This document shows, piece by piece, positions 1 to 60,009 of a stretch of 60,009 bases of DNA (the stretch's first letter is position 1; every line of letters begins with the position of its first letter). Below the pieces are notes generated by a model. It had not been told where the DNA came from. It ran no database searches and worked only from the letters and a program-made list of their open reading frames with translations. Origin of the DNA: an uncultured Bacteroidales bacterium (lineage in GTDB: Bacteria > Bacteroidota > Bacteroidia > Bacteroidales > Paludibacteraceae); the NCBI GenBank assembly GCA_903911085.1, contig CAIWCC010000264.1, forward strand, positions 1 to 60,009. Direction: 5' to 3'. A program made the translations under genes and the position numbers.

Positions 1-604
1 AAAATATAATAATTAGAATATAATAAATTAACAATTCATTTAGGTGATCAAATATAATATCTGAATTTTTATGTAATTCTTCTGTTTTGTTTTTAGCAAA
101 ATCGTCAATTATTTTAATTTTTGCCAACATTTGATTACGTGCAATTCCAACTTCCCCATCTGAACTGATACTTTCTTTCACTTTACTAACACTACCCAAC
201 AGGATCAATTTCGTATTTTCTTGTCGTAAAATATTCCATTTAATATATGCTTGGTGTGCGTTTTCTATATCGATTTTTGAACCAAGAAATTTATCATTTA
301 TTATATCAAACTGACGCTCAGCATTTATTTCAGCCAATTTCATCGTTTGAATTGCATTTTGCTTTTCCTTTTCAGTCATAGCTAACATTAAGTCTCTAGT
401 AGCTAAACGCATTGTAAGAATATTGGCATTTAATTCACCTAATGCTCTTCTTACCTGCAATGGGTGATTATACATTGTTTCAACTTGTTGATGAATTTGA
501 TCCGCTTGCCTGTAAGAAACAATGCCCAATAAAATCACAAATAACATTGTTATTGCAAAGCTAAAAAAGAGTAGATTAACTATTTTGATATTTTTAATTT
601 TCAT
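1..604 (-). CDS. Membrane sensor protein, N-terminal part (runs off the window)
   Basis: This reading frame starts with ATG at 604 and stays open to the left edge, so only about 201 N-terminal residues are visible. It begins with a short basic stretch and a hydrophobic membrane segment (about residues 9-30). A mostly helical, polar extracytoplasmic region of about 150 residues follows. A second hydrophobic segment starts just before the edge (LLIYYILIIIF). This layout matches the four-helix-bundle input domain of methyl-accepting proteins and sensor kinases (4HB_MCP type). The output domain is outside the window; a histidine kinase or chemoreceptor-like signaller is inferred, more likely a kinase given the hybrid kinase nearby. 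It lies 116 bp downstream of the cheR-like gene on the same strand and may be co-transcribed with it. Confidence 0.7.
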   Translation of the reverse strand, partial: MKIKNIKIVNLLFFSFAITMLFVILLGIVSYRQADQIHQQVETMYNHPLQVRRALGELNANILTMRLATRDLMLAMTEKEKQNAIQTMKLAEINAERQFDIINDKFLGSKIDIENAHQAYIKWNILRQENTKLILLGSVSKVKESISSDGEVGIARNQMLAKIKIIDDFAKNKTEELHKNSDIIFDHLNELLIYYILIIIF

Positions 605-720
605 ATTCTATGTTCTTAACTTACTTGCTTATATAAATTATTTATACTGCATATTTTTTTTAATTAATATATATTCCAACAATTATTTCTGATTTTTGAA
701 ATTTTGTAATTTCTACCCTT

Positions 721-1560
721 TCAAGGTCTAAATGGTTTTGAATCAATAATTTTAAATATTGCCGATTGCGGATATACCTCCTCAAAAAAATTATGCATTA
801 ATATTTCTCTTTCTGTTTCACCTGTTATTAACACACCATTTTTTGCCAAGGAATGCGCAACTTTTTTAAGTATGATATTTTGATATTGTGGTTTATAATA
901 GAACAAAAGATTGGCACATATTACCAAATCAAAATCACCAAATATACTACTTGGTGGACACATAAATTCTTCGTTGAATAAATCGAAAGTGCTAAATTCA
1001 ATATTTTCTCTTAATTCATCTTTTACAATATATACATCTCCCTGTTTATCAAACCATTGATGAATTCTTTTCAAACTTAAATTATTGATTTCTAATTCAC
1101 TAAATTGGCCTTTTTGAGCTATTGCAATCTGTTTCTCCGAACAATCGGTAGCAAAGATACGAAAATTTATTTTTTCAGCTCTAGCAGCATTTAATTCATG
1201 TAATAACATTGCCAAACTATATGTTTCTTGTCCTTCGGCACAAGCAGCTGACCAAATCCGAATCTCATTTTGTTTATTTTTGGAACTTCTTATTACCCGT
1301 GAAGGTAAAAAAACCTTTTCTAAAACCGAAAAAGTAAGTGGATTTCGAAAAAACTCACTATAACTAACATTTAAAGATTCTGCAAATAGTTGATTTTCAA
1401 TATAACTTTGTTCCAGAAAAACACAATAAGCCTCTTCAGACTCGCAATAAGTATCGGAAATTCGTTTCGCCAATGATTTTTGAAAAAATGAATTTTCATA
1501 TTTCAAAACATCTATTTTAAATTTCTGCAACAAAAGATTTGTTATCGTTTTTTTCATCAT
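721..1560 (-). CDS. CheR-type protein-glutamate O-methyltransferase
   Basis: The 279-residue protein has the CheR layout: an N-terminal helical domain with the FFRNP motif (residues 70-74) and a Rossmann SAM-binding domain with SAACAEGQE (104-112), an IFATD strand end that contacts the ribose, and an FDLVICANLLFYY segment near the expected motif IV. CheR enzymes methylate receptor glutamates using S-adenosylmethionine. No CheA, CheW, CheB or flagellar gene is visible nearby. Its neighbours are a broken PAS protein upstream and a four-helix-bundle membrane sensor downstream on the same strand, so a role in a PAS/histidine-kinase signalling pathway rather than flagellar chemotaxis is inferred. 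The second of the two initial methionines could equally be the start. Confidence 0.88.
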   Translation of the reverse strand: MMKKTITNLLLQKFKIDVLKYENSFFQKSLAKRISDTYCESEEAYCVFLEQSYIENQLFAESLNVSYSEFFRNPLTFSVLEKVFLPSRVIRSSKNKQNEIRIWSAACAEGQETYSLAMLLHELNAARAEKINFRIFATDCSEKQIAIAQKGQFSELEINNLSLKRIHQWFDKQGDVYIVKDELRENIEFSTFDLFNEEFMCPPSSIFGDFDLVICANLLFYYKPQYQNIILKKVAHSLAKNGVLITGETEREILMHNFFEEVYPQSAIFKIIDSKPFRP

Positions 1561-1604
1561 TTTCAGTTTCTTAGTTTGGTTAAATACAATGGTTAATTAT
1601 CTAA

Positions 1605-2511
1605 TTACTCGACAATTACATATTTTTCTTTTACACCCATTTTTATGAGCAATTCATTTACTTCTTTTTTCAAATCTATCATGGTTTGCTCACGACCCAC
1701 TACCAAACGATGAATTGCCTTGAGACTTTGATTGTATGATATGTGAATTAAATGTATTCTTTGACAGATCGAGTGCATGTTTAGGATGAAGCTCATGCTG
1801 AAAACATCCAATAAGTTCATGCTTTTCTTTTTTAAATAGTCTACAAGCTGCATTATTAGCATCAACTATTTTTTTTGTTTCGGTGTCAGCCAAAAACATA
1901 GTATCAGGTGCATCGTCAAATAAAACATTGAAACGCATTTCACTTTCTTTGAGTTCAATTTCCAGAGATTTACGATCGGTAATATTAACCATTGACAATA
2001 AACAATCATCTTTGTTTTCGCTCAACACCGCACTAACATATACATATAATGTTGTTTCATTGCATCTAATCTTTAGTTCACAGTTTACTTTGTTTCCACT
2101 AGAAATAACGTTATCGAGGAATTGGTTGTAAACTGGCAAGGAATCATAACAAACAAAAACTTCAAAATTTTTATCTAAAATCTTAACACGTTCCTTTCCT
2201 AAAAGTTGTGCACCATGCAAATTCAATCTTTTGATTAGTCCAGTTTTCGAGAGTGTGAAATATCCTGTTGGTGCAAAGTCATACAAAGCAGTATATTTCT
2301 GCGAGTTAACTTCAGCAAGTTCCTTAGATAACTCAAGTTCCGAATTCTGCATTTCGAGCTGAATTTGATGCACTTCCAACTCATGGATTAGCTTTAAAAC
2401 TTCTACTTCTGACATTTTAGAATCGACATTTGAATGTTTTAATTTCAAAATATCCTCTGCTTTTTTGCGGACTTTGTCGGCTGATAATGTGTTGATTGTA
2501 TTCATTTGCAT
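1605..2511 (-). pseudogene. PAS-domain sensor protein, frameshifted and internally deleted
   Basis: The first frame (2511 to 1690) encodes an N-terminal helix (HELEVHQIQLEMQ), a complete PAS domain ending in ITDRK, and the first half of a second PAS domain (VLFDDAPDTMFLAD...HELHPKHALDLS). It then stops after a few unrelated residues. The frame that continues to a stop at 1605 carries HRLVVGREQTMIDLKKEV followed by NELL, which resembles the C-terminal tail or linker that follows PAS domains in many Bacteroidota sensor proteins. The back half of PAS 2 is absent between them. The simplest reading is an out-of-frame internal deletion near 1700-1735 in a formerly intact sensor gene. A sequencing error alone would not explain the missing half domain. 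No kinase domain is present. The gene lies 44 bp upstream of the cheR-like gene on the same strand. Confidence 0.65.
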
Positions 2512-3516
2512 TTATTATTAACAGAAAATAAATTGATAATCAAATTTTAAATGCCTGCAATTTTCTCTTTTATCAAAAAAATTGAAATAATTCCAAAGAT
2601 ACACTATAACTGTTGTGAGAGTCGCTTTTAGTAATCTTTGTACAACCCTCGGATGTAAATATTTAACTATAAATGAGTAAAATATTTTGCTAAAGTACAA
2701 AATTATTTTGTTTAATTGTTCGATACAAAAAAAACTTAACGAATAATTTTCATCAATTTTAATTTTTGTATGTTTGTTCATTTTACAAATACAATTTATT
2801 TTAGAAAAAAAATCTTTTTTTCTACATTCATTCAATAATAAAAATGCTAATTCTACAGCAAATTTGGTCTATTTTATAGATAGTTTATACATCCAACTTA
2901 TCATAGTAAAATCAAAATTTAAATAATAAATTGGACAATACAATATGTTAATTATCATTAATTAAAAGCACACAGTATTAATTATAGTTAAGTACAATTA
3001 GTCTATCATCCTACATTTTACTATAAAAATGGAATTAACTATAAAATACTGCAGAACTAAACATCGCGAAATTCAGTAATAAATGCTACAAAATACTACA
3101 AGAAAATTGGCAAAAAATCAATAAAAAAAAACAATCTAAAAATGATTTGTCAAGTATCATATAAATAAAAAAAGACAGTGTTTTTATAGAATCTTTCACT
3201 TACTTGCCAAATTATATTAATCAATTGCGTAAATATTGTTATTAAAACTTTCATTATTCAACCCTCAATGCATAATTAGCTAAAAAGAGTGTTAGTATTG
3301 TAGTTAAAAACACAAAAATTATAAAATCAATCGACATTTAATTTAAAAGTATTTTAGAATAGCACTTATGTATTAATTACGACATATTATTACTATAAAA
3401 AGAAATGTAAACAATATATATGTAATAAAATAATTGAGAATAGTGACTAAGAAAAAAGAAAAAGAAAATTGTATATTTGTTGCGACAAATTAAATGCATT
3501 GGTTAAATTGTGTCTA
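2512..3516. other. AT-rich intergenic region between divergent signalling genes
   Basis: About 1 kb of very AT-rich DNA between the PAS pseudogene (minus strand) and the hybrid kinase (plus strand). A 105-codon minus-strand frame at 2518-2835 has no recognisable domain and a composition expected from AT-rich noncoding sequence, so it is not called. Apart from the promoter-like TATATTTG near 3472, no convincing gene or RNA was seen. Confidence 0.6.
3472..3479 (+). promoter_or_regulatory. Bacteroidota -7 promoter element for the hybrid kinase
   Basis: TATATTTG matches the TAnnTTTG -7 consensus of the Bacteroidota primary sigma factor. No TTTG is found at the usual -33 distance. It supports translation starting at ATG 3517, because a longer frame starting at TTG 3469 would begin upstream of the predicted transcript. 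Confidence 0.45.
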
Positions 3517-6500
3517 ATGGAAAAAGATATCTTAAAAACAGACACTCTGTTAGAATTAATTTTTTTAGCAGAGTCAAAAGATTCGGACGACGAAGTAATC
3601 AATATTATTTTGCCAGCATATTTACATAAGTTAAATTGCTTCATGACAGCAATTATTCGAAAGAATAATTCACAACTTATTGACAAGCAGATAATACCAA
3701 GTATTTTTGGAAATGAAAGTGCTTGGACTTACCTAAGGAATTACATAATTAACACACCTAAAGACAAAAAAAACGGATTCTGTGAATTAATCTACGAAGA
3801 AAATTTTTATTATATATATTGTTTGTCAGAATATGGATTTTTAGTTCTAGGCCGAAAAAATCCATTTGAACAGGTTTTCAAAACTGAATTTCGACAAGTA
3901 GTCAACTTTTTAGGTAAAACAATTTCTCAATCGGAAGAAAACAAAGGTAGAAAAGAAACTGAAAAAAAACTAGCTGAGGAAAGACAATTGTTAAGAATAA
4001 TCATAGATAATATTCCTATAAATATTTATGCAAAAGATTTACAATACAGAAAAACATTAGCAAACATCTCTGAACTAAAACATTTAGGAAATAGCTCTGA
4101 ATTTGAAGTTATTGGAAAATCTGATTTAGACCTGTACGGAGAAGAGATTGCAAACAACACCATGATTGAAGATAAGCAAGTGGTGGTTGAAGGCAAAGCC
4201 CTATTGAATGAAGAAAAGCATATTGGTAAAGATCAATGGGCACTTATATCTAAACTTCCATTAAAAAATGAAGTTGGAGATATAACTGGAATGGTGGGTA
4301 TAAGTATTGATTATACCGAAAGACGAAAAATACAAGAACAATTGTCTGTTTTTTTGAATTTATTTGACAATATTTCCGATGCTGTACAAGTAAATACCGA
4401 AGACGGGCAACTTTTTTATATTAATAAAGTGGCCAGCGAACGTTTGGGAATTGACCCCAATCAAGTAGCTAAATATAAAGTAACAGATTATTTAGTTATT
4501 TTTCCAACATTAGAAGCTTGGAAAAAACATGTAGAAGAACTTAAAACAAAAGATTTTTTATCATCAGAAGGAATAAATCTAAATCAAAAAACAGGTCAAG
4601 AATTTCCTGTGGAAGTTACAGTTAAATATGTAAACATCAACGAAAAAGGATTTATTGTTGCCATTTCGAGAGATATTACTGAAAGGAAAAAAACTGAAGC
4701 AGCACTTCAAACTAATGAAAAAAAATATCGTCAGTTAACTGAAAACATGCTGGATATTGTTTGGACTGCCGACATGCAATTTAAATTAACGTTTTTAAGT
4801 CCTTCTGCCGAGAAAGTTTTTGGCGAACCTATTGATATTCAGTTAAAGCGACCTATTGAAGAAAAGTTCACACCACCTTCTCTAAAGTTGATGATGACAC
4901 AATTTTCGCAAGAAATGGCGAAAGAATCCGATCCTAATTCAGATAAAAATAGAACGTTAAAATTAGAAGTTGAACATTATAGAGCAGATAAAAGTACATT
5001 TTGGGCAGAAATAAACATGTCCATTTTAAGAGATGAATTGGGTAATCCGATAGGCATACAAGGTATTACACAAGACATTACTGAACGAAAAAAAGCAGAG
5101 CATGAATTACGCATAAGCGAGGAGCGAAAAGCATCACTTATTGCAAGCATGAGCGACATTGTTTATGTATTAGATAACAATTTGATATTAAATGAATATC
5201 ACAACCCCGAAGGCTGTGAATCATTGCTTGACCCAGAACCTTTTTTGGGAAAACAGTTTGACAACATACCACTGCAAGAACCTGCTAAATCAATTATTAA
5301 AAATGCTCTTTTATCATGCGTAAAAACTCGTAGTTTTAGCAAAGTTGATTATTATTTAGACAATAATAAAGGAGAACGATTTTGGTTTGAGCTTCATGCT
5401 ACAGTACTTAATAATCAGCAGGGTGAACAAAGTGGAGTAACTTGTATAATCCGCGATAGAACTCACCGTCGACAACAGGAAGATATTATACGTCAACAAG
5501 TTAAGCTTCAAGAAATTTTAATAAAGATTTCTTCCGTTTACATAAATGTCAATTTAAAAGAAGTAGAATCTACTATTCAAAACTCATTGCAAGAGTTAGG
5601 AAAATTTGTAGGCGCCGACCGCGCATATATTTTTGATTATGATTTCACAGACAACAGTGCCTCAAATACTTATGAATGGTGTGAAGAAAACATCGCACCA
5701 GAAATAGCAAATTTGCAAAGAATCCCATTAAAAAAGCTTCCTTATTTTCTGGCAAAACACACAAAAGGAGAGGAATTTTATATTGGTGATGTATCAGCTT
5801 TATCGGACGTTGAGGGCGAGAATATTAAAGCAATTCTTGAACCACAAGGTATCAAAAGTATTATTTCTATACCAATGATAAATGCTGATAAACTAATGGG
5901 ATTTGTTGGTTTCGACTCAATAAAAGAACGTCATACTTATTCAGACAAAGAAAAAAACTTGTTGGTAGTATTTTCGCAAATGCTTGTAAATGTGGGTGAA
6001 AGAAAACGAAGCGAAAGTGTATTAATACAACAAGAAGAAAAATATCGAAATATCATCTCAAATATGAATTTAGGAATAATTGAGGTGGACAAAGAAGAAA
6101 ATATTCAGTTTGCAAATCAGTCTTTTTCAAACATTTCAGGTTATACTATTGACGAATTATTAACAATGAAAGCAACAATATTTCTTGAGTCAGCAGACGA
6201 CAAGAAATTATTGGATGAGAAATTACATAATCGTGAGCTTGGAATTTACGACAGCTACGAATTGGCTGTGAAAAACAAACAAGGAGAAGAGCGTTGGTGG
6301 TTTGTAAGTGGTGCACCCAACTATAACGACAACAACGAATTAATTGGTTCAATAGGTATTCATCTTGACATTACTGAACAAAAAAAACTCGAGCAACAAC
6401 TCGAACAAGCAATTATTGTAGCAGAAAAAGCTTCGAAGGCCAAAGAAGTTTTTTTGGCAAATATGAGTCACGAAATTCGAACGCCACTAAATGTAATAAC

Positions 6501-7911
6501 TGGCATGGTGCGAGAACTTGGAAAAGAAGCGCTCACAGAACGACAAATATCGTATGTAGCTCATTCCGAAACCGCTGCTCATCATCTACTTACAATTATA
6601 AATAACATTTTGGACATGTCCAAAATTGAAGCTGGCGAATTTGAACTTGATAATAAAAACTTTAGTATTTCGTCGGTGGCAAGCGATGTACGAAGCATCT
6701 TATATTCTAGGGCAATTGACAAAAATATTGAGCTTCGAATAATGGAATCGTCGGAGATAAAGCGGTCGCTAATTGGTGATGCTGGGCGGTTACGTCAGAT
6801 TCTTATAAATTTGGTGGGTAATGCATTAAAATTCACGGACAAAGGTTATGTTGAATTGAAAATATCTGTCAAAAATTCAAATAATTACTTCCAATGTTTA
6901 CTTTTCGAAGTGAATGATTCGGGTATTGGAATGAGTGAAGAATATATTCAGAAATTATTTGATAAATTTTCGCAAGAAGATGGTGCTTCAAACCGCAGAT
7001 TTGAAGGTACTGGCTTAGGAATGAGCATAACCAAAGAATTGATTCAATTAATGGGTGGAAATATTCAAGCAAAGAGCAGAAAAGGCATTGGTACTCAAGT
7101 ATCTTTTGAACTAAATCTGCCAATTGGAGATGAAACAAAATTGGTTGACAAAAATACCATTTTATCGGCTGAAAATTGTTTTCGTGGAATCAAAGTTTTA
7201 CTTGTTGAAGACAATGAAATGAACCGATTTATTGCTACTCAAAGTCTTCACTTTGTTGGTTGTGAGGTTATTGAAGCTGAAAACGGTTTGGAGGCAATAA
7301 AAAAACTTAAAACGGAACAATTTGATTTGATTTTTATGGATATTCAAATGCCAGAAATGGATGGTGTTGAAGCTGCAATTCAAATTAGAAACACACTTGG
7401 AATAAAAACTGCGATAGTAGCATTAACTGCCAATGCATTCAAACATGATATTGATTTGTATTTATCGGTAGGAATGAACGATTATTTGATTAAACCATAT
7501 AGAGAGCAAGATTTGTTCCAGAAAATTGAAATGTACACAAAAAATAAATTTATAAATTCTGAAATCATGACGATACAAGATACTGAAATACTGTACGATT
7601 TATCGCAGCTAAAAGAATTAAGCAGAGGAGACGAAACGTTCGTGAATACTATGCTGGCAATTTTCAAAAAATTAGCAGAAACCACAATTGACCAATTGAA
7701 GGAATCGCTCAAAAATGATGACATTGGCACGATAAATAAGTTGGCACACAAAATAAAACCAAGCATTGATAGCATGGGAATTGTTTCGCTGAAAGATAAA
7801 ATTAGACAACTCGAAAATTATAATTTGGAAGAAAATTCAAAAAATAATTTAGAAATTCTGACAGCTAAAGTCATCAATGTACTACAACAAGTAGTGGCTG
7901 ATATACAATAA
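3517..7911 (+). CDS. Hybrid sensor histidine kinase, PAS x5-GAF-HisKA-HATPase-REC-HPt
   Basis: The 1464-residue predicted cytoplasmic protein has no membrane segment. In order it shows an N-terminal GAF-like region (about 1-140), four PAS domains (about 155-655, three followed by ERRK/ERKK-type linkers), a GAF domain (about 665-835), a fifth PAS (845-955), HisKA with SHEIRTPLN (phospho-acceptor His985), an HATPase domain with GNALKFTD, DSGIGM and GTGLGM, a receiver with FMDIQMPEMDG (Asp1275) and YLIKP, and a C-terminal HPt domain with LAHKIKP (His1411). All phosphorelay residues are present, so a complete His-Asp-His relay is expected. No downstream response regulator is adjacent. It is divergent from the CheR/PAS/four-helix sensor genes and may work with them. 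The start at ATG 3517 is preferred over TTG 3469 because a promoter-like box overlaps the latter. Confidence 0.92.
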   Translation: MEKDILKTDTLLELIFLAESKDSDDEVINIILPAYLHKLNCFMTAIIRKNNSQLIDKQIIPSIFGNESAWTYLRNYIINTPKDKKNGFCELIYEENFYYIYCLSEYGFLVLGRKNPFEQVFKTEFRQVVNFLGKTISQSEENKGRKETEKKLAEERQLLRIIIDNIPINIYAKDLQYRKTLANISELKHLGNSSEFEVIGKSDLDLYGEEIANNTMIEDKQVVVEGKALLNEEKHIGKDQWALISKLPLKNEVGDITGMVGISIDYTERRKIQEQLSVFLNLFDNISDAVQVNTEDGQLFYINKVASERLGIDPNQVAKYKVTDYLVIFPTLEAWKKHVEELKTKDFLSSEGINLNQKTGQEFPVEVTVKYVNINEKGFIVAISRDITERKKTEAALQTNEKKYRQLTENMLDIVWTADMQFKLTFLSPSAEKVFGEPIDIQLKRPIEEKFTPPSLKLMMTQFSQEMAKESDPNSDKNRTLKLEVEHYRADKSTFWAEINMSILRDELGNPIGIQGITQDITERKKAEHELRISEERKASLIASMSDIVYVLDNNLILNEYHNPEGCESLLDPEPFLGKQFDNIPLQEPAKSIIKNALLSCVKTRSFSKVDYYLDNNKGERFWFELHATVLNNQQGEQSGVTCIIRDRTHRRQQEDIIRQQVKLQEILIKISSVYINVNLKEVESTIQNSLQELGKFVGADRAYIFDYDFTDNSASNTYEWCEENIAPEIANLQRIPLKKLPYFLAKHTKGEEFYIGDVSALSDVEGENIKAILEPQGIKSIISIPMINADKLMGFVGFDSIKERHTYSDKEKNLLVVFSQMLVNVGERKRSESVLIQQEEKYRNIISNMNLGIIEVDKEENIQFANQSFSNISGYTIDELLTMKATIFLESADDKKLLDEKLHNRELGIYDSYELAVKNKQGEERWWFVSGAPNYNDNNELIGSIGIHLDITEQKKLEQQLEQAIIVAEKASKAKEVFLANMSHEIRTPLNVITGMVRELGKEALTERQISYVAHSETAAHHLLTIINNILDMSKIEAGEFELDNKNFSISSVASDVRSILYSRAIDKNIELRIMESSEIKRSLIGDAGRLRQILINLVGNALKFTDKGYVELKISVKNSNNYFQCLLFEVNDSGIGMSEEYIQKLFDKFSQEDGASNRRFEGTGLGMSITKELIQLMGGNIQAKSRKGIGTQVSFELNLPIGDETKLVDKNTILSAENCFRGIKVLLVEDNEMNRFIATQSLHFVGCEVIEAENGLEAIKKLKTEQFDLIFMDIQMPEMDGVEAAIQIRNTLGIKTAIVALTANAFKHDIDLYLSVGMNDYLIKPYREQDLFQKIEMYTKNKFINSEIMTIQDTEILYDLSQLKELSRGDETFVNTMLAIFKKLAETTIDQLKESLKNDDIGTINKLAHKIKPSIDSMGIVSLKDKIRQLENYNLEENSKNNLEILTAKVINVLQQVVADIQ

Positions 7912-8004
7912 ATTAGTCACGATAATATTTACAAATACCATTTTTTTATTGGTATCTTGGACTAACTTGTGAAATATTTACAATTATAATTACCCCTCAT
8001 TTTA

Positions 8005-8058
8005 TATAAAAAAACGCACAAATTAAAGGTTTATCCTCAAATTTGTGCGTTGTTTTTT
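8005..8058. terminator. Bidirectional intrinsic terminator between the kinase and valS
   Basis: A perfect 11-bp stem (8014-8024 with 8040-8050) is flanked by an A-run on the left and a T-rich run on the right, so it can end transcription of both converging genes. Confidence 0.85.
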
Positions 8059-8074
8059 ATTTACATTTTAAATC

Positions 8075-10690
8075 TTATTTCTTCAGCCCCTCAATTCCCT
8101 CTTTCAACGAAGCAATTTTACTTTCGGCATCTGCTTTTTTCTTTCGTTCGGCATCTACCACTTCTGGTTTTGCATTGGCAACAAATCTTTCGTTACCCAA
8201 TTTTTTCATTACCGATTCGATAAAGCCTTCAAAGTATTTGATTTCGGCTTCCATTTTAGCAATCTCTTCTTCCACATTTATCAAGTTTGCCATAGGAATG
8301 GAAAATTCGGTAGTACCCACAAGAAACGAAATTGAACCCGCTGCTTTGTCGGTTACATTTTCTATCGATTCCAAATTTCCTAATTTTGAAATAACAGAAT
8401 TGAAGTCGGTTTGATGTTGACCAATTACTTGCAAACTTAAAATTTCTTTGTTAGGAATATTTTTTTGCAATCGAATGGTTCGCACTCCAGCAATTATCTC
8501 CTTAACATACTCAAAACCAGCTATCAACTTGTCATCTACTTCAGCCACTTTGGGTTGCAATTGAACCATAATACTTTCACCATCAACACGTTCTTCTAAA
8601 GCTTGCCAAAGTTCTTCGGTAATAAATGGCATAAATGGATGCAAAACTTTCAACAATGAATCGAAAAATCCAAGTGTTGCTTCGTAAGTTGTGCGGTCGA
8701 TAGGTTGTTGGTAAGCAGGTTTTGCCATTTCCAAGTACCATGCCGAAAATTCATCCCAGAACAACTTGTATATTGCCATCAGAGCTTCTGACAAACGGTA
8801 TTTGTCGAACAAATCATCAATTTCGAGCAATGTTTTTCCTAATTGTGCCTCGAACCATTTTACCGCCATGCGAGCCGATTTTGGCTGCTCAATATCAGCC
8901 ACTTCCCAACCTTTTACCAATCGGAATGCATTCCAAATTTTATTGTTAAAATTTCTACCTTGTTCGCAAAGACTGTCGTCATAAGGTAAATCGTTACCAG
9001 CCGGCGAAGTTAGTAGCATTCCCAAACGTACTGCATCGGCACCAAAATGCGCTATCAAATCGAGCGGGTCGGGTGAATTACCAAGCGACTTCGACATTTT
9101 GCGACCTAACTTATCGCGCACTATACCAGTAAGATATACATTTTTAAAAGGCATTTCGCCTCTATATTCGTATCCAGCAATTATCATACGTGCCACCCAA
9201 AAAAATAAAATTTCGGGCGCTGTAACCAAATCATTAGTTGGATAATAATATTTAATTTCTTCGTTTTCAGGAAAGTTGATACCATCGAAAACAGAAATTG
9301 GCCATAACCAAGAAGAAAACCAAGTGTCCAAACAATCTTCGTCTTGACGCAAATCATCTATTGACAGTGGATAATTGACAGTTGTCAAAGCCGCTTTGTA
9401 TGCCTCTTCTTTTGTTACACCCACCACAAAACCACCTTGCGGAAGAAAATAAGCAGGAATGCGATGTCCCCACCAAAGTTGACGCGACACACACCAATCC
9501 TTAACGTTTTCCATCCAATGACGGTAAGTATTTTTGAATTTTGCTGGATACAATTGAATATCATCGCTCATAACCGCATCTAACGCCGGTTTTGCCAATT
9601 CTTCCATTTTCATAAACCACTGCATCGATAGCTTAGGTTCAATCACTGCATCGGTTCGTTCCGAGAAACCAACTTTATTGGTATAAGGTTCAACTTTTTC
9701 GAGTAAGCCAGCTGCTTCAAGGTCTTTTTCTATTTGTTTGCGAACATCAAAACGATCTAAACCAGTGTATTGAGCACCGTTTTCGTTCAAAGTTCCATTA
9801 TCATTAAAAATATCTATCGAAGGTAAATTGTATTTTTCACCCAACATATAATCGTTAACATCGTGTGCTGGCGTAACTTTTAAGCATCCTGTACCAAATT
9901 CAATATCAACATATTCGTCTTCAATAACTGGAATTGGGCGATTGATAAGCGGAACAATTACCTTTTTTCCTTTCAAATGAGCATTTTTAGGGTCATTGGG
10001 GTTAATACACATTGCAGTGTCACCCATAATGGTTTCGGGGCGAGTAGTTGCCACAACAGCATAACCCTCTTCGCCTTCAATTTTATAACGCAAGTAAAAC
10101 AATTTTCCTTGTTGTTCTTTGAAAATTACTTCTTCGTCCGAAAGTGCAGTCAGTGCTTTTGGATCCCAATTGACCATACGCACACCACGGTAAATTTTTC
10201 CTTTGTTATATAAATCGCAAAAAACTTTTAAAACGCTCTCTGAACGCGCTTCATCCATGGTGAAAGCCGTTCTTTCCCAATCGCACGATGCACCAAGTTT
10301 TTTCAATTGCTCAAGGATTATTCCACCATGTTTGTGAGTCCATTCCCAAGCATGTTCCAAAAAGTCGTCACGTGTCAGGTCGGTTTTAGCAATTCCTTCG
10401 GCAGCTAGTTTGGCAACCACTTTAGCTTCGGTAGCAATAGAAGCATGGTCGGTACCTGGCACCCAACAAGCATTTTTGCCCAACATGCGCGCACGACGAA
10501 CTAAAATATCCTGAATGGTATTGTTGAGCATGTGCCCCATGTGCAACACGCCTGTTACATTTGGCGGTGGAATAACAATGGTGTAAGGCTCACGACCATC
10601 TGGTTTTGAGCTAAAAAAACCGTTGTCTAACCAATATTTATACCATTTTGATTCAATATCTGTGGGATTGTACTTGCTTGCGAGTTCCAT
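8075..10690 (-). CDS. valS: Valyl-tRNA synthetase
   Basis: This class I aminoacyl-tRNA synthetase charges tRNA-Val in the cytoplasm. At 871 residues it has the normal length for the family. It shows the HIGH-type motif in [15 protein letters not shown] near residue 50, the KMSKS motif at residues 531-535, the editing-domain region with [27 protein letters not shown], and the C-terminal coiled-coil tRNA arm ([11 protein letters not shown] onward). The start at 10690 gives the usual ELASKYNP-type N-terminus. A TATCTTTG box lies about 120 bp upstream. It is a single-gene unit converging on the hybrid kinase with a shared terminator. Confidence 0.98.
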
Positions 10691-10808
10691 ATTATTTATT
10701 TACTATTTTACAATTTACTATTTTTGTGTTGAAAAGAAAAAGCATTTCTGACATAAAACTCTAATTATCATTTTAATACAGTTCTAATTATTTCTTTAAA
10801 ACGGAGTG

Positions 10809-10816
10809 CAAAGATA
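10809..10816 (-). promoter_or_regulatory. -7 promoter element for valS
   Basis: The minus strand reads TATCTTTG, a good match to the Bacteroidota TAnnTTTG consensus, placing the transcript start about 110 nt upstream of the valS start codon. No clear -33 TTTG was seen. Confidence 0.5.
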
Positions 10817-10893
10817 TGAAAAAAAAAGAGAATTTGATAGAATTTGAGTTGGAAAAACCTTACGATTTAAATCCTGGATTAAAATTCTGTCAA

Positions 10894-11289
10894 TTAAAGA
10901 ACCATTTCAGCAAATAATTTCTCAACGATTGCATCCAAATTATCTGCAAATCCAGAATGTGGACGTGAAGTCTGAATACATGAACTTCGTACAGCAGTGA
11001 GCCACCTAAAACGCTCAGAAATATCCAGTTGCCCAATAACTCCAGCATCAATATCGCCATTACAAGTTTTCTCAAATGATTTTAAAGATGCTTCGAGTAA
11101 GTCTAAATCCATTTCTGTTGAAAAATTTCTGAGACGTTCCTCGTTCAATTTCCACTTCATACGAATGTATTTTGCTCGTTTTGAAAACAAAATTACACCT
11201 ACATTAATAAATTCATCGCGTTCAACTTTAGGCAGAACACGTATCACGGCGTATTCAAATAGATGCGTTCCTTGCATTGAGTGCTTCAT
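10894..11289 (-). CDS. DUF3037 family protein
   Basis: A 131-residue soluble protein with the DUF3037-type N-terminus (EYAVIRVLPKVERDEFINVGVILF) in two strands and a helix, followed by a helical half ending in DNLDAIVEKLFAEM. No catalytic motif is evident and the biochemical function of the family is unknown to me. Its start codon lies 35 bp inside the end of the upstream HipA-like kinase gene, which implies translational coupling. DUF3037 genes next to HipA-like kinases are a recurrent arrangement, so a partner, substrate or regulator of the kinase is inferred. Confidence 0.85.
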   Translation of the reverse strand: MKHSMQGTHLFEYAVIRVLPKVERDEFINVGVILFSKRAKYIRMKWKLNEERLRNFSTEMDLDLLEASLKSFEKTCNGDIDAGVIGQLDISERFRWLTAVRSSCIQTSRPHSGFADNLDAIVEKLFAEMVL

Positions 11290-12037
11290 TTAAAAAATTT
11301 TGTGAGAATTTTAATCTATTGCTAAGAAATTGATAATAAACTTCTTTTATTGTTTCCGGAGTATCATTATCTTCCGTCCAATTGGCCCAATCGTCGGGAA
11401 TAAGATTTACTACGCTACGAATAATTTCATCAGTAAGTATTTGTTTGCATTGCGCGTCCACCGCTTCAAGTTGATCGGCAAATGGTAATAAAACATGGTC
11501 TTTTATCAATGAAAATGGTGTCAAGGATTGCTTTTCATGATTTTTCCACGAATGATGAAAATACAAAGTTGCACCGTGGTCAATTACCCATAATTCTTTG
11601 TGCCACATCAACATATTAGTGTTGCGTACAGTTCTGTCAACATTGGTGAGAAATGCGTCCATCCATACAATTTTTGATGCCAATTGCCCATCCACTTTCG
11701 TTGTTATGGGATCGTAGGCCAATGCACCAGACAGAAAATGCAAACCAAGATTCAGCCCACGACTACCTTTCAGCAAATCCTGTATTTCTTCATCTCCTTC
11801 CGACTGACCGAATGCCTCATCGAGTTGTACAAAAACTAGCTCGGGTACTCGCAATTTCAAAAGCTTTGCAACCACTCCACCTATTAATTCAGAAATTAGA
11901 GATTTGGTACCATGCCCCGACCCTCGAAACTTTACAACATATTTAAAGTCGTCATCTGCTTCTGCCAATGCTGGCATGGAACCTCCTTCGCGTAAAGGAG
12001 TTATATAGCGTGTTACATTTACTGTTCGTAAATTCAT
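11255..12037 (-). CDS. HipA-like protein kinase
   Basis: The 260-residue protein resembles the short HipA-like kinases. YVVKF near the N-terminus supplies the ATP-binding lysine (Lys36). A glycine-rich GSGHGTKSL segment follows. TNVDRTVRNTNML (131-143) matches the HipA catalytic loop with Asp134, and VIDHGATLYF (151-160) supplies the metal-binding Asp153. It lacks the N-subdomain of full-length HipA, and no HipB-like DNA-binding antitoxin gene is adjacent. HipA family members phosphorylate proteins, for example glutamyl-tRNA synthetase; the target here is unknown. It overlaps the DUF3037 gene by 35 bp, forming a two-gene unit that could be a toxin-antitoxin-like or stress module. The toxin role is inference. 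Confidence 0.85.
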   Translation of the reverse strand: MNLRTVNVTRYITPLREGGSMPALAEADDDFKYVVKFRGSGHGTKSLISELIGGVVAKLLKLRVPELVFVQLDEAFGQSEGDEEIQDLLKGSRGLNLGLHFLSGALAYDPITTKVDGQLASKIVWMDAFLTNVDRTVRNTNMLMWHKELWVIDHGATLYFHHSWKNHEKQSLTPFSLIKDHVLLPFADQLEAVDAQCKQILTDEIIRSVVNLIPDDWANWTEDNDTPETIKEVYYQFLSNRLKFSQNFLNEALNARNASI

Positions 12038-12147
12038 TGGTTTTAATTTTTAAATAAATTACTTATACTTAAACAACAGATTACTAAAACTATATATATC
12101 GCATTTTATTAATTCCCAGTAATTTAATTTATTCAAATATGATTAGT

Positions 12148-13329
12148 TTATAAAGCAACTTTTTCACATTCGATAATAACTTTTTCTTCATTGGACAAAG
12201 TGCAAGCAAATAAATAAACATTTCCGCCATCACTAATTTTAAATTTCTTGCGCAATTCGTCCACATTTATTGGATAATTACGTGTTGTTAAGTTTGCTTT
12301 TGATAATCGGGTGCAATTCTTTTTAATTTCAGACTTGCCATTTTCCCAAACCTTTTGAACTTCAAAAATCCTTCCCGGGAAATGAAGTAACAATTCGGAT
12401 GAAGTATATAAATGTGTATTGATGTGCAATTTGCGCATATTAAATTCATTCCCTATTAATTTGAAAGCACCACTTTTCATTACTGCAGCATTGGGCTCAT
12501 ACAGGTATTTTTCAATTTTGGATGTGAGTACAGAACTTGAATTTATTTCATTATTCATTTCAAAATCAAAATGTTGTATATGGTTACTTTTGCCAAAATT
12601 AACCGTTTTCACAATTATTTTTTTTGAATTATCTTGATTTAAAATGAATATAATTTCTTTACATTCATTGTCAACAGCTACTATATGAATTTCAGTTGTT
12701 TGAGTCAGTTCGGTAAGTGCAGCACTAATGTCCATCATTGGTGATAGTTTTATCATTACGTTCTTGGACTTCTGAAGCAACAAATTCACCATTATTGCAA
12801 CGTTTGGTTCACAATCGGAAAGTAGAACTACTTTTTTACCACTTGAACTTCGACGTGCTGGATCAATGTAAATCCAATCAACACAGGGCATTTCATTCAC
12901 ATAATCTTCGGTTATAGCATTTTTAACCTCAATGTGTTGTGCTCCTAAAACTGTAAAATTATGTTTTGCCAACAAACATAGTTCTTCTTGACGTTCAATA
13001 TATAAAACTTGCTCAAAATTGGCTGACATAAAAAAACAATCAACTCCAAACCCACCAGTAAGGTCAGTAAGTTTAGTTCCTTTGCAAAGTGTTGATTTAT
13101 AAATAGCTGTTGTTTCGGACGACGATTGTTCTAACGAAAGTTGAGCTGGGTAGAGAATATTTAAATTATTATAGAAACACGGAATTTTATTTTTTACCTT
13201 TTGTAGACCATTAATTTGTCGAATTGCCAATGACATATTTACCAATGGGTTACGACTCGAATGAAGTGCCAATTGATGCACATCTTTATCTTTGTTATCG
13301 ATAATAAATTGAATAGTTTCTTGGTTCAT
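12148..13329 (-). CDS. SAM-dependent methyltransferase, PG_1098/THUMP-like family
   Basis: The 393-residue protein has an N-terminal helical part, a Rossmann methyltransferase core with LTDLTGGFGVDCFFMS (88-102) as SAM motif I, an acidic IER after strand 2, and WIYIDPARR (152-160) at the motif IV position. The C-terminal part resembles the ferredoxin-like and THUMP-like domains of the Porphyromonas PG_1098 family. The DPAR motif suggests a nucleic-acid base as substrate, probably RNA, but the target is not known. The gene stands alone. Its probable -7 box lies at 13712-13719, so the multi-hairpin element at 13391-13658 would be in the 5' untranslated region. Confidence 0.82.
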   Translation of the reverse strand: MNQETIQFIIDNKDKDVHQLALHSSRNPLVNMSLAIRQINGLQKVKNKIPCFYNNLNILYPAQLSLEQSSSETTAIYKSTLCKGTKLTDLTGGFGVDCFFMSANFEQVLYIERQEELCLLAKHNFTVLGAQHIEVKNAITEDYVNEMPCVDWIYIDPARRSSSGKKVVLLSDCEPNVAIMVNLLLQKSKNVMIKLSPMMDISAALTELTQTTEIHIVAVDNECKEIIFILNQDNSKKIIVKTVNFGKSNHIQHFDFEMNNEINSSSVLTSKIEKYLYEPNAAVMKSGAFKLIGNEFNMRKLHINTHLYTSSELLLHFPGRIFEVQKVWENGKSEIKKNCTRLSKANLTTRNYPINVDELRKKFKISDGGNVYLFACTLSNEEKVIIECEKVAL

Positions 13330-13390
13330 AAGTAATAGGAAAACTATAATATCTTAAAACACTTCTTGAATCTTGCGCTTTTAGTATTTG

Positions 13391-13658
13391 GACTGACCTC
13401 GTCCGGTGAGCCGAAAAATGGAGTGAAGTAGGCGTAGAAAACTTTTGTGTTTGAGTGCCGACGTATTCCGTCGGTGCGAGTTTAAAAGTTTTCAGACTAC
13501 GAACGACTGATTTTTCGAGCGAAGTGGGCGAAGTCAAACACTTCAATTCCTTTTTCCCTCTCCAGTTTGGAGAGGGTGTCCGTAGGACGAGTGAGGTGTT
13601 TTTTTGCTTACTTTTTTGCGTCAAGGCAAAAAAGTCAGTGGGGCGCGGGGCTAGCCCC
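13391..13658. repeat. Multi-hairpin intergenic element, GC-richer than its surroundings
   Basis: About 270 bp of visibly higher GC than the flanking DNA, packed with inverted repeats. A nested palindrome is formed by 13412-13419/13510-13517, 13437-13446/13484-13493 and 13458-13463/13469-13474. Further hairpins are 13556-13563/13569-13576, 13611-13619/13626-13634 and the 12-bp palindrome GGGGCTAGCCCC at 13647-13658. ACTGAC at 13392 and GTCAGT at 13634 are inverted near the two sides. The short frames that cross it are not coding-like. It resembles the intergenic repeat sequences scattered through many Bacteroidota genomes; whether it is mobile (MITE-like) or makes an RNA cannot be told from one copy. 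Confidence 0.6.
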
Positions 13659-13711
13659 GATTAAAACAGTACATTATATTGTTCCAATTATTATATCTGT
13701 TTTATGCAATG

Positions 13712-13719
13712 CAAAGATA
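13712..13719 (-). promoter_or_regulatory. -7 promoter-like box upstream of the repeat element
   Basis: The minus strand reads TATCTTTGCA, matching the Bacteroidota -7 consensus. The only minus-strand gene downstream is the PG_1098-like methyltransferase, whose start is about 380 bp away beyond the hairpin element. Confidence 0.4.
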
Positions 13720-13750
13720 AGATTTAGAACTAACTTACGGAAAATTGTTA

Positions 13751-13790
13751 TAAAAAAAATTAGCGCAAATGCTTTAAGTTTTGCGCTAAC
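13751..13790 (-). terminator. Intrinsic terminator of the RluA-type gene
   Basis: A perfect 10-bp stem (TTAGCGCAAA 13760-13769 with its complement at 13780-13789) lies seven bases beyond the stop codon and is followed on the minus strand by a run of eight T. Confidence 0.85.
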
Positions 13791-13796
13791 TTTAAA

Positions 13797-14699
13797 TTAA
13801 TGAAATATGCTTAAGAAGTTGCGTGGAACAGGTGTTTCGAAACTTACAATTTCCAGAGTGATAGGATGATAGAATGCCAAAACACGAGCATGTAATCCCA
13901 ATCGATCAATTGGACTTGAGCCAGCTCCATATTTTTTATCACCAACTATAGGATGTCCAATTCTTTCCATATGAACGCGAATTTGGTTTTTTCTACCAGT
14001 TTCAAGTTCAATTTCTAACAATGAGAAATTATCGTTCGATTTTACACAACGATAATGTGTCACAGCTTGTTGACCGCCATTGTCCGAATCACTCGAATGA
14101 ATTTTTAGCGATTTTTCGTTTTCGCTGAGCCAAGTTACAATTGTATCTTGTTCTTTTTCCATTTTTCCTTCTACCAAAGCCACATAAACACGACGCGTAA
14201 CCACATTGTGCCAATGCTCTTGTAATGCTAATTGAACCTCGCGACTTTTGGCAAACATCAACACACCCGATGTTTCACGGTCGAGGCGATGTACTGAATA
14301 AATTCGATTATTGGGCGAACTTTTCTTAACATGGTTTCTTAGAATTGAAAATGCTGTAGTTTCATCATTGTCGCCAGTGCTAACGGTAAGCAAGCCCTCC
14401 TTTTTTTCAACAATTATTAAATCAGCATCCTCGAAAATAATACGCAATTTAGGATGTGTGAGTTCAATATTTCCACGGGAACTATTTACCACAACAAGAT
14501 CGTTGGGCTTAAGTTTATAATTATATAGCGTTATGATTGTTGTATTTACCATAACTTGACGGTGTGCCAAAAGAGATTTCACCGAATTACGACTCATCCC
14601 TCCCATTTTAGACAATAGAAATGTCATAAGTTCAACCTCTTCGGTTACCTTAAAATGTGTTGGTTTTGGTGCAGGAATAAATTTTGTTTTACCTCTCAT
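13797..14699 (-). CDS. RluA-family RNA pseudouridine synthase
   Basis: The enzyme converts specific uridines in rRNA or tRNA to pseudouridine. The 300-residue protein has an N-terminal S4-like RNA-binding domain (about 20-75, with MSRNSVKSLLAHRQVMVN) and a catalytic domain with YSVHRLDRETSG, where Asp140 is the nucleophile. IELETGRKNQIRVHM and GHPIVGDKKYG complete the RluA signature. Which position it modifies cannot be decided. It ends in a clear terminator and is 60 bp downstream of the FAD-oxidoreductase gene on the same strand, so the two may share a transcript. Confidence 0.93.
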   Translation of the reverse strand: MRGKTKFIPAPKPTHFKVTEEVELMTFLLSKMGGMSRNSVKSLLAHRQVMVNTTIITLYNYKLKPNDLVVVNSSRGNIELTHPKLRIIFEDADLIIVEKKEGLLTVSTGDNDETTAFSILRNHVKKSSPNNRIYSVHRLDRETSGVLMFAKSREVQLALQEHWHNVVTRRVYVALVEGKMEKEQDTIVTWLSENEKSLKIHSSDSDNGGQQAVTHYRCVKSNDNFSLLEIELETGRKNQIRVHMERIGHPIVGDKKYGAGSSPIDRLGLHARVLAFYHPITLEIVSFETPVPRNFLSIFH

Positions 14700-14759
14700 A
14701 ATTTTTTATATCTAATTTCGAAGGACAAATAGCTTTATTGTTATATTTTTTTATTATTT

Positions 14760-16331
14760 TCAAATCTTTGTGTTATGACCTTCAACAACCATTATAGCAG
14801 CATTTTCGCCATCTATTGCCGAGGAAGTAATACCACCCGAATAACCCGATCCTTCGCCAGCAGGGAAAAGTCCAATAATATCAGGATGTTGTCCAGTATC
14901 AGAATTGCGGGGAATGCGAACAGCTGCCGATGAGCGCGATTCAACTGCCACTACTACAGCTTCATTAGTTAAATAGCCATGCATTTTTCGGTCAAATTTC
15001 TTGAATCCTTCACGCAAACGTGTTGATATAAAATCTGGCAACCAAAAATGTAATGGTGACGATATCAAACCTGGCAAATAGGAACATTCGGGCAAATCGG
15101 ACGAAAGTTTGCCTTTTACAAAATCGTTCAATCGTTGAGCTGGTGCTACTTGTCCTAAACCACCATTATTTGTATATGCTAATTTTTCTACATATTGTTG
15201 ATATTTTAAACCCGCCAACACTCCAAATCCTTGAAAATCAACAGGAATATCTTCTGGACGAATTTCTACCACAATTCCTGAATTTGCAAACGGTGAATTT
15301 CGTTGTGAAGCAGACATGCCATTCACTACTATTTCGTTATCGCTACTACCCGCTGGAACTATATGACCACCAGGACACATACAAAATGAATACACACCAC
15401 GCTCGTTAACTTGATCAACCAAATTATAGGAAGCAGCTGGCAAATATGGACCTCGCTCTTGGCAATGATATTGAATACTATCAATCAAGTCTTGAGGATG
15501 TTCAACTCGCACGCCCATAGCAAATCCTTTTGCTTCCAAAGCAATATTTTGTCGATGCAACATTTCATAAACATCGTGAGCAGAATGTCCGGTTGCTAAA
15601 ATCAATGATTTTGCTTCAAAAACACTACCGTCGGCTGATTTACATCCAATTACTTGTTTGCCATCCAATAAAATTTCGGAAAGTTTTTGTTCGAAATGAA
15701 TTTCACCACCACAATCTGTTATGGTTTTACTGATATTTTCAATTACAATTGGTAATTTATCCGAACCAATATGCGGATGTGCTTCATACAGAATGCTTTC
15801 ATCTGCACCATGAAAATGAAATATCTCCAGAATACGTTGTAAATTTCCTTTCTTTTTTGACCGCGTATAAAGTTTGCCATCCGAAAAAGTTCCTGCACCA
15901 CCTTCACCAAAACAGTAGTTAGAGTCTCCATTTATCCCTTTATTACGGTGAAGTTGCGCAATATCTATTTTACGATTATGTGTGTTTTTTCCTCTTTCCA
16001 AAATTATTGGCTTCATTCCAGCTTCAATCAATCGCAATGCAGCAAAAAGTCCAGCTGGACCCGAACCAATAATTAATACTGGTGTACCATTAACAACCGA
16101 TTTATATTGAAATTCAGTCATTTCTATTTTTGGTGCATCTTCATCCCAATAAACTTCCACGGTTATGTTTACTTTTGGCAAAAAAGCTCGAGAATCAATC
16201 GATTTTCTTAATGTTCGTAAACGAGTAATTCTTTGTGGTGAAATTTGAAGTTTATCTGCTACTTGTTTGGTAAGTAAATCGACTTTAAAAGCCTGCTCGG
16301 GAGTGAGTATTATTTGAAGTTCGCTATGCAT
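14760..16331 (-). CDS. FAD-dependent oxidoreductase (COG2509-like)
   Basis: A 523-residue flavoprotein of the large uncharacterised dehydrogenase group usually annotated as NAD(P)/FAD-dependent oxidoreductase. An N-terminal domain of about 80 residues precedes the dinucleotide-binding fold VLIIGSGPAGLFAALR (GSGPAG at 89-94). A glycine-rich GEGGAGTFSDGKLYTR segment and a C-terminal FPAGEGSGYSGGITSSAIDG that closes the FAD site are characteristic. The substrate is unknown. No membrane segment is seen. A TATCTTTG promoter-like box lies 26 bp upstream of the start. Confidence 0.88.
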   Translation of the reverse strand: MHSELQIILTPEQAFKVDLLTKQVADKLQISPQRITRLRTLRKSIDSRAFLPKVNITVEVYWDEDAPKIEMTEFQYKSVVNGTPVLIIGSGPAGLFAALRLIEAGMKPIILERGKNTHNRKIDIAQLHRNKGINGDSNYCFGEGGAGTFSDGKLYTRSKKKGNLQRILEIFHFHGADESILYEAHPHIGSDKLPIVIENISKTITDCGGEIHFEQKLSEILLDGKQVIGCKSADGSVFEAKSLILATGHSAHDVYEMLHRQNIALEAKGFAMGVRVEHPQDLIDSIQYHCQERGPYLPAASYNLVDQVNERGVYSFCMCPGGHIVPAGSSDNEIVVNGMSASQRNSPFANSGIVVEIRPEDIPVDFQGFGVLAGLKYQQYVEKLAYTNNGGLGQVAPAQRLNDFVKGKLSSDLPECSYLPGLISSPLHFWLPDFISTRLREGFKKFDRKMHGYLTNEAVVVAVESRSSAAVRIPRNSDTGQHPDIIGLFPAGEGSGYSGGITSSAIDGENAAIMVVEGHNTKI

Positions 16332-16356
16332 AATGGTATTAAAGTATTATTGACTG

Positions 16357-16364
16357 CAAAGATA
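16357..16364 (-). promoter_or_regulatory. -7 promoter element for the FAD oxidoreductase
   Basis: The minus strand reads TATCTTTG 25 bp before the start codon, implying a very short leader. Confidence 0.5.
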
Positions 16365-16660
16365 CGCAATATTTACGAATATATATTAACAGTTAATTTT
16401 TCTAAATTCAAACTACGCTTACACAAAGTGACAATAATTCATTTTAGGAATTTTTATTCCGCGACAATTTAACATACACAACTCTGTATACAATTTTAAA
16501 GCATTAATCAACAACAAAATAGAGAATAAAAACTTTAATATAAGATTAAAAAAAACTACATGCTTGAAAAAAATCAGTTCACAAAAAACACATTACAGAA
16601 ATGGTTTGAAATGTTTTCGGCATTCAATTATTTTTCGTTTTTATATTCCTTCTTTCTTTG

Positions 16661-16668
16661 TATCTTTG
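16661..16668 (+). promoter_or_regulatory. -7 promoter element for ettA
   Basis: TATCTTTG followed by CAGTCC matches the strong -7 form seen upstream of many Bacteroidota translation genes. The start codon is 43 bp downstream. The rest of the 380-bp gap between the divergent FAD-oxidoreductase and ettA genes holds only their promoters. Confidence 0.6.
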
Positions 16669-16711
16669 CAGTCCAAAACTAAAAAAATAAATTGATAAAT
16701 AAAAAATAAAA

Positions 16712-18382
16712 ATGGCCGACGATAAAAAAGTAATTTTCTCGATGGTAGGTGTCAGTAAGACATTTCCACCTCAAAAAAAAGTGTTGAACAACATTTACCT
16801 TTCGTTTTTTTATGGAGCAAAAATTGGTATTATTGGGCTTAATGGCTCAGGAAAATCAACTTTGCTAAAAATTATTGCTGGAGTTGAAAAAAGCTTCATG
16901 GGCGAGGTAGTTTTTTCTCCTGGATATTCTGTTGGATATCTTGAACAAGAACCACATTTAGATCCAACAAAAACGGTAAAAGAAATTGTACAAGAAGGTG
17001 TTCAGGAAGTAGTTGACATGCTAGCCGAATACGAAAAAATCAACGAACAATTTGCCGAACCAGATGCCGATTTCGATAAACTGATAGCCCGTCAAGGGGA
17101 ATTGCAAGAATTACTCGACCATGCTGATGCATGGAATTTGGATAATAAACTTGAACGTGCAATGGATGCTTTGCGCTGTCCTGACGAAGATGCTTTAGTA
17201 TCAGTTCTTTCGGGTGGTGAACGCCGTCGTGTGGCATTGTGCCGATTGTTATTACGTCAACCAGATATATTATTATTGGATGAACCTACCAACCACTTGG
17301 ATGCCGAATCGGTGGAATGGTTGGAGCACTATTTGCAACAATATGCTGGAACTGTGATAGCAATTACCCACGACCGTTATTTCCTAGATAATGTTTCGGG
17401 CTGGATATTGGAGCTTGACCGAGGCGAAGGAATTCCATGGAAAGGAAATTATACATCGTGGTTGGAACAAAAAACAGCACGTATGGCGGGCGAAGAAAAA
17501 CAAGCAAGCAAACGTCGTAAAACATTGGAACGAGAATTGGACTGGGTTCGTATGGCACCTAAAGCACGTCATGCAAAAGGAAAGGCGCGTATTGAAGCTT
17601 ACGACAAATTAATTAACGAAGATCAAAAAGAAAAAGAAGAAGCGTTGGAAATTTTCATTCCTAACGGACCACGTCTTGGCAATAAAGTGGTGGAAGCCAT
17701 TGATGTATCAAAAGCTTTTGGCGAGAAGTTATTATTTGAAAATCTCAACTTTATGTTGCCACCAAACGGAATTGTTGGAATTATTGGACCTAATGGAGCT
17801 GGTAAAACAACCTTATTCCGATTGATGATGGAACTCGATAAAGCCGATAAAGGTACATTTGAAGTTGGCGAAACAGTAAAAATTGGTTATGTAGATCAAA
17901 GTCACAGTGAGATTGACCCAAATAAAACTGTGTATCAGGTAGTTTCGGGTGGTACTGATTTTATTAGAGTTGGTGGTAGAGAAATAAATGCTCGTGCATA
18001 TCTTTCACGATTTAACTTTGCAGGTGGCGACCAAGAAAAATTGTGCGGAATATTATCTGGTGGAGAGCGTAATCGACTTCACTTGGCAATTACTTTAAAA
18101 TCGGAAGCCAATGTTTTGCTGCTAGATGAGCCTACAAACGACATCGATGTAAATACTTTGCGAGCTTTGGAAGAAGGCTTAGAGTCATTTGCTGGTTGTG
18201 CTGTAGTTATTTCGCACGATAGATGGTTCCTCGACAGAATTTGTACTCACATCATTGCCTTCGAGGGTAACTCACAAATTTTTGTGTTTGAAGGTTCGTA
18301 CTCCGAATACGAAGAAAACAAAAAAATGCGCTTAGGCGACGAAACCCCAAAACGAATACGTTATAAGAAATTAATCAACTAA
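16712..18382 (+). CDS. ettA: Energy-dependent translational throttle protein EttA (ABC-F)
   Basis: ABC-F ATPase that binds the ribosomal E site and gates the first elongation steps according to ATP/ADP ratio. The 556-residue protein has two ABC domains and no membrane segment. Domain 1 has Walker A GLNGSGKST (42-50), signature LSGGERRRV and LLLDEPTNHLD. Domain 2 has GPNGAGKTT, LSGGERNRL and LLLDEPTNDID. A charged inter-domain linker and the EttA-like arm are present. Length and the second LLLDEPTNDID motif match EttA rather than Uup or antibiotic-resistance ABC-F proteins. A Fic gene follows after 24 bp. Confidence 0.95.
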   Translation: MADDKKVIFSMVGVSKTFPPQKKVLNNIYLSFFYGAKIGIIGLNGSGKSTLLKIIAGVEKSFMGEVVFSPGYSVGYLEQEPHLDPTKTVKEIVQEGVQEVVDMLAEYEKINEQFAEPDADFDKLIARQGELQELLDHADAWNLDNKLERAMDALRCPDEDALVSVLSGGERRRVALCRLLLRQPDILLLDEPTNHLDAESVEWLEHYLQQYAGTVIAITHDRYFLDNVSGWILELDRGEGIPWKGNYTSWLEQKTARMAGEEKQASKRRKTLERELDWVRMAPKARHAKGKARIEAYDKLINEDQKEKEEALEIFIPNGPRLGNKVVEAIDVSKAFGEKLLFENLNFMLPPNGIVGIIGPNGAGKTTLFRLMMELDKADKGTFEVGETVKIGYVDQSHSEIDPNKTVYQVVSGGTDFIRVGGREINARAYLSRFNFAGGDQEKLCGILSGGERNRLHLAITLKSEANVLLLDEPTNDIDVNTLRALEEGLESFAGCAVVISHDRWFLDRICTHIIAFEGNSQIFVFEGSYSEYEENKKMRLGDETPKRIRYKKLIN

Positions 18383-18406
18383 CAATTAGCAGTTTATAGA
18401 GATTAA

Positions 18407-19189
18407 ATGAAAAACAAGTTGAAAATACTTCCAACTAGTTTGTTAATTGAATATCAGTTATCAATCAAGTTATCAGAACTTAAATTTAAGTTCGATAACT
18501 TGATTGACGCTGACATTTCTACCGACTCGTTTAATTTTTATTCTTCAGTCGCATCAGTATATTCAAGCAAAATTGAAGGTGAAAACATAAAATTAGACTC
18601 ATATATCAAACATAAAAAGTATGCAGTAGAGTTTAAACCCAATTACACAAAAAAAATTGATGACTTATACAATGCATATTCTTTTGCCCAAAATAATGTA
18701 TTAAATAAAAGTAACATTGAAATAGCTCACAAACTATTAACTAAAAACATTTTGAGTGAGCAACTTCAAGGAGAAATTAGAAGGCAAAACATGTATGTAT
18801 TTACTTCCGAAGGCAAAATTGAATATGTGGCAGCCACAATGTATGAAGTTCATGAGGAAATCGAAAAATTCTATGACGACCTGCACATTCTAATTTCAGA
18901 AAAACTAACAATAGAAGAAGTATTTTTCTTTGCTAGCATGATTCATTTGATTTTTGTGAAAATTCACCCGTTCAATGATGGTAATGGCAGAACTGCAAGG
19001 TTGTTGGAAAAATGGTTTTTAGCTCAAAAACTTGGCGAGAAAGCTTGGTTTGTACAATCTGAAAAATTCTATTACAATCAACATCAGATATATTATAACA
19101 ACTTGCGAACAATTGGATTAGAATATATTGAGTTAGATTTTAGCAAAGCACTCCCATTTTTGTTAATGCTGACAAATTCAATTGTATAA
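18407..19189 (+). CDS. Fic family protein (probable AMP-transferase with intramolecular inhibitory helix)
   Basis: The 260-residue protein has the intact Fic core HPFNDGNGRTAR (187-198), with catalytic His187. It also has an N-terminal SSKIEGE (53-59) that fits the inhibitory motif [S/T]xxxE[G/N], placing it with class II Fic proteins that are self-inhibited. Fic enzymes usually transfer AMP to a hydroxyl of a target protein. The target is unknown and no antitoxin-like partner gene is adjacent. It starts 24 bp after ettA with no terminator in between, so transcription from the ettA promoter is likely, although Fic genes move readily and this may simply be an insertion site. Confidence 0.93.
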   Translation: MKNKLKILPTSLLIEYQLSIKLSELKFKFDNLIDADISTDSFNFYSSVASVYSSKIEGENIKLDSYIKHKKYAVEFKPNYTKKIDDLYNAYSFAQNNVLNKSNIEIAHKLLTKNILSEQLQGEIRRQNMYVFTSEGKIEYVAATMYEVHEEIEKFYDDLHILISEKLTIEEVFFFASMIHLIFVKIHPFNDGNGRTARLLEKWFLAQKLGEKAWFVQSEKFYYNQHQIYYNNLRTIGLEYIELDFSKALPFLLMLTNSIV

Positions 19190-19228
19190 AAAAAATCATC
19201 TATCAGCAACTTAAATAACTCAATAGTG

Positions 19229-20182
19229 CTATTTAATTCTGCTTTCCAAAAACGGGTATTTGTTTTTTAAAAATATCTTCTTCTTTTCAGTATTCAATTG
19301 AAACTTTTTAAATTCAACAGAATCAGGTTGCAAGGGACGATGCGCCAAATCTGCAGATAGTTGTTCCAATTCTTTTTTTATCAGGAGTGTTTTTTCATCA
19401 AAATAAGTTTCTGAAAATCTTTTCCAAATATAATCTATAGCCACTTCGGAAGGATGCAGCATATCCGAGTCATAAAAGCGATAATCACGCAATTCATCCA
19501 TTTGAATCTCGTAAGCTGGGAAATATGAAACATTGTCATACAGATCTTTAAGCTTATCAATTGCCAATAATAATATGCTTTTACTAAGATTATTCTCATG
19601 AGCACCATCTTTCCAATGACGAATAGGACTAACACTAAAAATTAGTTGAAGATTAGGAAAAAGACTTTTTAGTTTGCCAATTAACATTGAATAATCTGCA
19701 ACAATTTCTTCCACAGTCAGTCTGCGTCGCAAAAATTCACTTGAAGGCAATTTGTGACAATTTGAAACTACTTTTCGGGTCGTTTTTTCTTCAAAAACCC
19801 ATGCCGTACCAAGTGTAATTATCAAATAATCAGTTTGTTTAAAAAACGAATGAGATGTATCGAGTTGATTATTGATTTTACTTAAACAAGCATCCTGTGT
19901 TGGAGATGAAAATAAACTACTATGAGAAAAACTCTGCCATAAATCATTCCATTTAAAAATATCATCTTGATTAAATGCTTTATTCAAGACTAATAATTCA
20001 ATGCTATTTAAAAGCGAAATTGGATTATAAAGCACTCCAAAAGGATTTATATCTATCGAGAAATAAGCACTTTGCATTCGTTTTCCTATATTCTCCGAAA
20101 AACATGAACCTAACGTCATTATGCGATCTTGGTAAGTGATTTTTTTTGGTGAGACTTCTATTTCTATTGGAGTTGAAAACAT
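19229..20182 (-). CDS. GSCFA domain protein
   Basis: The 317-residue protein opens with the family-defining segment IMTLGSCFSENIGKRM (GSCF at 25-28). It retains LIITLGTAWVF, a VSPIRHW motif and a late DMLHPSEVAIDYIW, which fit the SGNH-like esterase fold proposed for this family. No signal peptide is visible, so a cytoplasmic location is likely. Substrate unknown. It converges on the Fic gene, with a 39-bp gap. Confidence 0.9.
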   Translation of the reverse strand: MFSTPIEIEVSPKKITYQDRIMTLGSCFSENIGKRMQSAYFSIDINPFGVLYNPISLLNSIELLVLNKAFNQDDIFKWNDLWQSFSHSSLFSSPTQDACLSKINNQLDTSHSFFKQTDYLIITLGTAWVFEEKTTRKVVSNCHKLPSSEFLRRRLTVEEIVADYSMLIGKLKSLFPNLQLIFSVSPIRHWKDGAHENNLSKSILLLAIDKLKDLYDNVSYFPAYEIQMDELRDYRFYDSDMLHPSEVAIDYIWKRFSETYFDEKTLLIKKELEQLSADLAHRPLQPDSVEFKKFQLNTEKKKIFLKNKYPFLESRIK

Positions 20183-20361
20183 GCTGGCTTAATATTTAAT
20201 ATTTTCGTAAAAGTACAATAAAAAAACACATTATTCAAAAAAACTAATTTCTCGTTTCTCGAATAATATGTTTTTAAATTTAAAAGTAGAAAATTGTTAA
20301 CTAAACTACTCTTTCTAACCAAATTATCGTTTCAAATAAAACTATATTTTTTTTACATTCA

Positions 20362-20511
20362 TTAATTATTCAATCTTTGAGAAACATTTAACTCAAAGCA
20401 GACATAATCATTATTCAGCTTGTTAAATTTATCTGTTTTCGATAATTGACAATCCACTTTTACAAAAATATAACGTTCTTGTATCCTTATTACTACAAAT
20501 GTATTATTCAT
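20362..20511 (-). CDS. Possible 49-residue protein
   Basis: A short ATG-initiated frame (MNNTFVVIRIQERYIFVKVD at the start) lies 32 bp downstream of the 98-codon ORF on the same strand. Alternating hydrophobic and polar residues suggest a beta-rich fold, but there is no recognised family and the evidence for coding is only position and composition. It may be the second gene of a small transcript starting near 20890, or noncoding. Confidence 0.25.
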   Translation of the reverse strand: MNNTFVVIRIQERYIFVKVDCQLSKTDKFNKLNNDYVCFELNVSQRLNN

Positions 20512-20543
20512 AATGATTATGTTTTAGATTGTAAATAAAGAAT

Positions 20544-20840
20544 TTATTTAAGATGAAGATTTGCAATTAATTGAGGATAATAAAATTCAAAACTATTACT
20601 TGATTTTTTTTCAGATTGTTTTTCTGTAACAAATTCAATAAATGTGAATTTAAAATTATCTTTTTGTGCCATTACCATTGATTTTGAATATTGTAAACCT
20701 ACACTAGAATTTGCTATATTAAAATTATTGTCACTCATTATATCTCGATTAAATTCTCCAGATTTGGAATAAAGCAAAACCAAAAGGAAAGTTGTCAATA
20801 CCATAATATAAATTAAAATTGTATTTTCTTTGTTTTTCAT
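20544..20840 (-). CDS. Small single-span membrane protein, unknown function
   Basis: A 98-residue protein with a clean N-terminal hydrophobic segment (ILIYIMVLTTFLLVLLY, about 8-24) and a polar C-terminal region of about 70 residues. No family is recognised. In favour of being real are the orderly signal-anchor topology and a TACATTTG -7-like box at 20897-20904 on the same strand, 57 bp upstream. Against it are the short length and AT-rich setting. The C-terminal part would face the periplasm. Confidence 0.45.
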   Translation of the reverse strand: MKNKENTILIYIMVLTTFLLVLLYSKSGEFNRDIMSDNNFNIANSSVGLQYSKSMVMAQKDNFKFTFIEFVTEKQSEKKSSNSFEFYYPQLIANLHLK

Positions 20841-21507
20841 ATTGTTGTAATTTATCAGATTAATAAACCTAAAAAACTTTTCAATTTTTATCTGTGCAAA
20901 TGTAATGAATATAATTAAAGTATTAATACGTAGATATTTGTAGCAATATTTCGCTTAAAATGAAATAAATTACTACAACGTTTTTATTAATTCGAGATCA
21001 ATTTTAACAAGCAAAATAAATCACCTTAGAATAGCAACTTTAAATATTAAAATTAAATCAGAAACAGAATAAAAAAATTTTTTTACGGCATTGAGTATTT
21101 AATAAAGTAGCAATCGTAGGTCGTAAATTATACTACACTTAATTAATATAATTCCAATTGCAAGACAAAAAATATTTAAAACTCAAAAAAGCGCTACACA
21201 TATATTAATTTTTGTTTGCATAAAAGCAAATAGAATTAATTTTATTTAACTGCATTATAATACAATAAATTATGTTGAGTATGTATAATTTCATTATCAA
21301 ATACAGCATTTATTAAATATCGTTTAATACATAATGCTTAAAACCTAAAAAATAAAATGAATAATAAATAGATTTATAGCAAGTTAAGCACAAAAGCAGC
21401 GTTTTTATTGGTGACAAAACAAATTGAATTTGAATTTGGAGATATTCAATTGACTCCACAATAATATAAAGTACATTTGATAACTGACTTCATTGCAAAA
21501 AAAATCA
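20841..21507. other. AT-rich intergenic region upstream of the PPi-PFK promoter
   Basis: About 670 bp of AT-rich DNA with no convincing frame. The only element picked out is the TACATTTG box (20897-20904, minus strand) for the small membrane protein ORF. Confidence 0.6.
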
Positions 21508-21538
21508 TTTGTATTATCGATTTTTTTCATTAATTTTG
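21508..21538 (+). promoter_or_regulatory. Consensus Bacteroidota promoter of the PPi-PFK gene
   Basis: TTTG at 21508-21511 and TAATTTTG at 21531-21538 are separated by exactly 19 bp, the canonical TTTG-N19-TAnnTTTG arrangement. The transcript would start near 21545, about 50 nt before the start codon. This is the only full -33/-7 match noted in the window. Confidence 0.8.
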
Positions 21539-21596
21539 TCATCAAATTTAGAAATCAGAATATTACTGAATATCAATCTATTATAAAACATACTTT

Positions 21597-23252
21597 ATGA
21601 AATCAATGACTAAAAGTCCTTTACAAATTGCGCGCGCCAGCTACCAACCAAAGTTGCCTGCAGCATTGAGAGGCAATGTTTTACTTAAAGAAGGCGCTGC
21701 TACCGAATCGATAGCTGACCAAAGTGAAATCAAAAAATTGTTTCCAAACACCTATGGAATGCCAATTATCACATTTGAAGCTGGCGAGAAAAAAGTAAAT
21801 CCAGTAGTAAATGTTGGAGTTATTTTGTCGGGTGGACAAGCACCAGGTGGTCATAATGTAATTTCAGGGCTATTTGATGGTTTAAAAAAATTGAATCCAG
21901 AAAATAAATTGTATGGATTTTTAGGTGGTCCAAGTGGTTTAGTAGAGCACCAATATATTGAACTAACTGAAGCAGTGGTAAAAGAATATCGCAATACTGG
22001 TGGATTTGATATTATAGGTTCTGGTCGTACAAAATTAGAAGAAGAATCGCAATATGAGGATGGTGCTGAAATTTGTAAAAAACTAGGCATAAACGCTATC
22101 GTAGTAATTGGTGGTGATGATTCAAACACTAACGCTTGCGTTTTGGCAGAGTATTATTTGCAAAAAAAATCTGGTATTCAAGTAATTGGCTGTCCAAAAA
22201 CGATAGATGGTGACTTGAAAAACGAAATGATTGAAACTTCATTTGGTTTTGATACTGCTTGTAAAGTTTACTCAGAATTGATTGGAAATATTCAACGCGA
22301 CGCTAACTCTGCGAAAAAGTACTGGCATTTTATTCGTTTAATGGGTCGTTCGGCTTCTCACATTACTTTGGAATGCGCTTTACAAAGTCAACCAAATATT
22401 TGTATCGTTTCGGAAGAAGTTGAAGCTTTGAACCAAACTTTAAACGATGTGGTTGAAAGTATTGTTAAGGTTATTGTTAGTCGTGCAAATCATGGATTAA
22501 ATTTTGGAACAATTTTAATTCCAGAAGGCTTAATCGAATTTATTCCTGCAATGAAAACATTAATCAATGAGCTAAATGATTTACTAGCTCATAATGATGA
22601 TTTCAACGCTTTAAATACTGATGACGAAAAACGTGAATACGTTAAAGGAATGTTAACTCCTGACAGTTGCCAAGTATACCGTAGTCTTCCAAAGGGAATT
22701 GCAAAACAATTAACTTTAGACCGCGATCCACATGGCAACGTGCAAGTTTCACTTATTGAGACAGAAAAACTTTTGATAGAAATGGTGGCTAAACGATTGG
22801 CACAACTTAAAGCCAATGGAAATTACAAAGGTAAATTCTCTGCTATCAATCACTTCTTTGGCTACGAAGGACGTTGTGCAATTCCATCAAACTTTGATGC
22901 AGATTACACATATTCACTAGGTTACACAGCATCTGTATTAATTTCAGCTGGCAAAACTGGTTATATGTCATCAGTAAGAAATTTAACTGCTCCTGCTGAA
23001 GAATGGATAGCTGGTGGTGTGCCAATTACTACTATGATGAATATGGAAAAACGCCACGGTGCTATGAAACCTGTTATTCAAAAAGCATTGGTACGTTTGG
23101 ATGGCGCTCCATTTGAATTTTTCAAATCGGTACGCGCACATTGGGCTGACGATAAAACTAGCTATATTTATCCTGGTCCAATACAATATTATGGACCTAC
23201 AGAAGTTTGCGACCAACCAACAAGAACTTTAATATTGGAACAAACTAAATAA
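21597..23252 (+). CDS. Diphosphate--fructose-6-phosphate 1-phosphotransferase (PPi-PFK)
   Basis: Catalyses the reversible phosphorylation of fructose 6-phosphate with pyrophosphate in glycolysis. The 551-residue length matches the long PPi-PFK type common in anaerobic Bacteroidota. Visible motifs are [31 protein letters not shown] (GGDD, where ATP-dependent enzymes have GGDG), [10 protein letters not shown] with the pyrophosphate-selecting lysine, and LMGRSASH. It has its own consensus promoter and terminator and is monocistronic. Use of pyrophosphate instead of ATP is consistent with an energy-limited fermentative lifestyle. Confidence 0.96.
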
Positions 23253-23277
23253 ATTAACGTTTTTTTGACGTATAATA

Positions 23278-23316
23278 AAACAGACTTACCAAATTTGGTG
23301 AGTCTGTTTTTTTTTG
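23278..23316 (+). terminator. Intrinsic terminator after PPi-PFK
   Basis: An 11-bp stem with one mismatch (23280-23290 with 23297-23307, ACAGACT...AGTCTGT) is followed by an uninterrupted T-run. Confidence 0.9.
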
Positions 23317-23451
23317 ATAAATTGTTGATTGTTAAAAATCGAAAATTCAATTTTTGCACATTGAAACAGCGATATCATATAAAGTAAACATTTGAACAAA
23401 TTTGAATAAACCTTTGTTGTAATAAAAAAAACTATAAAATAATTCAGCAAT

Positions 23452-24123
23452 ATGAAAAGGAAAAACTTGTTATTTTTTATGCTATTAGCATCAAGCACAA
23501 TGATTTTTGGGCAATACAAATTACCAATTTTGAATTACAAATACAGCGCTCTGGAGCCTTACATCGACAGCACAACAATGTTCATTCACTACAATAATCA
23601 TCATGCTACTTATTGTACAAATTTGAATAAAGCTTTAGAAAAATATCCCGAGTTGTACAAAAAAACCGCATTGGAATTGCTACAAAATTTGAATGAATTA
23701 CCTGCTGACATTCAAACTGTTGTAAGAAACAGTGGTGGTGGTTATTACAATCATTGTTTCTTTTGGTCAGTTTTAGCACCTGCTGGAACGGCTAACATGT
23801 CAGTTAAATTAACACAGGTTCTTGTTTCAAATTTCGGAAGTATCGACGCATTTAAGGCTGAATTTGAAAAAGCAGCCTTGACACGATTTGGCTCAGGTTG
23901 GGCTTGGTTAATAAAAGAACCATCAGGCAAGTTACGCATAATTTCAACCGCCAATCAGGACAGTCCCATTTTGCCAATGGCAGAAGTAAAAGGAAAACCT
24001 GTGTTGACATTAGATGTTTGGGAACATGCTTATTACCTAAAATACCAATCGAAACGTGCTGCTTATACTAAAGCTTTTTGGAATGTAGTAAACTGGACTG
24101 AAGTGGAAAAATTAATAAATTAG
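23452..24123 (+). CDS. Exported superoxide dismutase (Fe/Mn family, Mn-type residues)
   Basis: Dismutates superoxide to peroxide and oxygen. The 223-residue protein has the full Fe/Mn-SOD fold with metal ligands His46 (IHYNNHH), His101 (YYNHCFFW), Asp188 and His192 (LDVWEHAY). Second-sphere residues are of the Mn type: glycine in SGGGYYNH where Fe enzymes usually have Gln, and Gln169 in TANQDSP. Unlike typical cytoplasmic SODs it begins with a signal-peptide-like sequence (MKRKNLLFFMLLASSTMIFG) and mature residues after it, so export to the periplasm is inferred. Metal choice is inference; cambialistic activity is possible. Monocistronic, with a strong terminator. Confidence 0.93.
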   Translation: MKRKNLLFFMLLASSTMIFGQYKLPILNYKYSALEPYIDSTTMFIHYNNHHATYCTNLNKALEKYPELYKKTALELLQNLNELPADIQTVVRNSGGGYYNHCFFWSVLAPAGTANMSVKLTQVLVSNFGSIDAFKAEFEKAALTRFGSGWAWLIKEPSGKLRIISTANQDSPILPMAEVKGKPVLTLDVWEHAYYLKYQSKRAAYTKAFWNVVNWTEVEKLIN

Positions 24124-24162
24124 TTGATTTCAAATCTCTAAAAACGAGACCAACTTTTATTG

Positions 24163-24203
24163 AAGGCTGAATAATAATGATTACGTTATTATTCAGCCTT
24201 TTA
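24163..24203 (+). terminator. Intrinsic terminator after the SOD gene
   Basis: A perfect 15-bp stem (24163-24177 with 24186-24200) and an 8-nt loop lie 40 bp beyond the stop; the U-run is short (TT after the stem). Confidence 0.8.
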
Positions 24204-24539
24204 CGTATAAAAAACCAATTAAAAAAACTGCTATAAATGAATCTGAAATTATTGTAATATAATTAAGCAGCATAAAACATTTTTCGATTTATTTTTGAAT
24301 TTCAAATTCCATTTCACCAATCAAATTTCACATCACAATCAAAAATTATTGGTATTTCCATTATATTTTTTCCTTCAAACAGACTGTTATTCATTTATAT
24401 TTCAACACTTTAAATTGCAACTAGTTAAAGATTGGTTATATTTATTTTTTGCATAAAATAATATTTTGCTTTTACAAGTACATTTGCATCGATATTTTGT
24501 ACAAGCTTTATTAATATGCAATTAAAAAAAATTACGATC
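24204..24539. other. Intergenic region upstream of the polysaccharide utilisation locus
   Basis: About 335 bp of AT-rich DNA. TACATTTG at 24479-24486 is a plausible -7 box for the first gene of the locus, about 50 bp upstream of the chosen start at 24540. No other feature seen. Confidence 0.5.
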
Positions 24540-27500
24540 ATGAAAAACTTCACTTTAAAAACATTTGTTTTGTTGCTTTTCATTGTTTTATCATTGACAA
24601 TTCATGCAACAACAGCACCAACAATCACTCTCAACCCAACATCGGTTGTTTTAGACCAGTCCAATACTTGGACTTTTGACTTTACTGGCAGCAGTTTAAC
24701 TGGCTCAGAAACTCTTGAAATTTACTTTTGGCAACCAACCATTCATGCAAATATTGCCTTAACAAATTTGGGTGGTAAAAAATGGTCGCTAACATTTACT
24801 CCTACTACTTTTTTTGGTCTAACAATGCAGGAGATTTCTGAAAACACAAACCAGTTTTATTACAATATTCAACTTGCTGGTGTAAATTATTCAGGTACTT
24901 TACATACTACTTTTGCAACCCCAATTACAACTATTGCACCTATATCTACAATTAGTAATCCTTTGGGTACTTACGCATTAGACCAACAAGTTACTTGGAC
25001 ATTTGATTTAACTGGTTCAGGTTTTAAAGCTGGAAACGACTTGTATATGTATGCTTGGTCGCCATCTATGCCCGACCCAAACTTTAACAGTTCAACAGCT
25101 ATATCGAAACTTACTTATGTGAGTGGAATGACTTGGTCGAAAACAATTACTCCAACTACTTATTTTGGCAAAACAGTAGCTGAAATTCAAGCCTCAGCTG
25201 GTTTTTGGATGAAAATAAAAGACCAAACTGGAAAAATTGAAACAGCAGTATTTACTGTTCCACAAACCATAAAAGGCAATTCGAGCATAACAGCCACTGG
25301 AACTGCAAGTTACACTTATTCTGGGTCTGCTCAAGGTCCAGCAAGTTCTACTGTTACAGGATCGTCAGGAGCAATAACGTATAGTTATTCTGGCACTGGA
25401 AGCACCGTTTATTCCGCAACAACTACCAAGCCAACCAATGTGGGAACATATCAAGTTATTGCATCGGTAGCTGCAGATGCAAGTTATAATGCAGCTAGTT
25501 CCAGTGCATTGGCATTTAGTATTGCTATAGCGCCTCAAACTATTACCTTTGGAACGTTAAGTACAAAAAATGATATTGATGCAAATTTTGATTTAACGGC
25601 AACAGCAAGTTCAGGATTAGCTATTACTTATGCAAGTTCCAATACTGCTGTGGCATCCGTAACTGGAAGCACAGTAACAATCATAAGTGAAGGAACTACA
25701 ACAATTACAGCATCGCAGGCAGGTAATAGTAATATTGCAGCAGCAACTTCTGTACCTCAAACTTTGACGGTTACAACACCAAGCAGTTTCAATCTTAAAA
25801 AGACGTTTTTATTTGACTTCGGTAACACTTATGCCTCCACCTCAGCACCCGATGCCAATGGAAATTATTGGAATAACATTAATACATTAAATTCAAATGA
25901 TAATTTTGCTTTGGTAGACAAAACGAACCTATCGGCATATAACTTACAATTATTAAGCACTTTTGGTCAAAGTGGCGGGGTAAATAATGGATTAGCATCG
26001 CCTGAATCTGCACAATTAGGCGAACTTGCTATAGCCACAGCAACTGGTGATTATTTTTATACAAATACAAATGCTAACTTTAAACTTACTGGATTAAGCA
26101 CATCAAAACGATACAAATTCTATATTTTTGGAAGTAGAGTTGATGCTGCATCACGACAAACAAAATTTTCAATTACTGGATTGAATTCCACTCCAATAGA
26201 AGGAATTCTTACTACTTCAGGAACTAGTATTGGGCTTGTTGGTGGACTCGTTTACAACGGAAATACGAGCAATATTTTAGTCTCTACAAAAATAAAAGCA
26301 AGTGTTAGTGGTGAGATTATAATCAATGTACTAAAACTAGCTGGTGCAAACGCTCATATTAATGCTATGAAAGTTGAAGAATACTACAATGATCAAACAA
26401 TAACTTTTGGCAGTTTACCAACTGGAAAAACCGTAGGCGAAGACGATTTCAATCCTGGAGCGACATCAGCAACATCGGCAATAAATGCAATTACTTACTC
26501 AAGTTCCAATACAGAAGCGGCAACCATTGTATCCAATAAAATTCATATTGTTGGTGTTGGAACAACTATCATTACTGCTTCGCAAGGTGCTGGTAGCAAT
26601 TACAATGCAGCTACAAATGTTACTCAAAGTATAACTATAGCGGCTCGTCCAATTATTCCAATTTCGAGTTATGCAACTTCAGCTAATCTTACTACTCCAA
26701 CAGCCGATATCAATATTTCGGGGGCTGCAACTACTTTATTGGTAGACGCAACCAAAACTGTGAACAATGTTTCAGTAGGATCTGACACAAAACTAAATTT
26801 ATCAGATGGAAAAACACTAATTTTAACAGGGAATTTAGATTTGAAAGCCGATTTAAACACTTCATTTAGTACAAACATTGGCAACGGTGGAATTTCAATA
26901 TCAGGAAATGTACGCTACTTAAAAACAATTGATGACCAAAAATGGTACTTTGTAGCATTCCCATGTGAAGTACCAATTTTTCAAATTACAACCACATCGG
27001 GGTCACTTGGAATACTCGGAAACGATTGGTTTATAAAATATTACGATGGCGAACAACGAGCTTTAAATGGTGCAAGTACAACAAACTGGAAATCAATAAC
27101 CAATACTGCTTTGTCGCTTGAAGCTAATAGAGGATATATCATTGGACTTGCTGGCAACAGTAATACAACAAAAGAACTTTCATTCCCAATAGACAAAAAC
27201 TTATTTGTGAATGAAATAGCTAAAACAATTCCTGTATTAGCAAACAATGGTGGTACAATAACTAATAATGGTTGGAATTTAGTTGGACAACCTTATTTAA
27301 GTAAATATGATGTGCAAGGAGCTGGATTCTCGTCAGTTTATTTTTCTAAATCAAATGGAATTGGCTATGAAAATTATATCAAAGAGTTTGATGGTACACG
27401 GCTAATCAATCCTTTTTCGGCATACTTCGTACAAGTAGGTGGCAATGGTAACATCTCGTTCGACAAAGTATTTAGACAATCGTCACCAACTTCAGTTTCA

Positions 27501-28151
27501 ACAAGTATTTCTGACAAGTTGCAAATTAACTTTTCAACACCCGCTGGCACTGATAGAACTAACATTATAATGGACAATGATCAAGCTACGAATTATGTTA
27601 TTGGTGAAGATTTGGAAAAATGGCTCGGTGCAGAAGTATCAGTATATACAGTTTTGGATGGCATAAATTACGCATTAAACTCGCTTCCAATTGCAACTGT
27701 AAATAACTTAGCACTTGCATATTATACCCAAACTAGCGGTTCAGCCACTATTAGTGTAAATGCCACACGAGCACCTAGTTTATCAAAGTTGATATTATTG
27801 GACAAAACCTTCGGAATAGAAACAGATTTGCTGACTTCCGATTACACTTTTGATGCAATAGCAGGAACAAATAATTCTCGATTTGTAATTTCTGCTCAAC
27901 GCATTTCAACGGCTAATGACAACAAAACTGATGCTAAAACACCAATTTTGGCAATTATTAATTCTAAATTAAGAATCAATAATTTAAATAACGGTTCAAT
28001 CGTTCGGGTATATGATGCTCTCGGTCGAATGGTAGCAAACAAAGTAGGGAATAACAGTACTTTGGAAGTAGAACTTTCGACAAATGGTATATATACTGTC
28101 CAAATGGAAAATGGAGAAAAAAGTTGGGTAAAAAAGATTGCAAATAAATAG
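24540..28151 (+). CDS. Multidomain T9SS-secreted surface protein with two W-rich modules
   Basis: A 1203-residue exported protein with a signal peptide (about 1-23). Modules A (about 27-130) and B (about 140-242) are homologous to each other and to those in four other proteins of this locus; each has TWTFD, a Y/F-x-W-x-P segment, W-S in TPTT(F/Y)FG, and a final aromatic strand. Then come an MBG-like repeat (TYSGSAQGP, about 245-335), a Big-like domain (TITFGTLSTKND), a region of about 200 residues reminiscent of malectin-like folds (LFDFGN...INAMKVEEYY), a second Big-like domain, a long uncharacterised region, and a T9SS type A sorting domain (VRVYDALGRMV, end WVKKIANK). No catalytic motif is seen, so a glycan-binding or adhesive role is inferred. 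The start at ATG 24540 is preferred over ATG 24516 because it gives a proper signal peptide and matches the paralogues. Confidence 0.85.
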   Translation: MKNFTLKTFVLLLFIVLSLTIHATTAPTITLNPTSVVLDQSNTWTFDFTGSSLTGSETLEIYFWQPTIHANIALTNLGGKKWSLTFTPTTFFGLTMQEISENTNQFYYNIQLAGVNYSGTLHTTFATPITTIAPISTISNPLGTYALDQQVTWTFDLTGSGFKAGNDLYMYAWSPSMPDPNFNSSTAISKLTYVSGMTWSKTITPTTYFGKTVAEIQASAGFWMKIKDQTGKIETAVFTVPQTIKGNSSITATGTASYTYSGSAQGPASSTVTGSSGAITYSYSGTGSTVYSATTTKPTNVGTYQVIASVAADASYNAASSSALAFSIAIAPQTITFGTLSTKNDIDANFDLTATASSGLAITYASSNTAVASVTGSTVTIISEGTTTITASQAGNSNIAAATSVPQTLTVTTPSSFNLKKTFLFDFGNTYASTSAPDANGNYWNNINTLNSNDNFALVDKTNLSAYNLQLLSTFGQSGGVNNGLASPESAQLGELAIATATGDYFYTNTNANFKLTGLSTSKRYKFYIFGSRVDAASRQTKFSITGLNSTPIEGILTTSGTSIGLVGGLVYNGNTSNILVSTKIKASVSGEIIINVLKLAGANAHINAMKVEEYYNDQTITFGSLPTGKTVGEDDFNPGATSATSAINAITYSSSNTEAATIVSNKIHIVGVGTTIITASQGAGSNYNAATNVTQSITIAARPIIPISSYATSANLTTPTADINISGAATTLLVDATKTVNNVSVGSDTKLNLSDGKTLILTGNLDLKADLNTSFSTNIGNGGISISGNVRYLKTIDDQKWYFVAFPCEVPIFQITTTSGSLGILGNDWFIKYYDGEQRALNGASTTNWKSITNTALSLEANRGYIIGLAGNSNTTKELSFPIDKNLFVNEIAKTIPVLANNGGTITNNGWNLVGQPYLSKYDVQGAGFSSVYFSKSNGIGYENYIKEFDGTRLINPFSAYFVQVGGNGNISFDKVFRQSSPTSVSTSISDKLQINFSTPAGTDRTNIIMDNDQATNYVIGEDLEKWLGAEVSVYTVLDGINYALNSLPIATVNNLALAYYTQTSGSATISVNATRAPSLSKLILLDKTFGIETDLLTSDYTFDAIAGTNNSRFVISAQRISTANDNKTDAKTPILAIINSKLRINNLNNGSIVRVYDALGRMVANKVGNNSTLEVELSTNGIYTVQMENGEKSWVKKIANK

Positions 28152-28427
28152 AAAGAAAAGTAGACAAATCACAGAAGGGGGGATGAAGTTATGATTAATA
28201 ATTTTCTGGTTTGACTTATAAAATGGGAAAAACCATAAAATGAGATTAACTATTTCTCTCCTTCTTAAATTTTGATTAACCACAAAAAATTAATTCTCGA
28301 TTGTCCGTTTTTTTGATGACCTTTGTGTCTCAATTTCAAAAAAAAAAAACGATAAAAAACAGCAAAATAGATTTTACATAAACAAATTAAATATTTGTAC
28401 ACAAAAATTCAATCTTATAATAACATC

Positions 28428-31193
28428 ATGAAAACAATTACATTTAAAATCATCATTTTCTTATTACTTTGTTTTTCATTTTATGCTAAATCTGCAACAA
28501 TAGCAAGTCCAACAATAACAATAAATCCCAGCGCAATAATTTTAAATCAGCCTAATACATGGACTTTTGACTTTGCAGGAAGCGCTTTAACTGGAACCGA
28601 AAATCTGGTAATTTATTTCTGGCAACCAACCACACACGCCTCCGTATCATTATCAAATTTAGGCAACAAAAAATGGTCATTGACCTTCACTCCCACTACA
28701 TTCTTTGGTTTGTCGATGGCTCAAATAGCAGCAAATAAAGACCAATTTTATTTTAATATTCAAGATGGCGTTGGTGGAGTTACAGGTACTCTGCATACTA
28801 CATTTTCAACCCCTGTTACTACTATGGCACCAATAAGTGTGACCAATAATCCTGTTGGAAATTTTGCCTTGGATCAACCTGTCACATGGACTTTTGACCT
28901 TACAGGTTCTGGTTTTACTGCTGGAATGGACTTATATATGTGGGCTTGGTCACCTTCAAACCCCGATGCTCCAAACTACAGTAATTCATCTGCTTTTACA
29001 AAATTGACTTACGTAAGCGGAATGACTTGGACGAAAACAATTACACCTACAATATATTTTGGAAAAACTGTAGCAGAAATACAGGCCGCCTCAGGCTTCT
29101 GGATGAAGTTAAAAGATTTGACTGGGAAAATTGAAACATTAACTTTTACAACGGTTAATGTGGATGCTACTTCAATAACTATTTCTGGATCAGACATTAC
29201 AACGCCTGCTACTTCAATTCAATTAAATATTATTTACACACCCACAACTGCAACTCAAAAAGTTATCACTTGGTCGGTTGACGATGCAACTATTGCTTCC
29301 ATTAGTAATACGGGGTTATTGACACCCTTGAAAAATGGAAAAGTAAATATTACAGCTTCATTTACGCAAAATGGACAAACTATAAGCACCACCAAGGAAA
29401 TTACAATTTCAAATCAGCTGTCTGAGTTTTATGTGTCGGGTACTGCCACTAAAAATGGTGATAATCAATCTACTGCACTTTCGATGAATCAAGCAATGGG
29501 TGTTTCGGGAATTATACCTGGCGTTTTTGAACTTTCGACAACAATAAATGCAACGGGAACACTTAAATTTTATGCTTCTAAAACCGACAATACACTGACT
29601 TATGGTGCTGGACTCGCAGCGGGAACAATTGCGGCTAACGGTGTAGGAATTGACCCTTCAGAATCGGGGCAAGTTTTAATTCGTGTATATTTAGCTACTA
29701 ATACTTACAAAATATTTCCTATCGATTCAATGAAAATTTCGATGATGGGATCATCGGTTGCTTTTGGTTATGGAGCTACTTCAAATCGAGGATATGCATA
29801 CCAATACAATCAGCTTTTACAACAGCGATATGCAAACAACACAGGATTAAATTGGTCATTATCAAATATCTCTATAGGTGGAAATACAACTGTAGATTTG
29901 CTCAACCGTTGGGATTCCGATTTATTGAACAATGGAGGTAAATATGTTATTTACGCACTTTCGCTAGCCAATGAAGGTGTACTTTCTACAGGTCAAGTTG
30001 CTTTTGATCAGTTCAAAAAAAACATGTTGCTGCTAATCGAAAAAGCTAAGTCGGTAGGAAAAATTCCAATAATTGCTGGAAATTATTCGAATTATTATTA
30101 CAACTCCACTCATTATGCTTTTGTGAATCAAATGAATATGCTGATTAATGATTGGGATGTACCAAGTATCAATCTGCTTGGAAACATTGATGATGGAACA
30201 GGAAAATGGCCAACAACACCTGTAAATTATCAATTCGATAGTGCCCACCCAAATGATGCTGGTCATGCCGAAATGTCTTTGGCAATTGTGCCTTCGCTGT
30301 TTGATGCATTGCAAGCTAAAAAGCCACAACCGCAAAAGCAAAATGGAACTTACATTAGTATGGGAAAGAGTATTACAACCGATAAACTATCATTTACACC
30401 CGAAAATATGGTGCATTCATTCACTTTAGTGGTAGATGTAAAAACAAGTTCGAATGGCACAATTACCTCATTCAAACAAGGTTCTACCAATGGGAATGTT
30501 CGGATTGAAGCTACAACAGGCTGTATAACTTACATTTCACCAAATGGCGGTACGATAAATGGAGTTGTAGTTATAAATGATGGACAATGGCATAAAATAA
30601 CTTTGACACATTATTATGCGTGGGGACAAACCATTTTGTACACCGATAATACCGAAGCCGGCAGAATTTCTGAGAAACTTTCAGCTACCGATTTCTTTCT
30701 AAACGACAGCAATGCACCAGCAACTATCGATTATCGGAACTGGATGTTTTACCGTGCAGGAATGAATGTTGGTGAAATTGCAGCATTAAATGCTGATAAA
30801 ATGCTGAAATCGAGTCTTGAATTGTATGCACCACTTGATGGCCAAAAAGTAAATTCGAATGATACGTTAATTAATTTGGCTCAAAGTACTAACAAAATAC
30901 AACGCATAAAAATAAGTACCAAAATAAAAAAATTATCACAAAACTGTAGCATTAAATTATTTCCAAATCCAGTTCGAAATGAATTGAATGTTTTGGGGCT
31001 AGAACAAAACAAACATTATGATTATAGTGTTTATAGTTTAGATGGAAAAAAAACTTTGAAATCAATAAGATTAACAAAAAACACAGTAGATGTTTCTGGT
31101 CTACCATCAAGTCATTATATTATAATATTGAACGACAAATTAAGTTCGGAACAAATTGCTTTGCATTTTCAAAAGATTGATTTGAATAGATAA
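28428..31193 (+). CDS. T9SS-secreted SGNH hydrolase with W-rich modules and LamG-like domain
   Basis: A 921-residue exported protein: signal peptide, modules A and B (about 30-245, with KLTYVSGMTW), a Big2-like domain (about 246-330), a catalytic SGNH region, a LamG-like domain (about 645-825) and a T9SS sorting domain. The hydrolase region has MGSSVAFG (Ser443 at the nucleophile position, with serine replacing the usual GDS aspartate), SIGGNTTVDL, and DSAHPNDAGH (Asp604, His607). Such enzymes are carbohydrate or lipid esterases; deacetylation of a polysaccharide is a reasonable guess. The start is taken at ATG 28428 rather than TTG 28395 because it gives a clean signal peptide. About 275 bp separate it from the upstream paralogue with no clear terminator. 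Confidence 0.85.
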   Translation: MKTITFKIIIFLLLCFSFYAKSATIASPTITINPSAIILNQPNTWTFDFAGSALTGTENLVIYFWQPTTHASVSLSNLGNKKWSLTFTPTTFFGLSMAQIAANKDQFYFNIQDGVGGVTGTLHTTFSTPVTTMAPISVTNNPVGNFALDQPVTWTFDLTGSGFTAGMDLYMWAWSPSNPDAPNYSNSSAFTKLTYVSGMTWTKTITPTIYFGKTVAEIQAASGFWMKLKDLTGKIETLTFTTVNVDATSITISGSDITTPATSIQLNIIYTPTTATQKVITWSVDDATIASISNTGLLTPLKNGKVNITASFTQNGQTISTTKEITISNQLSEFYVSGTATKNGDNQSTALSMNQAMGVSGIIPGVFELSTTINATGTLKFYASKTDNTLTYGAGLAAGTIAANGVGIDPSESGQVLIRVYLATNTYKIFPIDSMKISMMGSSVAFGYGATSNRGYAYQYNQLLQQRYANNTGLNWSLSNISIGGNTTVDLLNRWDSDLLNNGGKYVIYALSLANEGVLSTGQVAFDQFKKNMLLLIEKAKSVGKIPIIAGNYSNYYYNSTHYAFVNQMNMLINDWDVPSINLLGNIDDGTGKWPTTPVNYQFDSAHPNDAGHAEMSLAIVPSLFDALQAKKPQPQKQNGTYISMGKSITTDKLSFTPENMVHSFTLVVDVKTSSNGTITSFKQGSTNGNVRIEATTGCITYISPNGGTINGVVVINDGQWHKITLTHYYAWGQTILYTDNTEAGRISEKLSATDFFLNDSNAPATIDYRNWMFYRAGMNVGEIAALNADKMLKSSLELYAPLDGQKVNSNDTLINLAQSTNKIQRIKISTKIKKLSQNCSIKLFPNPVRNELNVLGLEQNKHYDYSVYSLDGKKTLKSIRLTKNTVDVSGLPSSHYIIILNDKLSSEQIALHFQKIDLNR

Positions 31194-31396
31194 TTTTATA
31201 TAAAGAATTGAAATGAACAGTTTAGGAAGGTCTGCTAAAAAAAACAACCATACATCTGATAAATAAGCAATTGTAACGTAAATTAAATTATTTTTCGTGG
31301 TATTTTACACTGTTTATTAAGCAACTACTTTGGAGTTCTTCAGTATTGATTCTTGATTTTAATGTCTCTTATTTATCTTCATATAATTTATAAACA

Positions 31397-33817
31397 ATGG
31401 AAATCAAAGCAGACAATATCAGATATTTTTTCACTGTATTTATTTACATCCTCTTCTCTATAAGTTTATTTTCGCAGACCACCAATGTGCAATTCAATGT
31501 AAATATGAAATTGAAAAGCAGTACTGGTAATTTTTTGCCCAAAACCGAATTTGTTGACTTATCCGGAAGTTTTAATAGTTGGGGTTCTACAAAACTTACA
31601 GATACCGATGGAGACAGTATTTATACAACAACTCTTACACTAATTGTAGGAAGTAATATTGAATTTAAAGCCAGAATAAATGGACTTTGGACTGGTAGAG
31701 AAGAATTTTCGGGTGGTGGTTCAAACCGGACTTATACAGTGGCTTCAAATGGAATTGTCAGTTTTTGGTACAACGATGATATTCCGTCTTACATATTATC
31801 TGTAAAGGCTTTAGCATCAAACCGTTCAATTATTCCAGGGCAATCTATTCAGTTTTTTGATAAATCTAACGGATCTCCAATTTCGTGGCAATGGACATTT
31901 TCTGGAGGTACACCGTCCACATCAAATATTCAAAATCCAATTGTAAACTATTCTAGTGAAGGAAAATATTCGGTAAGTTTGAAAATAAAAAATATAAAAT
32001 CCGATTCAATAACTCAAACTTGGTCCGATTACATAAACGTGTCCAATGCCAGTACATATTGGTGGAACGATGCTGTTTTTTACGAAGTATTTGTACGAAG
32101 TTTTTTTGATCAAAACGGTGACGGCAAAGGCGATTTAAAGGGATTAACGGCCAAACTCGATTACCTGAATGATGGCGATTCAACCACACATACCGATTTA
32201 GGGATTACTGCTATTTGGTTAATGCCTGTAATGCAATCGCCTAGTTATCATGGATATGACGTAACCGACTACCGCACTATTGAGAGCGATTATGGAACCA
32301 ATGCCGATTTCACTGCTTTTATTCAAGCGGCTCACAAACGTGGCATCAAAGTAATTATTGATTTGGTAATGAACCATACCTCCGACCAAAATCCGTGGTT
32401 TATACAATCGGCATCAAGTACAACCTCTTCATATCGAAACTGGTACAGATGGAACACTACCAACCCTAGTGGATCGTGGAACTCAAAGAATGGTTCATTT
32501 TATTACGCCGTTTTTGGGAGCAATATGCCCGATGTGAATTATGCAGATGCCAATGCAAAAGCAGAAATGTTCGACATTGCTCGATTTTGGTTACAAGATA
32601 TGAATGTGGATGGTTTTAGATTAGATGCAGTAAAATATATTTTTGAAACCGCCACGCAAACCGAAAATGTACCAGAAACATTTCAGTTTTGGAAAGATTT
32701 TCGCTCAACGTATAAATCCATCAACCCCAATTCATTTGCTGTTGGTGAAGCATGGTCATCAACCAGCATAGCCAAAAAATATGTTGAAAATAATGGATTG
32801 GATTACTGTTTTGAATTCAGTTTAGCCAGTGCATTAGTCAATGCAGCAAACAACGCCGATGCCATCAACCTGCAAACACAAGTTGAGGCTGCCATGTCAA
32901 GTTATCCATACCTTCAATTTGGAACTTTCCTCACCAATCACGACCAAGAAAGAGTTATGTCATCATTGGGCGGCGATTTATCCAAAGCTAAGTTGGCAGC
33001 TCAGTTGTTACTCAGTTTTCCGGGCATTCCATTTATATATTACGGCGAAGAAATTGGTACTGTGGGTCCAAAACCTGATGAAAATATTCGCACTCCAATG
33101 CAATGGAACAATACTACAAATGCGGGATTCAGCACCATAACACCTTGGCGATCACCGCAGGCTGACTATACTTCAAAAAATATTGCAAGCCAACAAAAAG
33201 ACAATTCATCGCTTTGGACCGTCTACAACAAAATGATACAGATTAGAAATGCTGAACCAGTTTTGCGCAGAGGAAACTATGCCACAATACCTTCTAGTGC
33301 AAGTTCTGGATTTGTTTTTATGCGTCAATACCAGACTGAAAGTATAATTATAGCTTCCAATTTGAGTAACATTCCGATTAATAATTTACAAATAAGTCTT
33401 TATCCTGGTTCATTATCAGCAGGGAATTATCAACTCAAAGATTTACTTTCCGGCAATTCAATCAATCTTGTTGTATCGTCCGATGGAAGTGCAACGGGAC
33501 AAAATATTGGTAATTTAGCTGGTCGAACTACTGCAATATTTAAAATTATTGGTAATAGCGCAGGTTTAAATGTTGAGAATTCAAATACCATTTGCATTTT
33601 TCCAATTCCCGCCCATGATAAACTAACAATTTTATTAGATACCAACCAAAAAAGGAATGCGACTGTGACTTTTTCTGACTTAACAGGCAAAGTAATTAAA
33701 CGTGCATTTATCAATGAATCTACGACGTTATTAGTTAGTGATTTACAATCAGGAGTTTATATACTGAAAGTTAATGATGGAATTAGTACTACTACAAGAA
33801 AAATTGTAATAAAGTAA
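31397..33817 (+). CDS. GH13 alpha-amylase family enzyme with CBM-like and PKD domains, T9SS cargo
   Basis: The 806-residue secreted enzyme has a signal peptide (about 1-26), an N-terminal glycan-binding-like domain (VDLSGSFNSWG, about 30-125), a PKD domain (GQSIQFFDKSNG...VSLKIKN, about 140-215), a GH13 barrel and a T9SS sorting domain. The barrel shows VFYEVFVRSF, DLVMNHTS, GFRLDAVKY (nucleophile Asp410), VGEAWS (acid/base Glu451) and FLTNHDQER (Asp516), so it should be active on alpha-1,4 or related alpha-glucosidic bonds. Surface location via T9SS suggests it makes the first cuts in an extracellular alpha-glucan before SusCD import. The gene ends in a strong hairpin. Confidence 0.95.
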   Translation: MEIKADNIRYFFTVFIYILFSISLFSQTTNVQFNVNMKLKSSTGNFLPKTEFVDLSGSFNSWGSTKLTDTDGDSIYTTTLTLIVGSNIEFKARINGLWTGREEFSGGGSNRTYTVASNGIVSFWYNDDIPSYILSVKALASNRSIIPGQSIQFFDKSNGSPISWQWTFSGGTPSTSNIQNPIVNYSSEGKYSVSLKIKNIKSDSITQTWSDYINVSNASTYWWNDAVFYEVFVRSFFDQNGDGKGDLKGLTAKLDYLNDGDSTTHTDLGITAIWLMPVMQSPSYHGYDVTDYRTIESDYGTNADFTAFIQAAHKRGIKVIIDLVMNHTSDQNPWFIQSASSTTSSYRNWYRWNTTNPSGSWNSKNGSFYYAVFGSNMPDVNYADANAKAEMFDIARFWLQDMNVDGFRLDAVKYIFETATQTENVPETFQFWKDFRSTYKSINPNSFAVGEAWSSTSIAKKYVENNGLDYCFEFSLASALVNAANNADAINLQTQVEAAMSSYPYLQFGTFLTNHDQERVMSSLGGDLSKAKLAAQLLLSFPGIPFIYYGEEIGTVGPKPDENIRTPMQWNNTTNAGFSTITPWRSPQADYTSKNIASQQKDNSSLWTVYNKMIQIRNAEPVLRRGNYATIPSSASSGFVFMRQYQTESIIIASNLSNIPINNLQISLYPGSLSAGNYQLKDLLSGNSINLVVSSDGSATGQNIGNLAGRTTAIFKIIGNSAGLNVENSNTICIFPIPAHDKLTILLDTNQKRNATVTFSDLTGKVIKRAFINESTTLLVSDLQSGVYILKVNDGISTTTRKIVIK

Positions 33818-33877
33818 TCACTATTTTTTCAATATTGAAAAAGGTTAGTATTGGTTGTTCCATTTTTCACTGATAAA

Positions 33878-33917
33878 AAACAATCAACAAGGATTCGACT
33901 TTGTTGATTGTTTTGCG
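33878..33917 (+). terminator. Intrinsic terminator after the GH13 gene
   Basis: A perfect 13-bp stem (33878-33890 with 33901-33913) with a 10-nt loop ends in TTTT. The A-run on the left arm makes it look bidirectional. Confidence 0.85.
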
Positions 33918-34343
33918 TTTATTGTTTACTTCCATCCAACGTTGACAAGCGCAAGTTCGCTGAAAGGTATTGTTGCTGCATTATAGCTGACATCGCAAAA
34001 ACAGCATGTCATCAACGAAAGGGAAAGCGATTTTAATAATCGAACTTAAGTGTACCTAAAAAAACTCAAGTGCTGCTAATAAAAAAAACACATTCCTTAT
34101 TTAGTATGACGCCTGTTGAATATATCAATTCACAGTAAAATTCATCAATTTATACAAATAATATCATTATATTTTCAGCATTATCATTTATACATAAAGC
34201 ATTAAATATCAACACTCTAAAATTAATATACTCAATAAATGATTATATCTTTTTTAGTATCTGGATAATCAATAATTATTTGCTATAAATTTGCACAATC
34301 AAAACGAATTACAAATTTTCTATCACCTTAAACTCACTAAAAA
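33918..34343. other. Intergenic region with a compositionally distinct patch
   Basis: Between the GH13 terminator and the lipoprotein gene. At about 33930-34050 the sequence is GC-richer than its surroundings, and the minus strand carries a 28-codon frame (34012 to 33926) ending in ELALVNVGWK. This may be a fossil gene end or part of an intergenic repeat; no full gene is present. TAAATTTG at 34286-34293 is a plausible -7 box for the next gene. Confidence 0.45.
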
Positions 34344-34871
34344 ATGAAAACAATCAAGTACTCGTTCGCACTCATTTTGTTCTCTACGTTGCAATTTACC
34401 GCTTGCACTATAACCGACGATGGAACTTATGTGGCACCAATTAGTATTTCCGAAAAAATTCAGGGAAATTGGGCTACAATAAGTGTAAATCAAATTGATG
34501 AAGTAGCAAAAGCTATTGATAAAACAACAAGTCCATTGTACCTAACAACACAATTCAATTTTTCTACATTTAATATCACTTTCAATGTAGATGCAACAAC
34601 AAATCTTCCAACAACTTATCAAATTGGTGGTAGTTCACCTGCTTTATTTCCAACACAAGGATACTGGAATTTAGCCAATTTATATCCTAATACCGATACT
34701 ACACCAAGTCAGATTATTCTATATTCGGATGCCGAAAAGACTGTTAAGACCGCCACTTTGGATATTACAACTATGCCTGGTGCAATAAAAACACTCGAAT
34801 TACGATTTACCCGCAAAACAAAGGGAATAGCTTTTGTTTCTTACACATTTAAATTATCTCCAACAAACTAA
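34344..34871 (+). CDS. Small outer-membrane lipoprotein (DUF5004-like)
   Basis: A 175-residue protein with a lipoprotein signal peptide ending in LQFTAC (lipidated Cys21). The mature part has the IQGNWATISV-type opening, a central QFNFS...ITFNVD region and a final beta-rich half that fit the DUF5004-like or lipocalin-like lipoproteins often encoded in Bacteroidota glycan loci. Function unknown. It is 49 bp upstream of the next module-bearing gene and probably heads the transcript that runs through susC and susD, because a terminator lies before it and a -7-like box is present. Confidence 0.7.
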   Translation: MKTIKYSFALILFSTLQFTACTITDDGTYVAPISISEKIQGNWATISVNQIDEVAKAIDKTTSPLYLTTQFNFSTFNITFNVDATTNLPTTYQIGGSSPALFPTQGYWNLANLYPNTDTTPSQIILYSDAEKTVKTATLDITTMPGAIKTLELRFTRKTKGIAFVSYTFKLSPTN

Positions 34872-34920
34872 TAATCAATAATTAAACAAAACAATAATCA
34901 TCATTAAAAAAATCAAAATC

Positions 34921-35925
34921 ATGAAAACAATTACTTTCAAAATCGCAATTTTCTTTTTGCTTTTTTTGTCTTTAAACGCTAATGCAGCAGCTCCAACAAT
35001 AACTCTAAATCCTACCGCGATAGTTTTAGACCAGTCCAACACATGGACATTCGACTTTACTAGTAGTGGTTTAGGATTAACTGGTACAGAAAGTTTAGTT
35101 ATTTATTTCTGGGAACCTGCCTCTCACGCATCTGTGGCTTTGACAAATGTAGGAGGTCTTAAATGGGCATTGACTTTTACACCTACCACTTTTTTTGGTA
35201 AGTCAGTAGCTCAAATTGCAGCAAATACAAACCAGTTTTATTATAATATTCAACAAATTGGTGTTACTGGAAGTATTTCTGGAACTTTGCATACAACATT
35301 TACTACTCCTGTTTTAACAACTGCACCTGTATCAGTTACAGGTAGCCCCAAAGGAGCATACCCTTTAGACCAACCGGTTACATGGAATTTCGACTTAACA
35401 GGTTCTGGTTTCACAGCTGGGATGGATGTATATATGTGGGCATGGACACCAACAAATCCAGATGCTGCAAACTGGATTAATTCTTCGGCTTTTGCCAAAC
35501 TTACTTATGTTAGTGGCATGACTTGGTCGAAAACCCTTACTCCTACCACTTACTTTGGTGCATCTGTTGCTACAATTCAGGCAGCAACTGTTTTCTGGAT
35601 GAAATTAAAGGACTTGACTGGTAAAGTTGAAACAACTTCTTTCAATGTTCCACAAACTTTCAGTACTACAGGTATAGAAAACAATTCTCAAAATTCTTTT
35701 GAAGCATACCCTAATCCTGTTATTAACGACCTCACTATTAAACTCAAAGAAAATAATTTCGACAATATTAGTCTATATGATTTTAAAGGAAGTTTGTTAA
35801 GGAAAAGTCAAATTGCAACTGGTCAATTGGAGTTAAAGCAAAATTTTGAATCTCTTGGCAAAGGAATTTATTTCCTTGTTTTGAATGGCGAAAAATCGAG
35901 CCAAACAATAAAAGTAATCAAATAA
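34921..35925 (+). CDS. T9SS-secreted two-module protein (A+B), candidate surface glycan-binding protein
   Basis: The 334-residue protein is the minimal form of the family in this locus: signal peptide (about 1-22), module A (about 24-130), module B (about 142-243, with KLTYVSGMTW), and a T9SS sorting domain (AYPNPVINDL, SLYDFKGSL, GIYFLVLNGEKS). Both modules are rich in tryptophan and end in a strand like FWMKLKDLTGK. There is no enzyme motif. Because it is exported to the surface and encoded just before susC, a glycan-binding role analogous to SusE/SusF is inferred, although those are lipoproteins and this is T9SS cargo. A long hairpin lies between it and its paralogue downstream. Confidence 0.85.
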   Translation: MKTITFKIAIFFLLFLSLNANAAAPTITLNPTAIVLDQSNTWTFDFTSSGLGLTGTESLVIYFWEPASHASVALTNVGGLKWALTFTPTTFFGKSVAQIAANTNQFYYNIQQIGVTGSISGTLHTTFTTPVLTTAPVSVTGSPKGAYPLDQPVTWNFDLTGSGFTAGMDVYMWAWTPTNPDAANWINSSAFAKLTYVSGMTWSKTLTPTTYFGASVATIQAATVFWMKLKDLTGKVETTSFNVPQTFSTTGIENNSQNSFEAYPNPVINDLTIKLKENNFDNISLYDFKGSLLRKSQIATGQLELKQNFESLGKGIYFLVLNGEKSSQTIKVIK

Positions 35926-35938
35926 AAAATGATTCTAA

Positions 35939-35987
35939 TTTATAATTAACCGTCAGACCGTTTTCCACGGTCGGACGGAATTATAAA
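35939..35987 (+). repeat. Strong intercistronic hairpin
   Basis: CCGTCAGACCGT (35950-35961) pairs with 35967-35978 with one mismatch around a 5-nt loop, and the stem is extended by TTTATAATT/AATTATAAA (35939-35947 with 35979-35987). No long T-run follows, so it may act as an RNA-stability or processing element between two cotranscribed paralogues rather than as a full terminator. Confidence 0.65.
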
Positions 35988-36023
35988 ATTTCCAGTCAAA
36001 AAATCATAAAAAAAAATACTATC

Positions 36024-37061
36024 ATGAAATCAAAAATTACAATAGCAATACGTTTCGTATTGATTATTTTGGCTTTCTGCACATTTGAAACTACCAAAGC
36101 AACCGTTCCAAATCCCATAATTATAAGCAATCCAACAACTTTGGCTATAGACAAAACTGTAACTTGGACATTTGATTTCACTGGTAATACTAAAACGAGT
36201 AATACTGCCAATTTTTTTACCGAAGGCGAAGATTTAGTTATCTACTTTTGGGATCCAGCTCAACATGCATCAGTTGCACTAACCTATCTTGGTAGTTCAA
36301 AATGGTCGTTTACAATGACTCCTACAACATTTTTCAATCTTACATTTTCTCAAATTGCACTTAGTGCAAATCAATTTTGGTTTAATATTCAGAGCCTTAC
36401 TACCGGAAGTAATAATTTAACGGGCAGTCTGCATATGGCTTTTGGTGCACAATCCACAACGGCTCCAGTGAGTGTTACTGGAACTCCATCAGGAACATAT
36501 CCATTAAATCAACCAGTTACATGGACTTTTGATATGACTGGTTCAGCTTTCACACCAGCGCAAGACTTGTATATTTGGGTTTGGACTCCTAATAATCCCG
36601 ATGCAGGCAATTTTGCTAATTCTTCAGCTTTTACCAAACTAACTTATGTGAGTGGAATGACATGGTCATTCACACTTACCCCTACTGCATTTTTTAACAC
36701 AACAGTAAGTGGTATTACCGATTCATTTTGGATGTTACTGAAAGATAAAACTGGAAAAATTCAAACTCCCACAATAAATGTTCCTTTAACTATATCGGGT
36801 ACAGGTGTTCATCAAAACCAACAAAACTTCTTAGAAGTTTACCCGAATCCCGTTATTAACACACTCAATATCAAGTTGAAAGATACAAGATTTAAAAATG
36901 CTAGCATTTACGATTTCAAAGGTTCTTTGGTTAGAAATGAAGCAATCGTAAATGTTCAGTCTGAGCTAAAGTTAAATTTAGAGAACGAAAAATCAGGAAT
37001 ATATTTCGTCGTTTTGAGTGGTGAAAAATCTACTCAGACAATTAAAATCAGCAAAAAATAG
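36024..37061 (+). CDS. T9SS-secreted two-module protein (A+B), paralogue
   Basis: The 345-residue paralogue of the gene at 34921 has the same plan: signal peptide (about 1-28), module A (about 33-145, with a short insertion near NTKTSNTANF), module B (about 155-255, with KLTYVSGMTW and SFWMLLKDKTGK) and a T9SS sorting domain (VYPNPVINTL, SIYDFKGSLV, GIYFVVLSGEKS). The two sorting domains are close to each other, so the gene pair probably arose by local duplication. The module sequences have diverged more, as if to bind different glycan features. No catalytic residues are apparent. Confidence 0.85.
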   Translation: MKSKITIAIRFVLIILAFCTFETTKATVPNPIIISNPTTLAIDKTVTWTFDFTGNTKTSNTANFFTEGEDLVIYFWDPAQHASVALTYLGSSKWSFTMTPTTFFNLTFSQIALSANQFWFNIQSLTTGSNNLTGSLHMAFGAQSTTAPVSVTGTPSGTYPLNQPVTWTFDMTGSAFTPAQDLYIWVWTPNNPDAGNFANSSAFTKLTYVSGMTWSFTLTPTAFFNTTVSGITDSFWMLLKDKTGKIQTPTINVPLTISGTGVHQNQQNFLEVYPNPVINTLNIKLKDTRFKNASIYDFKGSLVRNEAIVNVQSELKLNLENEKSGIYFVVLSGEKSTQTIKISKK

Positions 37062-37108
37062 TTGGTTTGGCTTTCACCATACATTTAAACACCATATTAA
37101 TTTACACC

Positions 37109-37837
37109 ATGAAAAAAACAATTTTAAAAACAATAATTTTTGTGTTGGCATGTCTACCAATAGGTTCTTTTTCGCAAGAAACTGGCGCACCGGCAAGAAC
37201 TTGGGCTGACCCATTAGATTATACTTTGGATCAACCGGTAACTTGGTATTTTGATATGACAGGGACGTCTTTTGCCGACGGTCAGGATTTGTATATGTGG
37301 GCTTGGTCGCCATCTGAACCAGATGCAGGGCATTTTGCACACTCATCTGAATTTGCAAAATTGGAATATGTGGGCAATATGGTTTGGAAAAAAACTTTGA
37401 CACCAACATTGTATTTTAGCAAAACAGTAGCAGAAATTAAAGCTTCTCCAGGTTTTTGGATGCGTTTAAAGGGTTTGACAGATGTACTGCAAAGTGGCGT
37501 ATTTAAAGTGGAATTTGGATTACCTCCTATTCCCAAAAAAGAACCTGAAGTTTCAATTTTCCCTCGTAAATTCTGCCAATTAGATATCATTAGCATTTAC
37601 AGAAAATACAACGAAAAATCAACTACTACTTTAACTTACAAAATTGTGGCAGGAAGCAAAACCATTTCGGGAGCAATGGCTGGTAATCAAGCAGAAATGA
37701 AAGTTACAGTCAATCTAATGAGCAGTTTAAGTAACGAGCCTTCGTTAGATAAAATAAAGCTTATAATTAAAAACGAAAGTGATGTTGAAGTTTCAAACTC
37801 CGATTTTCCAGTGGTACCTTTAACTGAAGTTGAATAA
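37109..37837 (+). CDS. Exported single-module (B) protein with unknown C-terminal domain
   Basis: The 242-residue protein has a signal peptide (about 1-23), only the B-type module (about 35-135: LDQPVTWYFDMTG, YMWAWSPSEPD, KLEYVGNMVW, FWMRLKG), and an unrecognised C-terminal region of about 100 residues. It has neither a lipobox nor a T9SS sorting domain, so a periplasmic location is more likely than the cell surface. It ends 15 bp before susC and is therefore almost certainly in the same operon. The start at ATG 37109 is used because the upstream extension begins at a TTG inside the intergenic leader and would precede the signal peptide. Confidence 0.8.
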   Translation: MKKTILKTIIFVLACLPIGSFSQETGAPARTWADPLDYTLDQPVTWYFDMTGTSFADGQDLYMWAWSPSEPDAGHFAHSSEFAKLEYVGNMVWKKTLTPTLYFSKTVAEIKASPGFWMRLKGLTDVLQSGVFKVEFGLPPIPKKEPEVSIFPRKFCQLDIISIYRKYNEKSTTTLTYKIVAGSKTISGAMAGNQAEMKVTVNLMSSLSNEPSLDKIKLIIKNESDVEVSNSDFPVVPLTEVE

Positions 37838-37852
37838 TAAAAAAATAGTGCT

Positions 37853-40792
37853 ATGAAACTGAAAACAAAATATATACATACGACTTTTGTAAGATCAATC
37901 TTTGTTGCGTTGATGTTAATATTGATAAATCAACAAGCCAATTCTCAAAATTTCACAGTAAAAGGCGTAGTAATCGACAACAAAAATGAAACGATAATAG
38001 GTGTAAACGTAAAAGTGAGTGGAAGTAAACTAGGAACAATTACCGATATGAATGGTGCATTTTCGCTATCGTGCGAAAAAGGAAGTACTCTCGAAATATC
38101 GTACATTGGCTATGAATCTCAAAAAGTAAAGGCTCAACCCACTTTGCAAATCAAAATGCTCGAAAATGCCATTGCTTTACAAGAAACCGTTGTGGTTGGT
38201 ATTGGTTATGGGAGTATGCGAAAATCCGATTTAACAGGAGCTATTACATCCGTAAATCAAAAAGACATGAAAAAAGGTGTAGTTACTTCTGCCGAACAAC
38301 TTTTGCAAGGAAAAGTAGCTGGACTCTCAGTTGTACAGGGCTCAGGTGACCCAGCAGCAGGTTCGTCGATGAAATTAAGAGGTGGTACTTCGCTTTCGGC
38401 TGGAAACTCGCCATTGGTAGTGGTAGATGGAATTCCTGGTGTTGATTTTAATTCAGTACAACCGTCCGAAATCATTAGTGTTGATGTATTGAAAGATGCT
38501 TCATCCAGTGCTATTTATGGTTCTCGAGGAGCAAATGGCGTCATCATTGTTACTACCAATAGAGGCGCAAGCAACACCGAAGTTAAAAGCGTTTCGTACA
38601 ATGGATATGTTGGAGTTGGAAATGTAGCAAAACATATAGATTTACTTTCAGCAAACCAATGGAGAGGTTATGTGCGTGACAACAATATATTGACAGCCAT
38701 CGATTTTGGTGCAAATACCGATTGGCAAAAGGAATTGGAACAAACAGCCATTTCTCAATCTCACAATATATATTTTAACAGAGCAAATACTAACGGCGGT
38801 TACCGTGCATCGATAACTTACTCAGACAATCAAGGCGTTATGAAAAAAAGCGCAATGAATCGTTTAGCAGGAAGTCTTTCGGCTTATCAATATGCATTGA
38901 ACAAAAAATTAAAAATTGAAGCGGGTGTTAATAGCAGTGTAGATAACTGGACACCAATTGATTTGCGAGTAATAGAAAGAGCTGCCAACTTAAATCCAAC
39001 TGTTCCGGTTTACGATGCCAATGGAAAATATACTTCTATTGGGGGTACTAATACTGAAAATCCGGTGGAATTGATGAATAACAGAAACGATGATGAATCG
39101 CGTCACCGATTACTAGGTTATGGAAAAATAGAATTGGATATTGCAAAAGGTTTAAAAGCAGTTACTAACGCGTCCTACGAATATAATTCCTATTTACGCC
39201 GTTACTATATTCCATCTTATGCAGTTATGGAAGGTATGTCATTAAAAGGTCATGGCGAAAGAAGTTTGGCTGATAATTCTACCAAGCAGCTAGAGGCATA
39301 TTTAACTAAAGATATTGAATTTGCAAAAATGAATAAACTCAGTTTGATGGCTGGATATTCGTACATGGAAACTGTGTATGAAGGATTTGGAGCTATACGA
39401 AGCGGTTTTGACACAGATGCTTTTTTGTACAATAACTTAGCTGCAGGATCGGATTATACCACTGGCGATGTCTATTCATATAAAGGTCAGTCAAATTTAA
39501 TTTCGTTTTTTGGTCGTGCCAATTATAATTACCTTGGTAAATATATGTTTACTGCCTCAATTCGTCAGGATGGTTCTTCACGTTTTGGATTGAATAATAA
39601 ATGGGGATTATTTCCATCGGCATCTGCAGCTTGGCGTATTTCGGACGAACCATTTATGAAAAGCACTGCTAATTGGCTAAATAACTTAAAGTTACGTTTT
39701 GGTTATGGCGTAACTGGTAATCAAGATGGAATTGGCGATTACAAATCACTAGCTATTCTGGGAGCCAACGGAGCTTCGTATTACGATGCAGCTACTGATA
39801 TGTGGAAAAAATCGTACGCACCTGTTCAGAATGTAAATCCCGATTTGAAATGGGAATCTACTTCGCAGTATAACATTGGAATTGACTTTAGCTTAATCAA
39901 CAAAATTACTGGTACTATTGAATTGTACAGTAAAAAAACCAGTGACCTACTTTGGACATATCCCGTACCACAACCACCTTATATTGTTGGTACAATGCTT
40001 GCCAATGTTGGCGATTTGAGCAATAAAGGTGTGGAACTTACTTTGAATGTAAACATCATTAAATCAAAAGATTTCAATTGCGATGCTAACCTAACATTTG
40101 CTTATAACGACCAAAAAATTGATAAACTATCGAATGAAGTTTTTCAAGAATCAGGATTAAAATCAGGGTCACTTCATGGTTTACGCGGCATGTCGGGCAT
40201 GTATTCTCAAGTTATCAAAGAAGGTTATCCTGCAGGAGCTTTCTGGGGTCCAATATGTAATGGAATTGACCCAGATGGAAAATATATTTTAAATAGCGAC
40301 ACATTAGGAAACCCAATTAACGAATATCTTGGCAGTGCACAACCAAAATACAATGTCGGTTTCGGCATGAATTTTAGCTACAAAGCGTTCGATTTAGGTT
40401 TCAGTACTTACGGTATGTTTGGGCAAAAAGTGCTAAATGCCAGTTCAATGAGTATGTATGACCCCACCCGTTTACCATCGCAAAACGTGCCTGATGGATT
40501 TTTGTCAAGCGGAATAAAAACCGATCCAACTTTCTCAAGTTATTGGGTTGAAAATGGTTCATTCTTTCGCTTACAATCGGTTACACTTGGTTATACCGTG
40601 CCAAAGAAATACAATTTTGGCTTAGAAAAAGTAAGAGTTTATATTACTGGCGAAAATTTGTTTGTACTCACAAAATACAGTGGAACCGACCCCGAAGTAA
40701 ATAACAACGGACTTGATGCACCAGGTATCGACCGTTTTAATTATTATCCTCGTCCACGCACAATTTCATTTGGCTTAAACATTTCATTATAA
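37853..40792 (+). CDS. SusC/RagA-type TonB-dependent outer-membrane transporter
   Basis: Imports oligosaccharides across the outer membrane with the SusD partner, powered by TonB. The 979-residue protein has a signal peptide (cleavage near NSQN), an N-terminal carboxypeptidase-regulatory-like domain (TVKGVVIDNKNETIIGVNV), a probable TonB-box region (ETVVVGIGYG), a plug domain (LLQGKVAGLSVVQGSGDP, LVVVDGIPG, SSAIYGSRGANGVI) and a long beta-barrel ending in RPRTISFGLNISL with a terminal leucine. Length is normal. It is followed by susD after 19 bp and preceded by module-bearing genes. The encoded enzymes suggest the cargo is an alpha-glucan oligosaccharide. Confidence 0.97.
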   Translation: MKLKTKYIHTTFVRSIFVALMLILINQQANSQNFTVKGVVIDNKNETIIGVNVKVSGSKLGTITDMNGAFSLSCEKGSTLEISYIGYESQKVKAQPTLQIKMLENAIALQETVVVGIGYGSMRKSDLTGAITSVNQKDMKKGVVTSAEQLLQGKVAGLSVVQGSGDPAAGSSMKLRGGTSLSAGNSPLVVVDGIPGVDFNSVQPSEIISVDVLKDASSSAIYGSRGANGVIIVTTNRGASNTEVKSVSYNGYVGVGNVAKHIDLLSANQWRGYVRDNNILTAIDFGANTDWQKELEQTAISQSHNIYFNRANTNGGYRASITYSDNQGVMKKSAMNRLAGSLSAYQYALNKKLKIEAGVNSSVDNWTPIDLRVIERAANLNPTVPVYDANGKYTSIGGTNTENPVELMNNRNDDESRHRLLGYGKIELDIAKGLKAVTNASYEYNSYLRRYYIPSYAVMEGMSLKGHGERSLADNSTKQLEAYLTKDIEFAKMNKLSLMAGYSYMETVYEGFGAIRSGFDTDAFLYNNLAAGSDYTTGDVYSYKGQSNLISFFGRANYNYLGKYMFTASIRQDGSSRFGLNNKWGLFPSASAAWRISDEPFMKSTANWLNNLKLRFGYGVTGNQDGIGDYKSLAILGANGASYYDAATDMWKKSYAPVQNVNPDLKWESTSQYNIGIDFSLINKITGTIELYSKKTSDLLWTYPVPQPPYIVGTMLANVGDLSNKGVELTLNVNIIKSKDFNCDANLTFAYNDQKIDKLSNEVFQESGLKSGSLHGLRGMSGMYSQVIKEGYPAGAFWGPICNGIDPDGKYILNSDTLGNPINEYLGSAQPKYNVGFGMNFSYKAFDLGFSTYGMFGQKVLNASSMSMYDPTRLPSQNVPDGFLSSGIKTDPTFSSYWVENGSFFRLQSVTLGYTVPKKYNFGLEKVRVYITGENLFVLTKYSGTDPEVNNNGLDAPGIDRFNYYPRPRTISFGLNISL

Positions 40793-40811
40793 CAAATAAA
40801 ATCAGACAGTT

Positions 40812-42326
40812 ATGAAAACAAAACATATTACATTCGTCCTGCTTTTATCAATGTCATTGGCAGCTTGTACCAACTTAGATGAAGTTCTGTACGATAAAGT
40901 ATCGATGGATGAATACGGAAAAACTACTACGGAAGTTCAAACCATTGTTGGTGGTGCTTATGCAACATTAAGAGGTTTCAGTGATGCCGACAAAGGTGGT
41001 ACAAATTGCTATCCAACATGCGAATTCGTGTTTTTTCTGAGCGAATGTGCATCCGACGAAGCTTGCATACCAACTCGTGGAACCGACTGGTATGACGGTG
41101 GTCGTTACCAACAAATTCAATATCACACTTGGGATGCCAATAATATATTGATATTAAGTTCTTGGAAATATTGCTTCCAAGGAATTGCAAATATCAACTC
41201 CATTATTTATCAAGTTGGAAAATCGGGTTTAAAAGCCAATGAGAAAGAAATAGTAAATGCCGAACTTCGCGGTTTGAGAGCTTATTATTACTACCAATTG
41301 CTGGACATGTTTGGCAGTGTGCCTATTGTTACTGATTTTGAATCGACAGGATTGCCCGAAAAATCAACCCGCACGCAGGTTTTTGAATTTATAGAAAGTG
41401 AGTTAAATGATATTATGACTAAACTCCCAGCCACAATTTCTTATGGTAGGTTTACACAGAATGTAGCCAACACATTGTTAGCCAGACTATATCTAAATGC
41501 TGAAGTTTATACTGGAACTGTTCGTTGGAAAGACTGTATTGATGTTTGCGCCAAAATTACTGGTTATACATTGGAACCAAATTACTTTGAAAGTTTTAAA
41601 ACTGCCAATGAAAAATCTTCAGAAATAATTTTTGCCATTCCTTACGATCATAAAGAAAATACGGTGGGAAATTATTTGGCTTCGATGACATTCCATTACA
41701 ATCAAAAATACGCATTTTCGGCCACTGCTGCTTATCCTTGGTGTGGCAATGGAATTTGCGGAAAGCCAGGTTTATATACCTCTTTCGATGCAAATGATAT
41801 TCGCCGTCAATCACTTTTAATTGGCGATCAGCTTAACATTGTAACCGGAGCTGTAATTATGATGGACAACGGTAATCCGCTGACATACACCGAAGATATT
41901 GTAGATTTTACCAAAGCGTTACAAAACGAAGGTGCTCGTCTTTTCAAATACGAAGTACAAGGCGACGACAAATGGGAACGTGACAACGATTGGGTACTGA
42001 TGCGGTATTCGGAAGTATTAATGATGGTAGCAGAAGCTAATTTCCGATTGGGATTTGTTGGCAATTCATTGCCATACATCAATAAAATTCGTAAACGCGC
42101 TGGATTAGCTGACGTTGCAGTAGTTACCGAAACTGTACTTGACGATGAATGGAAACACGAATTCGTATTCGAAGGTTTAAGAAGAACTACTAATATACGA
42201 TTCGGAACATTTTTTAAACCATGGTGGAATAAAACAGCAACTCCATTATTTAGAGGCGTTTATCCAATTCCACAAACTGTAATTGATTTGAATCCAAAAA
42301 TCAAACAAAATCCTGACTACCAATGA
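40812..42326 (+). CDS. SusD/RagB-type glycan-binding outer-membrane lipoprotein
   Basis: The 504-residue lipoprotein caps the SusC barrel and binds the incoming glycan. It has a lipobox SLAAC (Cys19), the SusD-like start NLDEVLYDKVS, the TPR-type helices with AELRGLRAYYYYQLLDMFG and VPIVTDFE, and a C-terminal segment with DWVLMRYSEVLMMVAEANFR and HEFVFEGLRR followed by YPIPQTVIDLNPKIKQNPDY. All are diagnostic of the family. Its stop codon overlaps the start of the GH71/99-like gene by 4 bp, showing tight co-translation. Confidence 0.97.
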   Translation: MKTKHITFVLLLSMSLAACTNLDEVLYDKVSMDEYGKTTTEVQTIVGGAYATLRGFSDADKGGTNCYPTCEFVFFLSECASDEACIPTRGTDWYDGGRYQQIQYHTWDANNILILSSWKYCFQGIANINSIIYQVGKSGLKANEKEIVNAELRGLRAYYYYQLLDMFGSVPIVTDFESTGLPEKSTRTQVFEFIESELNDIMTKLPATISYGRFTQNVANTLLARLYLNAEVYTGTVRWKDCIDVCAKITGYTLEPNYFESFKTANEKSSEIIFAIPYDHKENTVGNYLASMTFHYNQKYAFSATAAYPWCGNGICGKPGLYTSFDANDIRRQSLLIGDQLNIVTGAVIMMDNGNPLTYTEDIVDFTKALQNEGARLFKYEVQGDDKWERDNDWVLMRYSEVLMMVAEANFRLGFVGNSLPYINKIRKRAGLADVAVVTETVLDDEWKHEFVFEGLRRTTNIRFGTFFKPWWNKTATPLFRGVYPIPQTVIDLNPKIKQNPDYQ

Positions 42327-43546
42327 AAACAAAATTAGTTTTATTGCTTGCTATTTGTTCACTGTGTTTCTGGAGTTGCAAAACTGCCAATGCACCCGAA
42401 GAGGAAATTACTGTTTATCAGCCTGTTTCGGTAACAAAAACCAATCCGTTGAAGGTGTTTGTTCATTACATGCCCTGGTTCGAAAACAAAACCACTAATG
42501 CCGGAAAATGGGGTTATCATTGGACAATGAAAAACTGCAATCCTGATGTTATCGACTCGAACGGTCGCCGTCAAATTGCATCTCATTATTATCCGCTCAT
42601 TGGTCCTTATGCGTCAAGTGACCAAGATTTAATTGAATACCATTTATTGTTAATGAAATATTCGGGCATTGATGGAATTTTGATAGATTGGTATGGTCAA
42701 TGGACTTACAACGATTCGCAATCAATACTTATCAATTCAAATGCAATAATTAATGCTTGTGCCAAAGTGGGACTCGAATTTGCGATTGTTTACGAGGATA
42801 GAGTTATTCCAAACATGATGACAGCAACTTCAACTACAGATTATGTAAGTTTAGCTGTTACCGATATGAATTATATAAATCACACTTATTTCAATAAAAG
42901 CAATTATATTAAAATTGATGGAAAACCCTTGCTGATGGTGTTTGGACCTGATTATATTACAAAACCAGATGATTGGACTACAATTCTGAGCGTATTTCCT
43001 ACCAAACCATGTTTCATGTCATTGTATGGATTTACTTCCAAAGTTGGCACTGCTAATAGTGGCGGTGAATATCTCTGGCCTTGGGGCGATAATATAAACG
43101 TTGATGTGAAATATGCTAACAAAAAAAATGATCCAACCTTTATGGGCGGTGCATGGCCAGGTTTTCACGATTATTACAAAGAAGGTGGTGTTGGAAATAC
43201 CTTATTTTTAGACGATTATGCCAATGGAGCAAGATGGTACGAACTTCTAAAAAAAGCGCAAGACAATTCAATGAAATATTTGCAGCTTATCACTTGGAAC
43301 GACTTTGGCGAAGGTACTATGATAGAACCAACAAAGGAATTTGGTTACTCATACTTAACTAAATTACAAACATTTACTGCTTCTACTTTAAATCAAAAAC
43401 AACTCGAAAGCATATACAACATGTATAATCTTCGGAAGCAATACAAAACAGATGCAACAAAACAAAAAAAGTTAAATCAAGCATTTTACTATTTTGTATC
43501 CATGCAAGATTCTAAGGCTATTGATATATTAAATGAAATAAAATAA
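42323..43546 (+). CDS. GH71/GH99-like glycoside hydrolase, lipoprotein
   Basis: The 407-residue protein has a lipobox ending in FWSC (Cys19). The (beta/alpha)8-type sequence opens with KVFVHYMPWF and contains GIDGILIDWYG. Near the C-terminus is LITWNDFGEGTMIEP, with Asp327 and Glu330. The WND-x-GE motif resembles the catalytic region of fungal GH71 alpha-1,3-glucanases more than the E-W-x-E of GH99 endo-mannanases. Bacteroidota proteins of this kind are usually annotated GH71/99-like. Together with the neighbouring GH87-like and GH97 genes, alpha-1,3-glucan cleavage is the favoured inference, but specificity is not proven. The 4-bp overlap with susD and a 12-bp gap to GH97 place it inside the operon. 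Confidence 0.8.
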   Translation: MKTKLVLLLAICSLCFWSCKTANAPEEEITVYQPVSVTKTNPLKVFVHYMPWFENKTTNAGKWGYHWTMKNCNPDVIDSNGRRQIASHYYPLIGPYASSDQDLIEYHLLLMKYSGIDGILIDWYGQWTYNDSQSILINSNAIINACAKVGLEFAIVYEDRVIPNMMTATSTTDYVSLAVTDMNYINHTYFNKSNYIKIDGKPLLMVFGPDYITKPDDWTTILSVFPTKPCFMSLYGFTSKVGTANSGGEYLWPWGDNINVDVKYANKKNDPTFMGGAWPGFHDYYKEGGVGNTLFLDDYANGARWYELLKKAQDNSMKYLQLITWNDFGEGTMIEPTKEFGYSYLTKLQTFTASTLNQKQLESIYNMYNLRKQYKTDATKQKKLNQAFYYFVSMQDSKAIDILNEIK

Positions 43547-43558
43547 AATATGAGCATT

Positions 43559-45553
43559 ATGAAAAAAATAATTTTTATTTTAACCGCTATACTTTTAATC
43601 TCATGTAACACAGAGAGTAAAAATGTGCTTGTTGCTCCAAATGGAAAAATTTATGTCGAAACTGGAATTGAGGACGGAAAACCTTTTTATCTAGTAAAAT
43701 TGAACGGTAATACTATTATCGAAAAATCGTATTTAGGCTTTTTGTTTAAAAATAACGATTCGTTTTTTGATGATTTTATTATCGAAAAAATTAACACTAA
43801 GTCTGTTAGTGAAAAGTGGTATCAACCTTGGGGCGAAGAGCTTACTGCCGATAATACCTACAATGAAATGACAATTCAACTAATAGAAAACTCATGTAAA
43901 AAACGTAAAATGAATCTAGTATTCAGACTGTTCAACGATGGTCTTGGATTTAGATATGAGTTTCCAGAACAAGAAAATTTGAAAAATTTTGTTATTGCAG
44001 ATGAATTAACTGAATTTGCATTGGTCGGAAATCCAAAAGCATGGTCAATACCAACTAATCGTACCAACTATTTCGAAAATTTGTACAAAAAATCTTATGT
44101 AACAAGTTTAGATACAGTAAGTACACCTTTAACAATGGAAGTAAATGACAGTTTATTTTTAACCATTCACGAAGCAAATTTAACCGATTATGCTGGATTA
44201 AATTTAACACCGAAGCAAGGTTCTTCTACTTTGAAAGCCGATTTAACTCCATGGTCGACTGGTGAGAAAGTTTTTGCAAAAACTCCTTTCGTAAGTTCCT
44301 GGCGCACAATTATTATTGCCAAATCGGCTGGAGATTTAATGTTGTCACGTATAATGTTGAACTTGAACGAACCATCAAAAATTGAAGATACTTCTTGGAT
44401 TCAACCTGGCAGATACATTGGAATATGGTGGGGAATGCATCTTGGTAATTACACTTGGGGACAAGGTCCAAAACATGGTGCAACTACAGCTAATACAATG
44501 CGTTATATCGATTTTGCAGCCAAATATGGTTTCTCTGGCGTATTAGTCGAAGGTTGGAATGTTGGTTGGGATGGCGACTGGTCAACTAATGGCCACCAAT
44601 TTAATTTCACAAAACCATATCCCGATTTTGATATAAAAAAAATATCGGAATATGCTACAACAAAAAATGTAAAATTAATTGGACATAATGAAACTGGTGG
44701 AGCCGCCAAAAACTATGAATCACAGTTAGATAGTGCATTTAAGTTTTATAATAAATATGGTGTAACAACTGTGAAAACTGGTTATGTAAATGCTTTATTA
44801 GATCACAAAGAACAGCATGCTAGTCAATATGGAGTCCGTCATTATCGTAAAGTGATTGAAACTGCTGCCAAATATAAAATTGTTATCGACAATCATGAAC
44901 CGATGATACCTACAGGTTTACAACGCACTTATCCAAATTTAATGTCGCAAGAAGGCGTTCGTGGGCAAGAATACGATGCGTGGTCGCCCGATGGTGGAAA
45001 TCCACCTGAACATACAACCATTATTCCTTTCACAAGAGGATTGGCAGGACCAATGGATTTTACACCAGGAACATTTAATTTTTCCAATCCTGCAAAACCC
45101 GAAACACATGTACAAACAACTCTGGCAAAACAACTTGCATTAAGTGTTGTAATCTATAGTCCATTGCAAATGGCGTCTGATATGATTGAAAACTATGAGA
45201 ACAATCCCGCATTTGAATTTATAACCTCCTGCCCTACTAACTGGGCTAAAACAGTAATTCCAGCAGCCAAAATTGGCGATTTTATAATTGTGGCTCGCAA
45301 AGATCGTAAAAATGAAAATTGGTTTGTAGGTGGTATTACAGACGAGAATGCTAGAGAGTTAAATTTGAATCTGTCATTTTTGGAAAAAGACGCCAAATAC
45401 CGTGCTAAAATCTTTAAAGATGGAAAAGGTGCTGATTATAAAACAAATCCATATCCTGTTGAAATCGAGACCATTGAAATAAATTCAAATTCAAATATTA
45501 AATTGAACTTAGCGGCTGGCGGTGGTACTGCAATTATTATTTCAAAAATTTAA
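43559..45553 (+). CDS. GH97 alpha-glucosidase (SusB-like), lipoprotein
   Basis: The 664-residue protein has a lipobox LLISC (Cys16) and the three-part GH97 plan: N-terminal beta-sandwich, (beta/alpha)8 barrel with GIWWGMHLGNYTWG and VEGWNVGWDGDW, and C-terminal beta-domain. His376 and Glu378 (HNETGG), Glu447 (NHEPMIPTG), Glu465 and Glu471 (SQEGVRGQEY) have the same spacing as His437, Glu439, Glu508, Glu526 and Glu532 of Bacteroides SusB as I remember them. These are the catalytic and calcium-binding residues of inverting alpha-glucosidases, so this is not the retaining alpha-galactosidase subtype. It probably releases glucose from imported oligosaccharides in the periplasm. ATG 43559 is preferred to ATG 43550 because it starts the signal peptide directly. 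Confidence 0.95.
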   Translation: MKKIIFILTAILLISCNTESKNVLVAPNGKIYVETGIEDGKPFYLVKLNGNTIIEKSYLGFLFKNNDSFFDDFIIEKINTKSVSEKWYQPWGEELTADNTYNEMTIQLIENSCKKRKMNLVFRLFNDGLGFRYEFPEQENLKNFVIADELTEFALVGNPKAWSIPTNRTNYFENLYKKSYVTSLDTVSTPLTMEVNDSLFLTIHEANLTDYAGLNLTPKQGSSTLKADLTPWSTGEKVFAKTPFVSSWRTIIIAKSAGDLMLSRIMLNLNEPSKIEDTSWIQPGRYIGIWWGMHLGNYTWGQGPKHGATTANTMRYIDFAAKYGFSGVLVEGWNVGWDGDWSTNGHQFNFTKPYPDFDIKKISEYATTKNVKLIGHNETGGAAKNYESQLDSAFKFYNKYGVTTVKTGYVNALLDHKEQHASQYGVRHYRKVIETAAKYKIVIDNHEPMIPTGLQRTYPNLMSQEGVRGQEYDAWSPDGGNPPEHTTIIPFTRGLAGPMDFTPGTFNFSNPAKPETHVQTTLAKQLALSVVIYSPLQMASDMIENYENNPAFEFITSCPTNWAKTVIPAAKIGDFIIVARKDRKNENWFVGGITDENARELNLNLSFLEKDAKYRAKIFKDGKGADYKTNPYPVEIETIEINSNSNIKLNLAAGGGTAIIISKI

Positions 45554-45582
45554 CAATAGATTCGTTAACTTATTGGTTGAGG

Positions 45583-45617
45583 ACCGCTGTCGTGATTTAA
45601 GTCTGTCAGCGGTTTTA
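45583..45617 (+). terminator. Probable terminator after GH97
   Basis: ACCGCTG (45583-45589) pairs with CAGCGGT (45607-45613) and TTT follows (TTTT counting the last stem base). The 7-bp stem and 17-nt loop make it a moderate terminator that would end the susC-susD-GH operon. Confidence 0.65.
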
Positions 45618-45908
45618 ATTCATCAATTAGACATAATATTTGAAAAAATTTGTATTTCACAAACTTTTCCAACATGATTGAAATTAGAAATTACATAAAT
45701 GACTAATCAATAGTAATTATTAAACAGAAAAAAAAACTATATTTGCAACATCGAATTTCATTTTTTTTTGTTCAGTCATTTTATAATCAAAATCTTGATT
45801 ATCAAACACCAAAGCATCTAATTATCAATGCAATATTCAAAAAGTATAACATGCCAGTTAACTAATAATTCAACCTTTTCTAAAGCAAATAAAATTAAAA
45901 CAACCGAT
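45618..45908. other. Intergenic region with the regulator promoter
   Basis: AT-rich DNA containing TATATTTG at 45738-45745, a good -7 box for the regulator gene. An in-frame extension from ATG 45828 is possible but would put 27 polar residues before the signal peptide, so it is not used. Confidence 0.5.
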
Positions 45909-47525
45909 ATGAAAAAATTAATACTTTTGATGATTTTCATTCAATTCAAAGCGTTTTTGCCAGCCGAAAACCTTGATTCTATGCTAATTGTATTAGATTC
46001 TTATATTGCAAAAAGCGATTATTATATTGGAATAAAAGAAAAAAACATCAATAAAAATATGGATAATTTAAAAGCCTATCCGAAAGACAATTATCAACAA
46101 TTAAAATACTGTGCTGCTTTATTCGACGATTACAAATCTTATAAATACGATTCGGCTTATGTTTACGCCATTAAAACCTTAGAAATATCCAATGCATTAA
46201 ATGATTCGGAAAAAATTATTGAAGCTAAATTACGATTAGTTTTTTGTTATTTATCATCGGGTTTATTCAAAGAATCGTTCGATTTAGTCAATGGAATTAA
46301 TTATATTAGCGATTATAAACCATCAGTTAAACTGAATTATTTCAAAATAATGTCACGGTTGTATTTCGATATGGCCGATTACAATAGCGTACAACCATTT
46401 AGGAACCAATATATTGAAGCAGGAATAATGTACAGCGATTCAGCCATATCATTATTACCTAAAAATAGTATTGAGCAACTATCGGTATTGGGTCTCAAGA
46501 AAATGAAAAAAATGGACTACAACGCTGCAATAGCTGATTATATGGAAGTTATGAAAAAAACAACTGATTTTCATGAATATGCAATTGCAGCCTCAAGTTT
46601 AGGATATATCAATACACTTACAAATCAATACGATGAAGCTGCAATCAATATAATAAAAGCTGCCATTGGTGATATTCAATCATCTACAAAAGAAACTGTT
46701 GCATTGCGATTGCTTGCTACACAATTGTACCTTAAAAAACACGATATAAATAGAGCATATCTGTATATTAAAATTGCTTTAGATGATGCAGTATTTTATA
46801 ATGCTCGGCATCGAAAAATTGAAATTGGATCTATTCTTCCTATTATTGAGAAAGAGCGAATTGCTGCCATTGAACATCAACGAAACCTTCTGATATGGCT
46901 AGTTTCATCGGTTTCGTTACTTCTAATTTTATTGCTTGTAGCCACTCTAGTTATTTACAAACAACTTAAAAAAATCAAAATTGCTAGACAAACTATTGAA
47001 AATCAGAACGAAAAACTTATTGGTGTAAATGTCGACCTAAAAGAAGCAAATAGCATTAAAGATAAATATTTAGGACACTTTTTTTATGTCAATTATCAAT
47101 TTATTGATAAGATTGAAAGAATTTATAGGATGGTAAATCGCAAATTAGTGTTAAAGCAATATGATGAATTGGCAAAATCCTTTAAAGAATCCGATTTGCA
47201 ACATGAGCGAAATAACATGTATAAGTCTTTTGATGAAACGTTTTTAAGACTTTTTCCTGATTTTGTATATGAATATAAACGCTTGTTTCCTCCCGAAGAA
47301 TGGGAATCAATAGGCATTGATAATGAGAGCTTAACCCTCGAAATGCGCATATTTGCACTTATCAGACTAGGGGTTTACGAAAGTGAGAAAATCAGTAAAT
47401 TTTTAAACTATTCAGTCAACACAATTAACACTTACAAAACGAAAGTAAAAAATAAGTCGATTATTCCGAACGAACAATTTGAGAAAAAAATTATGGAAAT
47501 TAAATATCACAAATCTGACATTTAA
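45909..47525 (+). CDS. TPR/transmembrane/HTH regulator (DUF6377-like) of the polysaccharide locus
   Basis: The 538-residue protein has an N-terminal signal sequence (about 1-18), a helical periplasmic region with TPR-like repeats (about 60-320), one membrane span (about 327-350, LLIWLVSSVSLLLILLLV), a cytoplasmic coiled coil, and a C-terminal helix-turn-helix of the LuxR/GerE type (SEKISKFLNYSVNTINTYKTKVKNK, about 490-515). This topology resembles SusR-like and DUF6377 regulators that sense a glycan in the periplasm and activate transcription directly. It lies between the SusCD operon and the GH87-like gene and is the only regulator in the locus, so control of both is inferred. No separate kinase or anti-sigma factor is present. 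Confidence 0.82.
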   Translation: MKKLILLMIFIQFKAFLPAENLDSMLIVLDSYIAKSDYYIGIKEKNINKNMDNLKAYPKDNYQQLKYCAALFDDYKSYKYDSAYVYAIKTLEISNALNDSEKIIEAKLRLVFCYLSSGLFKESFDLVNGINYISDYKPSVKLNYFKIMSRLYFDMADYNSVQPFRNQYIEAGIMYSDSAISLLPKNSIEQLSVLGLKKMKKMDYNAAIADYMEVMKKTTDFHEYAIAASSLGYINTLTNQYDEAAINIIKAAIGDIQSSTKETVALRLLATQLYLKKHDINRAYLYIKIALDDAVFYNARHRKIEIGSILPIIEKERIAAIEHQRNLLIWLVSSVSLLLILLLVATLVIYKQLKKIKIARQTIENQNEKLIGVNVDLKEANSIKDKYLGHFFYVNYQFIDKIERIYRMVNRKLVLKQYDELAKSFKESDLQHERNNMYKSFDETFLRLFPDFVYEYKRLFPPEEWESIGIDNESLTLEMRIFALIRLGVYESEKISKFLNYSVNTINTYKTKVKNKSIIPNEQFEKKIMEIKYHKSDI

Positions 47526-47643
47526 TAATTTATGTGAGATTATTATTTTTATTCCCAATTGTAAAATTGAATATATATGTTTAATTTCTAAATAATACGA
47601 TTATATTTTTCATGAAGTAATTATTTATAATTAACTGAATTAC

Positions 47644-47690
47644 AAAAAGATACAACTACTAAAGCAATTAAATAGTTATATCTTTTTTTT
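47644..47690 (+). terminator. Inverted repeat with T-run between regulator and GH87-like gene
   Basis: AAAAAGATACAACTA (47644-47658) pairs with 47673-47687 with one mismatch and is followed by T residues, as expected of a terminator. It ends only 30 bp upstream of the TATCTTTG -7 box of the next gene, so it could also be an operator. Confidence 0.55.
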
Positions 47691-47719
47691 GTGCTAATTT
47701 ATTGATATAAGTTTGAATA

Positions 47720-47727
47720 TATCTTTG
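47720..47727 (+). promoter_or_regulatory. -7 promoter element for the GH87-like gene
   Basis: TATCTTTG matches the Bacteroidota consensus, 56 bp upstream of the start codon at 47784. No -33 TTTG at the usual spacing. Confidence 0.5.
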
Positions 47728-47783
47728 TATCGGATTTTTTTTTAAATTTTTCTCTTTTAAATTTAACACTAATACATTTGCTC

Positions 47784-49742
47784 ATGTACAAATCGCACAT
47801 ATTGCTTATTACTTTTTCATTTCTAATATTTTTAGTTGGCAATATGTCTGCACAAAGAGGATATTACGATTCACCCTACAAACGTTATGAAGCTGACTTA
47901 GGAACTTTGACTAACGCCACCGTCACTGCAAAATCGTACAAACAAGCTGATTTACAGAGTGAAGCATCCGACCAAATTTGTGTAAACATGACAACTGCCA
48001 ATGCCTCTGTAGAGTGGACAGTAAATGAAGCTGCCGATGGATTAGTTGTTAGATACAGCGTTCCAGATGGTCAGTCGGCAATGATTGGAATTTACAGTAA
48101 TGGTACGAAAGTGACCACTTTGACTCTTACTTCAAATTGGTCATGGGAATACTTGTCAACCAACGGAAACACGAACAATATAGGTGTGGTAAATGCAAAT
48201 CCTAAAATGCGATTTGATGAAGTTAGGGTAAAATTGGCAAGTAAAATTCCGCTGAATGGAAAACTAAAAATTATTAGAGAAACTGGCAGTTTAAATATCG
48301 ATTTCGTAGAACTTGAACCTGTACCAATTGCCATTACAGCTCCTGCAGGTGCAGTGACCTATAGTGGCACTGGTAGTACTTTACAAGCATTCATCGATGC
48401 CAATCCCGGTAAAATAATTTTTCTATCGGCTGGAGTTTATAATATTGGAACAAAACTTTGGTTTGGAAATAACAATACAAAACTGCAAGGTGCGGGTATG
48501 TGGTATAGTCAGTTGAACTTTACTTATGCAACCAAAACCGAAGGTGGTCTTTATGCTGATGCTCAGAATATTGGCTTTTCAGATTTATATGTTACTACTG
48601 TTCGAAATTCAAGAACGAATTCATACAAAGGAATTAACGGAGTGTTTACTTCTGGGTCGGTAATCGAAAATGTATGGGTAGAACATTTTGAAGCCGGTGC
48701 ATGGATTGGACAGTATTTTTATTCTTCAACGCCCTACACCGATGGATTGATCATACGAAATTGCCGTTTTCGTAACAATTATGCTGATGGAATAAATTTG
48801 TGTAAAGGCACCAGAAATACGATAGTGGAACATTGTAGCTTACGAAATAATGGCGACGACGATATGGCTATTTGGTCGGCAGACGGACTCGAATGTCAGA
48901 ATAATACTTTCCGTTATAACACTTCCGAAAATTGCTGGCGTGCTTCAGGATGTGCAATTTATGGCGGTTTGAGCAATAAAGCTCATAACTTATTGATAAA
49001 AGATAACTTAGAAGTTGGGCTACGCGTGAACAATTGTTTTGCTGGTGTGGGATTTAATAGCCTTGGAATGCACGAATTCTATGAAATTACAATTGATGGT
49101 TGTGGTACAATGAACGATTTATTTAACAATCAGGTAGGTGCAATAGATATTATAAGTAGCGCAATGGCTGGAACGCAAGTAAAAAATGTAAAATTCTCGA
49201 ATATCGACATTCTCAATTCTAAAAATAATGCCATTTTTTTAGGAAAAACTACGGGAGATGGTTTATATAATATAGCATTTCAAAACATCACTATAAATGG
49301 TACTGGAAAAGAATATCCAAATAATAATGTTTCCAACTCAACAGCAAAACGAGGCAATTTTATTCTTTTTGGAGGTAATCCTACAGGAAATGCCACATAT
49401 TGCGGAATGACATACGCCAACAGAGGTGGAAATGCTTTGCTGGATGTTGACATAAGTACAAAAGGTACAATGACTTGGACAGCAAGTACTAGTTGCATAA
49501 CTACCGTTGATGATTTAAGTTTTCAAACTCCCAAAAATTCAATTACAACTTACCACAACATTTTAAAAGTTAGCAATCTAGCAATTAACGATCATATTTC
49601 GGTGTATAATTTGCTGGGTAACAAAATATATTCCATTAAAGCTATGAATGAAACAGAACAAATTATATCGTTAAAAAACGGCATTTATATTGTTAGTATC
49701 AATGGAAACAAACTTCCAACTAAGGTAATGGTTTGGGAATAA
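47784..49742 (+). CDS. GH87-like alpha-1,3-glucanase/mycodextranase, T9SS cargo
   Basis: The 652-residue protein has a signal peptide (about 1-23), an N-terminal CBM6-like beta-sandwich (YKRYEADLGTLTN...IDFVELEPV, about 30-185), a parallel beta-helix domain and a T9SS sorting domain (ISVYNLLGNKIYS, GIYIVSINGN). In the helix, Asp335 (NYADGIN) and Asp358/Asp359 (NNGDDDMAIW) have the same +23/+24 spacing as the catalytic aspartates 1045, 1068 and 1069 reported for the Paenibacillus GH87 alpha-1,3-glucanase Agl-FH1, as I recall them. This argues for hydrolysis of alpha-1,3-linkages, for example in nigeran, mutan or fungal wall alpha-glucan. The start at ATG 47784 is preferred to the TTG six bases earlier. 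Confidence 0.85.
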   Translation: MYKSHILLITFSFLIFLVGNMSAQRGYYDSPYKRYEADLGTLTNATVTAKSYKQADLQSEASDQICVNMTTANASVEWTVNEAADGLVVRYSVPDGQSAMIGIYSNGTKVTTLTLTSNWSWEYLSTNGNTNNIGVVNANPKMRFDEVRVKLASKIPLNGKLKIIRETGSLNIDFVELEPVPIAITAPAGAVTYSGTGSTLQAFIDANPGKIIFLSAGVYNIGTKLWFGNNNTKLQGAGMWYSQLNFTYATKTEGGLYADAQNIGFSDLYVTTVRNSRTNSYKGINGVFTSGSVIENVWVEHFEAGAWIGQYFYSSTPYTDGLIIRNCRFRNNYADGINLCKGTRNTIVEHCSLRNNGDDDMAIWSADGLECQNNTFRYNTSENCWRASGCAIYGGLSNKAHNLLIKDNLEVGLRVNNCFAGVGFNSLGMHEFYEITIDGCGTMNDLFNNQVGAIDIISSAMAGTQVKNVKFSNIDILNSKNNAIFLGKTTGDGLYNIAFQNITINGTGKEYPNNNVSNSTAKRGNFILFGGNPTGNATYCGMTYANRGGNALLDVDISTKGTMTWTASTSCITTVDDLSFQTPKNSITTYHNILKVSNLAINDHISVYNLLGNKIYSIKAMNETEQIISLKNGIYIVSINGNKLPTKVMVWE

Positions 49743-49879
49743 AACTTTAAAAAAATAAGTTGCAAAAGGTCCTCTAAACACCATTATTTTAAATAATCAA
49801 ACAGTCATTATTTGCAAACAACGAACCAACATTTTTTCTAATTCAACATTTATCTACTTTCCTTATTTATAAACGTAAA

Positions 49880-49921
49880 CCAGCCCAACCGAATCAAAAT
49901 TCAGTTGGGCTGGATATTTTT
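49880..49921 (+). terminator. Intrinsic terminator after the GH87-like gene
   Basis: CCAGCCCAAC (49880-49889) pairs perfectly with 49904-49913 and is followed by ATATTTTTAT. It marks the right end of the polysaccharide locus. Confidence 0.85.
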
Positions 49922-50018
49922 ATATTTTCTACAATTTTAAAGAATGCAAAAAACAAGTATTTTTGTTTTTCGTTATTTTTCCAATAATAAAAAAAACTTT
50001 ATCTGTAGCGTTTACAGA

Positions 50019-50765
50019 TTAGGTATTCATTCCTCCACAAACATTAATAACTTGTCCACTAACATAACTTGACAGGTCGGAAGCAAGGAAAAGTGTAACT
50101 TTAGCTACTTCTTCAGGACTTCCACCGCGACGCAATGGAATTGCTTCAGCCCATTTAGCACGTTGCTCATCGTTCAAAGCGTGTGTCATTTCAGTTTCAA
50201 TAAATCCTGGCGCAATGGCATTTGCACGAATTCCGCGAGAACCCAATTCTTTGGCAATAGATTTAGCTAAACCAATCATACCTGCCTTTGAAGCTGAATA
50301 ATTTGACTGACCAGCATTACCCGAAACACCAACAACTGAACTCATATTAATAATACTACCAGCTTTTTGTTTCATCATAATTGGCGTACAAGCATGAATA
50401 AAATTGAAAGCAGATTTCAAATTTACATTGATAACTGCATCCCATTGTCCTTCGCTCATTCGCATCATTAAACCATCTTTGGTGATACCAGCATTGTTTA
50501 CCAATACATCAATTCGTCCAAATTCTTTATGTATTTGGTCTACAACTGTGTGTGTCTCATCAAAATTAGCTGCATTCGAAGCATATCCTTTGGCTTTAAC
50601 GCCTAGCGCTTCAATTTCTTTTTCTGTTGCCAAGGCATTTTCATCGATATTCAAATCGGTAAATGCAATGTTAGCACCTTCGCTAGCCAGTTTAAGAGCA
50701 ATAGCTTTTCCAATACCACGTGCAGCACCCGTTACAATGGCAACTTTTCCTTCTAATAATTTCAT
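50019..50765 (-). CDS. fabG: 3-oxoacyl-[acyl-carrier-protein] reductase
   Basis: Reduces 3-ketoacyl-ACP with NADPH in fatty-acid elongation. The 248-residue short-chain dehydrogenase has TGAARGIG (12-19), NNAG (90-93), the catalytic Ser142/Tyr156/Lys160 set in INMSSV and YSASK, and the C-terminal YVSGQVINVCGGMNT typical of FabG. No other fab gene is adjacent, so the assignment rests on family similarity; other short-chain reductases can look alike. A TATCTTTG box lies 43 bp upstream. Confidence 0.92.
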   Translation of the reverse strand: MKLLEGKVAIVTGAARGIGKAIALKLASEGANIAFTDLNIDENALATEKEIEALGVKAKGYASNAANFDETHTVVDQIHKEFGRIDVLVNNAGITKDGLMMRMSEGQWDAVINVNLKSAFNFIHACTPIMMKQKAGSIINMSSVVGVSGNAGQSNYSASKAGMIGLAKSIAKELGSRGIRANAIAPGFIETEMTHALNDEQRAKWAEAIPLRRGGSPEEVAKVTLFLASDLSSYVSGQVINVCGGMNT

Positions 50766-50807
50766 AAAATCAATAGTTTCTAAAATGAATTATAAAAATT
50801 TCGGGGG

Positions 50808-50815
50808 CAAAGATA
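50808..50815 (-). promoter_or_regulatory. -7 promoter element for fabG
   Basis: The minus strand reads TATCTTTGCCCCC; a TTTG lies 22 bp upstream, slightly longer than the usual 19-bp spacing. Confidence 0.55.
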
Positions 50816-50935
50816 GTGCTTTTTTCCAAAAGAAGCTCAAAAACCTGCATAAAATGCTCACTTTTGTGCAAAAAAGCAATCTCAATATACACATCTAAAC
50901 AAATATTATCAAAAACTCACACTTCGAGATTAGCA

Positions 50936-51538
50936 TTACAAACTGCAAAAGAAAGTAACCAGAAAAGGCACCGATAGATCCATTATAAAACCATGATAAA
51001 TGGAAACTATGGCATATTGCTGTCCTGAATAGCGAACAATAATTGGAAATGTGGTATCCATAGTAGTGGCACCACCAGCCGAAATGGGAGCTAATTTACC
51101 AAAGTATTTCACCATCCAAGGTGCAAATAATAAAGTAATAACTTCTCTAATGATATTCGATAATAACGCAATTGTTCCAAGCTCAATACCCTTGTATTGT
51201 GTTATTAGAATGCTAGAAAGTGAATAATATCCAAAGCCTGAACCAATAGCCATACAATCAGTCAGACTACGATTTTTTAGAAATAAACTTACTGCAAATA
51301 CTCCTAAAAATGTGCCTGCAATAGTCATTAATGGCAAAAAAATGATGCGTGGGGGCAAATTTCTAAATTGGCGTACAGAAGTTGGGTCATTGCCAATACT
51401 TATTCCTACCGAAAACATAAGTAGGCATAGCACATAAAAACTTATATTATAGGTCATTAAAATTGAAGGAAACCAACGAAAAACCCCAAATAAAAGACCT
51501 GTGGCAAAAAACGAAAGAATGATGACGCTACTTTTCAT
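50936..51538 (-). CDS. LysO-family lysine exporter, C-terminal part as a separate protein
   Basis: A 200-residue integral membrane protein with about five to six hydrophobic segments (for example VIILSFFATGLLFGVF, YVLCLLMFSVGISIG, IIFLPLMTIAGTFLGVF). It corresponds to the C-terminal two thirds of the E. coli LysO/YbjE exporter. Its start codon overlaps the stop of the upstream 91-codon gene by 4 bp (ATGA), and together the two total 291 residues, about the length of single-chain LysO. The family exports L-lysine and lysine analogues. The split arrangement is also seen in other Bacteroidota. GSGFGYYSLSSILI is the conserved core. Confidence 0.85.
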   Translation of the reverse strand: MKSSVIILSFFATGLLFGVFRWFPSILMTYNISFYVLCLLMFSVGISIGNDPTSVRQFRNLPPRIIFLPLMTIAGTFLGVFAVSLFLKNRSLTDCMAIGSGFGYYSLSSILITQYKGIELGTIALLSNIIREVITLLFAPWMVKYFGKLAPISAGGATTMDTTFPIIVRYSGQQYAIVSIYHGFIMDLSVPFLVTFFCSL

Positions 51539-51810
51539 TTACCTATATTTTTATTGCGAAGTGTAAGCCAAAGCAGTCCTGCAAAAATTACGCTTCCAAA
51601 TGTGCCAGCTGAAGCAAGTAAAAATGCATCAAAACCAAGCACCCCAAACTGCTGAACAACAGTTTTATTAGCTCCAATTTCAACGCCAAGCAAAAACAAT
51701 AACAACCATATTAGTGTTATTATTAATAGATGAATGAAACTGATTTTATGTTGGCGTAAAAGATAACCAACAAAAATGCCAGTAACCATAAAGCCCAAAA
51801 CTATGAACAT
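51535..51810 (-). CDS. LysO-family lysine exporter, N-terminal part as a separate protein
   Basis: A 91-residue membrane protein with three hydrophobic segments (FIVLGFMVTGIFVGYLL, LLIITLIWLLLFLLGV, FLLASAGTFGSVIFAGLL) and the LGVEIGAN motif after the second span, matching the N-terminus of LysO. The ATG at 51810 is preferred over the one at 51870 because a TATCTTTG promoter box (51868-51875) overlaps the longer start, and the longer form would add 20 polar residues. Four-base overlap with the downstream LysO part indicates translational coupling. Confidence 0.85.
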   Translation of the reverse strand: MFIVLGFMVTGIFVGYLLRQHKISFIHLLIITLIWLLLFLLGVEIGANKTVVQQFGVLGFDAFLLASAGTFGSVIFAGLLWLTLRNKNIGK

Positions 51811-51867
51811 TGTTTGATTGTTTTTAATGAGAATGAATGTTGGTACAAAATTCAAGTATTTATTCCA

Positions 51868-51875
51868 CAAAGATA
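51868..51875 (-). promoter_or_regulatory. -7 promoter element for the lysO pair
   Basis: The minus strand reads TATCTTTG, giving a predicted transcript start near 51861, about 50 nt before ATG 51810. Confidence 0.5.
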
Positions 51876-51971
51876 ATCTTTCGTTTGCAAATTAAAACAA
51901 TATTTGTTTTTGGTCAAAAAAAATTACTGATTTATTGAAACAAACAGAATGAAAATGTGCAAAAAAATAAG

Positions 51972-51979
51972 TAATTTTG
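51972..51979 (+). promoter_or_regulatory. -7 promoter element for gpmI
   Basis: TAATTTTG, followed by CACCTTG, lies 59 bp upstream of the gpmI start codon. The -33 element is not obvious. Confidence 0.5.
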
Positions 51980-52038
51980 CACCTTGAAATAATTAGGGTA
52001 TTACAATAGTATAAAAATATAATAATCAACTAAATAAT

Positions 52039-53565
52039 ATGAGCAAAAAAGCATTATTAATGATTCTAGATGGGTGGGGAATTGGAAAACCGACTCATTC
52101 TAATGTTATCTTTAGCACACCAACTCCTTACTTGGATTCGTTGGTGGCAAATTATCCAAATTCCGAACTTCTAGCAGCTGGTGAAGATGTGGGACTTCCT
52201 GAAGGTCAAATGGGTAACTCAGAAGTGGGTCACTTAAATATTGGAGCAGGACGAGTGGTTTATCAAGATTTAGTAAAGATAAATATTGCTTGCCGTGACA
52301 ATAGTATTTTAGAAAATCCTGAAATTATAAACGCATATTCTTATGCTCGCGACAATAAAAAGAAAATTCATTTTCTTGGTTTGGTTTCAGATGGTGGCGT
52401 TCATAGCTCGTTGGATCATCTTTTCAAATTGTGCGACATTGCCAAAGAATATGGTGTGGCTGATGCCTTTGTTCATTGCTTTATGGATGGGCGCGATACT
52501 GACCCACGCAGTGGAAAAGGATTTATTGAACAATTACAAAATCACACAGCTAAATCGGGAGGAAAAATAGCGTCAATTATAGGTCGTTATTATGCAATGG
52601 ATCGCGACAAACGTTGGGATCGTGTAAAAAAATCGTACGATTTATTGGTAAATGGAATTGGTGAACGCACTACTGATGTGGTTTCGGCTATGCAGGCGTC
52701 GTATGATGCTGGAATTACCGACGAATTTGTAAACCCAATTGTAGCAGTTGATGCCTCTGGCAAACCTTTGGCAACAATTGAATCGGGTGATGTGGTAATA
52801 TTCTTCAATTATCGCAACGACCGTGCTAAAGAATTAACAGTGGTTTTGACTCAAACTGATATGCCTGAAGAAGGTATGCAAACCATTCCATTGGAATATT
52901 ATTGCATGACTCCTTACGACTCAAGTTTCAAAGGTTTGCATATTTTGTTTGACAAAGACAATGTACAAAACACGCTTGGTGAATATGTTTCGAGCTTAGG
53001 TCTAAAACAATTGCGCATTGCCGAAACTGAAAAGTTTGCACACGTAACTTTCTTTTTCTCTGGCGGTCGCGAGAGTGAATTCGAAGGCGAAGAACGCATT
53101 TTGGTGGCTTCTCCAAAAGTGGCAACCTATGACCTTCAACCTGAAATGAGTGCACCCGAAGTGGCTGATAAATTGGTGGCTGCATTGAATACTCAAAAGT
53201 TTGATTTTATTGCTCTCAACTTTGCAAATGGCGATATGGTAGGCCATACAGGCATTTACGAAGCTATTCAGAAAGCAGTTATTACCATCGACAATTGCGT
53301 TAAACAAGTGGTGGAAGCTGCCAAAGCAAATGATTATGAAGTGATAATAATTGCCGACCATGGTAATGCCGATTTTGCTGAAAACGAAGATGGATCGCCA
53401 AATACAGCGCATTCTTTGAACCCTGTTCCGTTTATTTATGTAACCGAAAATAAGAATGCTAAGGTAGAAAATGGAATTCTTGCCGATGTAGCACCTTCTA
53501 TTTGCCAAATACTAAATATCGCGCAACCAAAGGAAATGACTGGAAAAGGACTGATTATCAAATAA
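52039..53565 (+). CDS. gpmI: 2,3-bisphosphoglycerate-independent phosphoglycerate mutase
   Basis: Interconverts 3- and 2-phosphoglycerate in glycolysis, using Mn2+. The 508-residue protein shows the family features [10 protein letters not shown] at the N-terminus, [17 protein letters not shown] with the phosphoserine Ser61, [38 protein letters not shown] and ADHGNAD near the C-terminus, the last two being metal-binding segments. Length is normal. Monocistronic, with a terminator about 120 bp downstream. Confidence 0.97.
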
Positions 53566-53680
53566 TAATCCTTCCCGATTCAATATATTTTCATAGACAT
53601 TAGAACAAATACAATGCTTAGTATATCAACACTTTACAAAACTAAGAGTGTAAAATATTAATGACGTTTTACTATAAAAT

Positions 53681-53717
53681 AATTGCACCTCGACTAGTTG
53701 AGGTGCAATTGTTATTT
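53681..53717 (+). terminator. Intrinsic terminator downstream of gpmI
   Basis: A perfect 11-bp stem AATTGCACCTC (53681-53691) with 53700-53710, extended inside by G-U-containing pairs, followed by TTATTTTT. It splits the 328-bp gap before gltX. Confidence 0.8.
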
Positions 53718-53822
53718 TTACATATTTACTGTTTAAAACAAACATAATTTGAAATCGCGTTGAAAAAACTCAATTTGAATTCATAAATATAATCGTTTGT
53801 CAGTTTATTACAGTAAAATTCC

Positions 53823-53830
53823 TATATTTG
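53823..53830 (+). promoter_or_regulatory. -7 promoter element for gltX
   Basis: TATATTTG followed by CA lies 63 bp upstream of the gltX start. A TTTG at 53796 is 23 bp away, longer than the usual spacing. Confidence 0.5.
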
Positions 53831-53893
53831 CATTTCAAATAAAATTGACTTTTTCGTTGTAGAGAAAGTATTTCTAAAAAAAAATAAAAACTA

Positions 53894-55411
53894 ATGAAAA
53901 AAGTGAGAGTGCGCTTTGCACCAAGTCCAACCGGAGCTTTACATATTGGCGGAGTTCGTACCGCTTTGTACAATTACTTATTTGCAAAAAAACATGGCGG
54001 CGACATGCTGCTAAGAATTGAAGATACTGATTCAGCGCGTTTTGTACCAGGTGCCGAAGCATATATTGTAGAAGCACTCAATTGGTTGGGAATAAAAATT
54101 GATGAAGGAATTGGCGCTGATACTATTGGAAATCATGCACCTTATCGTCAAAGCGAGCGCAAAGCCATTTATCGCCAATATGTTGACCAATTATTGAATG
54201 CTGGATTGGCATATATAGCTTTTGATACTCCAGCCAACTTAGATGCTAAGCGTGCAGAAATTGCTAATTTTCAATACGATGCGTCTACACGTGAATTAAT
54301 GACTAATTCATTGACATTATCAGCTGCAGATGTAGCTCAACGAATTGAAAATGGCGATCAATATGTTGTTAGAATAAAAATTGAGCCAAATCAAGAAATA
54401 AAAGTGCAAGATTTGATACGTGGCGAAGTGACATTTAACTCATCGATAATTGACGATAAAGTTCTCTTTAAATCGTCGGACGAATTGCCAACTTATCATT
54501 TAGCAAACGTTGTAGACGACTATTTGATGGAAATTTCGCATGTAATTCGTGGCGAAGAATGGTTGCCCTCTGCCCCACTCCATGTGCTATTGTATAAATA
54601 TTTAGGTTGGACTGAGGTTATGCCACAATTTGCACATTTGCCATTGTTGCTCAAACCAGATGGTAATGGCAAACTGAGCAAACGCGACGGTGATCGACTC
54701 GGTTTTCCTGTTTTTCCACTCAATTGGAAAGACCCAAAAACAGGTGAAACATCATCAGGATATCGAGAAGCTGGGTATTTCCCCGAAGCAGTAGTTAATT
54801 TCTTGGCTTTACTTGGTTGGAACTCTGGAACTGAACAAGAAATTTTTTCGATGGAAGAATTGATTCAGCAATTTTCGCTTGATAGAGTAAGTAAAAGTGG
54901 TGCTAAATTCGATTACGAAAAAGGGAAATGGTTTAACCACAAATATTTGCAAGCAAAATCAAATGATGAAATAGCTAATCTTTTTCATTTAATTTTGCTA
55001 GAAAAAAACATAGTTGAAGATTCTAATAAACTAGTTACCATTGTTTCGTTAGTTAAGGAACGTGCAAATTTTGTAAACGAACTGTGGGCACAATCTGGTT
55101 TCTTCTTTATTGCACCAACCGAATATGATGCCAAAACAATTCAAAAACGTTGGAAAACTGAAACTCCTGCTCAGCTTACTGAATTGATAGATGTGCTGAA
55201 CTCAATCTCCGACTTTTCACCAGAAAACACAGAAACAATTGTAAAAGAATGGATTACAGCCAAAGAGTATAATTTGGGTGGTATCATGAATGCTTTCCGA
55301 TTGTCGTTGGTAGGTGAACCAAAAGGGCCACATATTTTTGATATTATTGCTGTATTGGGTAAAGATGAAACTATTCTGAGATTGAAAAATGCCATTGAAA
55401 GAATTAAATGA
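53894..55411 (+). CDS. gltX: Glutamyl-tRNA synthetase
   Basis: Class I synthetase that charges tRNA-Glu. The 505-residue protein has [14 protein letters not shown] with the HIGH motif, the KLSKR variant of KMSKS at residues 260-264, [22 protein letters not shown] and the helical anticodon-binding C-terminal half, all typical of bacterial GltX. In HipA systems GltX is the classical target, and a HipA-like kinase is encoded 42 kb away in this window; a link is speculation. A glycosyltransferase gene follows after 18 bp. Confidence 0.97.
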
Positions 55412-55429
55412 AATGACTTTGTAGGATAA

Positions 55430-56740
55430 ATGAAAAAAGTACTGATTATAACATATTATTGGATTCCAAGCGGAGGCTCAGGCGTACAACGCTGGGTCAA
55501 ATTCACTAAGTATCTTCGTGAATTTGGCTGGGAACCAATAATATATACTCCCGAAAATCCTGAATTTCCAACAATTGACCCTTCATTTGCCAAAGATATT
55601 CCGAGCGATATTACAGTGCTAAAAACTCCTATTTGGGAGCCTTATAACGTTTATAGACAACTTACTAGCAAAAAAAATCAACCCATAAATGCTGGTTTTA
55701 TTTCCGAAAACAAAAAACATAGTTGGAAAGATAAATTATCGGTTTGGCTACGTGGTAATTTCTTAATTCCAGATCCTCGACGATTTTGGATTCGTCCTTC
55801 CGTACGATATTTAACAACGTTTTTAAATCAAAATCCAGTAGATGCAATTATCACCACAGGACCGCCACATTCAGTTCATTTTATTGGATTAGGATTAAAA
55901 AAACAGTTTCCGTCTTTGCCTTGGATTGCTGATTTTCGCGATCCATGGACATCGATTTATTATTATAAAGACTTGAAAATTGGCTGGTTGGCTGATAAAA
56001 TACATCACCGTTTGGAAAAGAGAATTGTTCAAAAAGCCGATTCTGTTTTGGTTGTTTCGCAAGGAATGAAAGATGAATTCGATTTACTAAATCCTAAAAA
56101 ACTTAATATTATTTCGAATGGTTTTGATGAAGACGATATTATTATAAAAGAATGTTCTTTAGACACAAAATTCTCAATTTCACATATTGGACTTCTAACT
56201 CCAAAGCAGAATCCTTATGTTCTTTGGAAGGTTCTAAAAGAATTATGCACTGAAAACGAAGACTTTAATTCTGATTTAGAGATTCAATTGATTGGTAAAG
56301 TCGATTTTTCAATTTTTGATTCAATTAACCAATTCGGATTAGAAAATAAACTCACCAAAATTGCTTATTTGCCACATTCAAAAGCAATTGCAAAACAACA
56401 AACATCTCAATTATTGCTTTTACTTTTAATGAATGAACCTGGCAATAAGTGTATTTTAACAGGAAAACTTTTTGAATACTTAGCTGCTAAACGTCCAATT
56501 TTAGCATTTGGACCTACCGATGGTGATGCAGCAACAGTTATAAACGAAGCCAAAGCTGGAAGTATGATTGAATTTTGCGACGAAAAAGCTGCAAAAAAAC
56601 AAATTTTGGAATACTATTCTCAATATAAGTTAGGCAAGTTGACAGTTCTTTCAGAATCACTTCAGCAGTTCAGTCGTAGGAATTTAACCATGCAGTTAGC
56701 TCAAACTCTTGATAATCATAGTGGTAACGCAGCAAGCTAA
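55430..56740 (+). CDS. Glycosyltransferase, GT4-like
   Basis: The 436-residue GT-B type protein opens with KKVLIITYYWIPSGGSGVQRW, a common start of family 4-like glycosyltransferases in Bacteroidota. It has a DFRDPW motif in the N-terminal domain and a C-terminal donor-binding region with GNKCILTGKLFEYLAAKRPI, in which Glu of KLFEYLA contacts the nucleotide sugar in related enzymes. The E-x7-E type motif is only partly conserved. Together with the downstream wecB, a role in capsule, LPS or O-glycan assembly is inferred. It lies 18 bp after gltX and 4 bp before the DUF4062 gene. Confidence 0.85.
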   Translation: MKKVLIITYYWIPSGGSGVQRWVKFTKYLREFGWEPIIYTPENPEFPTIDPSFAKDIPSDITVLKTPIWEPYNVYRQLTSKKNQPINAGFISENKKHSWKDKLSVWLRGNFLIPDPRRFWIRPSVRYLTTFLNQNPVDAIITTGPPHSVHFIGLGLKKQFPSLPWIADFRDPWTSIYYYKDLKIGWLADKIHHRLEKRIVQKADSVLVVSQGMKDEFDLLNPKKLNIISNGFDEDDIIIKECSLDTKFSISHIGLLTPKQNPYVLWKVLKELCTENEDFNSDLEIQLIGKVDFSIFDSINQFGLENKLTKIAYLPHSKAIAKQQTSQLLLLLLMNEPGNKCILTGKLFEYLAAKRPILAFGPTDGDAATVINEAKAGSMIEFCDEKAAKKQILEYYSQYKLGKLTVLSESLQQFSRRNLTMQLAQTLDNHSGNAAS

Positions 56741-56744
56741 GAAA

Positions 56745-58529
56745 ATGCAAAAATCTAAAATTTTCATAAGTAGTGTGCAAAACGAGTTTGTCAACGAACG
56801 AGTTCAATTATGTGATTATTTGCAAAACGATGCATTGTTATGCCGTTTTTTTGAGACTTTTATTTTTGAAAATTTGCCTGCAAAAAGTCAAAGTGCCGAC
56901 AAATCTTATATTGAAGAACTTAACACTAGCAATATATACATAGGAATTTTTGGAAAACAATATGGTTCTGAAGACGTAAACGGGATATCACCGACAGAAT
57001 ATGAATATGATTTGGCATCAAAAAATAATAAAACACGTTTTGTTTTTCTTACTAATTCGGCAGATAACGAACGTCATCCTAAAATGCTCAAACTTATTAA
57101 AAAAGCAGAGTCCGAAATTGTAAGAAAAGTATTTTGCGAAATTAATGATTTGAAATCTGACATTTATGCCTCTTTAATTGAGTATTTAGAAGAGAATGAA
57201 TTGATACGTAATGGACCATTTGATGCATCTGTGTGCAAAAATGCAACTTTTGATGACTTGGATTTAGATAAAATCGTTGAGTTTGTTCGTATTGCAAAAG
57301 TTCGTCGAGGTTTTCCATTATCCGAGCAAGCTGATATTGCCAAGATATTGACTCACTTAAATTTGCTTTACAATAAACAAATTACACATGCTGCAATTTT
57401 ACTATTCGGACACCAACCTCAACGATTTGTTTTTGGATCGGAAGTTAAATGCGCTCACTTTCACGGCAATTCAATTATTAAACCAATCCCCACCTATCAA
57501 GTTTATAAAGGAGATCTTTTCCAACTGATTAATCAATCTGTAGATTTTATTCTTTCTCGAATAAATGTGTCGGTAAGTACTCGTAATGAGGAAAATCAAG
57601 CAGCTATCCAATATGAAATTCCACGATCGGTGATTACAGAAGCAATTGTAAATGCCATAGCGCATCGCGATTATACAAGCTTTGGAAGTGTTCAAGTAAT
57701 GCTTTTCCGAAATCGTGTTGAAATTTGGAATCCTGGTCATTTACCATTTAATTTATCAATCGATTTACTTCGGAAACCCCATGCTTCTTTTCCAAAAAAT
57801 CCTCTTATCGCTGAACCACTTTATCTATCGGGATATATTGAACGAATGGGTACTGGAATTCCAGATATGATTGAGCAAAGCTCAAATGCAGGACTTTTAG
57901 AACCTGAATTTTCACAAGCAGATGTTTTCAAAACAACTATTTGGAGACATGAAACTAGTCAAGCTGTAAGTCAAGCTGTAAGTCAAGCTGTAAGTCAAGC
58001 TAACGAGGCAATTAGAAGGCTCGTTATTGTAATAAATGGTGAGATGAAGAGGGTTGAAATGCAGGAAGCACTGGAGCTTAAACATAGAGAATTCTTTGTT
58101 GAAACATACTTAAACAACACATTGTCAGAAGGGTATATTGAAATGACTTTGCCAGACAAGCCTAATAGTCCAACTCAACAATATCGATTGACAGAGAAAG
58201 GAATTGAGCTTAAAAAAGCAATCTTAAATCAACATACTGGACAAGTAACTGGACAAGTAACCGGACAAGTAACCGGACAAGTAACTGGACAAGTAACTGG
58301 ACAAGTAACACCTGAAATCGAACAGTTACTATTAATTTTTAATGGTGAATTGAAACGATCTGAAATACAAAAATCATTAAACATAAAATATCGTGATACT
58401 TTTCTGCGAAATTACTTGACCCCTGCTTTAGATATGGAAATACTAGAATTAACAATCCCAGAGAAGCCTAATTCACCAAATCAACGCTATAGATTAACTA
58501 AAAAAGGGCAAGAATTACAAAAAAAATAA
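56745..58529 (+). CDS. DUF4062-ATPase-winged-helix protein with 4-residue tandem repeats
   Basis: The 594-residue cytoplasmic protein has an N-terminal DUF4062 domain (IFISSVQNEFVNERVQL, IYIGIFGKQYGS, PTEYEYDLA; about 3-110), a middle region, and a GHKL-type ATPase domain of the RecG-like/AlbA-associated kind (AIVNAIAHRDY, VEIWNPGHLP, RMGTGIPDM; about 295-390). After that come SQAV repeats, a winged-helix-like domain, TGQV repeats (six copies) and a second copy of the winged-helix-like domain ending the protein. Such proteins are annotated as ATP-binding or predicted transcriptional regulators; some are linked to defence islands, but there is no other defence gene here. The start at ATG 56745, 4 bp after the upstream stop, avoids a long overlap with the glycosyltransferase. 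Confidence 0.85.
   Translation: MQKSKIFISSVQNEFVNERVQLCDYLQNDALLCRFFETFIFENLPAKSQSADKSYIEELNTSNIYIGIFGKQYGSEDVNGISPTEYEYDLASKNNKTRFVFLTNSADNERHPKMLKLIKKAESEIVRKVFCEINDLKSDIYASLIEYLEENELIRNGPFDASVCKNATFDDLDLDKIVEFVRIAKVRRGFPLSEQADIAKILTHLNLLYNKQITHAAILLFGHQPQRFVFGSEVKCAHFHGNSIIKPIPTYQVYKGDLFQLINQSVDFILSRINVSVSTRNEENQAAIQYEIPRSVITEAIVNAIAHRDYTSFGSVQVMLFRNRVEIWNPGHLPFNLSIDLLRKPHASFPKNPLIAEPLYLSGYIERMGTGIPDMIEQSSNAGLLEPEFSQADVFKTTIWRHETSQAVSQAVSQAVSQANEAIRRLVIVINGEMKRVEMQEALELKHREFFVETYLNNTLSEGYIEMTLPDKPNSPTQQYRLTEKGIELKKAILNQHTGQVTGQVTGQVTGQVTGQVTGQVTPEIEQLLLIFNGELKRSEIQKSLNIKYRDTFLRNYLTPALDMEILELTIPEKPNSPNQRYRLTKKGQELQKK
57957..58000 (+). repeat. 12-bp coding tandem repeat, 3.7 copies
   Basis: AGTCAAGCTGTA is repeated three times perfectly plus a partial copy, encoding SQAV units between the ATPase domain and the first winged helix. 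Copy changes would alter linker length by four residues without a frameshift. Confidence 0.95.
58236..58307 (+). repeat. 12-bp coding tandem repeat, six copies
   Basis: ACTGGACAAGTA (copies 1, 2, 5, 6) and ACCGGACAAGTA (copies 3, 4) encode six TGQV units between the two winged-helix-like domains. The third base change shared by the middle two copies is synonymous, showing selection or recent duplication within the array. Confidence 0.95.
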
Positions 58530-58705
58530 TTGTACAATGACTATGCATATCATGTCTAATAAATAATTTTCACGCTCGGAAATGCATAACACCAAGGCTC
58601 AAAGTTTTGACGTACAAGACCAAAATTTCTTTTTGTTGAAAAAAATCTTATCGGAGTGAGCTTTGCAATATAACGGAAAAATACATCTATCAATACATTC
58701 ACGTT

Positions 58706-59776
58706 ATGAAAAAAATAATCACCGTAGTAGGTGCCAGGCCTCAATTTATAAAAGCTGCAACTTTAAGTCGTCAGTTTCAATTATTTGGAATTGAAGAGCT
58801 TATAATTCACACTGGGCAGCATTTCGATGCCAATATGTCGGATGTATTTTTTGAAGAAATGGAAATTCCTAAACCAGCTTTTCAACTTAATATTCACAGT
58901 CTTACACATGGTGCTATGACTGGTAGAATGCTTGAAGGTATTGAAGATATTTTGATAAAAGAAAAACCTGAAGGTGTGATCGTTTATGGCGATACCAATT
59001 CCACGCTGGCAGGGGCGTTGGCTGCATCCAAATTACACATTCCGGTTATTCATGTTGAAGCTGGGTTACGCTCGTTCAATATGCAAATGCCTGAGGAAAT
59101 TAACAGAATATTGACAGATAGAATTTCAGATTTGCTTTTTTGCCCTACCAGCACAGCTGTAACTAATTTGTTGCGCGAAGGATACGGTGATTTGCCAATA
59201 AAAATTTGCAAAAACGGTGATGTGATGCAAGATGCAGCCATTTATTATGCTGCCAAAGCAGAACTTAAGTCTGATATTTTAAAACAAATAAATTTACCAA
59301 GCTTTGTACTTGCCACCATTCATCGTCAAGAAAATACAGATTCGCCCGAAAATCTGAGAAATATCGTTGCCGGATTGAATGATATAAATAGTAAAATACC
59401 TGTTATTGTACCAATTCATCCTCGTACTCGCAAAATTTTGGCACAGATGAAACTAGTACCTAAGTTCAAAATGATTGAACCAGTTGGGTATTTTGACATG
59501 ATTATATTGTTGAAGCATTGCGATTTAGTAATCACAGATAGTGGCGGCGTACAAAAAGAAGCATTTTTCTTTGGTAAACACTGTATCACTTTACGAGAGC
59601 AAACCGAATGGGTGGAACTTGTTGAAAATGGATATAATATATTGGTAGGCAGCAATTCCCATAAATTGGAATTTGCATTTGCAAACTTAATTTCCAAATC
59701 GTCCGATTTCAGTTTGGATTTGTACGGCAAAGGACATGCAGCAGAACGAGCAGCTGAGGAAATATTAAATTATTGA
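58706..59776 (+). CDS. wecB: UDP-N-acetylglucosamine 2-epimerase (non-hydrolysing)
   Basis: Converts UDP-GlcNAc to UDP-ManNAc for surface polysaccharide synthesis. The 356-residue protein has VGARPQFIKAATLSRQF at the N-terminus, HTGQHFDANMSDVFF, YGDTNSTLAGALAA, HVEAGLRSFN, PEEINRILTDRISD and TDSGGVQKEAFFFG, the standard signature set of the family. It lies 176 bp after the DUF4062 gene and ends with a terminator. The nearby glycosyltransferase suggests a common envelope-glycan function. Confidence 0.96.
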   Translation: MKKIITVVGARPQFIKAATLSRQFQLFGIEELIIHTGQHFDANMSDVFFEEMEIPKPAFQLNIHSLTHGAMTGRMLEGIEDILIKEKPEGVIVYGDTNSTLAGALAASKLHIPVIHVEAGLRSFNMQMPEEINRILTDRISDLLFCPTSTAVTNLLREGYGDLPIKICKNGDVMQDAAIYYAAKAELKSDILKQINLPSFVLATIHRQENTDSPENLRNIVAGLNDINSKIPVIVPIHPRTRKILAQMKLVPKFKMIEPVGYFDMIILLKHCDLVITDSGGVQKEAFFFGKHCITLREQTEWVELVENGYNILVGSNSHKLEFAFANLISKSSDFSLDLYGKGHAAERAAEEILNY

Positions 59777-59829
59777 ATTGCCGAACATTTAATCAGTTGA
59801 AATAAACAAATCATTAATGTAAAAATTTA

Positions 59830-59864
59830 TAGCTCAGTTGAAGGAAATTCGACTGGGCTGTTTT
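59830..59864 (+). terminator. Intrinsic terminator after wecB
   Basis: A 12-bp stem with two G-U pairs (59830-59841 with 59847-59858) and a 5-nt loop is followed by GTTTT. Beyond it, 59865-60009 contains no frame of note. Confidence 0.8.
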
Positions 59865-60009
59865 ACATCTACAAACAAGAATAATTAGATAGAACAAAAC
59901 AATCGCAATTTTTAACAAACAATTGACTCATAATAATGAAAACACAATTTTGGGTATAACACATACAAAAAAAAACATAAATTGTAGTTAAATGTTACAT
60001 TCAAGATGA

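Follow-up and report, generated by a model that had tools for sequence, protein, structure and literature searches.

The locus studied here raises a simple question: what do five exported proteins that share an unnamed, tryptophan-rich module do among genes that look built for eating α-1,3-glucan, a resistant polysaccharide that occurs in fungal walls and in dental plaque? The DNA, called the window below, is a stretch of 60,009 nt (contig CAIWCC010000264.1, assembly GCA_903911085.1) from the 6.25-Mb, 97.9% complete genome of an uncultured Bacteroidales bacterium (Paludibacteraceae). A sequence-only reading had counted nine copies of the module, of two types (A and B), and proposed that they form a carbohydrate-binding fold acting in place of SusE and SusF.

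The inventory itself held up. Five module-bearing open reading frames were confirmed (24540-28151, 28428-31193, 34921-35925, 36024-37061, and 37109-37837; proteins are named by the first coordinate), with the ORF tool placing the starts of 24540, 28428, and 37109 slightly further upstream. Profile searches recovered all nine homologous modules in these exported proteins, as A+B tandems in 24540, 28428, 34921, and 36024 and as a single B in 37109 (Table 1). The A profile (four copies) detected all five B copies with domain E values of 3e-18 to 3e-14, and each of the four A copies was in turn picked up by the B profile (five copies) at 1e-12 to 1e-14. The two profiles aligned with a score of 109 to 118; in 100 column shuffles the score never exceeded 23.3, and the reversed profile reached 12.8. 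These reciprocal searches bear out the mutual resemblance of A and B, which, judging from the profiles, are old duplicates of one another. The KLTYVSGMTW block, described earlier as nearly unchanged, is shared letter for letter by four B copies, with KLEYVGNMVW in its place in the fifth; the TPTT(F/Y)FG region is also present, but its letters vary (TPTIYFG, TPTAFFN, TPTLYFS).

Table 1. Features of the module-bearing locus (positions in the window)
Feature	Position	Strand	Basis
Module A of 24540	24609..24959	+	A profile, residues 24-140
Module B of 24540	24960..25268	+	B profile, residues 141-243
T9SS sorting tail of 24540	27963..28139	+	Pfam Por_Secre_tail 3.4e-6; TIGR04183
Module A of 28428 (GDSL-type esterase fusion)	28494..28850	+	A profile
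Module B of 28428	28851..29156	+	B profile
T9SS sorting tail of 28428	30957..31142	+	Pfam Por_Secre_tail 6.8e-7
GH13 amylase-type enzyme, PKD and T9SS tail	31397..33817	+	Pfam 4.9e-101
DUF5004 protein, conserved partner of 37109	34344..34871	+	Pfam 4.3e-24
Module A of 34921	34981..35346	+	A profile; within tandem AlphaFold2 model, pLDDT 80.1
Module B of 34921	35347..35658	+	B profile; single-module model, pLDDT 89.0, pTM 0.80
T9SS sorting tail of 34921	35707..35919	+	Pfam Por_Secre_tail 6.4e-12
Module A of 36024	36099..36485	+	A profile
Module B of 36024	36486..36788	+	B profile; sub-threshold DUF4961 match of the protein (2.8e-4) best over B
T9SS sorting tail of 36024	36837..37046	+	Pfam Por_Secre_tail 2.4e-13
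Lone module B of 37109	37217..37513	+	B profile
C-terminal domain of 37109, common to orthologs	37556..37834	+	Ortholog alignment
SusC-type TonB-dependent transporter	37853..40792	+	Pfam
SusD-type lipoprotein	40812..42326	+	Pfam, NCBIfam
GH71/99-type enzyme	42323..43546	+	Pfam GH99 3.4e-12, GH71 1.4e-9
GH97 enzyme	43550..45553	+	Pfam 1.8e-104
DUF6377 protein	45828..47525	+	Pfam 5.9e-75
GH87-type α-1,3-glucanase-like enzyme	47778..49742	+	Pfam CatAgl_D1 2.5e-29, CatAgl_D2 4e-21

Four of the five module proteins carry a type IX secretion (T9SS) sorting tail above the Pfam and TIGR04183 cut-offs, and 37109 has none by either model. Little is found in 34921 and 36024 beyond A+B and the tail, while 24540 and 28428 have additional domains. 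Pfam places a glycoside hydrolase domain on none of the nine window copies. The ortholog alignment indicates that 37109 is missing a DUF4961-type middle module that its orthologs have. Across the window's own genome, the B profile (E ≤ 1e-3, 12 of 31 first-look candidates scored) matched nine places, all within the five window genes, and the remaining matches of a whole-protein search lay mainly over the T9SS tail. One remote relative of the module was found outside the locus, at the N-terminal start of a GH13 amylase.

The module had been matched to no named CBM, and no window copy reaches a Pfam cut-off; at the superfamily level, a link to DUF4961 and CBM98 now supplies an answer. For DUF4961 (PF16328), the best window protein scores 20.6 bits against a gathering cut-off of 27.1, and B of 36024 aligns with the C-terminal part of the profile, the part used by the middle modules of the 37109 orthologs. 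Through those modules, which lie beside B, the suspected DUF4961 resemblance is borne out: three of the six scanned pass the cut-off (L049, 40.8 bits; L044, 27.9; L065, 27.3), two fall below it (L020, 22.5; L062, 19.8), and L046 gives no match. A related protein (L072, 28.6 bits) and the N-terminal domain of an amylase (L054) also pass. Both that domain and the passing ortholog middle modules match the C-terminal ~90 positions of DUF4961; all five window proteins stay below the cut-off.

Profile comparison linked B both to this sister module (B', Pfam DUF4961) and to the domain with which Bacteroidota α-amylases begin. Against a first set of amylase-type domains B scored 67.4 (E = 3e-11, an hhalign value for a single comparison, unlike one from a database search), compared with maxima of 18.6 in 100 shuffles and 17.5 over 11 other domains, 10 of them single sequences. 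With 25 B and 14 amylase-type sequences (13 from GH13 amylases and one from a T9SS protein beside one) the score was 148 (E = 3e-26, on the same single-comparison scale; the control shuffles belong to the smaller set), and A scored 65.3 against this larger amylase-type set. Searched against the PDB, the first amylase-type profile found BoGH13ASus, the Bacteroides ovatus SusG (8dge/8dl2, 8dl1), at E = 2e-7 over residues 32 to 130, with the next match at 0.22. From the domain order we infer that these residues are CBM98, which is described in PMC11633381 as binding maltooligosaccharides. B aligned with this stretch of 8dge at a score of 35.9, reached by none of 200 shuffles (maximum, 21.0), and at 43.8 when built from 25 sequences; B' alone scored 25.9 (27% probability), and A gave no signal in the direct profile comparison (11.7). 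By sequence profile, then, B is kin to the CBM98 region of BoGH13ASus. Direct PDB sequence searches with the B and A+B profiles gave no match at E ≤ 10, and the A+B+B' profile gave three chance matches only (E of 0.59 to 8.8).

Other candidate relatives were set aside, with hhalign scores at noise level for CBM26, Big_2, PKD, and the GH97 N-terminal domain, as well as for the N-terminal portion of the GH13 encoded in the window, the T9SS tail, LamG-like and MBG-like domains, and a further stretch of 28428. In a phylum search, all ten of the long-frame matches fetched, out of many, were GH13 amylases, and eight of these had susC and susD as neighbors within the sequence retrieved. In L053, one module protein is flanked by CBM26 proteins. 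Across the genomes searched, the module seems to occur most widely at the N terminus of SusG-type α-amylases. These profiles are best read as placing the module on a diverged branch of an α-glucan-associated β-sandwich superfamily of the Bacteroidota, to which CBM98 and the C-terminal part of DUF4961 also belong.

For B, structure prediction may point the same way. The first 12 PDB matches of the single-module model of 34921 were 12 chains of BoGH13ASus (TM of 0.69 to 0.70, 19 to 21% identity), with a best Foldseek E of 2.7e-3 and none below 0.001; the match is to these chains, the aligned domain being unspecified. For the A+B tandem model, the best matches were ordinary tandem Ig/FN3 domains, including interleukin receptors, which we read as generic tandem Ig folds. 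This last likeness would suit modules that are structural Ig-like spacers, lifting catalytic or binding parts off the surface and binding no sugar, as would the other Ig-like stretches in 24540 and 28428 (Big_2, and aBig_2 below threshold) and the A copies, which lack a counterpart of the PDxGNW loop that bears the best-conserved aromatic. Because that loop is missing, the A modules may indeed be structural and perhaps non-binding. In B, however, the GNW aromatic is retained as W, F, or Y in 25 of 25 copies, and it stays a tryptophan in 13 of the 14 modules of amylase type, despite wide divergence (a second alignment column, W1, is gap-dependent in modules reading VYMHSG or similar, 8dge included, and was excluded from evidence). 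In addition, 34921 and 36024 are little but A+B and a tail, so that there is nothing to space, and the nearest relative with a known structure is itself a binding module. We therefore regard a pure spacer role as unlikely.

A carbohydrate-binding type of fold in an α-glucan locus was largely supported, but kinship with SusE/SusF was not. The SusE/SusF Pfam models (PF14292, PF16411) gave no match at E ≤ 5 in the five window proteins, and the B profile scored 14.4 and 10.3, or noise, against two SusF_SusE domains. One module relative elsewhere (L051, 8406-11828) shows a SusF_SusE match below threshold (0.0018), which covers residues 446 to 558 and lies outside its module. A possible shared role is that of glycan-binding accessories to a SusC/SusD system, assembled from repeated β-sandwich modules. 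The genes differ in position, since SusE/SusF lipoproteins are encoded after susD and the window module genes stand upstream of susC, directly so for 37109 and its orthologs and not directly for the other four. They also differ in export: SusE/SusF are lipidated, whereas the window proteins have T9SS tails or, by eye, plain-looking signal peptides; visual inspection of 37109 and its orthologs showed no cysteine lipobox.

The setting of 37109 is strongly conserved. Among 13 loci chosen for carrying a 37109-type gene, window included, that gene lies directly before susC with a DUF5004 homolog upstream in all 13, and GH71/99 and GH97 genes follow susD in each of the 10 whose contigs extend far enough. 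At least 13 genomes, that of the window included, match the B profile, and the 37109 type is present in at least 8; the other five are G196, G030, G026, and G381, with starch-type settings or GH13, and G105, whose match, L055, was treated as chance and falls on the Fn3-like end of a GH3 enzyme. Each of the two genome searches scored no more than 12 first-look candidates from any one genome, so these tallies may be low. Outside the order, four of eight strong short-frame matches were fetched (L062 to L065), as were two more (L072, L073).

A predicted Prevotella melaninogenica locus, pPmPUL, is described in PMC13421300 as holding a regulator, a GH87, two proteins of unknown function, a TonB transporter, SusD, GH71/99, and GH97, the same gene content, by that description, as the window locus. 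The description puts its two unknowns immediately ahead of the transporter, the position of DUF5004 and 37109 here, and mentions no T9SS A+B proteins. By position, and by analogy with the reported regulator, the DUF6377 protein is probably the regulator of our locus. According to PMC13421300, pPmPUL lacks experimental characterization, and its authors know of no experimentally characterized GH87-containing locus. The retrieved text of PMC10696023 concerns a GH87 enzyme, not the window module; our literature search found no paper naming the module among the matches listed, and none that mentions DUF4961; DUF5004 came up in one paper and CBM98 in four.

These surroundings bear on whether the modules might instead bind α-1,4-glucan (starch, glycogen, or maltooligosaccharides), like CBM98, within a broad α-glucan system. 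The solved relative binds maltooligosaccharides, the fetched long-frame relatives sit on GH13 amylases, and both the window and L049 contain a GH13, yet these are the only 2 of the 10 GH71/99-GH97 loci that do so within the fetched stretches. Moreover, GH87-type genes occur near module proteins in three other loci: adjoining an A+B protein in L018, near one in L016 with a GDSL-type protein between, and near a B protein in L019. The same genome also has a separate locus for its GH13 amylase with an amylase-type module, where the neighbors by eye are SusC, SusD, a SusE/F-like protein, and GH57. Taken together, we judge α-1,4-glucan to be a rather improbable ligand. The fixed place of 37109 beside susC, its conserved C-terminal domain, and its lack of a sorting tail could also suggest protein-protein assembly, such as docking of T9SS proteins onto the SusCD complex. 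That seems very unlikely, as a homologous domain lies inside amylases, for which we know of no such docking, and the nearest solved relative binds glycan.

From the observed homology, predicted fold class, gene order, and sorting tails of the modules, we favor, at roughly two chances in three, a divergent CBM98/DUF4961-type α-glucan-binding family in which the T9SS A+B proteins would hold α-1,3-glucan and 37109 would assist the transporter. Duplication within the locus would have produced A and B. Being exported with type IX sorting tails, the four A+B proteins are probably at the cell surface or in the medium, where their modules would keep insoluble α-1,3-glucan close to the GH87-type, GH71/99, and GH13 enzymes, A and B dividing the task in some way. 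The tail-less 37109 (B plus the conserved C-terminal domain) would most likely aid oligosaccharide capture or hand-over in or at the outer membrane. BoGH13ASus chains give the 12 best structural matches of B, and the likeness to its CBM98 lies in the profile similarity over residues 32 to 130 and a Bacteroidota SusC/SusD context. CBM98 of BoGH13ASus is the N-terminal domain of a CBM48-GH13 amylase, whereas the window modules stand off any glycoside hydrolase (once GDSL-fused), are duplicated in tandem, mostly T9SS-tailed, and set in an α-1,3-glucan-type locus, at ~20% identity in structural alignment.

If so, binding modules for α-1,3-glucan would be useful reagents. Three separately filed things, DUF4961, CBM98, and the amylase N-terminal domain, are joined, so that function can be transferred from a solved structure to unnamed proteins. 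The gene conserved next to susC in GH71/99-GH97 loci, a setting seen within one Bacteroidota class in two orders or more, gains a concrete ligand-binding candidate. More tentatively, and at somewhat less than even odds, the B modules (perhaps with A) may be the first members of a CBM family that arose from the starch-binding line of CBM98 and is specific for α-1,3-glucan in insoluble form; the 37109 type would then be the constant accessory, SusE/SusF-like in role, of an α-1,3-glucan utilization system widespread in Bacteroidota.

All five reading frames proposed by the sequence-only reading, and the nine modules in them, were confirmed at their positions. These modules are of two tryptophan-rich kinds, A and B, each of about 100 residues. 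Because a profile built from A only finds every B copy and a B-only profile finds every A copy, a relationship that holds against shuffled and reversed profile controls, A and B are, on their sequences, true duplicates. Across the genome that the window comes from, nine places reached E ≤ 1e-3 with the B profile, every one of them inside the five module genes (12 of 31 candidates scored), and in a whole-protein search the remaining matches lay mostly over the common T9SS tail. A small tree paired protein 24540 (proteins are named by start position) with L018a and 28428 with L016, both from other genomes, and not with each other, which indicates that the module copies are old. The modules of L017, a contig labeled as a Porphyromonas cangingivalis MAG, share 98% identity with those of L018, from an uncultured Bacteroidales MAG, and the L017 contig may be mis-binned.

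Proteins 34921 and 36024 hold little beyond A and B, flanked by a signal peptide (by eye) and a T9SS tail. In 24540, A and B are followed by more repeats and the tail; in 28428, by Big_2, a GDSL-type esterase domain, a subthreshold LamG-like stretch, and the tail. Protein 37109 has B and a C-terminal domain, with no tail. The GDSL-type protein with modules recurs in L016, L017, L018, and L051, with the GDSL domain assigned by Pfam in the two checked, the window and L051. A recurrent unit of ~200 residues, starting LFDFG...DANGNYWNNI, was seen by eye in T9SS-type proteins adjoining GH87-type genes; Pfam gave no convincing name for the L018 example.

Coordinates of features in the window and in loci of other contigs (for the LFDFG...DANGNYWNNI unit in other loci, those of the stretch that contains it)
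Feature	Stretch	Positions	Basis
GDSL-type esterase protein with modules	window	28428-31190	
DUF5004 homolog	window	34344-34871	
37109 gene	window	37109-37834	
GH71/99 enzyme	window	42323-43546	
Modules 98% identical to those of L017	L018	8712-11492	
Second α-glucan-type locus	L060 (G000 C269)	7917-19412	
LFDFG...DANGNYWNNI unit	window, 24540 protein	about 25821-26384	by eye
LFDFG...DANGNYWNNI unit	L018	2128-3063	by eye
LFDFG...DANGNYWNNI unit	L016	2129-6487	by eye
LFDFG...DANGNYWNNI unit	L019	6464-11902, 14206-19275	by eye

Compared with a first set of modules from Bacteroidota α-amylase N termini (amylase-type), B gave a profile score of 67.4, against at most 18.6 for 100 shuffles and 17.5 for 11 other domains; with enlarged sets (25 B, 14 amylase-type) the score was 148, without a shuffle control. 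A was also linked to the enlarged amylase-type set (65.3). Searched against all PDB sequences, the first amylase-type profile found the Bacteroides ovatus amylase BoGH13ASus (E = 2e-7, residues 32 to 130; next match, 0.22). Given the domain order, with this stretch preceding the part aligned with the remaining amylase (residues 162 on), we infer that it is CBM98. B alone scored 35.9 against it, a value reached by 0 of 200 shuffles; A alone showed nothing (11.7), and B', the DUF4961-type sister module of B in 37109 orthologs, showed little (25.9).

A model of the A+B tandem (12 sequences; pLDDT, 80.1) resembled tandem Ig/FN3 folds, and BoGH13ASus ranked 47th among its matches. For single B (22 sequences; pLDDT, 89.0; pTM, 0.80), the first 12 matches were the 12 BoGH13ASus chains (probability, 1.00; TM, 0.69 to 0.70; E = 2.7e-3 to 9.8e-3, with no match of the search below 0.001), reported by chain and not by domain. 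Pullulanases and an isoamylase followed at TM of about 0.5. The sequence and structure routes agree, though they are not fully independent.

A scan of genome contigs gave five loci (L016 to L020), and profile searches matched at least 13 of 393 genomes from the window's order (its own included; at least 8 being 37109-type) and at least 49 of 395 genomes of the phylum. Among the 16 stretches of 15 genomes examined from the phylum search, 10 (L066 to L071 and L074 to L077) encode GH13 amylases with the module close to the N terminus, 8 of which adjoin susC and susD within the stretch; 2 (L072 and L073) encode short module proteins in loci with an amylase; and 4, from another order of the class (L062 to L065), carry 37109 orthologs in unchanged gene order. 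Since the protein adjoining the amylase in L066 is a true SusE/SusF, the module and SusE/SusF coexist side by side in starch loci.

In all 13 loci selected for a 37109-type gene (window, L020, L044 to L050, and L062 to L065), this gene lies immediately 5' of susC with DUF5004 upstream, directly adjoining in 11; module genes intervene in the window and L020. SusD comes next in 11, the L047 and L048 contigs ending in or just past a shortened susC frame, and GH71/99 and GH97 lie downstream in all 10 whose contigs are long enough. L049 has a GH71/99 gene broken into two frames, and a GH13 there precedes GH97. Orthologs run B, second module, C-terminal domain, and the second module exceeded the Pfam cutoff for DUF4961 in three of six scanned (L049, 2e-10; L044, 1.6e-6; L065, 2.5e-6). 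The window copy lacks it (242 versus 364 to 417 amino acids in ortholog frames), an apparent in-frame loss. The DUF5004 homolog also occurs, weakly (2e-7), with a module protein in amylase locus L072.

Between and after the window's module genes lie GH13, DUF5004, SusC, SusD, GH71/99, GH97, a DUF6377 protein, and a GH87-type enzyme. PMC13421300 gives mutanase or mycodextranase as the activity of experimentally characterized GH87 members and mutanase as that of characterized GH71 enzymes; from these families the likely substrate is therefore α-1,3-glucan. The GH71/99 enzyme carries NDFGEG, similar to the DYGE motif given in that paper for PmGH99, and its authors were aware of no characterized bacterial GH71. 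The organism also has a second α-glucan-type locus (L060), whose GH13 amylase bears an amylase-type module and, by eye, neighbors GH57, SusE/F-like, SusD, and SusC genes.

A GNW-loop aromatic aligns in all 25 B copies (as W, F, or Y), in amylase-type modules (W in 13 of 14), and in BoGH13ASus (W in 8dge). Most copies have the pattern Y-x-W-x-W in the B strand, a spacing by which these side chains alternate to one face. With these aromatics B would grip α-glucan; the T9SS would export the four two-module proteins, which would gather insoluble α-1,3-glucan close to the enzymes, and 37109 would act together with SusCD. Since A lacks the loop and does not directly resemble the CBM98 stretch, despite its amylase-type link, it may bind otherwise or merely support B. 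The carbohydrate-binding role first proposed for the modules is likely. The nine modules form a real, conserved branch, unlabeled in the libraries searched, of a module type already known; this branch stands in an α-1,3-glucan setting, and most examined relatives outside that setting accompany starch enzymes.
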